From: Phreatobacter stygius
Lineage (GTDB): Bacteria; Pseudomonadota; Alphaproteobacteria; Rhizobiales; Phreatobacteraceae
Length of the DNA: 64,000 bases
Assembly (NCBI RefSeq): GCF_005144885.1
Contig: NZ_CP039690.1
Location: 6,684,873-6,748,872 of the forward strand
Direction: 5' to 3'
Shown one piece after another: positions 1 to 64,000 of this stretch; position 1 is the first letter of the stretch, and every line of letters begins with the position of its first letter. The position numbers and the translations under genes are program-made. Below the pieces are notes generated by a model. The model worked only from the letters and a program-made list of their open reading frames with translations. It did not search any database and was not told the DNA's origin.

Positions 1-1455
1 GATCCGCGTCTCGTCGCGCCGGCCCGAGACGATTTCCGCCAGCGCCTTGCGCAGCAGGTTGACCGCGACGAGGCTGCGATAACGCGCTGACGCCCGGTGG
101 TCGTCCATCGGCTGGAAATCATCGGCAAGCCGCGATATCGCCGCGTCGCAGGCCGCGCGATCGTCGATATCGAGCCCGGTCAGCGCCGCCTCGACGGTCG
201 CAGCCCGCTTCGGCACACCGGCGAGGCCGCCAAAAGCCACCCGCACCGCCCGAATCCTGCGGCCATCAAGGCTGAGCTTCAGCGCACCCATGACCGAGGA
301 AATGTCCTGGTCGTTGCGCTTGGCGATCTTGAAGGCGCGCAAATGGTCGTCCGGGCCGGGCCGCGGCACCACGACATGGGTGACGATCTCGTCGGCCGCG
401 CGGTCCTGCCGGCCATAGGCCAGGAAGAAATCCTCCAGCGGCAGCGACCGTTCGGCAGCGCCGCGCCTGAGATGCAGCGTCGCGCCGAGCGCGATCAGCA
501 AGGGCGGGCTGTCGCCGATCGGCGAGCCATTGGCGATATTGCCGCCGATCGTGCCGGTGGCGCGAACCTGGACCGATCCGAGCCGGTTGGCCCAGACGGC
601 GACATCCGGGTCGAAGGCGGCAAGCGCCTGCTCGGCCTCGGCATAGGTCACCGCGGCACCGATCGTGAGACCCTCGGCGGCGTCGACGACCTGCCGGAGT
701 TCGGCCACCCGTCCGGTGTGAACAAGCCTTGGCAAGGTCTTGAGTTGCTTGGTGATCCACAGGCCGACATCGGTCGCGCCGCCGACCAGGACAGCGTCGG
801 GGTGACGGGTCATCAGGGCGCAAAGGCCGTCGAGCGACCGGGGCGCGGCAAAAAACGATGCTTCGTCGCCGACCAGCACGTCCCGGTCGTCGGCGAGAGC
901 CGACAGCGCCTGTGCCGTCGCGGCTTCGCGTGCATGAAAGACATCGCCCGCCGGCGCGGCGCAGGCCTCCAGCGCCGCATCGACGATCGGCCGGTAGCCG
1001 GTGCAACGGCAGAGATTGCCGGCGATCCGCGTCAGCACCGCCTCGCGGCCGCCGGTCACCGCGCCGCCGTCCTGGTAGAGCGTGAACAGGCTCATCACGA
1101 AGCCCGGCGTGCAGAAACCGCATTGTGAGCCGTGATGCCTGACCATGGCGTCCTGCACCGGATGCAGCGCACTGCCCTCGGCCAGGTCCTCGACGGTCAC
1201 CACCTCGCAGCCGTCGACCTGGCCGAGCAGCAGGATGCAGGCATTCACCGGCTCATAGACAAGGCGGCCGGCCTTGATGCGGCCGAGCGCCACCGTGCAG
1301 GCGCCGCAGTCGCCTTCGCCGCAGCCTTCCTTGGTTCCGGTCAGGCGCTTCTCGATGCGCAGCCAGTCCAGCAGCGTGGTCATCGGCTGGAACCGGTCGA
1401 TTTCGACGGTCTGGCCCCGATGCAGGAAGCGGAGCGGGCGTGTTGCGCGCGTCAT
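1..1455 (-). CDS. xdhA: Xanthine dehydrogenase small subunit (partial, runs off left edge)
   Basis: Iron-sulfur/FAD subunit of xanthine dehydrogenase, which oxidises hypoxanthine and xanthine to urate and passes electrons from the molybdenum subunit to FAD. The frame is open from ATG at 1455 to base 1 (485 codons). The family is about 490 residues, so only the last few are missing. Visible parts are a plant-type 2Fe-2S ferredoxin domain (KEGCGEGDCGACT, Cys45, 50, 53, then Cys73), a second 2Fe-2S domain (QCGFCTPG and NLCRCTGY) and a CO-dehydrogenase-type FAD domain (GGATDVGLW, TIGGNIANGSPIGD). The start overlaps the uraH stop as ATGA, so the two are translationally coupled. The large subunit is presumably just outside the window. 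Confidence 0.95.
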   Translation of the reverse strand, partial: MTRATRPLRFLHRGQTVEIDRFQPMTTLLDWLRIEKRLTGTKEGCGEGDCGACTVALGRIKAGRLVYEPVNACILLLGQVDGCEVVTVEDLAEGSALHPVQDAMVRHHGSQCGFCTPGFVMSLFTLYQDGGAVTGGREAVLTRIAGNLCRCTGYRPIVDAALEACAAPAGDVFHAREAATAQALSALADDRDVLVGDEASFFAAPRSLDGLCALMTRHPDAVLVGGATDVGLWITKQLKTLPRLVHTGRVAELRQVVDAAEGLTIGAAVTYAEAEQALAAFDPDVAVWANRLGSVQVRATGTIGGNIANGSPIGDSPPLLIALGATLHLRRGAAERSLPLEDFFLAYGRQDRAADEIVTHVVVPRPGPDDHLRAFKIAKRNDQDISSVMGALKLSLDGRRIRAVRVAFGGLAGVPKRAATVEAALTGLDIDDRAACDAAISRLADDFQPMDDHRASARYRSLVAVNLLRKALAEIVSGRRDETRI

Positions 1456-1808
1456 GATCCCCGATAGGTCGAATAGCCATAGGGCGAGAGCAGCAAGGGC
1501 ACGTGGTAATGCTGGTCGAGGGCGGAAACGCCGAACCGCAGTTCGACGACATCCAGGAACGGCGGGTCGGTCAGCGCCACCCCGGCCGACCGGTGATAGG
1601 CCGCGACGTCGAACTCTAGGGCATAAGGCCCGGGCGCGATCGTCTTCGGCGTCAGCAGCGGCGTGTCGGCGCGGCCATCGGCATTGGTCGCGCCCTCGGC
1701 GACCAGGCTGCGGCCGGCGCCGTCGAGCCGGTACAGCCGGTAGCTGATCCCCGCCCCCGGCCGGCCGGCCGCGGTATCGAGAACATGGGTCGTCAGATAT
1801 CCCGGCAT
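1452..1808 (-). CDS. uraH: 5-hydroxyisourate hydrolase (transthyretin-like)
   Basis: Hydrolyses 5-hydroxyisourate, the unstable product of urate oxidation, toward allantoin. The 118-residue protein starts MPGYLTTHVLD, with the conserved His8, and ends in YRGS, the C-terminal tetrapeptide that separates HIU hydrolases from vertebrate transthyretin. The internal HYHVPLLLSP block is also typical. A longer frame upstream (to 2036) has no family similarity. ATG at 1808 has a good AGAGGA ribosome binding site and gives the normal family length. It is the first gene of a uraH-xdhA operon for purine catabolism. Confidence 0.95.
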   Translation of the reverse strand: MPGYLTTHVLDTAAGRPGAGISYRLYRLDGAGRSLVAEGATNADGRADTPLLTPKTIAPGPYALEFDVAAYHRSAGVALTDPPFLDVVELRFGVSALDQHYHVPLLLSPYGYSTYRGS

Positions 1809-1974
1809 GGCATTCCTCTGAGCGCAAAATGTGCCGGAGATCAGGGGCCGCGCAAAGCGGAATCTGTGGCCCGCCCGATCGCCGCCGCGATCTCTCGCCG
1901 CCTCCGGTATGACCCGGAAGCAGCGGCTCCGGCGCCAGCCGCTAGGCTCATGGGCACCGCCACCGATTCGCGCC

Positions 1975-3684
1975 ATGCCCCCCGTCCGTCCGGTCCAACC
2001 GTCTTTTGCCGATCTGTTCACGCCGAAGCTCGTCACGGTGCTGCGCGAGGGCTACGGATCGCGCGACCTGCGCACCGATGCGATCGCCGGGCTGACCGTC
2101 GCGATCGTCGCCCTGCCCTTGTCCATGGCGATTGCCATCGCCTCCGGCGCGACACCCGACAAGGGGCTGATAACAGCCATTATCGGCGGACTGATCATCT
2201 CGGCGCTCGGCGGATCGCGTTTCCAGATCGGCGGGCCGGCCGGCGCCTTCATCCCGCTGGTCGCCAGCACCATCGCGATCCATGGTCATGACGGCCTGGT
2301 CATCGCCACCTTCATGGCCGGGCTCATGCTGATCGCGGTCGGCCTGCTCCGGCTCGGCAATTATATCAAATACATCCCCTATCCGGTCACCGTCGGCTTC
2401 ACCTCCGGCATCGCCGTGATCATTTTTGTCGCTCAGGTCCGCGACCTCCTGGGGCTCGGCCTCGCCGGCCGCGAACCGCCCGAAGTGCTGCACAAGCTGC
2501 CGGTGCTGTGGGCGGCGCTGCCGACCGTCAACGGTTTCGCCATCGGCGTGACGCTGGTCTCGCTCGGACTGATCCTCGGCCTCAGGCGGTTCAGGCCGGC
2601 CTGGCCGGGGTTCCTGATCGCGGTGGTCGCCGGTTCGGTCGCGGCCGCCCTCGCCCATTGGCCGGTCGAAACCATTGGCTCGCGCTTCGGCGCCTTGCCA
2701 TCGGGCATCGCCTGGCACGGCCTGCCCGGCCTGTCGCTTGGCCGCATCCGTGAACTGCTGGTGCCGGCGATCGCCATCGCCTTGCTCGGCGGCATCGAAT
2801 CGCTGCTGTCGGCGGTTGTCGCCGACGGCATGACCGGCCGGCGTCACCGGTCGAATTGTGAACTGGTCGCGCAAGGCATCGCCAACATGGCCTCCGCCCT
2901 GTTCGGCGGCCTGCCGGTGACCGGCACCATCGCGCGCACCGCCACCAATGTCCGCGCCGGCGCGCGCGGTCCGGTTGCCGGCGTGCTGCACGCGGTCTTC
3001 CTGTTCATCGTCCTGGCCTTTGCCGGGGCGCTGATGGCCTATGTGCCGCTGGCGACGCTGGCAGCCGTGCTCGCCGTGGTCGCCTGGAACATGGCCGAGA
3101 AGCGCGAGTTCTGGTCGCTGATGAGAGCATCGCGCGGCGACGCGGTGGTGCTGCTGGCGGCCTTCTTGCTCACCGTCTTCGTCGACCTGACCGCCGGCAT
3201 CGGGGTTGGCATCGTGCTCGGCGCGCTCTTGTTCATGCACCGCATGGCGGAAGCCATCCAGGTCGAGACCGAAATGCCTGTCGTCGACGAAGACGTCGCC
3301 GACAGCAGCCACCGCCATCCGGCCTTCGATCCGGCGATCGCCAGCGACAAGGATATCCTGGTCTACCGACTGAGCGGCGCGTTCTTCTTCGGCGCGGCCG
3401 GCACCGTCGGCGCGGTGTTCGACCGGCTCGGCCGGATGCCGAGGATCTTCGTCCTCGACATGGCGGGCGTACCGTTCCTCGACACGACCGGCGCCTATAC
3501 GCTGGAGACCTTCGCCCACAAGCTGGAGCGCGCCGGCACCACCATGATCATTGCCGGCGCCAACCCCTCGGTCGCCAAGGCGCTCGGCCATTTCGGACTG
3601 CGCGAGCCGCGGATCCTGATGACCGAGACGGTCGAGACCGCGATGGTCGCGGCCGACGCGCGCCTGGCCCTTGGCGAGGCCTAG
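1975..3684 (+). CDS. SulP-family anion permease with STAS domain
   Basis: Inner-membrane SulP/SLC26 anion transporter. SulP members carry sulfate, bicarbonate or dicarboxylates; the substrate here cannot be told. With ATG at 1975 it is 569 residues. It has the signature start of the membrane domain (DAIAGLTVAIVALPLSMAIA), about a dozen hydrophobic segments up to about residue 420, and a C-terminal STAS domain from about residue 450 (FVLDMAGVPFLDTTG core). The open frame extends upstream to 1831, but that part reads like non-coding GC-rich sequence and would start inside the uraH promoter region. It is divergent from uraH and overlaps the next gene tail-to-tail by 4 bases. Confidence 0.9.
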   Translation: MPPVRPVQPSFADLFTPKLVTVLREGYGSRDLRTDAIAGLTVAIVALPLSMAIAIASGATPDKGLITAIIGGLIISALGGSRFQIGGPAGAFIPLVASTIAIHGHDGLVIATFMAGLMLIAVGLLRLGNYIKYIPYPVTVGFTSGIAVIIFVAQVRDLLGLGLAGREPPEVLHKLPVLWAALPTVNGFAIGVTLVSLGLILGLRRFRPAWPGFLIAVVAGSVAAALAHWPVETIGSRFGALPSGIAWHGLPGLSLGRIRELLVPAIAIALLGGIESLLSAVVADGMTGRRHRSNCELVAQGIANMASALFGGLPVTGTIARTATNVRAGARGPVAGVLHAVFLFIVLAFAGALMAYVPLATLAAVLAVVAWNMAEKREFWSLMRASRGDAVVLLAAFLLTVFVDLTAGIGVGIVLGALLFMHRMAEAIQVETEMPVVDEDVADSSHRHPAFDPAIASDKDILVYRLSGAFFFGAAGTVGAVFDRLGRMPRIFVLDMAGVPFLDTTGAYTLETFAHKLERAGTTMIIAGANPSVAKALGHFGLREPRILMTETVETAMVAADARLALGEA

Positions 3685-4487
3685 CGGCTGGAGCTGGCGA
3701 CCACTGCGTTGAATCGCGGGTCATCGGCCGTGGAATTTCCGGCTTTCCTGTCCAAAAAAGCAGCCAGGCCGGCACGCGCTTCATCCGTATTGATTGCGCT
3801 GCAGAAGCTTTCGACCGCATGGCTGATCTCACTCCTGGTATCGGTCGCGCGCATGAACGCGTTGCGTGCAAGCTTCATGATGCCTGGCGGCTTCTCGGCA
3901 AAGGCATGGGCGAGCTCGAGGGCCGCATCGACGACTTTGTCGTCATCGACGACGCGGCTGACCAAGCCAAGGTCACAGGCCTCCTGGGCCGAGAAGGTGC
4001 GGCCGGTGAACAGAAGCTCGAAGGCACGGTGCTTTCCAACGATACGATGAAGATGCCCGAAATGGATCGCCGGGATCAGCCCGACATCGATTTCCGGGTA
4101 ACCAAACGTGGCGCTCTTGCCGGCGATCAGGACGTCGTTCGAGATCGCCAGCGTCATGCCGCCGGCGCGTGCCGCACCGTTGACCGCTGCGATGGACGGC
4201 TTGCCAAGATGGTATTGTGCCTCGGACAGCTCGACGTAATGTTTTCGCAGCAGCGCGTGAATACTCTCGCCGTGGCCACCGCTGATAATATTGATATCCA
4301 GCCCTGCACTGAATCGGCGCGCTATGGCGCTTTCGAGAACGACAGCGCGGACGTCGTCATCGGCGCGCGCCTCGGCCAGGTGAGCGAGCAGATTTTCGAC
4401 CATCGGCAGGCTCAGCGCATTGGCCGGAGCGTGATTGAGAACGATGCGCGCAACGTGGTTTTCGACGCGATATTGGATGTATGACAT
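3681..4487 (-). CDS. Enoyl-CoA hydratase/isomerase family protein
   Basis: Crotonase-fold enzyme of 268 residues acting on an acyl-CoA thioester. The two oxyanion-hole segments are visible (FSAGLDIN near residue 60 and NGAARAGGMTL near 105). So is the acidic residue in YPEIDVGLIP, at the place of the hydratase catalytic glutamate. The other catalytic glutamate of classical hydratases falls in the NGAARAGG block, where alanine or arginine stands, so isomerase, hydrolase or lyase activity is as likely as hydratase. It lies beside a CoA-transferase, a Bug receptor and a LysR regulator on the same strand, which suggests a small acid-degradation locus. It is separated from them by about 390 bases of repeat-bearing intergenic DNA. 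Confidence 0.85.
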   Translation of the reverse strand: MSYIQYRVENHVARIVLNHAPANALSLPMVENLLAHLAEARADDDVRAVVLESAIARRFSAGLDINIISGGHGESIHALLRKHYVELSEAQYHLGKPSIAAVNGAARAGGMTLAISNDVLIAGKSATFGYPEIDVGLIPAIHFGHLHRIVGKHRAFELLFTGRTFSAQEACDLGLVSRVVDDDKVVDAALELAHAFAEKPPGIMKLARNAFMRATDTRSEISHAVESFCSAINTDEARAGLAAFLDRKAGNSTADDPRFNAVVASSSR

Positions 4488-4880
4488 TCAGGCCACCTTG
4501 AATTCGAAATAGGCGCTAGTGCCACTGCACAGTGGTCATGACGGATTGATTGCCGCGAGCCGATCAATGCTCGGATGCCGGGGACAGGCCCGGGCAAGAC
4601 GATGTGTTGACGTCACGGTGTGCTGGGCCACGGCGCGGATCCTGCGCCCGGTCGATCCAGTGCCCGCGCACCCGAGGACAATTCTCGTCTTGGCCGGGCT
4701 TGTCCCGGCCATCCACGACTTGATTGCCGCGAGCGGATGAATGCGTGGATGCCCGGGACAAGCCCGGGCAAGACGACGTGGTGCCAGCATGAGGAAGCGG
4801 TGCCAAGCCGCCATTGCGCCGCTGTCTCCATCAGCGCTGCGCCTATCCAGTCAAGGAGCCATACTCACCGAGCAGCGGTG
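4488..4880. repeat. Intergenic region with three copies of a palindromic repeat
   Basis: No gene is seen here. The stretch holds three copies of a unit built around GGGACAAGCCCGGGCAAGACG: a direct copy at about 4545-4606, an inverted copy at about 4686-4718 (CGTCTTGGCCGGGCTTGTCC) and a direct copy at about 4720-4778. Copies one and three are preceded by GATTGCCGCGAGC. Each unit is itself a GC-rich stem (GCCCGGGACAAGCCCGGGC). The second and third copies face each other and could form a long hairpin. This looks like the dispersed extragenic palindromes common in Hyphomicrobiales. Short frames across it are repeat translations, not genes. Confidence 0.8.
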
Positions 4881-5861
4881 CTAGGTCGCCGGGCCGAGAC
4901 CGATCTGCCGTGCGACGTTCATCCACGTGTCGGTCGCACGTTCCAGGAATCGTGGGAGTTCGGCGCGCGGCACGACAAGAGCATCCGCGCCGCGGAGCCT
5001 CAACGCGTCCGCATAGTCCGCCCCGCTCGCGATAGGGTCGAAAGCGTCCTGCAATCGCGCCAGGACGTCAGCTGGAATTTTGGCGGGCGCCATCAATGAA
5101 AACCCGAAATCCAGGTCGAAGCCATCGAAGCCTGCTTCTTTCATCGTCGGAATCTCGGGAAGCACGGAAGAACGAGATGCCGACGTCACGGCGAGCCCGC
5201 GGATGGTGCCCGCGCGGATCTGCTCCGCCGATGTCGTGATGTTGTCGAACAGAAAATCCAGCTGTCCGGAGAGAATGTCGGTGAGGGCCGGAGCGCTCCC
5301 GCGATAGGCAACCGGAACGGCTTCGAACGCGGCCTTCTTCTGAAAGAGCAGGCTCAGGATGTGGGGCGAGGTGCCGTGTCCGAATGTCCCGAAGCTCAAT
5401 CCCCTGGGCTGCCTGCGGCCAAGCTCGGCCAGTTCCTGAACCGTCTTGATATCGTGCTTCTTCGGCTGAACCACGAGGACGTTCGGCAGGGCTGCGGTGG
5501 TTCCGACCGGAACGAAGTCGTTCAGAGGCCGAAGCCTGGACGCTGGCATGAGAATCGGATTGAGCGCCTGCGTCGCAATGGTGGTGTGAAGCAGCGTGTA
5601 ACCGTCGGGGTCCGCGTCGGCGACGGCTTGTGCTCCGATGTTGCCGGTTGCCCCGGCCCGGTTCTCGACAAAGACCTGCTGTCCAAGCGGTTCGCTCAGG
5701 GCTCTTGCAACAAGGCGAGCAACGAAGTCCGTCGGCCCTCCGGGAGCAAACGGGACAACGATCTTGATCGGCCGGGTCGGCCAATCAGCCGATGCGCGAG
5801 CGCGCGTCGCCATCAAGGACAGTCCACCAGCCACGACGCCGCGCCTTGAAATTCCTGTCAT
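4881..5861 (-). CDS. Tripartite tricarboxylate transporter substrate-binding protein (Bug/TctC family)
   Basis: Periplasmic receptor of the Bug family, binding a carboxylate or related small molecule for a TctAB-type transporter. The chosen ATG at 5861 (326 residues) overlaps the stop of the upstream CoA-transferase gene as ATGA, and gives a signal peptide with a twin-arginine-like start (SRRGVVAGG) ending near ARASA. Typical blocks are WPTRPIKIVVPFAPGG at the mature N-terminus, ENRAGATGNIGA and GYTLL. No TctA or TctB membrane partner is encoded nearby, which is common for this large family. Together with the CoA-transferase it suggests uptake and activation of an organic acid. Confidence 0.9.
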   Translation of the reverse strand: MTGISRRGVVAGGLSLMATRARASADWPTRPIKIVVPFAPGGPTDFVARLVARALSEPLGQQVFVENRAGATGNIGAQAVADADPDGYTLLHTTIATQALNPILMPASRLRPLNDFVPVGTTAALPNVLVVQPKKHDIKTVQELAELGRRQPRGLSFGTFGHGTSPHILSLLFQKKAAFEAVPVAYRGSAPALTDILSGQLDFLFDNITTSAEQIRAGTIRGLAVTSASRSSVLPEIPTMKEAGFDGFDLDFGFSLMAPAKIPADVLARLQDAFDPIASGADYADALRLRGADALVVPRAELPRFLERATDTWMNVARQIGLGPAT

Positions 5862-7051
5862 TTGCTTGTCTCGTTTCCGGCAAGTGTTTTGGGCTGCGTT
5901 CGCCCGCATCGCTGGTCAGTCTTCAGCGCTTGCAGCACGTCGGCCGTGTCCGCACCGAGCTCGAGACGCCGCCGCCGCGGCGCAGGCCGTTTCCCATTGA
6001 TCGATAGCGGTAGCCCGACAAGCTTGATGGTCTCGCTGTCGGGAGTGTCCTGCATGATCTCCAGCGAAAGCGTTTGCGGGTGCGCCAGGGCTTCCGGGAT
6101 CTCCATGATCGGCGCGCAAGGAATTCCCTTCGCCTCGAAGAGCGAAATCCATTCGTCGCGGGGCCTCTGTGCCAGGGCGCCAGCGATCAGGTTTTCGAGC
6201 GCCGTGCGGGCCCGCACACGTCCGTCATTCCTGGCGAAACGATCGTCCTGAGCCCATTGCGGATTGCCAAGGGCCTCGGCCAATCGCGCAAACAATCGAT
6301 CGTTGCCCGCGGCGACGATCAACGGGCCGGTTGCGGTCGGAAATGCGCCGTAGGGCACAACCGACGGATGACCGGAGCCCATGCGCTCGGGCCGAGCCCC
6401 CGATGCGAGATGATTGGCGATCGGGATCCCTGCCCAGCAGAGCGCGGTTTCGAACAGCGAGGTTTGCAGCAGGCAGCCTTCTCCGGTCCTGGCGCGATTG
6501 TTCAGCGCTGCCAATATCCCGATCGCGGCCCACATGCCGGCGCCCAGGTCGTTGATCGAAGGGCCGGTTCGAACCGGCATCCCGCCTGGCTCTCCCGTGA
6601 TGCTCATGACGCCGCTGAAGGCTTGAACAAGGAGTTCGTAGCCGGGCCGCTTGTTGAGCGGTCCCTTATGACCGAAGGCACCGATATCCGCGTAAACCAG
6701 GCTTGGATATTTCTCGCGCAAGGCCTTGGCGCCAAGGCCGAGCGCCTCGGCTGCTCCCGGCCTCAGGTTGTGAACGAAGACGTCGGCCGTGCCGATCAGC
6801 GCGACAATGCTTTGAAGACCCTGGGGCGTTTTGAGATCGAGCACCACACTGCGCTTGTTGCGGTTCATCTGGTGAAACAGCGCTGCGTCGCCTTCCCAAT
6901 AGGGCGGGCCCCAACCGCGCGCATCGTCGCCCCCCTTGGGCTTCTCCACCTTGATGACATCGGCTCCGAGATCACCAAGGATCTCCGCGGCAAAGGGCGC
7001 CGCAAGAATTTGGCCGAGCTCAACCACTCGGACGCCACTTAACAAAGCCAT
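5858..7051 (-). CDS. CaiB/BaiF family (class III) CoA-transferase
   Basis: Family III CoA-transferase that moves CoA between carboxylic acids. From ATG at 7051 (MALLSGVRVVELG) it is 397 residues, the usual size; an ATG 36 bases upstream (7087) is also possible. Recognisable parts are the N-terminal RVVELGQILAAPFA segment, DLGADVIKVE, NRNKRSVVLDLK, and GPSINDLGAGMWA, whose aspartate matches the family nucleophile that forms the CoA-ester intermediate. It is coupled by ATGA to the downstream Bug receptor gene and transcribed away from a same-strand LysR gene. The substrate is unknown. Confidence 0.9.
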   Translation of the reverse strand: MALLSGVRVVELGQILAAPFAAEILGDLGADVIKVEKPKGGDDARGWGPPYWEGDAALFHQMNRNKRSVVLDLKTPQGLQSIVALIGTADVFVHNLRPGAAEALGLGAKALREKYPSLVYADIGAFGHKGPLNKRPGYELLVQAFSGVMSITGEPGGMPVRTGPSINDLGAGMWAAIGILAALNNRARTGEGCLLQTSLFETALCWAGIPIANHLASGARPERMGSGHPSVVPYGAFPTATGPLIVAAGNDRLFARLAEALGNPQWAQDDRFARNDGRVRARTALENLIAGALAQRPRDEWISLFEAKGIPCAPIMEIPEALAHPQTLSLEIMQDTPDSETIKLVGLPLSINGKRPAPRRRRLELGADTADVLQALKTDQRCGRTQPKTLAGNETSK

Positions 7052-7147
7052 CGCTAACTCTGGTCGAAGGAGAGGAGCGCTGGACATCCAGCCATCAACT
7101 CGTATCCGAGGGCGGCCTGGCTGGATAAGACAGAGTCGATCTGGGAG

Positions 7148-8095
7148 TCATACCGCTTTGTTATGGCTACCCACGAAACGTCCAGGCCACCGTTTTTCAT
7201 CGACCAGGTGCCGCGCCGTCGCGATGAGCAGCGCCTCGACCGCGACGGTGGCCCGCGTCGGAGGAATTTCGCTGGATCGGCATAAGATGACGCGTCGGGA
7301 AATGACGGGCTCGATGATGCGCCTCGCGCCCAGGCTGCCATCGGCGAGCTCGGCCTGGACCGAGGCTTGCGTCAGGATCGTATGCCCGACCTCCGCAGCG
7401 ACGAAATCCTTCAGCTGAGGCACCGCGTCGACCTCGCCAACGACATCAAGGGAAAGCCGGTTCTTCCTTGCATAGCCGTCGATCAGCTCGCGCAAGCTGT
7501 GGGGGCGACCAGGCAGGATCAGCGGCAGCTTTGCGACGTCGTCGAGCGTGACGTTTGGTTGGCGTTTGTTGCCGCGTTTATCGGCCGGGCTGATCAGATA
7601 GAGGTCCTCTTCGACCAGCGGCTCTTCGTGAATGGCCGGATCCTTCTGCGCTCTGAAGGTGATGCCGAGATCAATCTGGCGCTGTCGCAGCAGGGTTGGG
7701 ACATGACCCGTATTGCTTTCGCTGAAGCGCAGCGAGACGCGGGGAAGCTCTGACGCCACGCGCCGGAAGACCGGCAGCGCGAGCACTTTTGCGATGGACT
7801 GCGTCATCGACAGAACCACGTCGCCGACAGCCGATGCCGCGTGACCCCTCACCTCTTCTCGCGCCAAGTCGACTTTGGCCAGAATGTCCCGTGCGTGCTG
7901 ATAGAGACGTGCCCCGCTCTCGGTTGTTGTCACGCCGCGCGCGGTGCGATGCAGCAATTCCGTATCGAGTTCCTGCTCGAGGTTGAGGATGTGAAGGCTC
8001 AATGCCGGTTGGGCAACCCGCAGGCGCAATGCGGCCCGAGAAATCGAACCTTCCTCAACCACCGCGGCGAAATAGGTGAGGGTTCGCAAGTTCAT
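7148..8095 (-). CDS. LysR-family transcriptional regulator
   Basis: LysR-type regulator of 315 residues. The N-terminal winged helix-turn-helix is clear (TYFAAVVEEGSISRAALRLR, then QPALS and LEQELDTELLHRTARG), followed by a substrate-binding-protein-like sensor domain. ATG at 8095 was preferred over a TTG two codons upstream. It lies just upstream of the CoA-transferase/Bug pair on the same strand with about 96 bases between them, so it probably controls those genes. The CoA ester or acid may be the inducer, but this is inference from position only. Confidence 0.9.
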   Translation of the reverse strand: MNLRTLTYFAAVVEEGSISRAALRLRVAQPALSLHILNLEQELDTELLHRTARGVTTTESGARLYQHARDILAKVDLAREEVRGHAASAVGDVVLSMTQSIAKVLALPVFRRVASELPRVSLRFSESNTGHVPTLLRQRQIDLGITFRAQKDPAIHEEPLVEEDLYLISPADKRGNKRQPNVTLDDVAKLPLILPGRPHSLRELIDGYARKNRLSLDVVGEVDAVPQLKDFVAAEVGHTILTQASVQAELADGSLGARRIIEPVISRRVILCRSSEIPPTRATVAVEALLIATARHLVDEKRWPGRFVGSHNKAV

Positions 8096-8268
8096 CGACA
8101 AAGAATTGGCCTGCCCCTCAACGCGGTGCCCAGGGCCGGTTCGGAACCTGGCCGCTGGTGGCCAGCGTTTGCGCCGGCCGGAACGAAGCCTAGGCGGCTG
8201 CGGAGGCTGGCGGCAAGGCGGATATGCTCAGGCGAGCCGCGCGCGACCGATGGCCGGCCTTGCGGCCT

Positions 8269-9201
8269 TTAGCTTTTAACGGCAATCGCCGATGACATAT
8301 CCATCGCCGCCGCGACAATGGCGCGTCTCAACCAGATGTGCCTGGGCGCGTCTTGCTGGCGCGCGTGCCAGGCGAGGCTCATCGTGAAACTGCCAAGATC
8401 GAGCGGCGGCGGCAACGATACGAAGCGCCTCATGTCGGCGGCCGCTCGTGCCAGGCTCGACGGCAGGGTCATGATCAGGTCGGAGCGAGCGGCGATCTCG
8501 ACGGCCGCGAAGAAGTTCGGCACGCGCAGCTTCACCCGTCGCGTTCGCCCCATCCGCGCAAGCACCTCATCGACCGGTGCAGGCCCGACGCCGGTGACGC
8601 TCACCACGATATGCTCAAGCGCCAGAAAGCGGTCGAGCGTGAGTTTTCCGGCGAGCGCGGGGTGATGCGCCCGCATCAGCGTCACCAGTTCTTCGTCATA
8701 AAGGCGGCGGCGCTGGATGCCGGCCGGCGCCTCGTCGATCAGCGCCACCATCGCGTCCGCGGCACCCTGCTCCAGCGCTTCGATCCCGTTCGTGCCCGGC
8801 GCGACAATATCGAGATCGAGGGACGGTGCCTCGCGGGCGAGGCGGGCGAGCAGATGCGGCGTGAGCACGGCGGCCTGGAGATCGGGCATGAGAAGCCGGA
8901 TTCGACCCGTCGCCGTCGCGGGATCGAACGCGTTCGCCTCCAATATTTCTCCAACCCCTGCCAATATCCTGCGCAGCACCGGGCGCACCTCTTCGGCACG
9001 GGCGCTGAGGATGTAGCCGCCCGGCCCATCGACCAGCAGCGCGTCCGAAAACAGCGCGCGCAATCGCCCGAGCGCTCGGCTGGCGGCCGGCTGGCTCATG
9101 CCGAGCCGCAGGGCGGCCCGCGTGACGTTCTTCTCGTCCAGCAGCGCCTCGAGCGCCACCAGCAGGTTGAGATCGATCCGGCGTAAATCCACTTCGCGCA
9201 T
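8269..9201 (-). CDS. LysR-family transcriptional regulator (NodD-like subgroup)
   Basis: LysR regulator of 310 residues. MREVDLRRIDLNLLVALEAL is the typical start of the NodD/SyrM-like subgroup; the HTH follows (NVTRAALRLGMSQPAASRAL, GRLRALFSDALLVDG). The longer frame up to 9498 runs antisense through the next gene and is rejected in favour of ATG at 9201. It is divergent from the NmrA-like gene at 9287 with an 85-base gap that should hold the shared operator. That gap contains GTCATGCATTGGACGCATGG and ATCGGTTCCGCTATCGAG, either of which could be a LysR site. Confidence 0.9.
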   Translation of the reverse strand: MREVDLRRIDLNLLVALEALLDEKNVTRAALRLGMSQPAASRALGRLRALFSDALLVDGPGGYILSARAEEVRPVLRRILAGVGEILEANAFDPATATGRIRLLMPDLQAAVLTPHLLARLAREAPSLDLDIVAPGTNGIEALEQGAADAMVALIDEAPAGIQRRRLYDEELVTLMRAHHPALAGKLTLDRFLALEHIVVSVTGVGPAPVDEVLARMGRTRRVKLRVPNFFAAVEIAARSDLIMTLPSSLARAAADMRRFVSLPPPLDLGSFTMSLAWHARQQDAPRHIWLRRAIVAAAMDMSSAIAVKS

Positions 9202-9286
9202 GCTGACTATATACGTCATGCATTGGACGCATGGAAATCCCGCGCCTATCGGTTCCGCTATCGAGCGAACTGACGGAGTGACCATC

Positions 9287-10165
9287 ATGCATGTTGTGTT
9301 TGGAGCAAACGGACGCGCCGGCGGCGAGACGGCGCGCGCCCTCATCGAACGCGGCGAGGCCGTGCGTGTCGTCCTGCGTCGCAAGGAACAGGGTGAAACA
9401 TGGACAGCCCTCGGCGCGGAGGTGGCCGTCGCGCACATGGAGGATGCCGACGCGATGGCCGATGCGCTCAACGGCGCGTCGGCAGCGTTCCTGGTCAATC
9501 CGCCGCCGGTGAGCGGTGATCCCTATGCGCGCACGGAAGAACTCGGCGCGGCGCTGGCCGATGCGGCACGCCGGGCGCGTCTGCCCAAGGCCGTTGTCCT
9601 GTCGTCGATCGGAGCCCAGCATGCCTCCGGTACCGGCGTCATCGCCACCCTCAACCGGTTCGAGGCACTGCTTGACGGGGTGGCACCGACGACCACCTTC
9701 CTGCGGTCGGGCTATTTTGTCGAGACCTGGGGCGAGGTGGCGGAAACCGTCATGTCGGAAAGCGTGCTGCCGAGCTTTCTCGAGCCCTCGCAGAAAATCC
9801 CGATGGTGAGCACGATCGATGTCGGGCGGGCGGCGGCAACCCTGCTGTGCGAGGAATGGACCGGGAAGCGGGTCGTCGAGCTCGCCGGACCGGAAGACTG
9901 GAGCGCCGGCGACGTGGCGGCGGCCTTCGCGGAGGTTCTCGGCCGCCCGGTGGTGCCGGTGCCGGTGCCGCCGGAGCGCCGCGCCGCGCTGCTCGCCGAG
10001 GCAGGCGTGCCCGCCGAGGTGGCGAGCGCGCTTCTCGGCATGTATGAGGCAATCGCCAACGGCCTGTTCATGCACCAGGACGGCTACGAACACCGGCGCG
10101 GCACGATTTCTCTGGCGACAGCGATAGAGCGCATTGTCGCAACGCTCGAGCCGGCCGGCCACTGA
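9287..10165 (+). CDS. NmrA-like NAD(P)-binding protein
   Basis: Atypical short-chain dehydrogenase of the NmrA/HSCARG type, 292 residues. The dinucleotide-binding loop is at the N-terminus (VVFGANGRAGGETA), with VVLSSIGAQHASGTG further on. The classical YxxxK catalytic pair is not obvious, so it may be a redox sensor or quinone reductase (QorB-like) rather than a standard dehydrogenase. ATG at 9287 was chosen because the frame upstream of it lies inside the divergent LysR gene. That LysR protein is its probable regulator. Confidence 0.85.
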   Translation: MHVVFGANGRAGGETARALIERGEAVRVVLRRKEQGETWTALGAEVAVAHMEDADAMADALNGASAAFLVNPPPVSGDPYARTEELGAALADAARRARLPKAVVLSSIGAQHASGTGVIATLNRFEALLDGVAPTTTFLRSGYFVETWGEVAETVMSESVLPSFLEPSQKIPMVSTIDVGRAAATLLCEEWTGKRVVELAGPEDWSAGDVAAAFAEVLGRPVVPVPVPPERRAALLAEAGVPAEVASALLGMYEAIANGLFMHQDGYEHRRGTISLATAIERIVATLEPAGH

Positions 10166-10221
10166 TCCTTAAGCCGGCTAGCGAGGCCTCCGGATACGAT
10201 CCTGAGCAAGTCGAACCTGCC

Positions 10222-10935
10222 CTAGCGCGCCGGCCGTGCCTTGCCGAACAACAGGCCTATGCCGAGGAGATAGAGGCTGGTCGCGGCGAGCGGTAGCGTC
10301 ACCCAGGGCCCCGGCGCGAGATCGGCGACCAGCGTTGCGATCGACGCCAGGGCCCACACCGTGAGCACGACAAGCGTCAGGGCGCGCAACCGGGCGACCC
10401 GGAACGGGTGGATCACCACGATCGGCGCGAAGGTCGCCGCCGCCAGCACGACGACGGCCGCGGCGGTTTGCCAAGGCCCCGGCCGGAACACGAAGAACAG
10501 AAAGATCACGCCGTTCCAGACCGCCGGAAAGCCGCGAAAGCCGCCTTCCGCCGTCTTCATCTCGGCATCGGCGAAATAGAACGCCGAGGAAATGAGAATA
10601 AGCGCCGCGAAAACCAGCTCATGGCCTGATGGCAGCAGCCCGCCGGCCACCAGGGCATAGGTCGGCACCATCACATAGGTCAGGAAATCCACCACGAGGT
10701 CCAGGATGTCGCCGGAAAAGCGCGGCAGCACCTGTTTGACCCTGGCCGCGCGCGCCAGCGTGCCGTCGATGCCGTCGACCAGCAGCGCCACCGCCAGCCA
10801 GGCGAACATCACGGCCCAGCGCCTGTCGACCGCCGCCTGCAAGGCCAGAAAGCCGAGCACCGCCCCGCAAGCCGTGAAGCCATGGACGGCAAAGGCGGCC
10901 AGCAGCCGACGCCCGGATGCGCCCGTGTCGCTCAC
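10222..10935 (-). CDS. pcs: Phosphatidylcholine synthase
   Basis: Inner-membrane enzyme joining choline to CDP-diacylglycerol, giving phosphatidylcholine in one step, as in many plant- or animal-associated alphaproteobacteria. The CDP-alcohol phosphotransferase motif is present as DG-TL-AR, then 12 residues, then G-DIL-D-LVV-D. The long spacing is that of Pcs rather than of the other CDP-alcohol enzymes. About seven hydrophobic segments fill the rest. The start is taken as GTG at 10935 (VSDTGASGRR; counted as Met, 237 residues) with GGAG about 7 bases upstream. The ATG at 11061 would add an unrelated N-terminus and abut the divergent ubiH-like gene. Confidence 0.9.
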   Translation of the reverse strand: MSDTGASGRRLLAAFAVHGFTACGAVLGFLALQAAVDRRWAVMFAWLAVALLVDGIDGTLARAARVKQVLPRFSGDILDLVVDFLTYVMVPTYALVAGGLLPSGHELVFAALILISSAFYFADAEMKTAEGGFRGFPAVWNGVIFLFFVFRPGPWQTAAAVVVLAAATFAPIVVIHPFRVARLRALTLVVLTVWALASIATLVADLAPGPWVTLPLAATSLYLLGIGLLFGKARPAR

Positions 10936-11090
10936 GCTTTGCTCCGATCGGCTGTTCGGACCTGGACCATCAGGCGTGAGCCTCCTCGCGTCCTGATTGT
11001 TAGATCGCGGACCGGGCGAACCGTCAACGCGACCATCGACCGCTTTGACCGGCAGCGCCACGGTGTTAGGTCTGGGCCATCCGGAAGCCC

Positions 11091-12401
11091 ATGATGAGCC
11101 TGACCACCAAGCCCGCCAAGACAGCCGCCGAGCAGCCCAAAACGGTCGCGACGCGCCCGAAGACGATCGCCAAGCCGGCGGCCACGCCGGACGACCGGAC
11201 CGACGTGGTGATCGTCGGCGCGGGCCCCGCCGGCCTGTTTGCCGCGCTCGCCCTGCATTCGGCCGGCCTTGGCGCCGTCATCGCCGCCGGCCCGCGCCGC
11301 GCCGGCCTCGACCAGCGGACCAGCGCCCTGCTCGACGGATCGGTCAAGGCGCTGGCGACCCTCGGCGTCTGGCCTGATATCGCCGACCAGGCCGCGCCGC
11401 TGCGCGTCATGCGGCTCGTCGACGATACCGGCCGGCTGATCCGGGCGCCGCTGTTCGAGGGACGCTCGGACGAGATCGGCCTCGATGCCTTCGGCTACAA
11501 CATTGCCAATGCCGACCTCAATGCCGGCCTGCGCGCCGCGGTGGACCGCGCCGGCATCCCGGTCGTCGACGAGGCCGTGACATCGGTCGCGATTGGCAGC
11601 GAGGGGGTCGCCGCGACCCTGGTGTCGGGTCGTATCCTGAGCGCCCGGCTGGTGGCCGGCGCCGATGGACGCGAGTCCATCGTGCGCCGGACCGCGGGCA
11701 TCGAGACCGTCGAGACCCGTTATCCGCAGACCGCCGTCACGGCGAATTTCGGCCATTCCCGGCCGCATGACGACATCTCGACCGAATTCCACACCAGGAC
11801 CGGGCCGTTCACCCTGGTGCCCCTGCCCGGTCAGCGCTCCAGCCTGGTCTGCGTCGTCACGCCTGACGACGCCGCGCGCATGCTGGCGCTCGACGATGCC
11901 GCCTTCTCGCGCGAGATCGAACGGCGATCGCAGGCCATCCTCGGCAAGGTCACGGTCGAGCCGGGCCGCGGCCGGTTCGATCTTTCCGTGGTCACGCCGA
12001 AGCGCTTCGGCGTGTTCCGCGCCGCCCTGATCGGCGAGGCCGCCCATGTCGTCCCGCCGATCGGCGCGCAGGGGCTCAATCTCGGTTTGCGCGACGGCGC
12101 CGCTCTGGCCGACTGCCTCGCCGATGTTCTGGCCTCAGGCGCGGATATTGGCGGCGAAGCCGCGATGGACGCCTATGACCGCGCCCGGCGCGCCGACATC
12201 GTCAGCCGCTCGCTGGCCATTCACGCCCTGAACCGCTCGCTCTTGTCCGACTTCATGCCGGTTCACGGCCTGCGCGGCCTGGGCCTCTGGCTGATGGACC
12301 AGGTCGGCCCGCTCCGGCGCGCCTTCATGCGCGAGGGCCTGCAGCCGGGCCATGCCCAGCCGCGCCTGATGCGCGGCGAAATGCCCGATCATGCCGCGTA
12401 G
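11091..12401 (+). CDS. UbiH/UbiF/COQ6-family FAD-dependent hydroxylase
   Basis: FAD monooxygenase of the ubiquinone-hydroxylase family, about 436 residues. The FAD-binding GxGxxG is VIVGAGPAGLFAAL near residue 40, after a lysine/proline/alanine-rich N-terminal tail of about 35 residues. The second FAD/NADPH motif is VAGADGRES, and the third is LIGEAAHVVPPIGAQGLNLG. This is the usual order for ring hydroxylases of ubiquinone synthesis. Which ring position it acts on cannot be told. Two adjacent ATGs (11091, 11094) are both possible. It converges with the AEC permease gene. Confidence 0.88.
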   Translation: MMSLTTKPAKTAAEQPKTVATRPKTIAKPAATPDDRTDVVIVGAGPAGLFAALALHSAGLGAVIAAGPRRAGLDQRTSALLDGSVKALATLGVWPDIADQAAPLRVMRLVDDTGRLIRAPLFEGRSDEIGLDAFGYNIANADLNAGLRAAVDRAGIPVVDEAVTSVAIGSEGVAATLVSGRILSARLVAGADGRESIVRRTAGIETVETRYPQTAVTANFGHSRPHDDISTEFHTRTGPFTLVPLPGQRSSLVCVVTPDDAARMLALDDAAFSREIERRSQAILGKVTVEPGRGRFDLSVVTPKRFGVFRAALIGEAAHVVPPIGAQGLNLGLRDGAALADCLADVLASGADIGGEAAMDAYDRARRADIVSRSLAIHALNRSLLSDFMPVHGLRGLGLWLMDQVGPLRRAFMREGLQPGHAQPRLMRGEMPDHAA

Positions 12402-12406
12402 GGGTG

Positions 12407-13402
12407 TCAGGCCGGAAACAGATTGATCGGCAGCATCTCGTGCTTCACCAGATAGAGCACGCTGGTCAGCGTCACCACCGAAACGACGGTTCCGAGCAGC
12501 ACCGCGTTGGAGGCTTCTTCGACCCAGGTGTCGTAGTGCCGGGCAATGATGAAGACATTGAGCGCCGGCGGCAGGCAGGCCATCAGCGCCGCGGTGAAGA
12601 TCCAGGAGGGCTCGAACGTGCCGAGCGCCGACAGGATCACGATCACCAGCACCGGATGGATGATCAGCTTCAGGATCAGGATCGGTGAAATCGCGGTCGC
12701 GACCCGCGCCAGCGCCGCGAAACTCTCCATCCGCAGCGCCACCGTCACGCCGAGCGTGAACAGCGCCACCGGCGCCGCCGCCGACTGCAGGAAGGCGAGC
12801 AGGCGATCGAGCATTTCCGGCGGCTCGAACTTCACCATGGCCGATGCCACGCCGGCAAGCGTCGCCAGGATGAAGGGATGGCTGATGATGCCGACCGTCG
12901 TTTCCAGCATGATCGAGCCGAGCGACCTCCGGCTGCCACCCGACAGCGCCATCAGCAGCGGCACCAGCGAGAACAGCAGGATATTGTCGAAGCAGAAGAT
13001 CAGCGCGACCGGCACGGCGGCTTCCGGGCCAATGGTCGAGAACGCCAGTCCCGGCCCCATATAGCCGATATTGCCATAGGCCGCGCAGACGCCGGCCACC
13101 GTCGCGAAGCGCATATTGCCGCGCGAACGCCACATCACATAGGCAAAGCCGAGGGCGAAGACCGTATAGGTCGCCAGCGTCGTGCCGACCACGAAAGGCA
13201 CATTGTTGAGCTTCTCGAGCGGCGTCTTCGCCAGGATCCGGTAGAACAGCGCCGGCAGCGCCACATAGATCAGGAAGAAGTTCATCCAGGCGAGGCCCGA
13301 TTCCGGGATCGCCGTGCCGCGCCACGCCTTGAACCGGGCCGTGAAGAAGCCGAGCGCGATCAGCCCGAAGAACGGCATCGCGAGATTGAGAACCTGGATC
13401 AT
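12407..13402 (-). CDS. AEC-family (auxin efflux carrier-type) permease
   Basis: Inner-membrane permease of 331 residues with about ten hydrophobic segments in two halves of five around a polar middle loop (SGGSRRSLGS near residue 158), the AEC layout. Helix-breaking blocks typical of the family are AYGNIGYMGPG in the first half and CLPPALNVFIIARHY in the second. Bacterial AEC proteins export or exchange malate, malonate or other organic anions; nothing here fixes the substrate. Its end lies 5 bases from the end of the ubiH-like gene on the other strand. Confidence 0.88.
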   Translation of the reverse strand: MIQVLNLAMPFFGLIALGFFTARFKAWRGTAIPESGLAWMNFFLIYVALPALFYRILAKTPLEKLNNVPFVVGTTLATYTVFALGFAYVMWRSRGNMRFATVAGVCAAYGNIGYMGPGLAFSTIGPEAAVPVALIFCFDNILLFSLVPLLMALSGGSRRSLGSIMLETTVGIISHPFILATLAGVASAMVKFEPPEMLDRLLAFLQSAAAPVALFTLGVTVALRMESFAALARVATAISPILILKLIIHPVLVIVILSALGTFEPSWIFTAALMACLPPALNVFIIARHYDTWVEEASNAVLLGTVVSVVTLTSVLYLVKHEMLPINLFPA

Positions 13403-13489
13403 GCGGAAGAACCGGCCGCGCCTTGGATCGGGCGTGGTTGAGCGCTAGCGGCGCCAACCCCGCCGGTCAACGCGGCGATGCGCAGGGGC

Positions 13490-13822
13490 TCAATGCAGCT
13501 CGGAGCGGCGGGTGTGATATTCGCCGGTCTCGTCGCGCTCGAACACCTCGTCGACCTGCGGGTGGCGCACCGGATCGCCGCTCATGTCGGCCTCCAGGTT
13601 CTGCTCCGAGACATAGGCGACGTATTCGGTCTCGGCGTTCTCGGCGAACAGATGGTAGAACGGCTGATCCTTCGAGGGGCGGATCTCCTTCGGGATCGAA
13701 TCGTACCATTCGTCGGTATTGGAGAAGGTCGGATCGACGTCGAACACCACGCCCCGGAACGGATAGAACCGATGCCGGACGACCTGGCCGATCTTGAATT
13801 TTGCGACCCGGGGCTTGTCCAT
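13490..13822 (-). CDS. hspQ: Heat shock protein HspQ
   Basis: Small YccV-fold protein (110 residues) known as HspQ, a heat-induced factor linked to DnaA turnover and an adaptor or substrate of Lon in enterobacteria. The family pattern is clear: KFKIGQVVRHRFYPFRGVVF, then DVDPTFSNTDEWYDSIP, then QPFYHLFAENAETEYVAYVS. ATG at 13822 gives the usual length; the longer frame to 13888 adds an unrelated N-terminus. It stands alone between the AEC permease and the CoA-lyase gene. Confidence 0.92.
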   Translation of the reverse strand: MDKPRVAKFKIGQVVRHRFYPFRGVVFDVDPTFSNTDEWYDSIPKEIRPSKDQPFYHLFAENAETEYVAYVSEQNLEADMSGDPVRHPQVDEVFERDETGEYHTRRSELH

Positions 13823-14026
13823 TACGCTCACTCGGCGTCTCGCGAAGGGTTCGGGGTGATTTGAAGCGCGCGACAAGAACGCCAACATACCGTCCTGTCA
13901 ACCAAAGCTTCAGGAATCCGTCACAATCGAGACGAAAGACCGCGCCGCCGGCACCCTGCGAGGCGCCCTCCCGGCCGGTCGGGCCGGCTGCGCTTTGATC
14001 TGATACGCGCCAGCGGTGCTTTTGGT

Positions 14027-15100
14027 TCAGTTGGCCGTGCTGCCGGCGGCTGCCGGCGACAACGCGTAGCGGGCCGCGAAATCGGGATCTTTCGCCGCCA
14101 CGATCCTGGCGAGGTCGACCATGACCTTGGCCTGTTTCCAGGTGGCATCGTCCTGCATCTTGCCGTCGATCATCACCGCGCCGGTGCCGTCGGGCATGGC
14201 CGCGAGAATCCTGGCCGCGAAGGCGACTTCGGCCGGATCGGGCGAATAGACCCGCTTGGCGATGTCGATCTGGCTCGGATGCAGCGTCCAGGCGCCGGCG
14301 CAGCCCATCAGGAAGGCATTGCGGAACTGGGTCTCGCAGGCCACCGGATCGGAGAAGTCGCCGAACGGACCGTAAAAGGCCTTCAGGCCGTTGGCGGCAC
14401 AGGCATCGACCATCTTGGCGATGGTGTAGTGCCAGAGATCCTGCTGGTAGGACGCCCTCGGCGCATCCGGCGCGCCGGCATCGGCCACCACCCGGTAGTC
14501 GGGATGACCGCCACCAACCCGCGTGGTCTTCATGGCGCGCGACGCCGCGAGGTCGGCCGGCCCGAGGCTCATGCCGTGCATGCGCGGCGAGGCCGAGGCA
14601 ATGTCGTCGACATTCTTCACGCCTTCGGCGGTCTCCAGGATGGCGTGGATCAGGATCGGCTTGCCGATGCCATGTTTCGCCTCGAGCTGCGCCAGCAACT
14701 GGTCGAGATAATGGATGTCCCAGGCGCCTTCGACCTTCGGCAGCATGATGACGTCGAGCTTGTTGCCGACCGCCGCGACGATTTCGGTCAGGTCATCCAG
14801 GATCCAGGGCGAGTTCAGCGCATTGACCCGGGTCCAGACGCCGGTCGTGCCGAAATCGGTCGCCTTGACCATGTCGATGAAGCCGCGGCGGGCCGCCTCC
14901 TTGGCGTCGAGCGGAATGGCGTCCTCGAGATTGCCGAGCACGACATCGACCGAGCCGGCGAGTTCGGGAACCTTGGCGCGCACCTTCTCGATATGCGGCG
15001 GCACGAAGTGGATCATCCGCTCGAGCCGGACCGGCAGTTCCCGGTAGGGTTCCGGCGCGCCGATGGCGAGCGGCTTATAGACGTTGCGCGGCAGTTTCAT
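14027..15100 (-). CDS. HpcH/HpaI/CitE-family CoA-ester lyase (malyl-CoA lyase-like)
   Basis: TIM-barrel lyase of 357 residues, most like L-malyl-CoA/beta-methylmalyl-CoA lyases that split malyl-CoA into glyoxylate and acetyl-CoA. Supporting blocks are [20 protein letters not shown] (acidic metal ligand region), [57 protein letters not shown] and [10 protein letters not shown], followed by [18 protein letters not shown]. The start has a strong GGAGGGG site. It is somewhat longer than the bacterial Mcl enzymes I know (about 320 residues), so citrate-lyase-beta-like relatives remain possible. No other ethylmalonyl-CoA pathway gene is nearby. Confidence 0.82.
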
Positions 15101-15283
15101 GGACCCCTCCGGGATGATCGGACCGGTTGGCGCGATCCCCTCATGAGCCCCAGGGAACCAGCGCTATCTCATTGGCATGCCGCGTTTTCTTGCCCGCGAA
15201 CAGGCATCGGCCCGCCGGCCAAGCTCTAACCGAGACCGCGCCGGACGGCCATCCGTCGAAGGGCCTATGATGCACTGCAAAAA

Positions 15284-15320
15284 CAAAAAAACGGCGCGGG
15301 ACAATCCCGCGCCGCTTTTT
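15284..15320 (-). terminator. Rho-independent terminator downstream of ialB-like gene
   Basis: A perfect 10-bp stem (CGGCGCGGGA / TCCCGCGCCG) with a 3-base loop lies at 15292-15314. Read on the minus strand it is followed by seven T residues (A-tract 15285-15291). The T-run on the plus side (15316-15320) makes it potentially bidirectional. A second strong hairpin (GGCCATCGGG / CCCGATGGCC, 15330-15360) sits between it and the ialB-like stop codon. Confidence 0.85.
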
Positions 15321-15366
15321 GACTGTTCCGGCCATCGGGCGCTCGGGCGCCCCGATGGCCAGGGAA

Positions 15367-16176
15367 TCAGCGGGTCGGCGGCGCCAGCGGCGCGGCACCG
15401 GCCGGCGGCGCACCGAGCGGTGCTGCCGGTGCCGGCAGGCCGGGCGCGGCCGGGGCACCGGGAGCGCCACCCTGCTGCTGCTGTTGCTGCTGCAGGCGGC
15501 GCTGGGCCTCCTCGCCGCGGCGCTGCAATTCCTCGGCGAGCTTGCGCTGGCTCTCCTCATAGGCCTTCGGGTCGACCGGCTGGCCGTCATAAGAAGCCTG
15601 GAAGCCGGTCAGCGACATGGCGAGCGAGATCGCCCGGTTGTTCATGTTGACGACCTGGATGTTCAGGTTGTTCGCGCGCTTCATGCGGTTCAGGAAATCC
15701 GGCTGGATTTCCATCTGGGCGAAGCAGGCATTGGGCAGGCAAACCTCATAGCGCATGGCCTGCGGCGTCGGCGCGCCCTGGCCGCCTTCGAGCACCACGC
15801 GGATGCCCGGCTGCAGCGACATGCCGACCGGCACGGCGATGATCAGGCGCGGCTTCTCGCCTTCGAGTTCGCGAATCTGCACGGAGGCGAGCATCTGGCC
15901 GTTCTCGGCGCGGGTCTCCTGCACGACCATGCAGAGCTTCTTGGTGGTCGGCGGGGTGCGCTCATCGACCGGCACATTGTCGCACAGCTTCACCCAAGGC
16001 GTCTGAATGGCCTGGAGCTGCGGTTCGGCGGCGGCCGGCGCGGCGGGTGCCGCCGGCTGGGCCGGCTGGGCTGGACGTTGCGCCGGGCGTTGGCCCTGCT
16101 GCGCAAGCGCGACCGCCGGCAACAGCAGCAGTGCGGCGCCGAGGCCCAGGCGAGCCGGAACGGAGAGACGGGACAT
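15367..16176 (-). CDS. IalB-family periplasmic protein (invasion associated locus B)
   Basis: Secreted IalB-family protein of 269 residues. A signal peptide (LGLGAALLLLPAVALAQQ) is followed by a low-complexity stretch rich in alanine, proline and glutamine (about residues 27-50), the IalB domain and a second low-complexity tail. The core has PWVKLCDNV, KKLCMVVQE and YEVCLPNACFAQMEI, whose four cysteines probably form disulfides. The tail (after about 215) carries glutamine runs and Ala/Pro-rich sequence. IalB proteins are widespread in Hyphomicrobiales; the name comes from Bartonella erythrocyte invasion, but the general function is unknown. A second IalB protein is encoded at 49822-50424. 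Confidence 0.88.
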   Translation of the reverse strand: MSRLSVPARLGLGAALLLLPAVALAQQGQRPAQRPAQPAQPAAPAAPAAAEPQLQAIQTPWVKLCDNVPVDERTPPTTKKLCMVVQETRAENGQMLASVQIRELEGEKPRLIIAVPVGMSLQPGIRVVLEGGQGAPTPQAMRYEVCLPNACFAQMEIQPDFLNRMKRANNLNIQVVNMNNRAISLAMSLTGFQASYDGQPVDPKAYEESQRKLAEELQRRGEEAQRRLQQQQQQQGGAPGAPAAPGLPAPAAPLGAPPAGAAPLAPPTR

Positions 16177-16379
16177 GGAAAGAGTCCTTTCGGTCGTTGT
16201 CCCGGCGGCGCACGCGCAAAACGCGGTGGATCGGAACGGCAGGAAACGGAATCGGGACGCGCTCTTTCGCCATTGAACGTGGCGACACTTGGGCGCGACC
16301 TCCGGTGGCGGTAGATAGCGGCTCGCTTGACGCTTGGAAAGCGGGAATCATTGGCCCATCGTGATAAGCCTCGACGCCG

Positions 16380-18224
16380 ATGCGACAGCTCCTGGACTCG
16401 ATGATCCCCCGCCTCCTCACGATCGTGGCCTGTCTCTGCCTGGCGCCCGCCGCCGGCGCGACCGATTGGCCCCGTGCCGAAATCCGCACTGGCATTGCGA
16501 TGCACGGCGAGCCCGCCCGCTCCGCCGACCTCGCCCATCGCCGCTACGTCAATCCGGACGCGCCGAAGGGCGGCCGGCTGGTCATCGGGCTTCCCGGCAC
16601 CTTCGATACGCTCAACCCTTTCGTGGTCCGCGGGCTCTCGGTCCCCGGCGCCCGGTCCTATCTGCACGAGACCCTGCTGGCGCGCTCCTATGACGAGCCG
16701 TTCACGCTCTATCCGCAGATCGCCCGCGGCCTCGAGGTTCCCGACGACCGGTCCTGGGTGATCTTCCACCTGGACCCCAGGGCGCGCTTCTCCGACGGCC
16801 GCCGGATCACCGCCGACGATGTGCTGTTTTCCTGGGAACTGCTGCGCGAGCGCGGCCGGCCGAACCACCGGACCTATTATCGCAAGGTGGCGCGGGCCGA
16901 TCGCCTCGACGACCTGACCATCCGTTTCGACCTCGCCGGCGCCCAGGACCGCGAACTGCCGCTGATTCTCGCCCTGATGCCGATCCTGCCGCGCCACGCG
17001 ATCAATCTCGCGAGCTTCGAGGACACCACCCTGACCCCGCTCGTCGGCTCCGGCGCCTATACCGTCGGCGAGGTTCGCCCGGGCGAAAGCCTGACGCTGA
17101 AGCGCAACCCGGACTGGTGGGGCCGCGACCTGCCGATCAACCGCGGGCTCTTCAATTTCGACGAGATACGCTTCGATTTCTATCGCGATTCCAACACCTT
17201 GTTCGAGGCCTTCAAGAAGGGCCTGGTCGACATGCGGGCGGAAACCGACCCGGGCCAATGGGCTTCGGGTTATGATTTCCCGGCCATGCGCGACGGCCGC
17301 GTCGTGCGCGACAACATCCACCCCGGCACGCCCAAGGGCATCCGCGGCTTCGCCATGAATATCCGGCGGCCGGTGTTCCAGGACATCCGCGTGCGCGAGG
17401 CGCTGGGCCTGCTGTTCGACTTCGAATGGGCCGACCGGACGCTCTATGCCAATGGCTTCCAGAGGACCCTGTCGATCTTCGAGGATTCCGAACTGTCGGC
17501 ACGCCGCCGCCCGGCAAGCCCGGCCGAGCGCGCGCTCCTGGCCAAGGTCGGCGCCGCGGTCCGCCCGGACATTCTGGAGGGCGGTTACGACGCACCGGTC
17601 TCGGACGGCACCGGAACCGATCGCAACCGGCTGCGCGAGGCGATCCGGCTGTTCCAGGCCGCCGGCTGGGAGCTGAAGGACGGCGTGCTGCGCAACCGCG
17701 CCACCGGCGAGCCGTTCGGCTTCGAGCTGTTGACGCTGACCAAGGACCAGGAGCGGCTGGCGCTGACCTATCAGCGCTTCCTGCGGCGGGCCGGCATCAC
17801 CGCCCGCGTCCGTACCGTCGATGCCGTGCAATATGACCGGCGGGTGCGCGACTATGATTTCGACATGATCGACTATCGCTGGTGGAACGTCTCGCTGTCG
17901 CCCGGCAACGAGCAGGCCTTTTATTGGGGCAGCGAAGCCGGCCGTTCGCCCGGCAGCCGCAACGTCGCCGGCATCGCCGACGCCGCGGCCGACCAGCTGA
18001 TCGCCACCATCATCGAGGCGCGCTCGCGCCAGGACCTGGTCACCGCCGCGCGGGCGCTCGACCGCGTGCTGATATCCGGCTTCTACTGGGTGCCGTTGTT
18101 TCACGAGCCGGCGCAATGGGTGGCGCGCTGGACCCATATTGGAATTCCTGCCGAATCAGCGGTTTTCGGCTATCTCCCTGAGACGTGGTGGCGCGAAGAG
18201 CCTGGAGGGGCGACGCGGCAGTGA
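16380..18224 (+). CDS. ABC transporter solute-binding protein, family 5 (YejA-like)
   Basis: Periplasmic oligopeptide-type receptor of 614 residues. An N-terminal signal peptide (IVACLCLAPAAGAT) is followed by the YejA-like mature start (HGEPARSADLAHRRYVNPDA, then PKGGRLVIGLPGTFDTLNPF) and family-5 blocks such as FSDGRRITADDVLFSWELL and the C-terminal DYRWWNVSLSPGNEQ. An internal ATG (16401) would give a cleaner signal peptide. YejA proteins feed the YejBEF peptide importer, but no permease or ATPase gene is adjacent. The stop overlaps the start of the next gene as GTGA, so the two are translated together. Confidence 0.9.
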   Translation: MRQLLDSMIPRLLTIVACLCLAPAAGATDWPRAEIRTGIAMHGEPARSADLAHRRYVNPDAPKGGRLVIGLPGTFDTLNPFVVRGLSVPGARSYLHETLLARSYDEPFTLYPQIARGLEVPDDRSWVIFHLDPRARFSDGRRITADDVLFSWELLRERGRPNHRTYYRKVARADRLDDLTIRFDLAGAQDRELPLILALMPILPRHAINLASFEDTTLTPLVGSGAYTVGEVRPGESLTLKRNPDWWGRDLPINRGLFNFDEIRFDFYRDSNTLFEAFKKGLVDMRAETDPGQWASGYDFPAMRDGRVVRDNIHPGTPKGIRGFAMNIRRPVFQDIRVREALGLLFDFEWADRTLYANGFQRTLSIFEDSELSARRRPASPAERALLAKVGAAVRPDILEGGYDAPVSDGTGTDRNRLREAIRLFQAAGWELKDGVLRNRATGEPFGFELLTLTKDQERLALTYQRFLRRAGITARVRTVDAVQYDRRVRDYDFDMIDYRWWNVSLSPGNEQAFYWGSEAGRSPGSRNVAGIADAAADQLIATIIEARSRQDLVTAARALDRVLISGFYWVPLFHEPAQWVARWTHIGIPAESAVFGYLPETWWREEPGGATRQ

Positions 18225-19894
18225 TCTTGACCGGTGGGCGAACCAGGACTGCAACAGCTGCGCCGGCCGGCATGACGGGCCGCGCGACGCTCGATGGCCT
18301 GCTTCGCCGCGCCGCCGAGATCCGGCCTGAGGCAGCCGCCCTGGTCGACGCCGCCAATCGGCCGCAAGTGACCGGTGGCGAGGCGCGCCGCTTCGACTGG
18401 GCGAGCCTCGACAAGACCGTCGATGCCCTGGCGGCGCGGCTGCGCGCGCTGGGCTTTCCCACCGACAGCGTTGTCGCCACCCAGTTTCCGCTCGGTTCGG
18501 ACGGCATCGTGGCGCTGTTCGCCATCATCCGTGCCGGCTTGATCGCCGCACCCCTGCCGCTCGGCTGGGGCCGACGCGAAACCGTCGCTCACCTGCAGCG
18601 CCTCGGTGCGCGCGCGATCCTGACCGCCGGCCGTGCCGGGCCGATCGACTGCGCCGACATGATGCGCTTCGCCGCCGCCGAGACCTTTTCGGTACGCTTC
18701 GTCATGTCGATCGGCGCGCCGGTGCTCGACGGTGTCGTGCCGCTCGACGACGTCTTCGACCACGCCGGCACGCCTGAGCCGATCGAGACGCCCCGGCCGG
18801 GCAATGCGGCGGATCATATTGCCCTGGTCACCGTCGACACGACGGCCGAAGGCCATCTGGCGGTGCCGCGCAGCCATAATGAAATCATCGCCGGCGGGCT
18901 CGCCGCCTTCATGGCCGGCGTGCCGGACGAGACCGCGATCTTCGCCGCCACGCTGGCGCTCGACGCCTTTGCCGGGATCGCCCTGCAGATCGTGCCCTGG
19001 CTGATGTGCGGCGGCACTTTGGTGGCCCATCCGCCCTTCGCGCCGCGGGTTTTCGCCGACGATCTGGCAAAGGACCGGGTGACCCACGCCGTGCTGCCGG
19101 TGGCGGCGGCGGCCAGCCTGTTCGAGGCCGCGCCCAAGGCCCGCCCGGCACTGCGCCACCTGACATTGCTGGCGCGGCGGGCGGCCGACATCGCCGCGGC
19201 TCATGAGGTTCGTCCGGAGGCGGTCGCCGTCGACGTGTTTTTTGGTGCCGGTGAAGCCGGCCTGACCCGGACGCTTAGCCCCGGAGCCGCCGGTGGCGTG
19301 CCGCTTGGTCCCGATACATTCGCAACCGGCGCCGGCCAGGCCCCGGTCCTGGTCGAGACCCGCGCCGGTCCGGCCGGAACCCTGCAACTGCGCGGCGCCA
19401 TGGTGCCGGCTTTCGCTTTTCCGCCCGGCGCGGAACGCGGCCTGCCGCCCTTCTGGTCAACCGATGCCGAGGGCTTTTTCGATACCGGCCTGCCCGTCGC
19501 CACCGACAAGGCCGCGCGCGCGCTGATCGTGGGAGACGGGCCTCAGGGCGTCATCGCCATTGGCGGACGGCGCTTCGCCGAGGCCGAAATCCGGGCGGCC
19601 TACGTCGAGGCCGGCGGCGAGATCGCGCCGGTGGTGCGGGCAGATCCCGTGCTGGGCCAGCGGGTTGCCGGGATTGTCGGTGACGGCCGCGCCATCGTCG
19701 GGCTCGCCGGGCGGCTTCAGGACACCGGCTTGACACCGCTCGGTGTTCCCGGCGGCCAGCGCCATCATGCGGGGCCCCTGCCGTTTGAGGACACCCGCCC
19801 GCCGGACCTGCAACCGGCGCGCGACCCCTTGACCGAGACCCAGGCGGCGCTCGAACAGCTCCTGACCATGGCGCGGGCGGCGACCGCCGGCTGA
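18221..19894 (+). CDS. AMP-binding (acyl-CoA synthetase-like) protein with degenerate motifs
   Basis: A protein of about 557 residues with the ANL (acyl-CoA synthetase) fold, e.g. the N-terminal LDGLLRRAAEIRPEAAALVD and the CoA-ligase-like C-terminal half. The key catalytic signatures are altered. The P-loop normally read as SGTTGxPKG is replaced by VDTTAEGHLAVPRSHNE. The YxTGD motif appears as FFDTGLPV, and the hinge region reads IVGDGPQGVIAIGG. It may be inactive, or use another chemistry. GTG at 18221 overlaps the upstream stop by four bases, so I prefer it over ATG at 18185 or 18272. Coupling to a YejA-like receptor is its only functional clue. Confidence 0.75.
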   Translation: MILTGGRTRTATAAPAGMTGRATLDGLLRRAAEIRPEAAALVDAANRPQVTGGEARRFDWASLDKTVDALAARLRALGFPTDSVVATQFPLGSDGIVALFAIIRAGLIAAPLPLGWGRRETVAHLQRLGARAILTAGRAGPIDCADMMRFAAAETFSVRFVMSIGAPVLDGVVPLDDVFDHAGTPEPIETPRPGNAADHIALVTVDTTAEGHLAVPRSHNEIIAGGLAAFMAGVPDETAIFAATLALDAFAGIALQIVPWLMCGGTLVAHPPFAPRVFADDLAKDRVTHAVLPVAAAASLFEAAPKARPALRHLTLLARRAADIAAAHEVRPEAVAVDVFFGAGEAGLTRTLSPGAAGGVPLGPDTFATGAGQAPVLVETRAGPAGTLQLRGAMVPAFAFPPGAERGLPPFWSTDAEGFFDTGLPVATDKAARALIVGDGPQGVIAIGGRRFAEAEIRAAYVEAGGEIAPVVRADPVLGQRVAGIVGDGRAIVGLAGRLQDTGLTPLGVPGGQRHHAGPLPFEDTRPPDLQPARDPLTETQAALEQLLTMARAATAG

Positions 19895-19924
19895 GCCATC
19901 CTGGCCGATTGTCGCCGGCAGAGA

Positions 19925-19955
19925 CAAAAAAGGAGGGCCGGACAAGCCGGCCCTC
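19925..19955 (-). terminator. Rho-independent terminator of the small secreted-protein gene
   Basis: A perfect 10-bp stem (GGAGGGCCGG / CCGGCCCTCC, 19931-19955) with loop ACAAG is followed on the minus strand by six T residues (19930-19925). It lies 25 bases beyond the stop of the 19980-20252 gene and also between two convergent genes. Confidence 0.85.
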
Positions 19956-19979
19956 CCCTCATGCGGTCATTGCGGAGGT

Positions 19980-20252
19980 TCAGTTGCAACCGCAACCGTG
20001 TCCGCCACCCAGAAGACCACCAACGATGCCGGTGACGCCCCTGATGTTCAGGATGCCGCTGAGGACATTCGTACGGCTGCCGTTCAACACCGGCACATTC
20101 ACGGTATTGCCATTGGCAATGCCGTTCAGGGCCGAGACGTTGATGTTGCCGAGATTCAGCAACCCGCCACCTGACGAGCCACCACGGCCGCCAGCAAAAG
20201 CCGGAGTTGCTGCAAGAGTCGCCAGAGTAACGAGAACAAGAGTGCGTTTCAT
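19980..20252 (-). CDS. Small secreted Gly/Asn-rich protein of unknown function
   Basis: A 90-residue protein, not recognised. ATG at 20252 has a strong GGAGGA ribosome binding site and opens a classic signal peptide (MKRTLVLVTLATLAATPAFA). The mature part of about 70 residues starts GGRGGSSGGG. It continues with alternating hydrophobic/asparagine sequence (LLNLGNINVSALNG, NGNTVNVPVLNG, VLSGILNI) and ends GGGHGCGCN with two cysteines. The beta-prone Asn/Val/Gly pattern recalls small self-assembling surface proteins such as chaplins, but this resemblance may be convergent. It has its own terminator and faces an outer-membrane barrel gene across an AT-rich 282-base gap. Expression as a single gene is likely. 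Confidence 0.75.
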   Translation of the reverse strand: MKRTLVLVTLATLAATPAFAGGRGGSSGGGLLNLGNINVSALNGIANGNTVNVPVLNGSRTNVLSGILNIRGVTGIVGGLLGGGHGCGCN

Positions 20253-20534
20253 GACATTCCTCCAGGTAATCGCCGGACCAATCCGGTCGATAACATGTGT
20301 TTTAAATTGACACATTCGGCTTGACAATCTTTGGATCTTTTTAACCATACTTCGTATTGTTAACGCGGCAGTATTACTACAAACAACAAAGAAGAACGGT
20401 CAGGCGCACTGACATAGGAATTGTTGTCCCGCGGCGACCAAATCCGACAACTGATCGTTTACCAAGAATTAGCAATGAATGACTGATCATTCCGGTGGCA
20501 ATTGACGGATTCCCAGGCAACCCCGGGTGAGTTC
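20253..20534. promoter_or_regulatory. AT-rich divergent promoter region
   Basis: This 282-base gap between two outward-facing genes is much more AT-rich than its surroundings. It contains possible -35 elements on the plus strand (TTGACA near 20308 and again near 20321). It also has T/A-rich blocks near 20330-20365 (TTTTTAACCATAC, ATTGTTAACG) that could serve as -10 or UP elements. I cannot assign exact promoters. Confidence 0.4.
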
Positions 20535-21761
20535 ATGCAGCATTCCATTGCGCTGAGTCTGGCCCTCGCGACGCTGACAATGGTCAGTTTGACGCCGGTT
20601 GCAGCGACCGAAGATTCCGTAAGGGAATACTCCGCCGCGACCTTCGGTTTACGTGGCGGATACGATTCAAATCCGATGAATTTCTCTGGCGGACCGAGCA
20701 GCGCCTTCATGACCCAGAGCGCGACCTGGGACTATATTCGCGGCAGCGACAAGGACGGCTATGCCATCGCGATCGCCACCAACAACACGGTCTATGAGAG
20801 CCGCGAGGTCGACCCGGCCACCGCGCTCGGCCTCACCTTCCGGCACGCCTTCAGCCTGTCCGACAACCTGCTGCTGAGGAGTTCGCTCAGCGCCGTCCAT
20901 GACCAGACCTGGTCGCGCCGCAGCGATGCGCTCATCTGGCGCGAGCGGCTCGACTACGACATCGGGCCGTTGCGCCTGTTCACCAGCGTCGACACCAAGG
21001 TCACCACGCTGAACGAACGCAATATCTTCGCGCTCGGCAGTTTCCTGCCTTATCCCGAAAGCTTCGTCACCCTGTCGGTGCTGCCGGGCGTGCTCTACCG
21101 GCTGTCCTTCGGCGAGATCGGCGTGTCGCTGACCGCCTCGCGCACCATGTTTCGCTTCGAGACCGACTATCTGGGCCTGCGCCGCAACAATGACCGGGTC
21201 CAGCCCAACCTGTTCGCCTCGGCCACCTTCTGGGGCATCAAGGTCGAGGGCTCGCTGTCCTATGCGCGGGTGACCTTTCCGGCCGGTGACTTCGATAACC
21301 TGCAGCGGCTGCTCTATACGGCCAAGGCCACGATCCCGCTCGAGCTGTTCCGGCTGCCGATCGAGAAACTGACATTGGAACTGTCGTCGGGGCGGACGCT
21401 GGAAGACACCACCTTGCCGTTCTCGGTGATCAATGTCTCGACGCTCAGCGATGCGCGGCTGGTCGCCAAGTTCAATCCGAGCCACGCCCTCACCGTCTTC
21501 GCCCGGCGCAAGGACGACGAATATGTCGGGCTCGGCGCGCGCGCCGTGACCACCTCGCTCGGCGCCGAATATGCTTATACGTTCGACGGCGGACTGACCG
21601 CCATCGTCGCCGGGTCATGGCGTTACACCCAGGAAACCGGCAATATTCCGGTCTCCAGCCTGAACCTGCAGCTCGGCCTGTCGAAACGGATCGATTTCAG
21701 CCGGACCACCACCGCCGACGCCTCACGGGCGACGCCCGCGGCCCCGACGACCACCCGATGA
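20535..21761 (+). CDS. Putative outer-membrane beta-barrel protein
   Basis: Not a named family. It is 408 residues from ATG at 20535, with a signal peptide (SIALSLALATLTMVSLTPVAA) followed by sequence with strongly alternating hydrophobic/aromatic and polar residues, typical of beta-barrel strands. Examples are FGLRGGYDSNPMNF, YAIAIATNNTVYES and LRLFTSVDTKVTTL. GGYDSNP resembles the first strand of the surface-exposed OMP_b-brl_2/BBP2-like barrels of alphaproteobacteria. The protein ends in a short Thr/Ala/Pro tail rather than the C-terminal aromatic residue usual for BAM substrates. A TTG 33 bases upstream is an alternative start. Confidence 0.7.
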   Translation: MQHSIALSLALATLTMVSLTPVAATEDSVREYSAATFGLRGGYDSNPMNFSGGPSSAFMTQSATWDYIRGSDKDGYAIAIATNNTVYESREVDPATALGLTFRHAFSLSDNLLLRSSLSAVHDQTWSRRSDALIWRERLDYDIGPLRLFTSVDTKVTTLNERNIFALGSFLPYPESFVTLSVLPGVLYRLSFGEIGVSLTASRTMFRFETDYLGLRRNNDRVQPNLFASATFWGIKVEGSLSYARVTFPAGDFDNLQRLLYTAKATIPLELFRLPIEKLTLELSSGRTLEDTTLPFSVINVSTLSDARLVAKFNPSHALTVFARRKDDEYVGLGARAVTTSLGAEYAYTFDGGLTAIVAGSWRYTQETGNIPVSSLNLQLGLSKRIDFSRTTTADASRATPAAPTTTR

Positions 21762-21870
21762 CCCCGGCGAGAATGCCGGCAATCGCCTTGTCGGCGGCGG
21801 CCTTCATCCCCAGATGGACCTGAGCCGGCCCGCCCTCTAAGATTCGGGCCGGTTGCCAGGGAGATCGCCC

Positions 21871-22575
21871 ATGCCGGGTCAGACTGTTTCGGTCGACGTC
21901 ATCTCGGACGTCGTCTGCCCGTGGTGCTTCATCGGCAAGCGCCGCCTGGAAAAGGCCCTGGCGCTGGTGCCCGACGTCAAGGTCGAGATCCGCTGGCGCC
22001 CCTTTCAGCTGGCGCCGGAACTGCCGCCGGCCGGCGTCCCGCGCGACCAGTACCTGATCCAGAAATTCGGCAGCCTGGACCGGACCAAGGAGATGTTCGA
22101 ACGGGTCGCCAAGGTCGGCGCCGGCGACGGCATTGCCTTCGCCTTCGACAAGATCCAGGTGTCGCCGAACACGCTCGACGCCCACCGCCTGATCCTCTGG
22201 GCGCGCTCGGGCACGACCCAGGACGCGGTGGTCGAGGCCTTGTTCCGTGCCTATTTCATCGAGGGCAAGAACCTCGCCGATCGCCAGACCCTGATCGAGA
22301 TCGGCGCCGCCAATGGCCTCGAGACCAATCTCCTGGCCGAACTCTATGCCTCCGATGCCGATATCGAGCGCACCCGGCGCGAGATCGCCTCGGCCCAGCG
22401 CATCGGCGTCACCGGCGTGCCGTTCTTCATCGTCGCCGAGCGTTATGGCATTGCCGGCGCCGAGGCCGCCGAAACCATTGCCGAGGCCATCCGGCAGGCG
22501 GCCAAGGAGACAGGCCAAGAGGCTGGCCAAGACGCTGGCCAGCAAGCCGGCGGAGCGCGGTCGGCAGCCGAGTAG
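21871..22575 (+). CDS. DsbA-family oxidoreductase (FrnE-like)
   Basis: Thioredoxin-fold protein of 234 residues, FrnE/2-hydroxychromene-2-carboxylate isomerase-like. The CPWC active site follows strand one (VDVISDVVCPWCFIGKRRLE). WRPFQLAPELP is typical of the FrnE branch, and the cis-proline loop is GVTGVPFFIV. There is no signal peptide, so it is probably cytosolic. The last 25 residues are a low-complexity run (ETGQEAGQDAGQQAGG). ATG at 21871 with a GGGAGA site was preferred over a TTG six codons upstream. Confidence 0.9.
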   Translation: MPGQTVSVDVISDVVCPWCFIGKRRLEKALALVPDVKVEIRWRPFQLAPELPPAGVPRDQYLIQKFGSLDRTKEMFERVAKVGAGDGIAFAFDKIQVSPNTLDAHRLILWARSGTTQDAVVEALFRAYFIEGKNLADRQTLIEIGAANGLETNLLAELYASDADIERTRREIASAQRIGVTGVPFFIVAERYGIAGAEAAETIAEAIRQAAKETGQEAGQDAGQQAGGARSAAE

Positions 22576-22623
22576 ACCGAACTCGCCGTTGCGGACGCGG
22601 CCGCGACGGGCTAAGCCCGCGTC

Positions 22624-23109
22624 ATGGCGCAAGGACAGACCCTCACCCATCTCGATGCGGCCGGCCAGGCCAATATGGTCGACGTCTCGGCCAAGCCCGT
22701 GACCGAGCGGATCGCGGTTGCCGAAGGACGCGTGGTGATGCGCCCGGAGACCCTGGCCATCGTCAAGGCCGGCGAGGCCAAGAAGGGCGATGTGCTGGGC
22801 ACCGCCCGGCTTGCCGGCATCATGGCCGCCAAACGCACCCACGACCTGATTCCGCTGTGCCATCCGCTGCTGATCAGCAAGGTGGTGGTCGAGATCGAGC
22901 CGGATGATGCCTTGCCGGGCGTCAGGGTCACCGCCACCGTCAAGGTCTCGGGCCAGACCGGTGTCGAGATGGAGGCTTTGACCGCCGTCTCGGTCGCCTG
23001 CCTGACCGTCTACGACATGGTCAAGGCGGTCGATCGCGGCATGCGCATCGAAGGCGTCCACGTGGTCGAAAAGACCGGTGGCGCTTCCGGCAGCTACCGG
23101 GCCGAATGA
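22624..23109 (+). CDS. moaC: Cyclic pyranopterin monophosphate synthase
   Basis: MoaC (161 residues) converts the MoaA product into cyclic pyranopterin monophosphate, the first dedicated step of molybdenum-cofactor synthesis. Family landmarks are [19 protein letters not shown] at the start, [19 protein letters not shown] with the active-site histidines, and [20 protein letters not shown] with the catalytic lysine. Full length. It sits one base before moeA in the same direction; the pair would serve the molybdenum-containing xanthine dehydrogenase at the left end of the window, among others. Confidence 0.97.
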
Positions 23110-23110
23110 C

Positions 23111-24313
23111 ATGGCGGGTCTGCTGCCGGTCGCGGAGGCGCTCGCCCGTGTTCTCGATGGCGCCGGGCCTTTGCCCGAGGAATGGCTGCCGCTCGCCGAG
23201 GCCGACGGCCGGGTCCTGACCCGCGACCTCACCGCGACCCGCACCCAGCCGCCTCGAGCGGTATCGGCCATGGACGGTTATGCCGTGCGTGCCGCCGATC
23301 TTCCCGGCACCTTGCCGGTCATTGGCGAGAGCGCGGCCGGCAGGCCCTTTGCCGGCGCCCTGCCGCCCGGCACGGCCTTGCGCATCTTTACCGGCGCCGA
23401 AATGCCGGAAGGCGCCGACACGGTCGTCATCCAGGAAGACGTCGCGCGCCAGGGCGACCGCGTCTTGGTGTCGATCTCGGTCAGCCCCGGCCGGCATATC
23501 CGCCCGCAGGGGCTCGACTTCGCCGCAGGGCTGGTCGGATTGAGGGCCGGCACACGGCTCGACCCGCGCAAGCTGGCGCTCGCCGCCGCCATGAACCACG
23601 CGCGGCTGCCGGTCCACCGCGCGCCGCGCATTGCGATCCTGTCGACCGGCGACGAACTGGTCGAGCCGGGCACCGCGCCGGGCCCGGGGCAGATCGTCTC
23701 GTCCAATGCGCTGGCGGTCGCCACCCTGGTCCAGCGCGAAGGCGGCATCGCCACCAATCTCGGCATCTGCGCCGATCGGCTGGACGAGACGCTGGCCGCC
23801 GTGCGCGGCGCACGCCAGGCCCGTTTCGATATCCTGGTGACGTCGGGCGGCGCATCGGTCGGCGAATATGACCTGATGCGCGACGTCATCGAGCACGAGG
23901 GCGCAACCCTCGGTTTCTGGAAGATCGCCATGCGCCCCGGCAAGCCGCTGATGATGGCCGATCTCGGCGCCATGCGGCTTCTCGGCCTGCCCGGCAATCC
24001 GGTTGCCTCCTTCGTCTGCTCGACGATCTTCCTGCTGCCGCTGATCCGCCGTCTCGCCGGCCGTGCCGATGTCGAAACACCAACCGAAGACGCCGAACTC
24101 GGCGTCGATGTCGGGCCGAACGACCTGCGCGCCGACTACCTGCGCGCGGCGCTCGCCTGGCGCGGCGGCCGCCTGGTGGCGACGCCCTTCCCGATCCAGG
24201 ATTCCTCGATGGTGCGGGTGCTGGCCGAGGCCGACGCGCTTGTTCTGCGCGCGCCCCATGCCGCCGCGGCGCCGGCCGGCAGCCCGTGCCGGATCATCCG
24301 CCTCGCGCGCTGA
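23111..24313 (+). CDS. moeA: Molybdopterin molybdenumtransferase
   Basis: MoeA (400 residues) inserts molybdate into adenylylated molybdopterin. Visible are the N-terminal domain start (LLPVAEALARVLDGAGPLPE), RAVSAMDGYAVRAAD, FTGAEMPEGADTVVIQED and RPQGLDF. The MoCF-binding core follows with ILSTGDELVEPG, VTSGGASVGEYD and the GNPVAS loop. ATG at 23111 was chosen as the longer frame (23078) begins within moaC. The gene is in the usual moaC-moeA order. Confidence 0.97.
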   Translation: MAGLLPVAEALARVLDGAGPLPEEWLPLAEADGRVLTRDLTATRTQPPRAVSAMDGYAVRAADLPGTLPVIGESAAGRPFAGALPPGTALRIFTGAEMPEGADTVVIQEDVARQGDRVLVSISVSPGRHIRPQGLDFAAGLVGLRAGTRLDPRKLALAAAMNHARLPVHRAPRIAILSTGDELVEPGTAPGPGQIVSSNALAVATLVQREGGIATNLGICADRLDETLAAVRGARQARFDILVTSGGASVGEYDLMRDVIEHEGATLGFWKIAMRPGKPLMMADLGAMRLLGLPGNPVASFVCSTIFLLPLIRRLAGRADVETPTEDAELGVDVGPNDLRADYLRAALAWRGGRLVATPFPIQDSSMVRVLAEADALVLRAPHAAAAPAGSPCRIIRLAR

Positions 24314-24390
24314 TCAAGGCCTGCCAACCCGGTCGGCCCCGGTGAGCGGCGGACGCATCGACCATGCCGGGCGCCCGGAAGCCTTTTGGC

Positions 24391-25698
24391 TCAGGCGCCG
24401 CGTCCGACCCCGGTATAACTGAAGCCGTGACGCAGGACCTCGTCGCGCGGATAGATATTGCGCAGGTCGACCAGGGCCGGCGCCGCGACACAGCCTTTCA
24501 ACCGCCGGAAGTTGAGGGCGCGGAACTGGTCCCATTCGGTGACGATGGTCACCACCGAAGCGCCTTCCGCGGCGTCGTAGGCGCTGGTGCAGAACGTCAC
24601 GTCCGCCAGGAGCAGCCTGGCCTGCTCCATGCCTTCCGGGTCATAGGCCCGCACCCGCGCGCCGGCATCGAGCAGCGCCTGGATGATCGCCAGCGACGGC
24701 GCCTCGCGCATGTCGTCGGTGTTGGGTTTGAAGGTCAGACCCAAGATGGCGATCGTCTTGCCCCGCACCGAACCCTCCGCCGCGTCGATGATCTTGCGCG
24801 CCATCGCGCGTTTGCGTTGATCATTGACCGCCACCGTCGCCTCGATGAGACGCAGCGGCCTGTTGAGGTCTTGCGCCGTCTTGACCAGCGCCAGGGTATC
24901 CTTGGGAAAGCAGGACCCGCCATAACCCGGACCGGGGTGGAGAAACTTGGTGCCGATGCGTTTGTCCACGCCAATGCCGCGCGCCACTTCCTGCACGTCG
25001 GCGCCGGCGCGCTCGCACAGATCGGCGATCTCGTTGATGAAGGTGATCTTCATCGCGAGGAAGGCATTGGCGGCATATTTGATCAGCTCCGCCGCCCGGC
25101 GCGTGGTGAACAGCACCGGCGAGGCATTGAGGTAGAGCGGCCGGTAGATTTCGCTCATCACGTCGCGCGCCCTGATGTCGTCGGTGCCGACGACAATGCG
25201 GTCCGGCCGCTTGAAATCGGCGATCGCCGCCCCTTCGCGCAGGAATTCCGGATTGGCGACGACGGCGAAATCCGCTGCCGGATTGACGTCGCGGATGATC
25301 CGCTCGACTTCGTCGCTGGTGCCCACCGGCACCGTCGACTTGCTGATGACGACCACGAAACTCTTCAAGGCCGCGGCGATCTCGCGCGCCGCCGCATAGA
25401 CATAGGACGTGTCGGCATAACCGTCGCCCCGCCGCGACGGCGTGCCGACCGCGATGAACACGGCCTCCGCCGTGCCGACCGACCCCGGCAGGTCGGTCGA
25501 GAACGTCAGGCGGCCGTCCGCCACGTTCTTGGCGACCAGCGCATCGAGGCCCGGTTCGTGAATCGGGATCAGGCCTTCGCGCAAGGCCCGCACTTTGGCG
25601 GCGTCGCTGTCGACGCAGGTCACACAATGTCCGAAATCGGCAAAGCAGGCCCCGGAAACCAGGCCGACATAGCCGCAGCCGATCATGGCGATACGCAA
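24391..25698 (-). CDS. ugd: UDP-glucose 6-dehydrogenase
   Basis: Oxidises UDP-glucose to UDP-glucuronate, a precursor of acidic exopolysaccharides. It is 435 residues: an NAD-binding N-terminus (IGCGYVGLVSGACFADFG), KSTVPVGTSDEVE, EFLREGAA, the central FLAMKITFINEIADLC helix, and the catalytic cysteine in GPGYGGSCFPKD. A C-terminal ILGLTFKPNTDDMREAPS UDP-binding domain completes it. The start codon is TTG at 25698 with GAGGGGAA upstream. It marks the left edge of the exopolysaccharide locus and may supply the uronic acid that the AsnB-like enzyme (43603-45597) could amidate. Confidence 0.96.
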   Translation of the reverse strand: MRIAMIGCGYVGLVSGACFADFGHCVTCVDSDAAKVRALREGLIPIHEPGLDALVAKNVADGRLTFSTDLPGSVGTAEAVFIAVGTPSRRGDGYADTSYVYAAAREIAAALKSFVVVISKSTVPVGTSDEVERIIRDVNPAADFAVVANPEFLREGAAIADFKRPDRIVVGTDDIRARDVMSEIYRPLYLNASPVLFTTRRAAELIKYAANAFLAMKITFINEIADLCERAGADVQEVARGIGVDKRIGTKFLHPGPGYGGSCFPKDTLALVKTAQDLNRPLRLIEATVAVNDQRKRAMARKIIDAAEGSVRGKTIAILGLTFKPNTDDMREAPSLAIIQALLDAGARVRAYDPEGMEQARLLLADVTFCTSAYDAAEGASVVTIVTEWDQFRALNFRRLKGCVAAPALVDLRNIYPRDEVLRHGFSYTGVGRGA

Positions 25699-25846
25699 GG
25701 CCGTTCCCCTCGATGTCGGGTTGAAAGACTTTGGAAGACCTGATGGGGCGGACGGGCGGCGAACCGCCCGGCGCGTGGCCGGCGCGCCGGCTGGAGGACG
25801 CCGCGCCCGTCACGCGGGCGCGGGCAGCCGCTTGATGGCGCTGCCG

Positions 25847-26530
25847 TCAGGGTAAAACCGCGATGCGGGCGAGCAGCGTCACCAGTTCCGCCTGTCGCCT
25901 GGTCTGTGTCTTGGCGAAGACCGACGCCAATTGGGAACGGACCGTTGTCCGGCTGAGACACCGCCGGCGCGCGATCTCGGCCGGAACGACGCCCCTTGCC
26001 AGCTGAAGCGCCAGACGCGTCTCGGCCGCGGTCAGGCCGAACATCCGCTGCAGCATCGAGGGATTGGGCTCGAGATGAGCGTTGAGATCGAGCAGCATGA
26101 CGATGCTGTGGCCGTCCGGCAGGTCTTCCGCCGGCTGGTTCAGGATCAGCGGCGCGTCGTCCTTGTCGGAAATGACCACCCAGGACAGCGCCCCGAGCAA
26201 TGGCCGGGCCGGTGCGCGCTCGATCAGCCGCCTGAAGGCGCGGGAGAGATCGTCAAGCGGCCGCACGGCACCCGCCTCACGCTCCAGAATGGCGCGGGCG
26301 GTGGCGTTCGCTTCGACCACCCGCCTGCCCGCTTCGAGCAACAGATAGCCGCAGCCGATACGGTCCAGCATGCTCAGCACCGCGTTGCCGCGGTGAGCCT
26401 GCCGTTGGAGCGGGCTCGCGCCCTGCGAAGCGGATGGGAAAGCATCGATTTCGGCATTCGAATAGGGCACGCCAGCGAGCGGCACGCCCCGTGGAATTGA
26501 TCTCTCGACCTGCTCGCCGACGAATGACAT
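25847..26530 (-). CDS. LuxR-type transcriptional regulator with PAS-like N-terminus
   Basis: A 227-residue protein with a C-terminal LuxR/GerE helix-turn-helix (LTAAETRLALQLARGVVPAE, then CLSRTTVRSQLASVFAKTQT). The N-terminal 150 residues lack receiver-domain features; LSMLDRIGCGYLLLEAGRRV and ANATARAILEREAGAV look like a PAS-type sensor. The start has GGAG 7 bases upstream. It is separated from the divergent exopolysaccharide operon (first gene at 27226) by a 695-base AT-rich leader with dyad symmetry, and is the obvious candidate regulator. Confidence 0.88.
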   Translation of the reverse strand: MSFVGEQVERSIPRGVPLAGVPYSNAEIDAFPSASQGASPLQRQAHRGNAVLSMLDRIGCGYLLLEAGRRVVEANATARAILEREAGAVRPLDDLSRAFRRLIERAPARPLLGALSWVVISDKDDAPLILNQPAEDLPDGHSIVMLLDLNAHLEPNPSMLQRMFGLTAAETRLALQLARGVVPAEIARRRCLSRTTVRSQLASVFAKTQTRRQAELVTLLARIAVLP

Positions 26531-27225
26531 TGCGATGCTCCATTATTCTCAAATTCTGAATGAGAGACGACGGCGAACGTCAATATTCAACATTTGACGA
26601 GGTAATATCGTCACAAACGTCGTTCTATATTTTCTTATATTGAGCACTGTCGTGGAATTTGGAGAGACACTGCTCTTGGTGAATTCCAATATATGCACTT
26701 AAATTTTTGCAACCTTGGGTCATCGACCAGCAACAAATCATAACAAAAAGATCAAAATCGACACGAACTCTGAGGGGTTAGCGATTTGCACCCGAAGGAG
26801 GAGGTCAACCTTTGGCGGTAGGCGCGCCTCGGCGACAGGCCCGGACGCCTAGCCAGCACGGGCTACCCCGAAAGGGGTATCGCCTCGCCCGCGGGCGCGA
26901 TTCCAAGCACTTGCCCTGAAGGGCGCCATGCGCGCCATGCCGCCGCCGGGTCTCTTGCGGCAAGGCGACGGTCATCCGCTGCACCGGACGCGGTGCCCGA
27001 TCCCGCCGGCATCCGTCATGCAAACGAACGAAGACAGTGTTTGCCGCCCCTCCTAGCATTCGTGTGAGGCCCGGAAGGCGCGGCCAAGGCGGCGATCGAA
27101 ACGACGCCGCGGCCTGCAGCCGACCGGGGGACCTTCCGCCATTCCTGCGCGATGGCGCTCGATGCGGACGATGTGCGGGTCCGATAAGGGCGCGCCGTCG
27201 CAAAGGCCACGTCAAGGAGGCTCGG
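26531..27225. promoter_or_regulatory. Long intergenic control region of the exopolysaccharide operon
   Basis: No gene is visible in 695 bases. The left 270 bases are strikingly AT-rich for this genome and hold an interrupted inverted repeat TGGAATT (26653-26659) / AATTCCA (26682-26688) enclosing AGAG / CTCT. From about 26790 the sequence becomes GC-rich and can form several hairpins, including TACCCC-GAAA-GGGGTA (26864-26879) and GCCCT-GAA-GGGC near 26913-26924. This arrangement suggests a promoter in the AT-rich part and a structured 5' leader of 300-400 bases ahead of the nucleotidyltransferase gene. Confidence 0.5.
26831..26884 (+). promoter_or_regulatory. Possible structured leader RNA element (four-way junction)
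   Basis: Reading the plus strand, GGCGA (26831-26835) can pair with TCGCC (26880-26884) and enclose three consecutive short hairpins: AGGC/GCCT, AGCC/GGCT and ACCCC-GAAA-GGGGT. The last is capped by a GNRA-type tetraloop. I do not recognise it as a known riboswitch or ribozyme. GC-rich DNA often folds by chance, so support is only the compact nested pairing and the position upstream of the exopolysaccharide operon. Confidence 0.25.
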
Positions 27226-27945
27226 ATGAAGGCTGTGATCCAATGCGGCGGCCGGGGCACTCGCCTGCGTCCCTATACGGCTGTCCTCCCGAAACCGCTC
27301 ATGCCGATCGGATCCAGGCCGGTCCTGGAGCTGCTGCTCAAGTGGCTCCGGCGCAACGGCATCCAGGAGGTCTTCATCACCACTGGCTATCTCGGCCATC
27401 TCATCCGCAGCTTCTGTGGCGACGGCAGCCAATGGAATCTGAAGATCAACTACACCCAGGAGGTGGAGCCGCTCGGCACGATCGGTCCGCTCGCGCCGCT
27501 GCGCGAGCACCTGGACAGCACCTTCCTCGTCCTCAACGGCGACGTCCTGACCGACATCAGCCTCAGCCAGTTCGTCAGCTGCCATCGCCGCTATCCGGGG
27601 CCCGTGACCATCGCGACGACCACCCGGACCACCAAGATGGACTTCGGCGTGATCGAGCAGGTCGACGACCGGGTCGTCAGCTTCCTGGAGAAACCGTCGC
27701 TGCCGCACCTGGTCAGCATGGGTCTCTATTGCATGGACCCGGAGGTGTTCGACCTCATCCCCTCGGGAATCCCCTACGGTTTCGATGATCTGATGTTCCA
27801 GATGCTCGAAAACGGCACGCCGGTGCATGTCTTCAAGCACCAGGGCCTCTGGCTCGACATTGGCCGGGTCGACGATTTCCACAAGGCCCAGGACATCGCC
27901 TGGGACGAGCAGTCGCTGGTCATCGAACCTCAGGCAGCCGCCTGA
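27226..27945 (+). CDS. Sugar-phosphate nucleotidyltransferase
   Basis: NTP-transferase of 239 residues that would activate a sugar phosphate to an NDP-sugar. The signature loop is GGRGTRLRPYTAVLPKPLMP, followed by the metal-binding LNGDVLTD and VISFLEKP-like VVSFLEKPSLPHLVSMGLY. It lacks a C-terminal left-handed beta-helix domain, so it resembles short single-domain enzymes (RfbA/RfbF or mannose-1-phosphate guanylyltransferase type). ATG at 27226 has AAGGAGG seven bases upstream; the longer frame to 27037 is rejected. First gene of the plus-strand exopolysaccharide operon. Confidence 0.88.
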   Translation: MKAVIQCGGRGTRLRPYTAVLPKPLMPIGSRPVLELLLKWLRRNGIQEVFITTGYLGHLIRSFCGDGSQWNLKINYTQEVEPLGTIGPLAPLREHLDSTFLVLNGDVLTDISLSQFVSCHRRYPGPVTIATTTRTTKMDFGVIEQVDDRVVSFLEKPSLPHLVSMGLYCMDPEVFDLIPSGIPYGFDDLMFQMLENGTPVHVFKHQGLWLDIGRVDDFHKAQDIAWDEQSLVIEPQAAA

Positions 27946-28010
27946 CCGCCCGCCCCGCGGCGCCCGTCGGCGCGCCGCGGATCAGTCCAGGACAGGTTTG
28001 GGAGAGTTCC

Positions 28011-29147
28011 ATGCTTCTGGTCGCCGAACCGATTGTCGGCCCCGAGGAGAAGGCAGCGCTTCTCGAGGTCATCGACAGCGGCTGGCTGACGATGGGCGAC
28101 CGGGTGCGGGCCTTCGAGCAGGCCTTCGCCAGTCAGCACGAAGCCGAGGACTCGGTCGCGGTCAATTCCTGCACCGCGGCGCTGCATCTCATCCTGCACG
28201 CGCTCGGCCTGGGCCCCGGCGACGAGGTTCTCGTGCCCTCGCTGACCTTTGTCGCCACCGCCAACAGCGCGCTCTATGTCGGCGCGACGCCGGTCTTCGT
28301 CGACATCGAATCCGCCGACGTTCCGCTGATGTCGCTCAGCGACGCGGAAGCCCGCTGCACGCCGCGCACCAAGGCTGTCATCCTCATGCATTTCGCCGGC
28401 TGCCTGGCCGATCGCGCGGCGTGGCAAGCCTTTGCCCAGCGCAGGGGCCTGGTGCTGATCGAAGACGCCGCCCATGCCCCCGGCCTGAAGGAGGTCGGCA
28501 CCTATGGCGCGGCCGCGGCGTTCAGCTTCTATGGCAACAAGAACATGACCACCGCCGAGGGCGGCGCGGTCATCGCCCGCGATCCGGCGCTGCTCGCGGC
28601 GATCCGGCAGGCGCGCGGCCATGGCATGACCAGCGGCACCCGCCAGCGCCTCGACAGCCGCACCCCGAGCTATGACGTGACGATGCTCGGCTTCAACTAC
28701 CGGATGGACGAGCTGCGGGCCGCGATCGGCCTTGTCCAGCTCCGGCATCTGGCCGCCTGGAACGAAATCCGCCGCGGCCTGGTCGCCCGCTATCGCCGGC
28801 TGATCGCCGACCGCTGCCCATCGGTGGCGGTGCCCTTCGCCCAGCCGAGGCTGTCGACCTGCCACCTGATGCCGGTGCTGCTGCCCGGACCTGTCCTACG
28901 CCAGGAGGTCATCGATCACCTGCGCGCCGACGGCATTCAGACCACCATCCACTACCCGCCGGTTCACCTGATGTCGTTCTATCGGGACCGCGACCCGACC
29001 GTCGACCTGCCGCGAACCGAAGATTTCGCCGCGCGCGAGCTGACACTGCCGCTGCATCCCCGGATGGGTCCGGAAACCGTCGAAGCGGTGGTGTCGAGCC
29101 TGGCCCGCGCCGTTCAGTCCAGCACGTCAGTGGAGGCTGTCGCATGA
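28011..29147 (+). CDS. DegT/DnrJ/EryC1/StrS-family sugar aminotransferase
   Basis: PLP-dependent aminotransferase (378 residues) that converts keto-sugar nucleotides to amino sugars. Family blocks are SGWLTMGDRVRAFEQAFA, VNSCTAALHLILHALGLGPG, VPSLTFVATANSALYVGA, DIESAD, IEDAAHAPG and the PLP lysine in FYGNKNMTTAEGG. NYRMDELRAAIGL follows. It is of normal length. Its likely substrate is the 4-keto-6-deoxy product of the LegB-like dehydratase two genes downstream, giving a 4-amino-4,6-dideoxy sugar. The stop overlaps the next start by four bases (ATGA). Confidence 0.92.
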   Translation: MLLVAEPIVGPEEKAALLEVIDSGWLTMGDRVRAFEQAFASQHEAEDSVAVNSCTAALHLILHALGLGPGDEVLVPSLTFVATANSALYVGATPVFVDIESADVPLMSLSDAEARCTPRTKAVILMHFAGCLADRAAWQAFAQRRGLVLIEDAAHAPGLKEVGTYGAAAAFSFYGNKNMTTAEGGAVIARDPALLAAIRQARGHGMTSGTRQRLDSRTPSYDVTMLGFNYRMDELRAAIGLVQLRHLAAWNEIRRGLVARYRRLIADRCPSVAVPFAQPRLSTCHLMPVLLPGPVLRQEVIDHLRADGIQTTIHYPPVHLMSFYRDRDPTVDLPRTEDFAARELTLPLHPRMGPETVEAVVSSLARAVQSSTSVEAVA

Positions 29148-29851
29148 AGGTCCGTTCCATAAGCGTCGACCGCCCTCAGGTCGCCCTCGCCTCGGGGGCG
29201 ACGGCAAGCCGTTGCCTCGACATCCTCGTCGCGACGACGGCGCTCCTGCTGTTCGGCCCGCTGATGCTGGTCATCGCTGTCGCGATATGGCTCGAAGGCG
29301 GCCGGCCGATCCTGTTCTCGCAGCTTCGCCTCGGCCGCGGCGGGCAGCCCTTCCGCATGTACAAGTTCCGCAAGTTCAGCGCGACATGCGGCGTCACCGG
29401 CTGTCCCTTGACCGTGGCGCAGGACAACCGGCTGACCTCGATCGGGCGGTTTCTCGCGGCCAGCAAGCTCGACGAGTTGCCCCAGCTGTGGAATGTGCTG
29501 AGGGGCGATATGGCGGTGGTCGGGCCGCGGCCCGAATCGCTGGCCTTCGCCGATTGCTTCCGCAACGGCTTCGAACGCGTTCTGGATCACAAGCCCGGGC
29601 TGCTCGGCCCGTGCCAGATCCAGTTCCGCAACGAGTGCCGGCTCTATCCGACCGACGCCGACCCGGCCAGCTTCTACCGGGATGTGCTGTTCCCGGCCAA
29701 GGCGCGCCTGGATCTCGCCTATTTCCCGCATCGCACCCTCATCTCCGACATCGGCTGGATCATTCGCGGAGTGTTTGCGGTGCTGGGCTGGGCGCCGCGG
29801 GGCGGCACCGGCGTCGCCCAAGCCCAGAACTGGCAAGCCGAGCGCCCCTGA
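29144..29851 (+). CDS. Initiating sugar transferase (bacterial sugar transferase family, PglC/WbaP type)
   Basis: Membrane-anchored phosphoglycosyl transferase of 235 residues that loads the first sugar phosphate onto undecaprenyl phosphate. One N-terminal hydrophobic hairpin (LDILVATTALLLFGPLMLVI) precedes the catalytic part: FSQLRLGRGGQPFRMYKFRK, the Asp-Glu dyad in SKLDELPQLWNVLRGDM, and VVGPRPE. It is the small PglC-like form without the extra WcaJ transmembrane domain. Translationally coupled to the aminotransferase gene. Its presence defines a lipid-linked (Wzx/Wzy) assembly route. Confidence 0.92.
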   Translation: MKVRSISVDRPQVALASGATASRCLDILVATTALLLFGPLMLVIAVAIWLEGGRPILFSQLRLGRGGQPFRMYKFRKFSATCGVTGCPLTVAQDNRLTSIGRFLAASKLDELPQLWNVLRGDMAVVGPRPESLAFADCFRNGFERVLDHKPGLLGPCQIQFRNECRLYPTDADPASFYRDVLFPAKARLDLAYFPHRTLISDIGWIIRGVFAVLGWAPRGGTGVAQAQNWQAERP

Positions 29852-29891
29852 GGCGTGGACGCTCGGACCGAAGCGAAAAGGGAAGCGCTCC

Positions 29892-30899
29892 ATGAGCTAC
29901 ACTGGCATGAAGGTTCTCGTCACCGGTGCCGATGGCTTCATCGGGTCGCATCTGACCGAGGTGCTCGTTCGCCACGGGGCCAAGGTGACGGCGCTTGCCC
30001 TGTACAATTCCTTTGATAGCCACGGCTGGCTGGACGACGTGTCGGAAGCGACCAGAAGCCAGCTCAATCTCATCCGGGGCGACGTCCGGGATGCCGCTTT
30101 CGTGGGCCGCATCGTGCAGGACCAGGAGGTGGTGTTCCACCTGGCCGCCCTGATCGCGATCCCGCATTCTTATGCCGCCGCCCAGTCCTATGTGGAGACC
30201 AACGTCCTCGGGACGCTGAACGTGCTCGAGGCGGCGCGCCAATGCGGAACGGAGCGGGTCGTCCACACGTCGACCAGCGAGGTCTACGGGACCGCGCAGA
30301 CCATGCCGATCAGCGAGACCCACCCGCTCCAGGGACAATCGCCCTATTCGGCATCCAAGATCGGCGCGGACATGATGGCGGAGGCTTTCGCCCGCTCGTT
30401 CGGCCTGCCCGCCGTCATCCTCAGGCCCTTCAATACCTTCGGTCCGCGGCAGAGCGAAAGGGCCATCATCCCGACCATCGTGCGCCAGGCGCTCGATCCG
30501 TCCTGCACCGCGATCATGGTCGGCGACACCACACCGATCCGGGATCTCACTTTCGTCGACGACACGGTCGCCGCCTTCCTGGCGGCCGGCAGCACCCCGG
30601 CCATCGAGTATGGGCGCGCCTATAATGCCGGCAGCCAGCGCGCGGTGACGGTTGCCGACCTGATCGAGCTCATTCGCGGGCTGACATCCTGCACCAAGCC
30701 GGTGAAGCAGGACGAGACGCGGATGCGGCCGGTGAACTCCGAGGTCCGGGCGCTGCTGGCCGATTGCAGCCGGTTCCGGCGCGAAACCGGATGGCGCCCC
30801 CAGACGAGCCTGCGCGACGGTCTCGAGCGGACGATCGCCTGGTGGCGCACACGCGTGTCGGAGGGCCGGGTTCGTCGTCAGAAGGACTTCATCACATGA
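29892..30899 (+). CDS. NAD-dependent sugar-nucleotide epimerase/dehydratase (LegB-like)
   Basis: Extended short-chain dehydrogenase (335 residues). NAD loop VLVTGADGFIGSHLTEVLVR, then HLAALIAIPHSY, the catalytic TSTSEVYGTAQ, YSASKIGADMMAEAF (YxxxK) and PFNTFGPRQSERAIIPTI. The arrangement is closest to LegB-type NAD-dependent 4,6-dehydratases acting on UDP-GlcNAc. UDP-glucose 4-epimerase-like activity cannot be excluded. ATG at 29892 has AAGGGAAG upstream; the frame extending to 29682 overlaps the previous gene. With the DegT enzyme it would give a 4-amino-4,6-dideoxy sugar. The stop overlaps the next start (ATGA). Confidence 0.88.
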   Translation: MSYTGMKVLVTGADGFIGSHLTEVLVRHGAKVTALALYNSFDSHGWLDDVSEATRSQLNLIRGDVRDAAFVGRIVQDQEVVFHLAALIAIPHSYAAAQSYVETNVLGTLNVLEAARQCGTERVVHTSTSEVYGTAQTMPISETHPLQGQSPYSASKIGADMMAEAFARSFGLPAVILRPFNTFGPRQSERAIIPTIVRQALDPSCTAIMVGDTTPIRDLTFVDDTVAAFLAAGSTPAIEYGRAYNAGSQRAVTVADLIELIRGLTSCTKPVKQDETRMRPVNSEVRALLADCSRFRRETGWRPQTSLRDGLERTIAWWRTRVSEGRVRRQKDFIT

Positions 30900-32170
30900 T
30901 CACCGACGGGCGCCGGCGACGATCTCAGGTATTCCTCGCGGCGGCCATCATCCTCGCGGCGTTCGCAACGGCCGGGCGCGCCGACAGCCTGGCTTCCGCG
31001 CAGCTGGTGCCGGCGATTGCCGTTCCCCTGCCGGGTTACCTGCAGGCGACCGCCGACGCCGCCTTCGGCACGCCGTTCACGCGGGTGACGCAGGCCGACG
31101 CCCATCTCGGCGCCGGGCTCCTGTGCGGCAAGGAACGCTGCCGTCATCGTTATTCCAGCGCCCAGGCCTGGAATGCCGACCAGAGCCTGCTGATCATTCC
31201 GATCGGCTGCAACGGCATGTGCTTTCTCGACGGCCGCAGCTATGCGCCACTGTTCCGGCGATGGCGATCAGGCGAATGCGAATGGCACCCCAACAATCCC
31301 GAGCAGATGATCTGCGTCTCCCGCAGCACGATCTCGATCTGGGAACCGCGCACCAATGTCGATCAGCTGCTCTATATCTCCAATGGCTATCGCGAGCTGC
31401 AGTTCGGCCCCTACAAGGGAAACCCGTCCCGGGACGGCCGGCATATCGTCATCCGGGCGGTCGCCGAAGGTGGCGGTTCCGTCGCCTTCGCTTACGACCT
31501 GGTCGCGCGCCGCAAGTATCCCGATATTCAGCTCGACCGCCTCCCGGGCCGCAACAATTCCTGCACCATCTCGCCGCTCGGCATCCATGTCGCCTGCTTC
31601 CAGCACCTGCTGATCGGCATCGACCAGGCCTTCATCTTCACCATTGACGGCCGCCTGGTGCAGAGCTGGATCGAGCACCACCGGCCGGGACATGGCGACA
31701 TGACGGTCGATGCCGACGGCAGCGAGGTCTATGTCGGGATCAGCAAGTCTCCTCCCGACCTCTACCAGGTCATCAAGCGGCGCCTGCATGACGGCGCCGT
31801 CACCGTGCTGACCGCCTATGGCGAGGCCCAGCACGCTTCCATCAGGTCGACCCGGCGCCCCGGCTGGGTGTTCCTGACCTATGGCGGGGATCCCGCCAAT
31901 GTCGCCCGCCGCCCGACCTGGGCGCCGTTCGCGCGCGAGGTGATCGCCGTGCGGATCGACGGCAGCGGCGAATTCCGGCGGGTCGTCCAGACCGCCAGCG
32001 TGCCGCACGACTATTGGAACGAGGCTCAGGCCTCGCCGTCCCCCGACGGTTCCCAGGTCATCTGGGCGAGCAATTGGGGCGTCGCCGGCGGCCCGGTCTT
32101 CGCTTTCGTCGCCCGCCTGCAGTGGCCCGCCGAAACGACCACCGCCAGCCAACCCGTGAGGGATCGTTGA
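30896..32170 (+). CDS. Secreted beta-propeller-like protein of unknown function
   Basis: A 424-residue exported protein that I cannot name. MITDGRRRRSQVFLAAAIIL begins a signal peptide ending near AGRADS; the start overlaps the LegB-like stop as ATGA. The mature part contains repeated WD/TolB-like blade patterns (NADQSLLIIPIGCNGMCFLD, SRDGRHIVIRAVAEGG, DADGSEVYVGIS, SPDGSQVIWASNWG). Eight or so cysteines are scattered through it. Similar propellers occur in TolB and in family-22 oligogalacturonate lyases. Placed between a sugar dehydratase and an export channel gene, it may bind or trim the polymer in the periplasm; that is inference. Confidence 0.7.
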   Translation: MITDGRRRRSQVFLAAAIILAAFATAGRADSLASAQLVPAIAVPLPGYLQATADAAFGTPFTRVTQADAHLGAGLLCGKERCRHRYSSAQAWNADQSLLIIPIGCNGMCFLDGRSYAPLFRRWRSGECEWHPNNPEQMICVSRSTISIWEPRTNVDQLLYISNGYRELQFGPYKGNPSRDGRHIVIRAVAEGGGSVAFAYDLVARRKYPDIQLDRLPGRNNSCTISPLGIHVACFQHLLIGIDQAFIFTIDGRLVQSWIEHHRPGHGDMTVDADGSEVYVGISKSPPDLYQVIKRRLHDGAVTVLTAYGEAQHASIRSTRRPGWVFLTYGGDPANVARRPTWAPFAREVIAVRIDGSGEFRRVVQTASVPHDYWNEAQASPSPDGSQVIWASNWGVAGGPVFAFVARLQWPAETTTASQPVRDR

Positions 32171-32171
32171 G

Positions 32172-33446
32172 ATGACCCGCCACAGACATATGCTGACGCG
32201 TCCCTGGGCCCTCGCGGCGAGTGTCCTGCTGATCGGCGGGCTCGGCTGCGGCGCGCGCGCCGAGACGACCTACCGGTTGTCGCCGGGCGATATCGTCGAG
32301 ATCGGCCTGGCCGGAATGACCGAGCAGCGCCATCGCGCGGTGATCCAGCTGGACGGCACGATCGCCCTCCCCTCGGTCGGTTCGGTCGCGGTGGCCGGGC
32401 TCACGTCGGCGGAGCTGCAGACCCGCATGGAGAACCTGCTGCCGACCAAGGTGTTCCGCCGCCGCACGCCCGACGGGCGCGAGCAGATCCTGATCGTCAA
32501 GCCGGAGGACGTCACCACCTCGGTCGCCGAATACCGGCCGATCTATGTCACCGGCGACGTGCTGACGCCCGGCCAGCAGACCTACCGGCCCTTGATGACC
32601 ATCCGGCAGGCCGTGACGACCGCCGGCGGATACAGCCTGCTGCGCTCGCGCGCCACCCAGGCCGGCACCGATCCGGCCGACTTGCGGCGCGACCACGACT
32701 TGCTCTGGACCGACTATATCAGGGAGTATTTTCGCGTTCTGCGCACCCATGCCGAGCTGGCCGGCCAGGATACCTTCGACCAGACCCCGCCGAGAAACGC
32801 GCCCTTGCCTGAAACACTGATCGCCGCGATCGGCCAGGCCGAGGCGGAGGCGCTCCGGGTCGCGCAGGCCGACTACCGGTTGGAGCAGAGCTTCCTGGAC
32901 CGGGCCGCCAAGGAAACCGACGAGCAGATCGTCGTGCTCCAGCTCCGCGAACAGGAAGAGGAACGAGGCGTTCAGGCCGACATGCACGAGCTGGACCGGG
33001 TCAACCGGCTGTTCGGCAGCGGCAACCTGGTCAGCCCCCGGGTGACCGAAAGCCGGCGCTCCCTGCTGTTGTCCTCCTCCCGTCGCCTGGAAACCACCGT
33101 GCAGCTGATGCGGGCGCGCCGGCAGGTCGATGAATATCGCCGCCAGCTGGAACGGCTGACCAACCAGCGGCAGGTCACCCTGCAGCTCCTGTTGAGGGAC
33201 CTGAACGTGCGCCTCGCGGATCTCGGCGTCCGGATTCAGGCGGTCAGCGAGAAGCTCCGTCCGCTGGGCGGCGTCAGCACGATACCCGCGGTCGGCGCCA
33301 GGCTTCGCTCGGAAGTCGCCATCATGCGCAAGATCGGCGAGCAGTGGCAGCGGCTGCCGAGCCCGGAGGATGCCGAGGTGCAGCCGGGCGATGTGATCGA
33401 GGTGGCGTTCCGCGACGAGGCGACCGCGGCCTCCGCCGTCCACTGA
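32172..33446 (+). CDS. Polysaccharide export protein (ExoF-like, Poly_export/SLBB)
   Basis: Periplasmic/outer-membrane polysaccharide export protein of 424 residues, the same size and layout as rhizobial ExoF. A signal peptide (AASVLLIGGLGCGARA) is followed by a Poly_export domain (YRLSPGDIVEIGLAGM, IALPSVGSVAVAGLTSAEL) and an SLBB-type beta-grasp segment (RPIYVTGDVLTPGQQTYRPL). Then comes a long coiled-coil region (about residues 210-370, many Glu/Arg/Leu) and a closing VQPGDVIEVAF. GAGGGA stands eight bases before ATG. It should work with the Wzc/ExoP-like protein encoded at 41364-43603. Confidence 0.9.
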   Translation: MTRHRHMLTRPWALAASVLLIGGLGCGARAETTYRLSPGDIVEIGLAGMTEQRHRAVIQLDGTIALPSVGSVAVAGLTSAELQTRMENLLPTKVFRRRTPDGREQILIVKPEDVTTSVAEYRPIYVTGDVLTPGQQTYRPLMTIRQAVTTAGGYSLLRSRATQAGTDPADLRRDHDLLWTDYIREYFRVLRTHAELAGQDTFDQTPPRNAPLPETLIAAIGQAEAEALRVAQADYRLEQSFLDRAAKETDEQIVVLQLREQEEERGVQADMHELDRVNRLFGSGNLVSPRVTESRRSLLLSSSRRLETTVQLMRARRQVDEYRRQLERLTNQRQVTLQLLLRDLNVRLADLGVRIQAVSEKLRPLGGVSTIPAVGARLRSEVAIMRKIGEQWQRLPSPEDAEVQPGDVIEVAFRDEATAASAVH

Positions 33447-33494
33447 GCGACGGCACGCCAGGATCGCCCGCGAGGCCTTCCCGGCTGGTGCGGC

Positions 33495-33887
33495 CTACTC
33501 CTCAAAGCGGCTCGTGGCGTCACGATCACCGTCATATCGTCTGGTCAGCGGAAACGGCGGCAACCAGGACTCGCGACGGACGATCCAGCTTTCGTAGGTC
33601 GGCATCAGTTGGTCAGGGGCGTCCAGCGACCCCAGGTTCACTTCGATTTCGTCGGCGCTGCGTCCGAAAATGGTCGAGCCGCAGCGCGGACAGAAATGCC
33701 GCCCGGCATAATCGCGTGTCTCGCCGGCGATCGTCACCGCATCCTGAGGAAACACCGCGGAGGCGTGAAAAAGCGCCCCATGATGCTTGCGGCAGTCGAG
33801 ACAGTGACAGAGGCCGACCCGGTAGGGTCGTCCCGACGCCACAAATCGGACATTGCCGCACAGGCAACCGCCGGTGACACGATCCAT
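33495..33887 (-). CDS. GFA/CENP-V-type zinc-binding protein
   Basis: A 130-residue protein of the GFA (glutathione-dependent formaldehyde-activating enzyme-like) family. The zinc ligands are easily seen: GGCLCGNVRF near the start, LCHCLDCRKHHGALFH, and HFCPRCGSTIFG. The function of most members is unknown and few act on S-hydroxymethylglutathione. A G-rich ribosome binding site precedes the ATG. It is the first of several genes between the two halves of the exopolysaccharide locus with no visible link to it. Confidence 0.92.
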   Translation of the reverse strand: MDRVTGGCLCGNVRFVASGRPYRVGLCHCLDCRKHHGALFHASAVFPQDAVTIAGETRDYAGRHFCPRCGSTIFGRSADEIEVNLGSLDAPDQLMPTYESWIVRRESWLPPFPLTRRYDGDRDATSRFEE

Positions 33888-33983
33888 GCGGCGTCCCCCC
33901 CAAAAAAATCAAGCGGTCGGAATGTCTACAACCAACCCCGTGGAGCGTCCATGGCAGCAGCGGAGAGTATCGTCCCGTGCGGG

Positions 33984-34496
33984 TCAGCAGTCGAACACGA
34001 ACCAGCATGCATGATTGCGCAGCCGCTGGTCATCAAGCACAAGCTCCCGGATTTGGTCTGGAAGTTGTTCGCGTTGCCATTGGCATTCCCGACGGCCGGC
34101 TTGCTCGCGTCCGGCCGCGTCGGCTGCCGCCTGCACCGCCCTGATGGCATAGGCTGCCGCACCAAGCTCGTGTGCGGGCACATGGGCGACCGCGACGGCT
34201 TGGGCAGCGGCATAAGCTGCATATTTCGCCGCGCCTGAGACGTCCCTGGCCGCGGCATTGGCGGCGGCCGCCTTGAGGGCCTGGCGCATCGTGATCTCGC
34301 CACGAACCCACGCATGGTTCTGTTCAATTGCGCGCCGCGGACGATCATCGCCTGGCATGGCGTCTTCGAAGACATGCAGCACATGCTCGGCGCAAGCAGC
34401 GGCCCACAGTGCAAGGAGGTGATGGTTCGTATCGCTCAGGGTGCCGCCGCGACGAACGGTGATGAACCTGGGATCGCGGGGCTCGGTGAAAATCAT
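33984..34496 (-). CDS. Putative immunity protein (Imm5-like)
   Basis: A 170-residue alpha-helical protein resembling the family annotated as putative immunity protein (Imm5), sometimes mislabelled SbcC. Hallmarks are DPRFITVRRGGTLSDTNHHL, LALWAAACAEHVLHVFE, HAWVRGEITMRQALKAA, AAKYAAYAAAQAVAVAHVPA and the C-terminal QLPDQIRELVLDD block. Such genes usually neighbour polymorphic toxins, but no toxin gene is visible within several kilobases. It may be an orphan immunity gene or have another role. It is mostly alanine-rich helices without signal peptide, so cytosolic. Confidence 0.75.
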   Translation of the reverse strand: MIFTEPRDPRFITVRRGGTLSDTNHHLLALWAAACAEHVLHVFEDAMPGDDRPRRAIEQNHAWVRGEITMRQALKAAAANAAARDVSGAAKYAAYAAAQAVAVAHVPAHELGAAAYAIRAVQAAADAAGREQAGRRECQWQREQLPDQIRELVLDDQRLRNHACWFVFDC

Positions 34497-34854
34497 CTTG
34501 CCTGAGACGTCTCTGCATGTCTTCGGATCAATGAATGACCCTGTATCGATTGGGCTCAGGGCTCACAACCAGACCATGATGGTTGCCGCGGTGCAGATGG
34601 CCGGGAAGAATGTGCGGGCGCGGCGGCGGTAGCGAAGGACTTTGCCGGCAGTTCTTGGATTCGCTGCAACGGCGCTCCGGTCGCCTGTTTCGACCTGACG
34701 CCGAACCTTGATCGCGCAGCGTGTCGAGCCTATCTATCGCGTGTCGGGGTGTCGCAGGCTCCCGGCGCCTAAAGACGGCTTCCCGTCCAAGTCCTGCTCG
34801 CGGTCGGCGCGTTCGCGCGTGACCGGAGCACGATTGAACGGGAGCCGTTTTTCC
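34497..34854. other. Gap with a possible gene remnant on the minus strand
   Basis: 358 bases without an intact gene. On the minus strand a 56-codon open stretch without a start codon (34563-34733) ends in a peptide whose last part reads RYRRRARTFFPAICTAATIM followed by VWL and stop. It looks like the C-terminal end of a degraded gene, perhaps a transposase, but I could not match it to a family. The remaining 120 bases before ATG at 34855 show nothing recognisable except a GGGAG ribosome binding site. Confidence 0.35.
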
Positions 34855-35892
34855 ATGTCTGAACCCAGAACTCGCCTTGGCCGTATCGCCATTCTGTGGC
34901 GGGGCGATGAAGCGGAACGCCGCAGCGCCACGCTGGCGACCAGCCGTTTCAAGGCCGTATTCGCGGCGCTCGCCGATGTCGGCGTCGATGCAGAACCCTT
35001 GGTTTACGAGGACGATGTTCTGGACGCGGTTCGCGCCCAGCTCGCCACGTTCGATGGCGTGCTCGTCTGGGTCAATCCGATTCATCAGGGGCGCAACCGC
35101 TCGAACCTCGACGCGCTGCTGCGCGAGGCCGCGGCGCGCGGCGTCTGGGTAAGCGCTCACCCCGATGTCATCCTCAAGATGGGCGTCAAGGAGGTGCTCC
35201 ATCGAGCCAGAATGATGAGCTGGGGCGGCGACACGGCCCTTTATCGAACAGTCGAGGCGATGCGCGCCGAATTTCCGGCGCGGCTTGCCGCCGGACCGCG
35301 CGTGGTCAAGCGCAACCGCGGCAATGGCGGCCAAGGCGTCTGGAAGGTCGAGATGCTGGCAAGTCCATGCGATCGGCCGATGGCGCGCGTGCTGGACGCC
35401 ACCAAGGAGGTGTCGGAGGAGCTGGCGCTGGATGAGTTTCTGGAACGGTGCGTTGAGTACTTCGAAGACGGCTGCGTGATCGATCAGGTTTTCCAGGCGC
35501 GTCTGGGCGAAGGCGTGGTGCGTTGCTACATGGCAGGCGATCGCTGCGCGGGCTTCGGCCATCAGAAGGTCAAGGCCTTGGTGGACGCGCCGGCGGCGCG
35601 CGCGCAGGCCGGACCCCGGCTCTACACGTCCAAGGCCGACCCTCGCTTTCAGCGTCTCCGCCGGTTGATGGAAGACGAGTGGACGCCACAGCTCACCGCT
35701 TTGCTGGACATCCCGCGGCGCGACCTGCCGATGATCTGGGACGCAGACTTCATGCTCGGCCCGCCCGGGGACGACGGCGCCGAGAGCTACGTGCTTGGCG
35801 AGATCAACGTCAGTTCGGTGTTCCCGATCCCCGACGACGCGCCTGCCGAGATCGCCCGCCGGGTCGCCGATCGGCTACGATCGAAGCTCTGA
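34855..35892 (+). CDS. Cj0069-family ATP-grasp-like protein
   Basis: A 345-residue protein resembling the family annotated as Cj0069. ATP-grasp features are visible. KRNRGNGGQGVWKVEML acts as the nucleotide-binding lysine/glycine loop. Further on are DADFMLGP and YVLGEINVSSVFPIPDDAPA, where the E-x-N metal-binding motif (GEINVSS) is clear. ATP-grasp enzymes join a carboxylate to an amine or thiol with ATP; the substrate is not known. The longer frame back to 34708 is not supported. It is followed by a strong terminator and seems monocistronic. Confidence 0.82.
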   Translation: MSEPRTRLGRIAILWRGDEAERRSATLATSRFKAVFAALADVGVDAEPLVYEDDVLDAVRAQLATFDGVLVWVNPIHQGRNRSNLDALLREAAARGVWVSAHPDVILKMGVKEVLHRARMMSWGGDTALYRTVEAMRAEFPARLAAGPRVVKRNRGNGGQGVWKVEMLASPCDRPMARVLDATKEVSEELALDEFLERCVEYFEDGCVIDQVFQARLGEGVVRCYMAGDRCAGFGHQKVKALVDAPAARAQAGPRLYTSKADPRFQRLRRLMEDEWTPQLTALLDIPRRDLPMIWDADFMLGPPGDDGAESYVLGEINVSSVFPIPDDAPAEIARRVADRLRSKL

Positions 35893-35896
35893 ATGG

Positions 35897-35932
35897 GAAG
35901 GGCCGGCGGTTGTGACCGCTGGCCCTTCTTTT
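35897..35932 (+). terminator. Rho-independent terminator of the Cj0069-family gene
   Basis: A 14-bp stem (GAAGGGCCGGCGGT / ACCGCTGGCCCTTC, one G-T wobble) with loop TGTG is followed by TTTT at 35929-35932. It begins five bases after the stop codon and separates this gene from the convergent FkbM gene. Confidence 0.9.
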
Positions 35933-36025
35933 GCTCCATACCGTCACCTTAAGAGCCGAAAGATCATGGATCGCGCCTGCACTCCGATCAGCGCCGCACC
36001 GGCGGCAAACCGGAGAAACACGCCA

Positions 36026-36844
36026 CTAGATCCATCTTCTGAACAGGACGTTGTCCTTGGTCAAAGACGACCCGATTTCGCGTTCAGCAATCCGCTTCTT
36101 TATTCTTTCGTCTTTCTTCATGTATATGGAATGGAATTCGACGTAGCACACATAAATATTACGATGGGCGCCATTTTTAATGATGTCGTCGAGGACATCG
36201 TATTCGGCACCCTCGATGTCCATCTTGAGAACGACGACGTCATAGGCCCTACGCTTCGCGGTGATCAGGTCGGATAGGGAAAACGTCTCGACCAGATCCG
36301 GCGCAAAGCCCTCCGGCTCATAGTAGCTGGCATTATGCTCGGGATTGATCGAGCACCCCTCGTAAACCGGCTCCTGCTGGCCCGCCGGCGGACCGAAGAG
36401 CTTGGCATAACCCTGCCTGACGCCTGCCGCCTTGCCGATGATCTCGATCCGGGCGCCGCCGTCGGCGCTCAGCGCCTTGAGATAGGGCATGCAGTTCACG
36501 TTCGGTTCGACCAGGATGTAGTCGTAGAAATCGGGGGTGTAATAGGTGCTGAAGAACTTGTAGCCCTGTCCGATATTGGATCCGCAATCGATAAAGAGGC
36601 CGCGCTGGCGTTTTCCGGTCTTGATCACGCGCATGATCCGCCGGGCGTCGGCGGCAACGGCCAGGCGGAGCCGGAGCGACCTTACCGGCTCGCACAGCGC
36701 CAGGGTCCACAGTTCCAGCAACCGCAACGGCCCATCGCGCTTCAGGACGTCGGTGCCCTGCCGCACCTTTGCCAGGAGCCTCGAGCTCAGTTGCACATGC
36801 GGCTCGACGGCCATGGCGAACCTCCGTACTCGTGACACGTCCAT
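36026..36844 (-). CDS. FkbM-family methyltransferase
   Basis: SAM-dependent O-methyltransferase of the FkbM (Methyltransf_21) family, 272 residues from ATG at 36844, which has GGAGAG about nine bases upstream. The SAM-binding motif is FIDCGSNIGQGYKFF, a second motif ILVEPNVNCMPYL, and the FkbM hallmark is VVLKMDIEGAEYDVLDDII near the C-terminus. It is the last gene of the right-hand exopolysaccharide operon, 73 bases after the NRPS-like gene. Likely targets are a sugar hydroxyl of the polymer or the acyl group handled by the NRPS-like protein. Confidence 0.88.
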   Translation of the reverse strand: MDVSRVRRFAMAVEPHVQLSSRLLAKVRQGTDVLKRDGPLRLLELWTLALCEPVRSLRLRLAVAADARRIMRVIKTGKRQRGLFIDCGSNIGQGYKFFSTYYTPDFYDYILVEPNVNCMPYLKALSADGGARIEIIGKAAGVRQGYAKLFGPPAGQQEPVYEGCSINPEHNASYYEPEGFAPDLVETFSLSDLITAKRRAYDVVVLKMDIEGAEYDVLDDIIKNGAHRNIYVCYVEFHSIYMKKDERIKKRIAEREIGSSLTKDNVLFRRWI

Positions 36845-36917
36845 GATGGCGATCTCTCCGTGATGGCTGCACCGGTTGCCGGCCGCCGCCATGAGGCGCC
36901 GCGGCGGTTCGAAAACG

Positions 36918-39824
36918 TCATGCATAGGTCGCCGCCACCGCCCCCTCGACGAGCGGACGGTTGACGGCGAGATGGGGTTCCACGACCAGATCGAGATGAC
37001 CTCCCGCGATCGCAATGACGTCGACGTCCGCGAACAGCCGGCCCCAACCGAGGTCGAACGGCACGCCGGGCCGGTTGCAGCGGAACAGGGTCCCCTTGAT
37101 CGGCAGGCACGACTTCGACAGCGCGAGCCAGTCGCCCATGGCGCGCATCCGGAGAACCTCCTCGAGTTCCAGCCTGAGCAGGAACCGCGTGTCGGGCAGA
37201 TGCTTCAACCATTCGCGTTCGAGGAGCCCGGCGAGATGCCGCTCCCAGCCGAGCCTGGCGGCGGCCTTCGCGACACTGCGACAGGCGGTCCGGTAAACCG
37301 AGACACGATGGGCCCCGATGCGCTGCACGGTCCGGGCAACGGCTTCGCGCAGGTGATGCGCCGCTCCCCCGACATTGGTGTCGAGAATGCCCAGGAACTT
37401 GACCGGACGCCCTGCGGCGAGCAGGCGCGCGGCCACCTCGAAAGCCACGGCGCCGCCCAGGGAATAGCCGAGCAGGCGTACATCGCCGCGGGGCTGGGCC
37501 AGGTTGATCTGTCGCAACGCCGCCTCGGTCATGGCCGCGATGGTTCCGCGTCCGTCGAGGATCGCGACGAGATCCGGGTAGCGGATCGGCGTGACGCGCG
37601 CGACGCGGCCCATGCCCGCGCCAAAGGCCGCCAGGCTCGGGCCATAACCCACGGATCCGGGAAGCATGAACAGAACCGGCGGCGCGCCGGTCTGCCGGTC
37701 GGCGCCGGGGCTCGCGTCCTGCCCGTCAGCGACGGCCGCGATCATGTCGGCCGCGGTCATGTCGGTCGTGAAGGCCTCCAGATCGAGCTCCCGGCCGAGC
37801 AGGGTCTCGATTTCCATGACGCATTGCAGAAGCTTCAGGGAATCACCGCCGGCCTCGTCCCAGCGCCCCGCCACATCCGCCCTGCCGAGTATTCGCTTCC
37901 ATGTGACCTCCACCGCTTGCTCGAGGTTCAGCGGCGTGCCGGCATCCGCACGCTCCGCCGGTTCGGCCGTCCCGCGCATGGCCTGATCGAGGTCGCGAAG
38001 CCTCGCGGTATCGACCTTGCCGCCGGCAAGGCGCGGGATTTCGGCGACCAGGTGCAGTCGGGTCGGATGCAGCGACGGCGGCAGCGCCCGCCTGACGATA
38101 TCCCGAAGCGCCGGGCCGAGGTCCGGCCCCGCCGTCTCTTCCGGCACGACGAAGGCAACCAGTTCGCTCGCCGCGGTCACGACCGCCACGGCGTCGCGAG
38201 CCTGGCGCGCACGACGCAGGACGATCTCCAGTTCGGCCGGCTCGACACGCCGCCCGTTGATCTTGATCTGGCGGTCCTTGCGACCGACGATCTGCAACAG
38301 TCCCCGCTCGTCGAGCTGGACCAGGTCGCCGGTCGAAAAGACGCGCTGGCGCGGATCGTCCCGGTCCGTCGTCATAGGCACGATTTGCCCGTTCTCCCAA
38401 TAGCCGAGCGTGACATGCATGCTCTTGATCAAGAGCTCGCCGCTCTGGCCAGAGCGAACCGGCGCGCCATCGTCGTCGACCACGGCAAAGCTGATGCCCG
38501 GAAGCAGGTATCCCGCCGGCACGCAGGCTGCGAGTTCGGGATAATCGACCGGCACGAACCAGTGCGAGCCGGTCGTCTCGGTCGACGAATAGCTGATCTG
38601 GATGAAACAGGATCGCGAAACGACTTTCCGGACCAGGGCTATGTCGGTCCACAGGATCTTTTCGCCGCCGATGCGGACAACCCGCAGCGATCCGAAATCA
38701 TCGTCGTCGGAAGCCGTCATCAAGGCGCGAAGCAGCGCCGGCACCAGATAGACGATCGTCACCCCGCATGACCGGAATTGCCGCCTGATGGCACGCAGAC
38801 CCACGGCCTCGACATCGGCGAGATGCAGGGTGGCGCCGACCAGCAGGGCCGTCAGCACCTCCCGGCAGCCGGCGATGGTGGCGGCTCCGCTCAAGGGCAG
38901 GAACACATCCTCGGAATTGATGTGGGCGGCATCGACATATTGCTGGACGCGCTGGAGCAGGCTGCGCTGGCTGTTGACGATGCCCTTCGGCCGCCCGGTG
39001 CTGCCGGAGGTGTAGAGCACGACGGCGGGCGCATCCACCGAGACTGCGTCGGGAAGCGTGGCGGCGGGCTGCGGATCGCCGGCGTGGAGGGCGCCCGCCA
39101 CGTCGATCCATCGCAGGTCCGGCCGTTCTGGCCAGGCGGCGAAGCCATCGGCGCCAAGGCCAATGATGGCGGGCAGACCGGCATCCCGGGCGATGTCCAG
39201 GATGCGTCGGGGCGGATCCCGGGGATTGAGCGGCACGGAGACCCTGCCGGCCGCCATGCCGGCGAGCATGGCGACGGGATACCAGCCGCAATTGCCCAGC
39301 AGCAGACCGACCGACTGCCCGGCGGGGACCGCGGCCGCGATCAGCAACGCGAGCCGCGTCACGGCCTCGGTCAACGCGCGATAGGTGAGCCGCAGATCGC
39401 CGTCGCTGATCGCCAGCTTGTCCGGATATTTCCTGGCGATCCGCCCGAGGTGGTCGACGGCGGATATCGCCGAGAAACCTTTGCCCATCGGCTCGAACGG
39501 CCACCCGATGGGCCCGCCCATATCGAGTGGCACCCGGGGCGCCGGCAACCACGCCGGCACGTCGGCTGCGCGCCTGGAACGCGGGGTGCGCGCGAGCGGT
39601 TTCTGATCCGTGTTGGCCGCGCCGGGAGGCGAACTCGCGTCGGAACGATGTTCTCTCGTCGAGCGACTTAAACCCTTCAGCATCCACCGCTCCCACATCG
39701 CAGACAGATTGGTCATAAGCGCCATTCCCACAGCCGACATCCTCTGATCAGAGGAAGCCGCCCCGGGCTTCCCGGCCGTGGCGCGCGGCCTGCAATTCGG
39801 CCCGCTTCCGCCGCTCTGGTTCAC
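36918..39824 (-). CDS. NRPS-like adenylation-carrier-thioesterase protein
   Basis: A 968-residue protein with an adenylation domain, a carrier domain and a thioesterase but no condensation domain. A-domain motifs: VVLYTSGSTGRPKGIV (A3), ISYSSTETTG (A5), RVFSTGDLVQLDERG (A7), GRKDRQIKINGRRVEPAELE (A8). The carrier site is DEAGGDSLKLL with the phosphopantetheine serine. The thioesterase has GYSLGGAVAFE and a late GGHLDL histidine. Where amino-acid-activating domains carry Asp235 my alignment gives isoleucine, so the substrate is probably not an alpha-amino acid. GTG at 39824 overlaps the wzx-like stop as GTGA, though downstream ATGs (39740, 39725) are possible. Its place among Wzx, Wzc and AsnB genes is unusual. 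Confidence 0.9.
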   Translation of the reverse strand: MNQSGGSGPNCRPRATAGKPGAASSDQRMSAVGMALMTNLSAMWERWMLKGLSRSTREHRSDASSPPGAANTDQKPLARTPRSRRAADVPAWLPAPRVPLDMGGPIGWPFEPMGKGFSAISAVDHLGRIARKYPDKLAISDGDLRLTYRALTEAVTRLALLIAAAVPAGQSVGLLLGNCGWYPVAMLAGMAAGRVSVPLNPRDPPRRILDIARDAGLPAIIGLGADGFAAWPERPDLRWIDVAGALHAGDPQPAATLPDAVSVDAPAVVLYTSGSTGRPKGIVNSQRSLLQRVQQYVDAAHINSEDVFLPLSGAATIAGCREVLTALLVGATLHLADVEAVGLRAIRRQFRSCGVTIVYLVPALLRALMTASDDDDFGSLRVVRIGGEKILWTDIALVRKVVSRSCFIQISYSSTETTGSHWFVPVDYPELAACVPAGYLLPGISFAVVDDDGAPVRSGQSGELLIKSMHVTLGYWENGQIVPMTTDRDDPRQRVFSTGDLVQLDERGLLQIVGRKDRQIKINGRRVEPAELEIVLRRARQARDAVAVVTAASELVAFVVPEETAGPDLGPALRDIVRRALPPSLHPTRLHLVAEIPRLAGGKVDTARLRDLDQAMRGTAEPAERADAGTPLNLEQAVEVTWKRILGRADVAGRWDEAGGDSLKLLQCVMEIETLLGRELDLEAFTTDMTAADMIAAVADGQDASPGADRQTGAPPVLFMLPGSVGYGPSLAAFGAGMGRVARVTPIRYPDLVAILDGRGTIAAMTEAALRQINLAQPRGDVRLLGYSLGGAVAFEVAARLLAAGRPVKFLGILDTNVGGAAHHLREAVARTVQRIGAHRVSVYRTACRSVAKAAARLGWERHLAGLLEREWLKHLPDTRFLLRLELEEVLRMRAMGDWLALSKSCLPIKGTLFRCNRPGVPFDLGWGRLFADVDVIAIAGGHLDLVVEPHLAVNRPLVEGAVAATYA

Positions 39825-41320
39825 CGCCCTGGAGGAGGAGCAAAGGCCGGCCGCGTGTCACGCTCGGCCGCCGTCTCGCGCGCCCTCGCCCGCCGCCGCG
39901 CAATGGCCGCCGCCAGTCCGGGACCGAGGCCAAGGTGCTTGCGAACGCTCACCGCCATCGTCAGGTTCCAGAACACCATGGTCGCGGTTGTCGCCACCGC
40001 CGCGCCGATCGCGCCATAGAGCGCGATGCCGATCACGCAGCCGACGATGTTCAAGCCGGCGCTTGCGATCATCGTGGTCAGGGCCGCCCGTTCATTTCCG
40101 GTCATGATCAGCATGGTCTGTTGCGGGCCCGCGGCCGCGGCGAAAACCTGGCCGATCACCAGGATCTGGACGATCGGAACGCAGCCGACGAAGTCTTGGC
40201 CGAACCACCTCAGCAGCGGCTCCAGCAGCAAGAGAAGCGGCAGCGCCAGCACCGCGGCGCCGGCCAGCGACAGGACGCTGGCGCGCGCGAAGAGCCCGCG
40301 GAGGCCCGATTGGTCACCCTGGGCGTGAAGCGCCGCCACCGTCGGCGCGAAGATGGTGCTCACCGCCACCCTCGGCAGCATGAGCAGCATCGCGAAACTG
40401 AACCCCAGGGCAAAGATGCCGGCATCCCTGATATTGCCTGTCCAGCCAAGCACGATCACGCCGCTTCGGCTGATCAGGATGTCGAGCGCCGTCATGATCA
40501 TGATCGGCAGGACCGAGGACCACCATTCTCCGATGGCGTAGGCCGGCTTCACCTGCCGCATTTCCCGCGGCCAGAACCGGAGCGCGGTCACCGCCACCAG
40601 GGCCGCCGTGCAGGCCGAGCTGACCAGTAGCGCCGCCATGACGAGTGGCGCGTCCAAGGGCTGGGAGGTCACCATCGCCGCCAGGCCGACCAGTGCCAGG
40701 AGCAGTCCGTCGCGGAAGATGCGTTCCGGAACCAGCGCCGAGACGACGCCTCCGAAGGCGCGCACCAGCGTCGCGCCAAGCATGTACATCGTGATCAGCG
40801 GCACCGCCGCCATGCCGATCAGCATGCTGGCGCGTTCCGAGGCGAAGTGTTCGGCCGATGCCGCGACGATCCCCGCACCGACCAGGGCGACCACGACGGC
40901 GGTCGCAAACGACGCCGCCAGGGCAAAGCGGATGACGCCGCGCGCCAGGCACCACTGGTCCTTGGCGCCATAGGCCGGCACGAAGCGCAGCAGGGCGACG
41001 TTAAATCCGAGCGTCGAGCTGTAGCCCAGCAGCGTGATCCAGGCGAACACGTAGGAATAGACGCCGAAGCCCGAGACACCGATGAGCCAGGCAATCTGGA
41101 GCTGCGCCAGGGTGGTCAGCGCCGCGCCGCCGACATAGACGACAAGGGCCCAGACACTGGCATTCGACAGCCGCTGGGCCAGTTCGCGGCTTTCGACAGC
41201 AGCGGCCGGGGCGGCATCACCGAGGGCCGCGGCAATCGGTTCCTCGGGCGACACGGCAGCGGTCGCGCGCTCGTCGGCGCGCCGTTCCTGGTTCTCGGAG
41301 GCCTTGGCGTCCGACATCAT
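39821..41320 (-). CDS. Wzx-type polysaccharide flippase (MOP superfamily)
   Basis: Inner-membrane protein of 499 residues with about 12-14 hydrophobic segments, typical of O-unit flippases that turn lipid-linked repeat units to the periplasmic face. The N-terminal 45 residues are charged and cytoplasmic (QERRADERATAAVSPEE). Membrane segments start at VWALVVYVGGAALTTLAQL. FGVYSYVFAWITLLGYSSTL and AYGAKDQ resemble the polysaccharide-synthesis family, and GNERAALTTMIASAGLNIVG the C-terminal half. GGAGGG precedes the first of two tandem ATGs. The stop is coupled to the NRPS-like gene. Confidence 0.9.
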   Translation of the reverse strand: MMSDAKASENQERRADERATAAVSPEEPIAAALGDAAPAAAVESRELAQRLSNASVWALVVYVGGAALTTLAQLQIAWLIGVSGFGVYSYVFAWITLLGYSSTLGFNVALLRFVPAYGAKDQWCLARGVIRFALAASFATAVVVALVGAGIVAASAEHFASERASMLIGMAAVPLITMYMLGATLVRAFGGVVSALVPERIFRDGLLLALVGLAAMVTSQPLDAPLVMAALLVSSACTAALVAVTALRFWPREMRQVKPAYAIGEWWSSVLPIMIMTALDILISRSGVIVLGWTGNIRDAGIFALGFSFAMLLMLPRVAVSTIFAPTVAALHAQGDQSGLRGLFARASVLSLAGAAVLALPLLLLLEPLLRWFGQDFVGCVPIVQILVIGQVFAAAAGPQQTMLIMTGNERAALTTMIASAGLNIVGCVIGIALYGAIGAAVATTATMVFWNLTMAVSVRKHLGLGPGLAAAIARRRARARETAAERDTRPAFAPPPGR

Positions 41321-41363
41321 GCCCGTCCCTCCACCATTGTTCCGTCACATGCGCGCGGCGTGT

Positions 41364-43603
41364 TCAGGGGGCTGCGGATGTCTCCGCGCCGAACCAAGGG
41401 TCGCTTTCGGCATCGACCCAGGTCAGCACCGATGCCACCCGCGAAGCCCCGTCAGGATCGAAACCGGCGGTGCCGCTGACGAGCCGCAGCGCATTCTGCG
41501 CGGTTTCCCGGTAGGTCGCCTTGCAACGCACCGCGAACAACACCTTGTCGGCCCAGCTCGCCAGCAGGCTCGCCTCCGGCCGGTCGGCCAAAGGCGGCGC
41601 ATCGACGATGATGAGGTCATAGGCTTCCCGAAACTGGTCCAGCCATGGCGAGATCCGAGAACCGGCCAGGACGTGGAACAGGCCACCCAGCCGCGACGCG
41701 GGAATGTAGTCGACCTTGAGTTCGGGGATGCGCTCGACGGCGTCGGAAAGCGGGCCGCCGCCCGCGATCAATGCGGCGAGATCGACGCCGGGCACCGCCA
41801 GGTTGCGGCCCGCGCGGATTTCCCCTTCGAGCGCCGAGGGCTGGCCGCCAAGGTTGAGCAGCAGCACACGCATCCGGAAACGCGCGGCCAGGATCGCGAG
41901 GCTCCAGGCCAGCGTCGTCTTGCCTTCGCCGGGCAGCGACGAGGTGACGAGTATGACCTTGGACTCGGTGCCAGTCGTGTTCGGGGAAAGCAGCGAGACC
42001 AGCAAGGCGCGAACCGCCCGCGCATAGGCCGCCTGCTGTTCGTCCTGCAACAGATCCTGAATGCGCATCGTCTGCCACTGGGCGACCGCCGGCATCGTCG
42101 CCAGGCACGGCACGCCGAGCGCCGCGACAGCCTCGTCTTCGTCTCGGATGGTGCGGTTGAGCCGATCCAGGGCGAAGGCGAGCAGGACGCCCATGATGCC
42201 GAAGGCAACCACCGCCGGTGGAACAAAAAACGCCGGGTGGATCGAACTCGGCCGCTCCGGAGGCCAGGCCTCGGCCAGAAGTCGTGCATCCGGCTGGACG
42301 AACTGGACCTGCTCGTTCGCCTCCTGCTGGCGCCGCAGCAGCGCATCGAAGAGCTGGACCACCGCGGCGGCCTGACGCTCCAGCGCCCGCAATCCCGACA
42401 TGCCGGCGGCGGTTTCGGTCGCGGCGCCCTTGAGCGGCTGCAGGCGCTCCTCGATGGATTTGGTCTGGGCCCGGTAGATCCGCGCCTCGCTCTCCAACCT
42501 GGCCACGGAGCGGTCGATCTCCTGCCGAATGGCGAGATCCAGATTGCGCCGCTGCTCCGTCCCGGCCTCCTGGCCGGAGCCGGCAAGGCTGAGTTCGCGA
42601 CGGCCAAGGTCGGCGAGCACCGCCGATCCGATGGCTTCCGCCAGGGCACTTGTCGGCGCGCCGCGCGCACGCAAGTCCTGGATCCGGCCGAGCCGTTCCT
42701 GCACCGCCAGGGCTTCCGATCCGGCGACCGCCAGTTGCCGCGCCAGTTGTGCAATCTGCTGCCCGGTTTCATCGGGATTTCCCGCGGCGGCCACGCCCTG
42801 AACCAGTCGGTAGGCCTCCAGGTCCTGCTCGGCCCGCGCCACCTCTTGCCGCATCTCGGGGATGCGCCTGGCGAGCCAGCTGGCGAGACGCTCGGCTTCG
42901 ATTCGCTTTTGCAGCCCGATATCCTGCAGATGGACCTGCACCACCATGTTCGCGATGACCGCCGCCCGATGCGGCTCGGCCCCTGCATATGAGACCGAGA
43001 CGATCCTCGAACGGCGCTCCTGAACGACCCTCAGGTTCCGCTTGATCGCCTTGGCCAGGGCGTTCGTGGCCGCCTCGGCGTCCGGCTCTTGATCGCTGCG
43101 GCGGAACGGCTGGGTCAGCGCCGACCAAACCGTGCCGAGACCCTGGCCGATACGCTGGCTCCAGGAGGGCGGCCCGGGATCCGCGGGGCCTGGGCGGCGT
43201 CCTCGGCCAGCAGGGCGGCGGCGACCCGCCGCAAGAGCGCGTCGGAAGTAAGCACCGTCACATGAGTGTCGATGGCCGCCTCCTCCACCGCCATCGTGAC
43301 CGGGGTTCTGGCATTCGTCGCTTCGAGCGGACGCTGGTCGACGATGACCTGGGCTATCGCCGTATAGCTCGGCCGCGACAGAAGGCCGGCCATGATGGCG
43401 ACGACACCGCCAAGCGCCACCATGGTCAGGATCAACACCTTCCATGTCCGCAAGAGACGGATGACGCGCCAGAATGACAGATGCCCGTCGGCGGTTTCAC
43501 CACCTGGGCGTCCGCCCCGCGCGGTCGGGTCGAATGCAAGCAGGTTCGACGATCGCACCGCCGCGACAACCCGCCTGCCCTTGCCGGTCAGCGCTTCCAT
43601 CAT
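41364..43603 (-). pseudogene. Wzc/ExoP-like chain-length determinant, split by a frameshift
   Basis: Polysaccharide co-polymerase with a Wzz domain and a tyrosine-autokinase-like ATPase, needed for polymer length and export. Two frames make up one protein. The first runs from ATG at 43603 (MMEALTGKG) through a first membrane segment (VLILTMVALGGVVAIMAGLL) to about LLAEDAAQAPRIPG. The second continues from about PGPPSWSQRIGQG to the stop at 41364. The switch lies in 43140-43200, in the G/C runs around GGCCCGGGATCCGCGGGG, and fits loss of one base. The second part has long coiled coils, a second membrane segment (VVAFGIMGVLLAFAL), Walker A VTSSLPGEGKTTLAWSLA and Walker B DLIIVDAPP. The A' motif reads VLLLNLGGQP without its aspartate and there is no C-terminal tyrosine cluster. 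The start overlaps the asnB stop (TGATG). It is either a sequencing error or a true mutation. Confidence 0.82.
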
Positions 43604-45597
43604 CAGCTCCCTTGCAGGATGGGTTCGAGTTGATTGATCGGCCCGGCGGCACCGGGCGCGGTGCTTTCGTCGAGCCAGGCCTCGAGCATCAGCACCGCCC
43701 AAAGCACGCGCGAATGGTCGCGCCTGCCGCTCAGATGCTCCTGCCAGCAGGATCGGACGGCCACCGGTTCGAGGAGATCGTGACGCCTGAGCCGCGCCGC
43801 CGTCAGAAGGTCCTCGGCCCAGGCGCGCAAGGGCCCCTTCAGCCATGCGCCGACCGGCACGTCGAAGCCCTGTTTGGGCCGCTCGAAGAGCGCCCGGGGA
43901 ACATAGCGGGCCAGCACCTGGCGGAGGATCCACTTGCCTTGGCCGTGGCGCACCTTGGCAGCGGTCGGCAGGCGCCAGGCGAACTCGATGATGCGATGAT
44001 CGAGGAGCGGGCAGCGCGCCTCGAGACTTGTCGCCATGCTGGCCCGGTCGAGCTTGACGAGAATGTCGTCCGGCAGATAGCCCGCCATGTCCCGGAAGAT
44101 CAGTTCGGACACCAGGTCGTCGAGCGGCGGAGCATCGGCTTCGGCAGGTCCGGCATCCCGTGCCAGGCAAAGGCTGGAGAGCCGCGTCAGCCGCCGGTAC
44201 ATGTCCCGGGTGTCGTCAGCCGCCAGCAGCTCGGCCAGGCGGCGCAGGCGGTCGCCGCCAATGGCGCGCCGCAGCGCGTTCGGCAGCGGCAGCTTGTCGA
44301 CGATCCACGCGCTGGTGCCGCCGGCCATATGGTCGAGCGCCGCGGCCGCCGTCCGACGCATGCGCGAAGGCCCCCTCAGGAGGGGTGCCAGCCGCGCGGC
44401 GAGGAAATGGCGCGAGTAACCGGCGAAACACTCGTCGCCGCCGTCGCCCGACAGGGCCACGGTCACGTCGGTGCGGGCCAGCCGCGAGACCAGCAATGTC
44501 GGAATCTGCGACTCGTCGGCGAACGGCTCGTCCCAGATCCGCGGCAACTCGGGAATGACGGTCCGGGCCTCGGCGGGCGACAGGCGCAGCTCGGTATGAT
44601 CGGTCCCCAGGTGGCGGGCGATCCGGCCGGCATCCACCGACTCGTCATAGCCGCGCTCCCCGAAGGCGATCGTGAAGGTTCTGACCGGCCGGTTCGCCTG
44701 CGCCTGCATGAGCGCGACGACGGTGGAGCTGTCGATGCCGCCGGACAGGAAGGCACCAAGGGGAACGTCCGCGACCATCCGCTCGCCCACGGCGAGCCGG
44801 AGCAAGCCGTCCAGTTCGGCAACCATGTCGCCATCGTCGAGGGCGCAGGGATCCCGCCTGCCCCGCTCGGCCACGGCGGCCAGGGACCACCATCGGCTGA
44901 TCCGCGCCTTCAGCGACGCCGTGTCGGCCGGCCCGGCGATATCGGCGGCGCTCAACGACAGCATCGCCCCGGGCGGCAGCTTGAACACGTCGTTCCAGAT
45001 GCACAGGTCATCAGGAACGCAGCCGCGGGCCAGCATGGCGGCGACCGCTCGCCGGTCGATCTCCGGCCGGAAATGCGGCAAGGTACGCAGGGCTTTCAGC
45101 TCGGAGGCGAACACCAGGGCTCCCGGCAGGCGCGCCACATAAAGCGGCTTCTTGCCGATCCTGTCGCGGGCCAGGTGGAGGACGCGCGCCGCGCGATCCC
45201 AGAGAGCGAAGGCGAACATGCCCGAGAACCGCTGGAGCGCCGGCTCCAGGCCCCAGCATTCGATCGCGGCCAGCATCACCTCGGTATCGCTGCCGCCGCG
45301 AAAACCATGGCCGAGGCTTTCCAGCTCCCGGCGCAGCGCGCCGAAATTATAGACCTCGCCGTTGAATGTGATGATCAGCCGGCCATTGGCGGACCGCATG
45401 GGCTGGCGCCCGGCGTCCGACAGGTCGACGATGGCAAGACGCCGGTGGCCCAGCGCGATGCCGGCGTCGCTGTCGCTCCAGATCCCGTCGCCATCCGGCC
45501 CGCGATGGCGGAGCAAAGCCATCATCGGCCCGATCGCATCCAGGCTGAGCGCCTCGGAGGCGTTGGCGGCGAGAACGATTCCAGCGATTCCGCACAT
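43603..45597 (-). CDS. Asparagine synthase-type glutamine amidotransferase (AsnB/WbpS-like)
   Basis: A 664-residue class-II amidotransferase: N-terminal nucleophile cysteine directly after Met (MCGIAGIVLA), RHRGPDGDGIW, FNGEVYNF and SDTEVMLAAIE in the glutaminase half. The synthetase half has the ATP loop LGAFLSGGIDSSTVVALM, VALSGDGGDECFAGYSRHF and PDDILVKLDRASMATSLEAR. All expected active-site residues seem present. In polysaccharide loci such enzymes (WbpS type) are thought to amidate uronic acids. With ugd in the same locus that is a reasonable guess, as is amidation of a carrier-bound acid. ATG at 45597 was fixed by Cys2; the longer frame to 45657 is rejected. Confidence 0.93.
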   Translation of the reverse strand: MCGIAGIVLAANASEALSLDAIGPMMALLRHRGPDGDGIWSDSDAGIALGHRRLAIVDLSDAGRQPMRSANGRLIITFNGEVYNFGALRRELESLGHGFRGGSDTEVMLAAIECWGLEPALQRFSGMFAFALWDRAARVLHLARDRIGKKPLYVARLPGALVFASELKALRTLPHFRPEIDRRAVAAMLARGCVPDDLCIWNDVFKLPPGAMLSLSAADIAGPADTASLKARISRWWSLAAVAERGRRDPCALDDGDMVAELDGLLRLAVGERMVADVPLGAFLSGGIDSSTVVALMQAQANRPVRTFTIAFGERGYDESVDAGRIARHLGTDHTELRLSPAEARTVIPELPRIWDEPFADESQIPTLLVSRLARTDVTVALSGDGGDECFAGYSRHFLAARLAPLLRGPSRMRRTAAAALDHMAGGTSAWIVDKLPLPNALRRAIGGDRLRRLAELLAADDTRDMYRRLTRLSSLCLARDAGPAEADAPPLDDLVSELIFRDMAGYLPDDILVKLDRASMATSLEARCPLLDHRIIEFAWRLPTAAKVRHGQGKWILRQVLARYVPRALFERPKQGFDVPVGAWLKGPLRAWAEDLLTAARLRRHDLLEPVAVRSCWQEHLSGRRDHSRVLWAVLMLEAWLDESTAPGAAGPINQLEPILQGS

Positions 45598-45601
45598 TCC
45601 A

Positions 45602-46855
45602 TCACCTCCCGTAACGCGCACGCACCATCGGCGCTCGCGCGCATCCCTCGGCCACACAAAGGGCGATGGCGAACCAGAAGATCGGATGGCGAAAGATGAA
45701 GTGGCTGATGCCGAACAGCGCGAGAACGCCGATCACCGCCGCCAATGCATCGAGCCGCGCACGCAGGACCAGGATGAGCGTGCCGACGATGAGCCAACCG
45801 AAGGCGACAACCGCGATCAGCCCCCCTTGGATGTACAGGTCGAGGAGCGTGTTATGCGCCTCGAAGGGCATCGGAAGGGACTGCATGTTCGGTATGTTCG
45901 GACGATCGAGATGGGGGCCCGGTCCAAGGCCGAGCGAGCCGGTTTCCAGCCCCCTCCGCAGCGCGCCCTGCCAGACATCCAATCGCAGATTGGCTGTCTG
46001 CATGGTCGCATCCCCGCCCTTGTCCTTGGTCAGGCTCAGGGCGAAGCTTTCGACCTCGTCGGCCACGGCGACCGCGTAGGGCAGCAGCGCGATCGCTGAG
46101 AGAGGTGCTGCCAGGACGATGAAGATGGCTGCCGCGTAACGCAGGCTGCGCGATGACGCCGCCATCCAGGTGCGGACCTGCAGGCCAACCAGCAGCGCAC
46201 CGGAGCACAGCATGGCCAGCAGGAAGGTGTCGCTCTTGGTCAGGCGGCCGACGACGAGCGGCATGACGGCGCCGGCGAAACCGGCGATCCGGCCGATCGC
46301 CTTGTCGGCGGTCATTCCCAGGTGGATGGCGACGGGGCCCATCACCGCGCAATAGAGCGCGGTCTGGTTCGGGTTCTCCGACCAGCCACGGAAGCGATCC
46401 CAGTACCAGGGGCTCAGCGTCCCCGAACCGAGCATCCCCCAGCCCACGGCAACCTGGAACGCCAGGCCCGCATTCGCGAAAGCGATCAGCAGCCAGGCAA
46501 TCTGCCGCAGGCGCGCATCGCCATCCGGCTCGGCGGTGGCGAGGCAGGTCAGCATCGCCATGAGCAGATAGGCGGTCGCATCATGCGTCACGGTGCTGAA
46601 GTCGATTTCCCTGTCGGTGAGAAAGCTGACGACCGCACCAATGCTCAGGGCGAGCGCGAAGAGCATCCAGAACATGCCCAGCCGGCGCAGCGATTGGTTT
46701 GCCGCGACGCGGCCCCAGATGAAGATGCGCGAGATCGAGAGGCCGATCCACAACGCCAGACAAATCTCGCCAGCTCCGACCGGCACGCCGGGGATCCTCA
46801 GCTGCGACGCCGACGACAGCACCACTCCGGCGGCCAGGATCGCGTTGCGGATCAT
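45602..46855 (-). CDS. Wzy/O-antigen ligase-family polymerase
   Basis: Inner-membrane protein of 417 residues with about ten hydrophobic segments and a large periplasmic loop before the last ones, the layout of Wzy polymerases and WaaL ligases. The loop carries RLDVWQGALRRGLETGSLGL and GPGPHLDRPNIPN, then FEAHNTLLDLYIQGGLIAVV, where HN-x3-D resembles the conserved ligase/polymerase histidine block. DRFRGWSENPNQTALY is also typical. Start overlaps the stop of the GT4 gene (ATGA). Since Wzx and a PglC-type initiator are present, polymerase is the likelier role. Confidence 0.87.
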   Translation of the reverse strand: MIRNAILAAGVVLSSASQLRIPGVPVGAGEICLALWIGLSISRIFIWGRVAANQSLRRLGMFWMLFALALSIGAVVSFLTDREIDFSTVTHDATAYLLMAMLTCLATAEPDGDARLRQIAWLLIAFANAGLAFQVAVGWGMLGSGTLSPWYWDRFRGWSENPNQTALYCAVMGPVAIHLGMTADKAIGRIAGFAGAVMPLVVGRLTKSDTFLLAMLCSGALLVGLQVRTWMAASSRSLRYAAAIFIVLAAPLSAIALLPYAVAVADEVESFALSLTKDKGGDATMQTANLRLDVWQGALRRGLETGSLGLGPGPHLDRPNIPNMQSLPMPFEAHNTLLDLYIQGGLIAVVAFGWLIVGTLILVLRARLDALAAVIGVLALFGISHFIFRHPIFWFAIALCVAEGCARAPMVRARYGR

Positions 46856-48078
46856 TCCGGTTCTCCGCTCGGTCGACGGTGCGCCCCACCATCGCCAGCC
46901 AGCGCCGGCCGGGATGACGGCTCCGCCTGAGTCGGCTGGAAGCGCTCGCCCAGAATCTGCCGGTAGAGATCGCTATATTGCTCGACGACGACGCCGAGCC
47001 TGAACTCGCGCCGCACCAGTGCGACCGAGCGGCGGCCCATCGCCCGGGCGCCACCGCGGTCGTGCAGCAGGTCGAGAATGCGCGCGGCCAGGGCGCGCGG
47101 GTCGCGGGGCGGCACGAGATAGCCGTTCCAGGCGTCGGTCACCACGTCGTTGCAGCCGGGCATCTGCGTCGCGACGATGGGGAGCCCGGCAAGCCCGGCC
47201 TCCAGGAGGACGCGCGGAATGCCCTCCCGATATTCCGTCGGCAGGACGAACAGGTCGGCCATGTCGAGCAGAGCCGGCACGTCGGACCGCGCGCCGAGCA
47301 CGACGACCTGAGGCGCCAGGCGATCGATGGCGGCCTGGTCGATCGCGAACGGGCCTTCGCTTTGCCGCGGGCCGACGAGCAGGAAACGGGCCTCGGGCCG
47401 CACCTGCCTGACCAGCGAAACCGCCTCCAGCAGGGTGGGAATCCCCTTCTCCCGCGTCAACCGGCTGACTGTCATGACGATCGGGGCGTCGCCGAGGCCA
47501 AGTTGCTGGCGCAGCGCCGCCGGTGACGGGCCGCGGGCACGCACCCTCTCAAAGGCGTCGATGTCGATGCCCGAACTGCGGATGAGATGAGCGCGACTGT
47601 TTCCGAGAAGGCGGTAGCGTTCGAAATAGGCCTTGTCCTCCGTGTTCTGGAAGACCGTTGACGCGGTCCAGTGGGATGCCCCCCATTGGAGCGCGCAATA
47701 GGCCGGCCTGAGAGCCCGCGCCCGCAGGCCATTCGAGGAGAACACCCAGCCCATTCCGTTGATGGTGCGCACCACCGGCACGGCGCCGCGCACCGCGAAC
47801 GGCGCCAGGAGGTTCGGCTTGGTGTCGAAGCTCTGGACGATATCCGGCTTGACCTCGGCAATCACACGGGCGAGCTGGCCGATGGCCGCCAGATCGGCGC
47901 CGCGGCTGTCGAACCGGTCGAAATGATAGGTTCGGTGGGCGAGGCCGGCACTTGAAAAGGCAGTCCCGTCGCCGCTCGACGCCGCTGACACGTGGAAGCC
48001 GCGATCGCGCAACTCGCCGAGAAACGGAATTCTGAGCGCGTGGTCTTCTCCCCCCACGCAGAGCAGATGCGGCAGCAT
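46852..48078 (-). CDS. Family 4 glycosyltransferase
   Basis: GT-B glycosyltransferase of 408 residues. N-terminal acceptor domain starts MLPHLLCVGGEDHALRIPFL, with VKPDIVQSFDTKPNLLAPF. The C-terminal donor domain has IVMTVSRLTREKGIPTLLEA, FLLVGPRQSEGP, and the GT4 E-x7-E motif in EYREGIPRVLLEAGLAGLP. ATG at 48078 has GGGAGG eight bases upstream. The frame continuing to 48267 adds an unlikely proline/arginine-rich leader. It is the only conventional glycosyltransferase in the locus apart from the initiating enzyme, so either the repeat unit is short or other transferases are encoded elsewhere. Confidence 0.9.
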   Translation of the reverse strand: MLPHLLCVGGEDHALRIPFLGELRDRGFHVSAASSGDGTAFSSAGLAHRTYHFDRFDSRGADLAAIGQLARVIAEVKPDIVQSFDTKPNLLAPFAVRGAVPVVRTINGMGWVFSSNGLRARALRPAYCALQWGASHWTASTVFQNTEDKAYFERYRLLGNSRAHLIRSSGIDIDAFERVRARGPSPAALRQQLGLGDAPIVMTVSRLTREKGIPTLLEAVSLVRQVRPEARFLLVGPRQSEGPFAIDQAAIDRLAPQVVVLGARSDVPALLDMADLFVLPTEYREGIPRVLLEAGLAGLPIVATQMPGCNDVVTDAWNGYLVPPRDPRALAARILDLLHDRGGARAMGRRSVALVRREFRLGVVVEQYSDLYRQILGERFQPTQAEPSSRPALAGDGGAHRRPSGEPE

Positions 48079-48308
48079 TTGTTGCGCCTCCCGACAGGCA
48101 CCGGGCCCCGCCGGGAATGGCCCCGGGGGAGCGAGCGCCGGGCCGGATCGCGCGGCTGCCGGCTCTCGCCGGCTTGTCGTCGATCCATCGCCCGCGCATG
48201 ACCAGCCATCACGGTATGAAGCGATGCCGGCTCTGTCCTCATTCGTTCGAATGACGGTGGGGGGCATTTCGAAACGCCGGGGCAGTCGGGCATCCGGCCC
48301 GACCGTCC

Positions 48309-49115
48309 TCAGATACCGAACAGCCGCCGGTCGAGCCTGTGGGCGACGCCGTCATTCCCGTTCGCCGGGTCGGGCGACGACAGGAGCGGCAGGGTCGGAT
48401 TGGACGCCTCGCCATTGATCTCCAGGCGGATATCGGGATGCGCGAGGTGATTGATGGCCCAGACCGCCGCCTGGGTCCGGTTTCGCACCCCGATCTTGCG
48501 CAAGACAGCCTTGATATGGACCTTCACCGTGGCTTCGGTGATGTTGAAGTTGCGGGCGATCACCTTGTTGGACTGGCCGCTGATGAGGCATCGCGATATC
48601 TGCGCCTCGCGAGCCGAAAGCAGGCATGGCGACTGCTCGATCGGCGTGTCCTCCAGGACGTCGTCGTCCCGTCCGGCATCGGACACCGGTGCCTGCATGT
48701 CGATGATCCGCATGAGAATCGCCGAGGGGAAGATGTTTTCACCGAGCATGACCAGTTCCAGCGACTTGATGAGCGCCGCACCGCTGATCGATTTGGCCAG
48801 GTAGCCGTTCACCGATAGCCGAAACACTTCGACCAGCTCGTCGCAATTGTATCGGTCGGCCAGCACGACAATGCGCGCTTCGGTGAACCGCTGGCGCAGG
48901 GCCCGGATGTTTTGCTCGGTCACGCCAATATCGTCGGACGCGCCCAGTATGACAAGCATCGCCCGCAGTTCGGAAGACGCCGTCGGCTTCAACTCGTCTG
49001 CCTTTGCGACGCTCGCAACGACCCTGAACATTGTCCCATCTAGTATTTTACCAACCCCCTCCCGAAATATCGGGTTCACTTCTACAAGCGTCGTGGAAAT
49101 TGTACGCATAATCAC
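48309..49115 (-). CDS. NarL/FixJ-type response regulator with atypical receiver
   Basis: A 268-residue regulator with an N-terminal receiver-like domain and a C-terminal LuxR helix-turn-helix (LLSAREAQISRCLISGQSNK, then FNITEATVKVHIKAVLRKIG). In the receiver the acidic pocket reads LVEVNP rather than two aspartates. The phosphoacceptor strand is MLVILGASDD, with glycine where aspartate is expected; the lysine is kept (NGYLAKSIS). Signalling is probably phosphorylation-independent. A Gly/Asp/Asn-rich tail follows the HTH. It lies at the head of the minus-strand exopolysaccharide operon with a 230-base gap to the GT4 start. No sensor kinase is nearby. Confidence 0.88.
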   Translation of the reverse strand: MIMRTISTTLVEVNPIFREGVGKILDGTMFRVVASVAKADELKPTASSELRAMLVILGASDDIGVTEQNIRALRQRFTEARIVVLADRYNCDELVEVFRLSVNGYLAKSISGAALIKSLELVMLGENIFPSAILMRIIDMQAPVSDAGRDDDVLEDTPIEQSPCLLSAREAQISRCLISGQSNKVIARNFNITEATVKVHIKAVLRKIGVRNRTQAAVWAINHLAHPDIRLEINGEASNPTLPLLSSPDPANGNDGVAHRLDRRLFGI

Positions 49116-49821
49116 ACCCTGGTGGCTGGGCGAATGAACTCGCTTTATTCTGGCTGTCTCGCGGGACGACCGAGAGAGAGATAGACCGCGCAGGGCACCT
49201 CCTTGCTCACCGTAAATCGATCATGCGCAGACCGGGCGGCCTTTTTGGCGCCGTCCCGAACGCCCGACCGGACGAGGCCGCTCGGGATCAAGCGGCCGTC
49301 CGCAAGACAGGCACCGCTTCGCCGGTTCGGCGACAAATTGCCCCCCGCCCCGATGTCTGACCCGAGGCAGATGGTTTTAGGTGCCGTCGACATGCGAAAG
49401 CGGAAACATGAGACGCCGGCACCAGACCGCATAGCCAGATCCTGGCTGGCGGCTTGGCTTTGCTAAGGCAGCATCGGGGAAAGGCGAATGGGATGCCAAC
49501 TGTGCAAGTCTTACGAAACTTGAGGAGCTCCGGATCAACGCAGCCGAACCCGGTCCGACGCCCCCCGTATCGTTACGTAACCATCACTCAGGCAAGCCGG
49601 CGTTGATAGATCGAAAGGTCAATCAAAAGCCGGGACTTTGGTCGCCCCCTGTTTCGAGACCTTGAGGCCGGAGGCAGGCGAGACTTAAGGCTCGGGCGTA
49701 TGGACCTTGGTCCATAGCTGGCGGACCTTCCCCGCAGCGTCCGCGCCGCTCCGCCCCGGATCATCGATCGCGCGCCGGCGCGTCCTTCATGCCGGCGGTC
49801 GCAGATCGACCACGGACCGGC
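49116..49821. promoter_or_regulatory. Intergenic region with three dyad-symmetric sites
   Basis: 706 bases with no convincing gene; two short overlapping frames (49145-49432 minus, 49203-49466 plus) have no ribosome binding site or protein-like composition. The right part holds GTTACGTAAC (49572-49581), TTGATAGATC-GAAA-GGTCAATCAA (49603-49626, two mismatches) and TATGGACC-TT-GGTCCATA (49699-49716). These could be operators for the minus-strand regulator gene at 48309-49115. The region also follows the last gene of the secretion operon, but I see no clear terminator. Confidence 0.4.
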
Positions 49822-50424
49822 TCATCGCACGAGCGCGGCGGTACGATCCAGTGCCGGGCCCAGGCCCTTCAGTGAAATCGTCAACACGCTCGGCTGGCCG
49901 CCTTCGGGCAGAACCCGCGCCTTCAAGGCCGTACCGGCCCTGAGCGCCACGGCCTGGCGCGCGTCGAAACTGACCGGAACCAGGCAGCCGGAAGGCAGGC
50001 AGGTGCGAAAACGCAGCGGCTGGCCCTGGGGCAGGTCGTCGATCTGCAGAACCACGCCCTGGTCCAGCACCAGCCCGAAAGGCAGCAGCAACAAGCCTTC
50101 GATGCGATCGCCGGCCGGCGTCATTTCCATGGCCAGGACGCGCTGGCGCGTCTGCTGATTGGTCTGCTCCTGGCTGAGCCCGCACCGTTTGGCATTGCCC
50201 TGGACGGCACAGCCGACGACCCAGTCGCCATGGCTCTCCTGGAGCGACGTTGCTCCGCCCGGCAATGACGGCGCCTGGGCGGCTACGGCGGCGGCAGCCG
50301 CCGGCGGCCGCGGCGCGGCGTCGGGCCGGGGCGTTTGCGCGAAGGCGGGCGTCGCCAGCATCACCAGCGCGGCCGCGGCCGGCAGAAGGCCGCGGGACCT
50401 GCGGAACGGCAGGGAAATTGTCAT
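49822..50424 (-). CDS. IalB-family protein encoded with the two-partner secretion system
   Basis: Secreted IalB-family protein of 200 residues. Signal peptide (LLPAAAALVMLATPAFAQ), then an Ala/Pro linker, then the IalB core: HGDWVVGCAVQGNAKRCGLS, LLLPFGLVLDQGVVLQID, RFRTCLPSGCLVPVSFDA. The four cysteines C-x7-C and C-x4-C are those expected to pair. ATG at 50424 gives better spacing to GAAAGATGG than the ATG three codons upstream. It lies 62 bases after tpsB on the same strand and is apparently the third gene of the tpsA-tpsB transcript. Its role with the secretion system is unknown. Confidence 0.88.
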   Translation of the reverse strand: MTISLPFRRSRGLLPAAAALVMLATPAFAQTPRPDAAPRPPAAAAAVAAQAPSLPGGATSLQESHGDWVVGCAVQGNAKRCGLSQEQTNQQTRQRVLAMEMTPAGDRIEGLLLLPFGLVLDQGVVLQIDDLPQGQPLRFRTCLPSGCLVPVSFDARQAVALRAGTALKARVLPEGGQPSVLTISLKGLGPALDRTAALVR

Positions 50425-50486
50425 GGCTACCATCTTTCATATCCGGGGCCGCGCGCGCCGGAGGGCGAACGCGGGTCCCGCCTTGG

Positions 50487-52274
50487 TCAAAACTTCACGG
50501 ATGCATTGGCGTTGACCCGCCAGCCGTCATGGCCGGGGCCGTCGCCGATCTGGCGCGCGCCCTCGAGCCCGAGATCGATCGCGCGCGGGGCCAGGGGCTG
50601 GCCGTTCGGCACCACCGTGGCGCGCACGCCGGCGCCGACATTGGTGGCGCCGACGGTTCGGCGTTCGACGATCGTCGGCCTGAGGTTGACCGCCTGGCCG
50701 CGCGCGACGAACAGATAGGGCACCATGGCGCCCTGCCCGGCCGGTCCGGGCGGGATCAAGGCGGAATATTGCAATTCGGCCCGGATGAGCCAGCCGCTGT
50801 CGCCGGCAAGCAGGCCGGAATCCAAAGCGCTGAGACTGCGCGGCCCGCCGAGCGTGAACCGCTCGCTGTTGAGCAGCGGCCCGGTCAGCGCATATTGCGC
50901 GCGGCCGCTGAGCTCCAGCGCGAAATTCCAGGCCAGCGCCTGGGTCAGCCTGGCGCGGAATTCCAGCTTGCTGAAGACGTCGTTGCCAAGCGCGCGGGAG
51001 ATCGGCCGGTCAAGCGTCGCATCGGCGCGGCCGCGGCTGCCGAGCCAGTGGAACCCTTGCGAGAAATCGAAGCCGAGGCCGAGGCTGGTTCCGGTCGACG
51101 CGACGACATGGACGAGATCGGCGCCGATGCGGATCGGGCGCAGACGATCGTCATAGAGCGCGATGTCGAACAGCGGCGCGCGCTGCTGCTCGTCGGTCAC
51201 CTCCAGGGCGGCGCGCAGGGTCAGGCTCGTCGTGCGGCTGCGGATCAGCGGATAGGCCAGCCGAAAAGCCAGGCGGCGCAGCGTGCTTTCGGTTTGAAGC
51301 ACACCGGGGCCGTTGCGCGGATGGGTATCGGACAGGGTCGCCTCGGCGTTGAACGTCAGGCCATCCGCGCCAAGCGGCAGGATGATGCCGGCCGCCACCA
51401 GGCGCCGTGGCCCTTCGGACGCGAGCCAGCCGTTCGATGGCGACCCCGAAGCGGTGATATAGGCGAGTTCGCCCATGCCGGCGGCGGACTGAAAGGCGGC
51501 GGACAGCGTCGCCGATGTCGTTCCGAGCGACTTCGGCAGCGAATTGTCGATGCTCAGATCGGCCCCGAGCGGCCGGTGCTCGCCATCCAGAACCAGCTTC
51601 ACCGCGCCGGTGGCCGAACCCGGTTCGAGCCGCGAGCGCAGCGCCAGGCCCGGCGTGTCGCCGGCGAGCAGCAGCTTGCGCTCGAAGACGGCAAGCGTCA
51701 GGCGGCGCACGCCGACGAGCCCGGCGGTGATCGTGTCGACCCGGCCACGGACGCGCGAGGACAGCCGGGAGCTGTCGATCGCCTCGACAAAACCTTCCAC
51801 CACCCTGAGGCGCAGCGTGCCGCCATGGCGCGCGTCCTGGGGCGGAATGACCACCCGGGTCAGGAAGTAGCCGCGGCTGGCATAGAGCTGCTCGATCGCC
51901 GCTGCCGCGGCATAGACCGCGGCGATCGAGACCGTACGCCCCCGGAGCGTCGCCGTGATGGCGGCGGTGTCGGGCGCAAGGCCCGGATCGCCGCCTTCGA
52001 CGACGACGGCGCCGACCCGTAGCGTCACGCCGGCGGCGCCCGGCGGCACCTGGCCGGCCGGCACCTCCGGCAACACCACGCCGGTGGGGCTGCGCTGGAT
52101 ATCGGGCGCAAGGCTGCGCGGCGTGACCTGGCTCGGCGACGGCGCTTGCGCGAAGCCGGGCACGGACATTCCAGCCCCGATCGCGACGGCGAGGAGCACA
52201 CCACCCGTGCGCACCGCCAGCCGCCGTGCCGATGAAAGCCTGGACGTTCGTACGCGCGCCATTTCCAAAGACAT
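50487..52274 (-). CDS. TpsB outer-membrane transporter (ShlB/FhaC/HecB family)
   Basis: Omp85-related pore that secretes the TpsA protein encoded just upstream; 595 residues. Signal peptide ending near VPGFAQ, a proline-rich linker, then POTRA-type segments (VTLRVGAVVVEGG, LYASRGYFLTRVVIPPQ, LRLRVVEGFVEAI) and a C-terminal barrel with alternating strands. FTLGGPRSLSALDSG stands at the place of the conserved VRGY/F loop motif. The protein ends in NASVKF with the C-terminal phenylalanine typical of BAM-assembled barrels. ATG at 52274 is two bases after the tpsA stop; ATG at 52262 is an alternative. Confidence 0.92.
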   Translation of the reverse strand: MSLEMARVRTSRLSSARRLAVRTGGVLLAVAIGAGMSVPGFAQAPSPSQVTPRSLAPDIQRSPTGVVLPEVPAGQVPPGAAGVTLRVGAVVVEGGDPGLAPDTAAITATLRGRTVSIAAVYAAAAAIEQLYASRGYFLTRVVIPPQDARHGGTLRLRVVEGFVEAIDSSRLSSRVRGRVDTITAGLVGVRRLTLAVFERKLLLAGDTPGLALRSRLEPGSATGAVKLVLDGEHRPLGADLSIDNSLPKSLGTTSATLSAAFQSAAGMGELAYITASGSPSNGWLASEGPRRLVAAGIILPLGADGLTFNAEATLSDTHPRNGPGVLQTESTLRRLAFRLAYPLIRSRTTSLTLRAALEVTDEQQRAPLFDIALYDDRLRPIRIGADLVHVVASTGTSLGLGFDFSQGFHWLGSRGRADATLDRPISRALGNDVFSKLEFRARLTQALAWNFALELSGRAQYALTGPLLNSERFTLGGPRSLSALDSGLLAGDSGWLIRAELQYSALIPPGPAGQGAMVPYLFVARGQAVNLRPTIVERRTVGATNVGAGVRATVVPNGQPLAPRAIDLGLEGARQIGDGPGHDGWRVNANASVKF

Positions 52275-52276
52275 GA

Positions 52277-55200
52277 TCAAGGACAGGTCAGGCCTCCCGC
52301 CGGCTGCGGCCGGCAATTGACCCCGCCCTCCGGACCGGCGGCCGTCAGCCCGGCCAGCACCGCATCGCCCCCGGCGCCAACAGGCGAAGGCGGCGGCGCG
52401 GACAGCGTCGCGAGCTGACCGATCGCCACCGGTGCGGGGGTCGGCATGACCGTGAAGCGCCCCTGGATGAAATTCACCTGATAGTTCGAGGACAAGGCGA
52501 GCGAGCCGGCGAGGATCGCATAGGAGCCGATGCTCTCGCCCGCTTCGCGTGTCAGGCTGCCGGTCGGCTGATCGCCGTCGACCAGGCCCATGCCACCGAC
52601 GAGATAGGCCAGTGCCGGATCCGCCTGGCCGAAACTCTTGGCCATATCGACGGCGGTGATGGTCACCGGCCGTGCCGTCACCGTCAGCGTGGCGCCGGTG
52701 AAGCTGGTGACCGTGTAATTGGCGCTCACCGTGCCCTGGCCGATGGCGTAGCCGCCGACGTTGGAGCCGGCTCCGGCGGCGGTCGTCAGGGCCCCGGCCA
52801 GGACATCGCCGTTGCCCAGGCCGGAACCGCCCACGGTAAAGGTCAGGCTCGGATTGGCATCGCCATAGATCCGGCTGAGGTCATGCGCCGTGATGGTGAT
52901 CGGTCGCGCCGTGACCGTCAGGTTCGCGTCGGCATAGGTGACGGCATAATTGGCGTTGCCGAGCGACCCTTGCGTAATCGCATAGGCACCGACGCCGGAG
53001 GCGCCCGTCGCCCCGGTGGCGAGCGACCCGGCGAGCGTATCGCCGAACAGCAGCCCCGTCGCCGCATAGGTCAGCGCCGGATTGGCGTCGCCATAGATCC
53101 GGCTCGCGGCATTGGCGGTCACCGTGATGGCCCGCGGCGTGATCGTCAGATCGGCGCCGGCATAGCTGATCGCGTAATTGGCGTTGGCCAGCGTGCCCTG
53201 CGTGATGGCATGGCCGCCGACGCCCGATGTCGCCGTCGCGCCGGTGGCGAGCCCGCCGGCCAGCGTATCGCCGAACAGGAGCCCCGCCGCAGTATAGGTC
53301 AGCGCCGGATTGGCATCGCCATAGATGCGGCTCTTGGCGTCGGCCGCGACCGTGAGCGCCCGCGGCGTGACCGTCAGATTGGCGCCGGAATAGCTGATCG
53401 CATAATTGACGTTGGCCAGCGTGCTCCGCGTGATGGCGTAGCTGCCGACGCCCGAGGTCGCGGTCGCGCCGGTCGCCAGTGCGCCCGTCAGGCTGTCGCC
53501 GAACAGCAGGCCCGTCGCCTGATAGGTCAGCGCCGGATTGGCGTCGCCATAGACGCGGCTCGTGGCATCGGCAGCCACGGTGATGGCCCGCTGCATGACC
53601 GCCAGGCTGGCGCCGACATAGGTGATCGCGTAATTGCCGTTCGCCAGCGTTCCCTGCGTGATGCCATAGCTGCCGACGCTGGAGCTGGCGGTCGCGCTGG
53701 AGGTCAAGGCGCCGCCAAGGGTGTCGCCATTGACGAGGCTGCCTGACGTCACCTGGTAGCCGAAGGCGGGATTGGCATCGCCGTAGACACGGTTGGCCGC
53801 ATCGGCGGTCACCGTCACCGCACGTTGGGTGACGGTGAGGCTGGCTCCGGTAAAGGCCGTGATCGTATAGTTCGGATTGGCGAGCGACCCTTGCGTGATC
53901 GCATAGGTACCGACCCCGGATGCCGCCGTCGCACCGGTCGCCAGCGCGCCGCTCAGGGTATCGCCGAACAAGAGACCTGGCGCCGCATAGGTCAGCGCCG
54001 GATTGGCGTCGCCATAGACACGGCCGACCGCATCGGCGGTGACCGCGATCGCACGCGGCGTGATGGTCAGGTCGGCGCTGGCATAGGTGATGCTGTAATT
54101 GGTGTTGCCCAGCGTCCCCTGGGTGATCCCGTAGATACCCACGCCGGAGGTTTGCGTCGCACCCGTCACGAGCGACCCGGTCAGCGTGTCGCCGAACAGC
54201 AATCCTGATGCGGCGTAGGTCAGCGCCGGATTGGCATCGCCATAGACGCGGTTCCTGGCTTCCGCCGCGACCGTGATCGCGCGCGGCGTTATGTCGAGAT
54301 TGGCGCCGACATAGGTGATGGCATAATTGGCATTGCCGAGCGACCCCTGCGTGATCAGGTAGGAGCCGACGCCGCTGGTGTTGAGGGCGCCGGTCTCGAG
54401 CCCACCCGTCAGCGTATCGCCGTTCACCAGGCTGCCGCTGGTGAGGGCATAGGTCAGCGCTGGATTGGCATCGCCATAGATGCGGCTCTTGCCATCCGCC
54501 GTCACGGTGATGGCGCGCTGGGTGACCGTCAGCGTGCCGAGGCTGCTGAGGCTGATCGCATAACCCGCCGTCGACGTCAGCGTGCCCTGTGTGATCGAGA
54601 TGGCGTAGCCCCCGCCGGCGCCGACCGACGCCCCGGTGCCGGCCGAGGTGAGAACCGGCGCGCCGGCGAAAACGGTCGCCGCGCTATCGGCGAGATAGGC
54701 GCCGCTGACGCCCGGATCGATGCCGGTCACCACATAGCGGCTGGCCAGCGCCGCCGCGCCATCGTCGCCATAAGCCTTGGTGCTGTCGATCGAGGTGAAG
54801 GTCAGGGTCGGCTGATGAGCGAAGATGTAGCGGTTGCCGGACTGGCCGACACTGCCGGGGGCAAGGGTTGCCGGCGTCTGGTTGAAGATGGCGGTCTGGC
54901 CGCTGTCGAGCCCGCCGAACGTGTTGCCCGACGGCGCGCTGGAATAGATCAGCCAGCGGCCCGAGGTGGCCGACACGGCATCCGAGCCGCGCAGGTTGGT
55001 GAAAGTGGTCCCGGCGGCCAGCACGGGCGAGGCGCCCGAAACCGTGGCATCCGCCGCAATCGTGATTGCGCCGCCCGCCGTCACCGACACCGTATCGTCC
55101 GCGCTGATGCCGGCGGTGATGAAACCGGCGCTGGCGATCCTGCCGATCGTCAGGTTGCCGCTATTGGCGAAGGTCAGCTTGCCGACATCGCCCGCCAGCG

Positions 55201-58200
55201 TACCGACCTGGTTTGCGGCATGGACCAGCGTGAACGTGCCGGCCCCGCCGAGCTGCAGATTGCTCGCGGCGATGGCCGTCGTCTGTGTGACGGTGCCATC
55301 GGATGTCAGGGCCAGCGTTCCCGTGAGCGACACTGCCTGGTCGACGACGAAAGCCGTGGCGGCCGCATCGATCCGCTGGTTGACGAACGTCATGCCGGCC
55401 GCAGGGGTCCCCGAGGTCGCGGCCGTATAGAGGCTGTTGACCGCCGACAGCGAGCCGATCGACGCGTCGGCGCCGACGATGCGCCAGCCATTCTGCAGAT
55501 TGACGCCGGCGGTCGTGCCGCTGATGCCCATTTTCACCGTTGCGCTGTTCTGCGCGCCGGTTGCGGCATTCGCCGTCATGGAGACGACGGCATTGCCGGA
55601 TAGCCCGTTGGCCGGCAGCAGAATGTAATAGTAGCCATTGGCCCCGGTCGTCGCAGTTCCGCTCAGGCCGCCGCCGCTCGCCAGCGCGACGCTGACGAAG
55701 CCGTTGGCGTCGGAACCGAAACCGGTCGTTCCATCGCTCCGATAGGCGGTGCCCGAGATCGCCTGGACGCCGCTGCCGTAGAAGCTCTTGAGATAGGGAT
55801 AGAGCCCACCGGCCGCGCCGCCCCAGACGGCCGGATCGAAGCCGAACGCGGCGAGACCGCCGGTCTGGATCTGCGCCGTCGTCAACCCGGCCGCCCCGAC
55901 CGTTCCGCCATCAACCTGGCCCGCCGCGGCGGTTTGGCCCGTCGTCCCCGTGTCAAAAAACGAAGCCGTGACCGATCCAAGGGACTGCAACCCGATCAAC
56001 CCGCCGACCGTCGATTGTCCGATCACCGCGCCGGTCGCGAAGGCCTCCGACACCGCACCGGCGTTGGCGCCGACAAGCCCTCCCACATCAGCCACTCCGC
56101 GAACGCCGCCTGTGGCATAGCTCTGGCTGATCGTCCCGAACGACATACCGACGAGGCCGCCGACAAAGTCGACGCCCGACGCCGTGCCGGTGGCGAAGGA
56201 ACGGCTAATCTGGCCGAGCGACCGCCCGACCAGGCCTCCGACAAAGGAAAACTGTGCGGTGCCATTCGCGGTCACCGTGCCTGTGGCGTAGCTGTCGCTG
56301 ATGCTGCCCTCGCTATAACCGGCAAGGCCGCCAAGCATCGAGGCACCCGCAACCGAACCGCGCGCGGTGGACCTGGCGATCGTGCTCGCGCCGGCGGCGA
56401 AGCCGACCAGCCCTCCGACAGAGTCGACTCCCGTCACATTGGCGTAGGAATAGGTGTTCAGCACCGCGCCATTGGCCATGTAACCGATCAGCCCGCCGGT
56501 AAAGGCCCCGCCCGCCACAGCGCCGTTGACGATGCCGATGTCGCGGATCGTGCCGCCGTCGACATAGCCGAACAGCCCGACATTATTGCCGGCCACCGAC
56601 ATGCTGAAATTGCGGATCGTGTGGCCGAGACCGGTGAACTTGCCTGAGAAGGCCGTTCCGGCGTCGCGCCCCACCAGCGTCCGGCTGTAAGTGGCGCTGG
56701 TCAGATCCAGATTGTAGGCGAGCGCGAAATTGCCGCCGAGGCCGGTGCCATAAGCCGCGATGGCGGCGCCGTCATGGGCATATTGGCCGTCGATCTCGTC
56801 AAGCTGGAACCGCGAATAGGCAATGTAATATTTCGCGCCGTTGATCGTGAGGTATTGCCCCGTGATCTGATCGTAGATGGCGCCGAAACCGGGGGGCGGG
56901 ATGAAGGCGCCGCCGGCAGCATTGTAGAACGACATGCTCGCGCTATTGCCGAAGCTGTAATCGCTGCCCGCGCCGTTCGACATGGACACCGAACCGGCGC
57001 CATACGTCGTGACATTGGCGTTGATCGCCAGCGCGCCGCCGGAATAGAGCGCGAGCGCGCTATTGTTCCTGAGGTCGATGGTCGCCGCGACGGTGAGCGG
57101 CGCGCCGTTCTGGGTCTTCACGAACAATTGCTGCCCGTTCAGGGTCTGCGCCACGTCGATGGTGAAGCTCGCGCCAGTGGCGAGATAGCCGCGGCCGGTC
57201 GTGCCGGCGAGCGCGGCAAGCGCCGTCGGGCTCGTCCCGGCGGCCCCGCTCGCATCGATCGTGCCGACCTGCGACAACAGCGTCGCCGAGGTCTGCGCGG
57301 TCAGGATCGAGCCATAGATGTTGAGACCGGTCATCAGGCCGGCCCCGGTCGCGACGGCGAGCGTCGCCGCGTTTTTCGCGCCCGATGTGTTGGCGCTGAG
57401 GTCGAGATTGGTGAAGGTGAGGACACGTGCGCCCGATGCCAGCGTCCCGACCGGCAGCAGCGTCGCATAATAGCCGTTGGCACCCGTCGTCACCCGGCCA
57501 TATTCGATGCCCTCGATGACGGTCGCGACATAACCGTGGTTGTTCGCATAGATGGGTTGCGGGATGCCGGAAACCAGCGGGGTGAGGCCGAGATCCTTGT
57601 AGGCGGTGCCGGAGATCATCTCGGCGCCGTTGGGATAGAAGTTTGCCAGATAGGGCATGATGCCGCCGGCCCCGCCGGCAAAACCGGTTCGCGGCCCGCC
57701 GGTCAGGAATTGCGCAAGCGAGAGCCCCGGCGCGGCGATGGCGGTCCCTATCCCGACCGCCGCGCCGCGGCCGGTCGTCTCGGTGACGAAGAAGGCGTTG
57801 GTGACCGTCGGGCTGGCATTGGAGCCGATCAGGCCGCCGAGCGCGGTCGCGCTGGGGGTGGAGCCGACGGCACCTGTGGCAAAGGCCTGGTTGATCGTGG
57901 CTGTGGCGGCGTTGAAACCGACGAGGCCGCCGATGACCTCGCCGCCGATCACCGCGCCCGTCGCATAGACCTGGCTGAGCGCACCCTCGTTCCGGCCGAC
58001 GAGGCCGCCGATATTGTTGCGGTCCCGCGCAGTGACGCCCGCATTGGAGAACGACTGGCTGATCGTGCCGGCATTGTAGCCGACGAGGCCGCCGGTGTTG
58101 AACGTTCCGTCGACCTTGCCATCGGCCCAGGCCCGCGTGATCGTGCCGCGGTTGAGGCCGGCGATGGCGCCCGTGTTTTCCTGCCCGCTGATGGTGACAT

Positions 58201-60388
58201 TGCGCAGGCCGACATTGCTGATGACACCTGTCGTGCCGACATAACCGAACATGCCGACATAATTGGTCGGGATCTGCCGGACATTCAGGTTGTAGATGAC
58301 ATTGCCGAGCCCTTCGAACGTGCCGGTGAAGCCGTTGCCGCCGTTCTGGATGTTCGAATTGCTGTCCATGCCGAGGGCGACCATGCCGAGGCCGCCATTC
58401 CAGCTCGCCGTCGGTCCGCCGTCGATCGGCCGGGCCAGCGCGTAGCGGCCGCTCAGGTTGGAATTGATCGCCTGCAGCTCGCTGACGTCATAGATGAGCG
58501 TGTAGCTCTGCCCGTTGATCGACAGCGTCTGGCCGGTATGCGGCGTACCGATATAGTTCGTCCCGGCGCCGAAGGCGAAGGACAGCGTGCCGCCCGAGCC
58601 GCCCTGGTTGGTGTTGAAGGCAAGGCCGCCCGCGCCGGTGATGAACAGGTTCGCGTTGACCGCGATCGAGTGATAGGCGCTCAGCGTCAAGACCGATCCC
58701 GACGACCAGACGAGCGGGGCGGCAACCGTGATGTCACCGGCCTGCGACCCGCCCGAGCCCGTCGAGATGGTGACATTGGATAAGGCCAGCTGGTTCTGCA
58801 GCGTCCCGGCATTGATGACGCTGTTGTCGCCGGTGGCGGTGAAGCCGGACTGGTTCGAATCCGGATCGTTGGAGATCGTGACGTTATAGGGGTCGAGCAG
58901 CAGCGTGCCGAAGCGACCGTCCGCCGCGCGCAGGTCGGCGCTGCCGGTGAACGACAGCGTCGCCTTGCCGGACACCTCGGCAAAGCCGCCATCACCGCCC
59001 TGCCCGCCGCCCTGCGCGGAAATCGTGCCGGCAAAACGCGTCTGCTGGTCCGACCAGATGATCACCCGGCCGCCGTCGCCGCGTGCCGTGGCATCGGCGC
59101 GGATCACCGTGGCCGCATCCACCGAGACGGTCTCGGCCCGCTGAAGCGGGCCGCTGCCCTGGTAATCGCCGCCGATTCGAACCCGGCCGCCGCCGGTCGC
59201 GCCGGAGGCATCGAGCCGCGCGCCGGAAAGATCGATCGCCCGGCCGGTGACGGTGATCGCCCCGCCGGACTGGTTTGGGCTCGCCACGTTGACACGGCCG
59301 GTGACCGACACCCGTCCGCCGGCGCCGCCATCGACCACGACGCTGCCGGCCGGACGTGCGCTCGCCGGCCGGGTGGCCGCCGGCCGTTCGACCGATCGCC
59401 GGTCGGCGCCGGTCGATGCGCGGCGCGCCGCCTGGCTCGGCCGGTCCGGCGCCGGGGCGGCGGCAGGGCCGCCAAATCTCACGCCGGAACCGGTTTGCGC
59501 CACGCCGCTGGCCTCGATCGAGCCGCCGAGCTGGATCGCCGCACGGGCGACATCCGCGCTGGTCGCCGCGCGCACCTCGACCCGGCCGCCGCTGGCATTG
59601 ATCCGGCCGACCTGCCGGATCAGGGCCCGGGCACGGTCCGGGTCGTTTGTCGGCACCGAGACCGTCAGGAAGCCGTCGCCCTCGACATCGACCGACACCC
59701 GTTCGCCGGAACCGAGGCCAACCCGTCCGCCATGGGCGCTGATCGAACCCTCATTGGTCACGCGCCCGCCGATCAGCACGGCGTCGCCGCCGCCTCGAAC
59801 GCGAATCCGGCCCTGGTTGGTGACCTCGGCGGAACGGCCATTGCCGGCATAGCGCTGGCGGCCCGCCATGAAGTCGTCATTGGTGGTATCGAGCGTCGAG
59901 GCCGTGAAGCCCGCCGTGTCGACCGAGCCGGTCCGCGTGATCTGGATGCCGTTGGGATTGACCAGATAGACCTGCCCGTTCGCCCGGACCTGACCGGCAA
60001 TCGTCGACGAGGTCGCGCCGGTGACCCGGTTCAATGTCGCCGACGAGCTGTTCGGCTGCTGGAACGACACCGTTCCGCCCTGGCCGACCGAGAACGCGTT
60101 CCAGTTGATGACCGCGCGCTGCGACGTCTGGTTGATGGTCAGGGCGCCGGCGCCCGCCGGACCGATCGTTGCCGATCCCGTGGCAACCCTGCCGCCGGTC
60201 GGCAAGGTCTGGCCATGCCCCGAACCGCCGGCCAGCGGCATCATGGCAGCGCAGAGGGCTGCAACGGAAACCGAATGGCGCAGCCATTTGCGGCTGTCCG
60301 AGACCAGTTCCATCGGCTCTGTCCGGGCAATAGAAAAACCTGCCGGCGGCGCGAGGTCGCGCCCGGTCCCATCAAGCCGCTGGCTCAT
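52277..60388 (-). CDS. TpsA-type filamentous adhesin with GLUG and MBG repeats
   Basis: A 2,703-residue secreted adhesin. After a signal region (about residues 35-60; [17 protein letters not shown]) comes the haemagglutination-activity/TPS domain with [15 protein letters not shown] and the conserved [11 protein letters not shown] (residue about 146). Then follow glycine-rich beta-helix sequence, GLUG-type repeats (about 760-870 and 1250-1466; [15 protein letters not shown] pattern) and nine to ten MBG-type repeats (about 1956-2649; [12 protein letters not shown] pattern). The last 54 residues are proline/glycine-rich and end [14 protein letters not shown], a cysteine pair recalling the C-terminal anchor of HMW1-type adhesins. 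ATG 25 codons downstream (60313) is an alternative start. Probable roles are surface attachment or biofilm. Partner pore is encoded next. Confidence 0.93.
52443..54521 (-). repeat. Tandem MBG-domain array inside tpsA
   Basis: Nine consecutive repeats of 76-80 codons (about 230 bases). Each opens [21 protein letters not shown], continues [17 protein letters not shown] and SGVGxYAITQGTLxNxNY, and ends ADLTITP. A divergent tenth unit precedes them (to about 54800). Middle units are the most alike; the last two ([20 protein letters not shown]) have drifted, as expected at array ends. Copy number may vary between strains and the array is a risk for assembly collapse. Confidence 0.9.
55990..56640 (-). 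repeat. GLUG-repeat cluster 2 inside tpsA
   Basis: Roughly ten short repeats of 20-30 codons with the pattern GGLVGxxxGxISxSYATGxV (for example [20 protein letters not shown] and [20 protein letters not shown]). They form a beta-helical segment. A smaller cluster of the same type, often called GLUG motifs, lies at 57780-58130. Two copies of a larger unit containing a cluster plus an FYNGA/FYGSG-like linker suggest an internal duplication of about 800 residues. Confidence 0.8.
57780..58130 (-). repeat. GLUG-repeat cluster 1 inside tpsA
   Basis: Four to five units such as [40 protein letters not shown] and [20 protein letters not shown], preceded by a domain with [14 protein letters not shown]. 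The same order ([14 protein letters not shown]-like [16 protein letters not shown], then GLUG repeats) recurs at 55990-56640. Confidence 0.8.
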
Positions 60389-60695
60389 CGCCGACCGCCT
60401 CGCCTCTGTCTTGCGGGCCTTGCGCCCGGATTGACCGAGGACATGACACCGCCGTCCGGCGGTTGTCTTCTCAACCAGCGCACGGGCCAGGGAAAATCTC
60501 TCGCGACTTCATTGAGTTGCGCGAACCGGCGCGGACCGTCCGGCCGGCGGTCGAGCGGAACCGGTATCCCAGGGCAAGAGGTCGGATGCCAAAGTCCGCC
60601 AGGCGATACTGGTCGCCGGCGATCGGGGCCGCTCCGGGCCGCCAGCACATATCAATCGCGCAGGCCCAATACTTCACGAAATATCAACGCTTGCG

Positions 60696-60710
60696 GAACA
60701 CATAAAGAAC
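60696..60710. promoter_or_regulatory. SOS box 1 (GAAC-N7-GAAC)
   Basis: GAACACATAAAGAAC is an exact inverse-strand match to the alphaproteobacterial LexA site GTTC-N7-GTTC. It falls between a possible -35 (TTGCGG, 60691-60696) and -10 (TAGGGA, 60714-60719) of lexA with 17-base spacing, so LexA binding would block its own promoter. Confidence 0.85.
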
Positions 60711-60721
60711 AGATAGGGACT

Positions 60722-60736
60722 GTTCATGATCTGTTC
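60722..60736. promoter_or_regulatory. SOS box 2 (GTTC-N7-GTTC)
   Basis: GTTCATGATCTGTTC is an exact GTTC-N7-GTTC match, 11 bases after box 1 and 40 bases before the lexA start codon. Together the boxes indicate autoregulation of lexA. Whether they also influence divergent tpsA is unknown. Confidence 0.88.
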
Positions 60737-60775
60737 GAGCGAGTCGGGCCGGTCAAAATCAGGGGCAAACACCCG

Positions 60776-61462
60776 ATGCTGACACGCAAGCAACACGAAC
60801 TTCTCCGCTTCATTCAAGAACGGCTGAAGGAAAGCGGCGTGCCACCCTCGTTCGACGAGATGAAAGAGGCGCTGGACCTGAAGTCCAAGTCCGGCATCCA
60901 TCGCCTGATCACCGCGCTCGAGGAGCGTGGCTTCATCCGCCGCCTGCCGAACCGGGCGCGCGCGCTCGAGGTCATCAAGCAGCCCGAGCAGTCGGCAGGT
61001 CCCGGGCGGGCTCGCTTTGCGCCGAGCGTCATCGAAGGCTCGCTTGGCCGGGGACGTCCGGCCGACGACGACGCGGTCATGCCGGTGTCGGTGCCGATCA
61101 TGGGCCGGATCGCCGCGGGCGTACCGCGCGAGGCGATCGAGAACCGCACCAGCACGATCTCCGTGCCGCCGGAAATGCTGACCCGCGGCGAACATTATGC
61201 CCTCGAGGTGCGTGGCGACTCGATGATCGAGGCAGGCATCCTGGAGGGCGACCTGGCGCTGGTCCGCAAGACCGATTCCGCCGAGACCGGCGATATCGTG
61301 GTCGCCCTGATCGACGACGAGGAAGCGACCTTGAAGCGGCTGCGCAAGCGCGGCACGTCGATCGCGCTCGAAGCCGCCAATCCGGCCTATGAGACCCGGG
61401 TTCTCGGACCGGACCGGGTGCGCATCCAAGGCAAGCTTGTCGGGCTGATCCGGCGTTATTGA
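60776..61462 (+). CDS. lexA: LexA SOS repressor
   Basis: Repressor/autoprotease of the SOS response, 228 residues. The winged HTH starts [20 protein letters not shown] and includes [20 protein letters not shown]. The cleavage site is Ala-Gly in [12 protein letters not shown], the catalytic serine in [15 protein letters not shown], and the catalytic lysine in [15 protein letters not shown] at 60776 follows AGGGG. The long upstream frame is an antisense shadow of tpsA. It is autoregulated by the two boxes upstream and convergent with comEC, with no bases between their stop codons. Confidence 0.97.
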
Positions 61463-63775
61463 TCAGCGGTCCGGCTCGAATTCGTCCGGCGCGGGACCTT
61501 CCGCAGCCGGCTGCGGTGTGGCGGGGTCCGCTGCTGGCCCCGGCCGCCTGAGCAGCGGCACCGGCGCGCCCGCCGGACGCGGGCGAAACCACGGCCGCTG
61601 GCTTGCCGGATCGCGCCCGACCTCGATCCGATAGCCCCCCTCGGCGGCAAACAGCGTGATCGCGCCGGTCCAGGCAAGGCCGCGCAGGTTCAAAACCGTC
61701 GCCTTGCAGTCGGCCGGTGGGGGAAAACGCGTGACGACGAGGCGCGCCTCGCGGCAATCATCGGCGAGCGCCTCCGGATCCCGCGCATAAGCGACCCGGC
61801 CGCCGCCTTGCAGCGCCATCGCGCAACCGATCGCGTCGCAGATCACGCCGGCGATCAGCGACTGGTCGGAGGCCAGCCGCTGGTCGGCATCGGCCGCCAG
61901 CCAGCGTTGCAGCGCGAAACGGTTGGCGCGCGGCGACAGGGCCCGCAAGCGCCCGTCGGTGCCACGTGCCGCGACGGTCAGCCCCTCGGCATCGATCGCC
62001 ATCAGCGGCCGCTCGCGCAGCGGCGCCACGGTGAGCCCGAGGACCGCCACGGGCACGCCAATGAGCCTGAGCGGCGTCGACAGCATGGCAAGGCAGATCA
62101 GCCCGATCGACAGAAGTCCCAGGGCGAGCGGTCCGAAGGTTGGAACCGCGACCTTGCCGCCGGGCCAGGACGCGACCCATTCGGCCACCCTGATGAACAG
62201 GTCGATGCTCATCCCGGCCAGCGCCCAGACCGGCCGGTCGAGCCCGAGCGGCCAGAGCAGCAGCGCGATGATCTCCAGCGGCATGGTGAGGAATTCGACG
62301 ATCGGCGCACCGAGCAGGTTTCCCGGCACGCCATAGAGCTGGATCTGGTTGAAGTGATAGGCCGCATAGGGCGTGGTCGCGAGCGAGGCGACGAACGAGC
62401 TCATGGCGAGGCCGGCGACGCCGTTGCTGATCGCCAGCAGGGCGCGCCCGAAACCTCGCCTGTCGCCGGCATGGTGCTCGGCCCAGGGCCGCAGCATGGC
62501 GTAACCGGAGACCAGCGCCAGCGTCGCGGCGAACGACATCTGGAAGCTCGGCCCGAGCAGGCTTTCCGGCGCCAGCGTGAGCACCAGCAGCGCGGCCAGC
62601 GCCAAGGTCCTGAGCGTCAGCGCGCCGCGCCCCAGCATGACGCCGATCAGCACCACCGCGATCATGATCCAGGACCGCTGGGTGGCCACCTCGGCGCCGG
62701 AAATGACGAGATAGCAGGTCGAGACGACAAGGGCTGCGAACGCCGCCCAGGCCTTGACCGGCCGGTTCAGCGCCAATGACGGAATGAGCGCCAGCGAGCC
62801 GCGCACCGCGACGAACACCAGGGCCGCGACCAGAGCCATGTGAAAGCCGGAGATCGACAGGATGTGATAGGTGCCGGCCGCCCGCATCGCCTCGTTGAGC
62901 CCCTCGGGAATGCCGTCGCGCTTGCCGGTGACCAGGGCATCGGCCACCGCCCCGGCATGGCCCGGAATGGCCGCGCGGATACGCTCGCTGATGGCCGAAC
63001 GAACCCGGTCGAGATGGGTCCTCAGTCGCACGCCGAGCGGCGCCTCGCCGAGCTCGATCCGCCTGACCTGGCCAATGACGAAGCCGCTGGCGCCGATGCC
63101 GTTGAAGAACGCGTCGCGGCCGAAATCATAAAGGCCGGGCCCGGGCGGATCCGCCGGCGGCCGAAGCCGGACCATCAGGCTGACCGCCGCGCCGGTCTGA
63201 ACACCGGTCGCCACCCGGCTGGTGACCCGCACCCGCTGCAGCGGCTGGGCGAGCGCCGGCTCGGCGCGGACGATGCGCAGGGTCAGCCGGTCACCGTTCT
63301 CGCGCCGTTCGAAGACTTCGACCCATCCCGAAATGGTCACCGAGCCGGTCTCGGCGCCCAGCACCGGATGGGCCGCGATCGCGGTGCGAGCGGTCGCGGC
63401 GGCAAAGCCGGCGGCGACCGAGGCAAGCGCCGTGGCGACCAGGAAGGCCAGGCGCCGGTCCCTGAAGCGATAGGCAAGCAGCGCCAAGAGGGCCGTCGCC
63501 ACGAAGGGCCCCCACAGGCTCGGCTCGTCGGCGGCCGAGAAATAGAGCAGGATTCCGGCGCCGTAGCCGACCGGCAGGAACAGGAAGGCCCGGCCGCGTT
63601 CCTGCTCCAGCGCCAGCCATCCGACGACCCGTTCTTTCAGGCCGTCGAACAGCGCGCCGAGACCGCCGGCAGCCGCCGGTCTCACGCCCTGCCCGATCGC
63701 CGCGGCGATTGCTTGCGCGCGCGCCCTCACGTCAGCCCCCTCGGCTGGTTGTTCGCCGCCTTCGCGCCGCCACAA
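61463..63775 (-). CDS. comEC: ComEC/Rec2-family competence-type membrane protein
   Basis: A 770-residue integral membrane protein related to the ComEC DNA-uptake channel. An N-terminal DUF4131/OB-fold region (YGAGILLYFSAADEPSLWGP, TISGWVEVFERRENGDRLTL) precedes the Competence domain with GHAGAVADALVTGKRDGIPE, HILSISGFHMALVAAL and SGAEVATQRSWIM, and about ten membrane segments. After about residue 560 comes a soluble tail (FALQRWLAADADQRLAS) without an HxHxDH metallo-beta-lactamase motif. It ends in a Pro/Ala-rich stretch. Such proteins are widespread in non-competent alphaproteobacteria, so a role in DNA uptake is uncertain. The start may be internal. Confidence 0.9.
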   Translation of the reverse strand: MWRREGGEQPAEGADVRARAQAIAAAIGQGVRPAAAGGLGALFDGLKERVVGWLALEQERGRAFLFLPVGYGAGILLYFSAADEPSLWGPFVATALLALLAYRFRDRRLAFLVATALASVAAGFAAATARTAIAAHPVLGAETGSVTISGWVEVFERRENGDRLTLRIVRAEPALAQPLQRVRVTSRVATGVQTGAAVSLMVRLRPPADPPGPGLYDFGRDAFFNGIGASGFVIGQVRRIELGEAPLGVRLRTHLDRVRSAISERIRAAIPGHAGAVADALVTGKRDGIPEGLNEAMRAAGTYHILSISGFHMALVAALVFVAVRGSLALIPSLALNRPVKAWAAFAALVVSTCYLVISGAEVATQRSWIMIAVVLIGVMLGRGALTLRTLALAALLVLTLAPESLLGPSFQMSFAATLALVSGYAMLRPWAEHHAGDRRGFGRALLAISNGVAGLAMSSFVASLATTPYAAYHFNQIQLYGVPGNLLGAPIVEFLTMPLEIIALLLWPLGLDRPVWALAGMSIDLFIRVAEWVASWPGGKVAVPTFGPLALGLLSIGLICLAMLSTPLRLIGVPVAVLGLTVAPLRERPLMAIDAEGLTVAARGTDGRLRALSPRANRFALQRWLAADADQRLASDQSLIAGVICDAIGCAMALQGGGRVAYARDPEALADDCREARLVVTRFPPPADCKATVLNLRGLAWTGAITLFAAEGGYRIEVGRDPASQRPWFRPRPAGAPVPLLRRPGPAADPATPQPAAEGPAPDEFEPDR

Positions 63776-63881
63776 AGGGCAGGCAATCGCGGTTCCCCAA
63801 ACCGTGCCGGGCGTGCTACAGCCACGCCCCTCGCGATATCAAGACTATCGCGAGCCCGCGCACTCTGTCGTCCTCGGATGA

Positions 63882-64000
<119 letters not shown>

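Follow-up and report, generated by a model that had tools for sequence, protein, structure and literature searches.

A free-standing adenylation-carrier-thioesterase protein co-inherited with a Wzx/Wzy-type exopolysaccharide locus

A protein of Phreatobacter stygius that joins an adenylation (A), a carrier (T) and a thioesterase (TE) domain in one chain, here called ATTE, is by the sequence evidence a member of a conserved polysaccharide locus. We give a probability of roughly 0.45 to the reading that ATTE is dedicated to this Wzx/Wzy exopolysaccharide locus, loads an acid other than an alpha-amino acid, and has a TE that either sets this acid free or hands it on to the repeat unit. The window referred to below is the whole 64,000-nucleotide stretch of DNA that was analysed.

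The protein and its genes

Pfam searches identified an AMP-binding domain at residues 129-476 of ATTE (E 2.6e-61), a PP-binding domain at 639-698 (22.1 bits; cut-off 20.8) and a Thioesterase domain at 718-817 (52.8 bits; cut-off 26.4). The order is A (about 92-610), carrier (about 634-700) and TE (about 712-968). AMP-binding_C reached 20.9 bits, below its cut-off of 24.5, and the Pfam scan gave no Condensation match. The catalytic motifs are intact: YTSGSTGRPKG in the A domain, GGDSL with Ser662 in the carrier, and GYSLGG with Ser788 in the TE, where Asp815 and His943 are conserved. These results agree with the first-pass annotation, which had described an A-T-TE protein with intact motifs and no condensation domain. 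In an AlphaFold model the fold matches the terminal modules of EntF and SrfA-C; with a mean pLDDT of only 60.7, the model was too weak for a pocket model and served for the fold alone. Close homologues align to ATTE only from residues 50 to 91 onward, so an internal start is possible.

The genes LuxR-GT4-Wzy-AsnB-Wzc-Wzx-ATTE-FkbM form a directional run on one strand, and the AsnB, Wzy, Wzc and flippase genes noted earlier beside ATTE were all found there. Together with the polyprenyl-phosphate sugar-1-phosphate transferase (PGT) and Wza, the presence of Wzx, Wzy and Wzc marks a Wzx/Wzy-type exopolysaccharide locus, although the Wzx-like matches are below the Pfam cut-off. The Wzx-like gene was matched in several homologous loci. 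A scan for promoters and terminators gave sites no commoner than in shuffled sequences.

Features of the polysaccharide locus in the window
Feature	Position	Strand	Evidence and remarks
DegT/PseC/LegC-like NDP-sugar 4-aminotransferase	28011..29147	plus	Pfam; PseC 303.9 bits (cut-off 423.5)
Short polyprenyl-phosphate sugar-1-phosphate transferase (PGT)	29144..29851	plus	Bac_transf 2e-47
LegB-like NDP-sugar 4,6-dehydratase	29682..30899	plus	TIGR04180 403.7 bits (cut-off 475); true start probably near 29859
Secreted protein, beta-propeller type by eye	30764..32170	plus	Conserved beside sugar genes; without a Pfam match; true start probably beyond 30764
Wza-like polysaccharide export protein	32172..33446	plus	Poly_export 6.9e-15
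FkbM-family methyltransferase	36026..37015	minus	Overlaps ATTE 3' end; probably starts later than annotated
ATTE, adenylation-carrier-thioesterase protein	36918..39824	minus	968 aa from GTG
Wzx-like flippase	39821..41320	minus	Polysacc_synt and MatE, both below Pfam cut-off
Wzc-like chain-length regulator / AAA ATPase	41364..43445	minus	Pfam; found in homologous loci
AsnB-type glutamine amidotransferase	43603..45657	minus	Asn_synthase 2.3e-113; residue 21 is the probable start (MCGI), and the glutaminase Cys is present
Wzy-type polymerase / O-antigen ligase family	45602..46855	minus	Wzy_C 35.2 bits (cut-off 31.7)
GT4 glycosyltransferase	46852..48267	minus	Pfam; identity 60-73% in homologous loci
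LuxR-type regulator	48309..49115	minus	GerE 68.2 bits

The FkbM methyltransferase gene 3' of ATTE had not been named in the first-pass annotation. Among the loci mapped it was seen in the window alone; other FkbM-family genes adjoin ATTE in locus L010 and on M. japonicum pMLb. A clear acyltransferase was not seen among the window genes scanned. The ORF at 30764-32170 was considered as one and rejected on its resemblance, by eye, to a secreted beta-propeller. Another ORF (24364-25743, plus strand), used as a locus marker, resembles an antisense ORF, and thus nothing was concluded from it.

Distribution and genomic context

The order sample consisted of 397 genomes out of a larger group. The best two candidates per genome were scored for ATTE and AsnB and the best five for relatives of the NadE-like protein described below, so that extra copies may escape the counts. 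The score gap dividing close from distant ATTE and AsnB was set after the lists had been seen. Among the best two candidates per genome, close ATTE (at least 982 bits) was present in 12 of the 397 genomes, covering 5 genera and 4 families. AsnB of the locus type (at least 868 bits; next best 663) was found, with the same scoring, in exactly these 12 genomes and in none of the 385 without close ATTE. The search for A-T-TE proteins together with wzx, wzc and asnB across the order, proposed at first pass, ended in one set of genomes carrying both ATTE and AsnB, and the assignment of ATTE to the polysaccharide genes is upheld. Contiguous GT4, Wzy, AsnB and Wzc genes with at least one ATTE are present in 13 genomes, the above 12 and Mesorhizobium sp. 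YC-39 (G777).

Translational coupling of ATTE to the flippase gene had also been claimed. In the window the GTG start of ATTE does overlap the Wzx stop (GTGA), but the coupling is not a conserved feature of the homologues. The adjacency of Wzx and ATTE is kept in only part of them; ATTE is divergent from GT4 in four genomes (G078, G143, G308, G370), and in G003 an Acyl_transf_3 gene sits between Wzx and ATTE. A second match to the phosphopantetheinyl transferase family PF01648 was found in only 8 of the 12 ATTE genomes.

A second form of ATTE heads an operon encoding the NadE-like protein (NadE2), AsnB2, a ligase and an acyl carrier protein (ACP). ATTE could be imagined to feed a ligase-ACP-AsnB-NadE-like pathway by producing an amidated acid bound to a carrier, or by releasing it, with the polysaccharide locus as one home among others, and we regard this as unlikely. 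It is favoured by the intact ATTE at the operon head in G308, G213, G232 and L009/G777, by the TE retained at this place in five more genomes, and by the close type of NadE2, which among the best five candidates per genome was found in 8 of 397 genomes, all carrying ATTE. There is also a precedent for AsnB-type amidation of carrier-bound acids in malonamyl starters. Against it, NadE2 is absent from four ATTE genomes (G003, G078, G143, G370), so ATTE also occurs without it, and NadE2 relatives are present without close ATTE in 21 further genomes of the 397 (best five candidates per genome). Where both forms of ATTE are present, A and T of the second are decayed and the TE alone is in good order in 5 of 6 genomes; this decay with retention of the TE fits a shared pathway and speaks for the favoured reading of ATTE as an enzyme of the polysaccharide locus. 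The idea that the ATTE carrier stands in for a lost free-standing ACP of the NadE2 operon was refuted, as the ACP gene lies after the ligase in all eight operon-bearing ATTE genomes of the order sample and in G777.

Copies and relatives of ATTE also occur in other surroundings. On the Bradyrhizobium elkanii plasmid pUSDA76 a copy lies among transposases and genes of aldo/keto reductase, SnoaL-like and BKACE type; polysaccharide genes are not listed near it in a gene table that is incomplete. Distant relatives adjoin unrelated genes, for example URO-D or two-partner-secretion genes. No phage relatives were found at E<=1e-40.

The substrate pocket of the A domain

An HMM alignment with the A domains of LgrA and a multiple alignment both place Ile317 of ATTE at the position of Asp235; Arg384 occupies position 299, the fifth of the code. 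The pocket code of the close copies is I A R Y R G/A S/G/A G S/T/A K. Ile235, Arg239 and Arg299 are present in all 14 intact close copies, which confirms the isoleucine reported earlier in place of Asp235, and in all three plasmid copies read. The proline of the A5 motif YGPTE is replaced in the ATTE copies, including the plasmid ones (YSSTE or YLSTE). For comparison, 23 control A domains were used from the 24 loci L001-L008 and L021-L036, with L030 left out. Arg at 239 or 299 was observed in none of them. An aliphatic residue at 235 (Val, Leu, Ile) also occurs in 7 of the 23 and the YGPTE proline is also missing in 14; many of the controls sharing either feature are acyl-CoA-ligase-like. Since both features recur among the controls, only the Arg pair distinguishes ATTE.

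On these residues the conserved pocket is non-canonical, and its substrate may be an acidic non-amino acid. The earlier proposal of a pocket for something other than an alpha-amino acid is thus supported by Ile235, Arg239, Arg299 and the lost A5 proline, with the limit that a hydrophobic residue at 235 is compatible with an amino acid: McyG has Val there and yet takes Phe (PMC11253843). ATTE might then activate an amino acid of unusual kind, whose amino group is placed elsewhere, so that an aminoacyl group decorates the polymer as in Dlt or Alm. We consider this very unlikely. The same source describes modification of surface polymers by Dlt and Alm via A enzymes, and McyG shows that loss of Asp235 is tolerated, but AlmE and the beta-amino-acid domain VinN retain the Asp (PMC11253843), and in ATTE the A5 proline is also lost.

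For the keto-acid domain StsA, replacement of Asp235 by Ile and loss of a conserved proline are reported (PMC11253843), in line with the favoured reading; we take this proline to be that of A5. ATTE as a bacterial quinone- or furanone-type keto-acid synthetase, whose TE would join two keto acids into a diffusible small molecule co-regulated with the polysaccharide, appears doubtful. Such enzymes share the three-domain architecture and size of ATTE (HapA1, 964 aa; PMC10316625), and the first code residue of ATTE is hydrophobic. Moreover, the same pocket is found in three kinds of gene context, including the plasmid copy without polysaccharide genes, and aldo/keto reductase genes lie close to three ATTE copies. 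In quinone synthetases, however, code position 5 correlates with the distal group of the keto acid, without strictly setting it (PMC10316625), and Arg in place of Ile, Val or Asn at this position speaks against an arylpyruvate. The strict co-inheritance with the polysaccharide locus, which in the order sample holds for 12 of 12 genomes, also argues against such a synthetase.

Proposed role and known systems

For the favoured reading, a dedicated function of ATTE in the polysaccharide locus, we infer a substrate class, an acceptor, a transfer by the TE and a role of AsnB as follows. The A domain would adenylate a small carboxylic acid and load it onto the attached carrier. This acid would not be an ordinary alpha-amino acid; a dicarboxylic acid or an acidic alpha-keto acid is most likely. 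The TE would then release the acid or pass it to the repeat unit. The Pgl pathway served as comparison for a PglD-type acetyltransferase step; no such enzyme was found among the window genes scanned, which makes a free 4-amino group a plausible acceptor. The LegB-like dehydratase together with the PseC/LegC-like aminotransferase would form the sugar bearing it, which the short PGT would then attach to the lipid carrier. AsnB, which is co-inherited, may amidate either the loaded acid or a uronic acid within the polymer. Weighing against the favoured reading are the B. elkanii plasmid copy and the distant relatives in other surroundings, the lack of a clear acyltransferase among the window genes scanned, the second PF01648 match in only 8 of 12 genomes, the recurrence of two of the three pocket features among the controls, and the Val of McyG. 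A more specific version seems improbable to us, namely that ATTE is a further carrier-dependent route of glycopolymer acylation beside Dlt and Alm, with an acidic keto or dicarboxylic acid, N-acylation of the 4-amino initiating sugar by the TE before flipping, and amidation of the far carboxylate by AsnB. If so, the polymer would bear a keto- or amido-acyl group, which we do not know from exopolysaccharides.

How a secreted polymer behaves in biofilms and towards plant hosts is set by its decorations, and to our knowledge few enzymes for unusual acyl decorations have been described. The hosts of the locus include soil and root-nodule bacteria, and ATTE may give their polymer an uncommon chemical group. 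As the locus is present in Mesorhizobium (YC-39), a genus amenable to genetics, the substrate and the change in polymer are directly testable. Acylation of the Dlt/Alm kind is already known, as are keto-acid enzymes of A-T-TE build; their combination in a polysaccharide locus did not appear among the titles and abstract openings listed in the literature searches (subscription journals mostly outside), nor did any A-T-TE protein in such a locus.

The window AsnB, GT4, PGT, Wzc and Wza match models linked to XrtA/PEP-CTERM loci, a system that has an NCBIfam-named acyl-CoA ligase (TIGR03098). All of these matches are below cut-off (AsnB against the XrtA-type amidotransferase TIGR03108, 548.5 bits; cut-off 816.9). 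An exosortase-type locus was rejected, as exosortase (PF09721) was found in none of the 12 ATTE genomes. With the C-A-T-TE termination modules of NRPS (EntF, SrfA-C), ATTE has in common the folds and order of A, T and TE; it differs in the missing condensation domain, in its non-canonical pocket and in that none of the scanned neighbours encodes an NRPS module. The fungal quinone synthetases and bacterial RalA/EchA are, like ATTE, A-T-TE proteins without a condensation domain and with a hydrophobic residue at 235, Ile in ATTE and Val as named for A-T-TE keto-acid enzymes (PMC10316625). Unlike these synthetases, ATTE lies in a polysaccharide locus and has Arg at both 239 and 299, whereas position 299 is Ile, Val or Asn in the fungal enzymes.

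Dlt (D-alanylation of teichoic acid) and Alm (glycylation of Vibrio LPS) use separate A and carrier proteins and dedicated acyltransferases, whereas ATTE is a single A-T-TE chain and no such acyltransferase is seen among the window genes scanned. Their substrate is an amino acid contacted by Asp, which DltA keeps, in contrast to Ile at 235 in ATTE. In both, as in ATTE, adenylation and carrier functions are encoded with glycopolymer genes, and a small acid destined for a surface glycopolymer or lipid is loaded by an A enzyme together with a carrier, as would be the case for ATTE in the role proposed here.

The A-T-TE protein and its place in the polysaccharide locus

The 968-aa adenylation-carrier-thioesterase protein (ATTE) is encoded on the single 7.35-Mb contig of the Phreatobacter stygius genome (G000; G-handles denote genomes and L-handles fetched loci), inside the window at C1:6684873-6748872. 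Adenylation (A), phosphopantetheine and thioesterase (TE) domains are present, and no condensation domain was found in a domain profile search of the ORF. The catalytic motifs YTSGSTGRPKG, Lys603, GGDSL and GYSLGG are intact, as the first-pass annotation had read them, and Asp815 and His943 are invariant in a five-sequence alignment. The best fold matches of a structural model of modest quality were the terminal NRPS modules EntF, AB3403 and SrfA-C.

LuxR, GT4, Wzy, AsnB, Wzc and Wzx-like genes lie 5' of ATTE on the same strand, and an FkbM methyltransferase gene lies 3'. Facing this operon on the plus strand are genes for a PseC/LegC-like aminotransferase, a short PGT, a LegB-like 4,6-dehydratase, a secreted protein and a Wza-like export protein. 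The GTG start of ATTE overlaps the stop of Wzx. Translational coupling of the two genes, claimed at first pass, is possible rather than established because close homologues align to ATTE only from residues 50-91 onward; the placement of the gene also varies. ATTE comes after Wzx in the window and in G005, G011 and G239. In G298, which has no match to the window Wzx, it comes after Wzc. It is preceded by an acyltransferase gene in G003, is divergent from GT4 in G078, G143, G308 and G370, and stands first in a separate operon in G213, G232 and Mesorhizobium sp. YC-39 (G777).

The best two candidates per genome were scored in 397 genomes of the order. Close ATTE genes (at least 982 bits; the window gene plus 12 with 54-67% identity) numbered 13, in 12 genomes of five genera and four families. 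AsnB of the locus type (at least 868 bits; next best, 663 bits) was found in exactly these 12 genomes. Both thresholds were set at gaps in the score lists, and the counts are raw, ignoring relatedness among genomes. Within the genus, 4 of 12 species hold both close types and 8 hold neither. Mapping of the loci places ATTE inside a stretch with GT4, Wzy, AsnB and Wzc in 13 genomes, including G777. At the level of sequence, the architecture, the conserved catalytic motifs and the membership of ATTE in the polysaccharide locus are established, the last as originally proposed.

A two-partner secretion (TPS) pair spans 50487-60388 on the minus strand of the window; the distant ATTE of G400 also adjoins TPS genes.

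Coordinates of the features discussed
Feature	Location	Strand	Remarks
ATTE ORF	window, 39824 to 36918	-	968 aa
FhaC/ShlB-type transporter (TPS)	window, 50487-52316	-	past LuxR end of polysaccharide operon
2703-aa TPS protein, nine MBG_2 stretches	window, 52277-60388	-	partner of the transporter
Second, weak AMP-binding protein	window, 18185-19894	+	75.5 bits; without carrier or TE match; outside locus
ATTE paralogue, decayed A domain	L043, C1:548940-551123		window genome
URO-D-family gene	L013:11589-12635		next to distant relative; Synechococcus MAG
URO-D-family gene	L094:12521-13534		next to distant relative; G429
BKACE (beta-keto acid cleavage) gene	L010:8200-9111		near ATTE; Beijerinckia; Pfam
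BKACE gene	L128:15762-16535		near ATTE; B. elkanii pUSDA76; annotation
Two related proteins	L127:16825-17589 and 19906-21189		glycoside hydrolase-like by eye

The substrate pocket and the proposed reaction

Pocket positions follow the GrsA numbering in excerpts of PMC11253843. The window code is I235 A236 R239 Y278 R299 G301 S322 G330 S331 K517. The isoleucine noticed at the Asp235 position recurs, with Arg239 and Arg299, in 14/14 intact close copies and in all three plasmid copies read; by alignment the code is non-canonical and not of the alpha-amino-acid type. Three distant ATTEs from other polysaccharide loci keep Arg239, with Arg, Arg and Lys at 299 and Ile, Ile and Val at 235. The A5 motif YGPTE is changed to YSSTE in close ATTEs and to YLSTE in G298 and the plasmid pMLb.

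These features were compared with 23 control A domains. Ile occupies position 235 in one control, and Val, Leu or Ile in seven; the A5 proline is also absent in 14. Loss of Asp235 and of this proline is thus a general mark of domains lacking an amino-acid pocket. Arg at 239 or 299 occurs in 0/23 controls, and by alignment it is therefore the Arg pair that sets the ATTE pocket apart.

In excerpts of the review PMC11253843, the one solved keto-acid A domain has Ile for Asp235 and Met for a proline conserved in amino-acid domains, which we read as the A5 proline. In quinone synthetases the identity of residue 299 correlates with the keto acid's distal group but does not strictly determine it (excerpts of PMC10316625). 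The pocket code and these comparisons suggest an acidic keto or dicarboxylic acid as the substrate. The earlier suggestion of a non-alpha-amino acid agrees with the code in all 14 copies, but McyG, with Val at 235, takes Phe (excerpts of PMC11253843) and warns against reading a hydrophobic 235 as a non-amino-acid pocket.

The A domain would load the acidic non-amino acid onto the carrier, and the TE would pass it on to an acceptor. A 4-amino-4,6-dideoxy sugar as first residue is consistent with the sugar genes, whose model scores are below cut-off, and no acetyltransferase for its amine was seen among the window genes scanned, a part of the ORFs; the free amine is a candidate acceptor. AsnB of the locus has the glutaminase Cys (MCGI) and may amidate the loaded acid or a uronic acid. 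All 12 ATTE genomes encode a PF01648 phosphopantetheinyl transferase, and eight of them encode a second one.

A second form heading a NadE-like operon

In G308, G213, G232 and Mesorhizobium sp. YC-39 an intact ATTE is followed by genes for a NadE-like protein, a second AsnB (AsnB2), an acyl-CoA ligase close to the TIGR03098 model (475.8 bits vs cut-off 592.35) and an ACP. G308 carries both forms intact, the second on a different contig from the polysaccharide genes. The gene before the NadE-like gene in G005, G011, G239 and G298 keeps the TE, without an A domain or a carrier having its GGDS serine. In the window genome, the gene at the head of the NadE-like, AsnB, ligase and ACP set is a paralogue (L043) with an intact TE; its carrier is gone, the P-loop and core A motifs are altered and the C-terminal part of the A domain is missing. 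All five genomes with a decayed second form hold an intact first form. The two forms fall on opposite sides of one branch in both the A and TE trees.

The NadE-like protein differs from the longer NadE present in most genomes searched. Its close type (at least 519 bits) occurs in 8/397 genomes, all with ATTE; relatives at 375.8-435.5 bits occur in 21 more, without close ATTE. Among 11 loci from 11 of these 21 genomes, AsnB2 was matched in ten, the ligase in all, and a DSTG carrier ORF in ten by pattern and in the eleventh, L120 (G215), by search. The AsnB-ACP-ligase-NadE-like set of L111-L121 recurs in many Hyphomicrobiales genomes; no description of it was found in a literature search.

Relatives outside the locus and known systems

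Close ATTEs (50-57%) occur in four plasmid records, three of which were examined; locus-type AsnB was matched in 0/4 (E<=1e-150). On M. japonicum pMLb the gene lies beside annotated FkbM methyltransferase, GT2 and lipopolysaccharide biosynthesis protein genes. The Mesorhizobium AR07 copy is of the second form, its reading frame continuing beyond the TE end. On B. elkanii pUSDA76, the neighbours of ATTE include transposases as well as aldo/keto reductase, SnoaL-like and BKACE-type genes. BKACE genes near ATTE may give a clue to its acid substrate.

Distant relatives in L010, L011 and G328 belong to a polysaccharide locus of another type, which encodes a GH16-flippase protein, GT4, Wzy and PGT. 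Those of L013 (A-domain protein only) and G429 adjoin a URO-D gene; that of L012 is flanked by a glutamine synthetase and, on the other side, by an ORF whose match is GT4-like; two G751 copies have mixed neighbours, one being near an Asn_synthase protein. This neighbour scan left out G654, G358 and G403. Given such unrelated neighbours, the wider family is not confined to polysaccharide loci, while the close family mostly is.

Neither member of the L127 protein pair scored above a Pfam cut-off; relatives of the pair are found again near ATTE in G003, G078, G143, G239, G298, G308, G777 and AR07.

Among the literature matches listed, none describes a conserved A-T-TE protein with such a pocket fixed in a Wzx/Wzy locus. 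Glycopolymer acylation by way of a carrier is already known, as are A-T-TE keto-acid enzymes.
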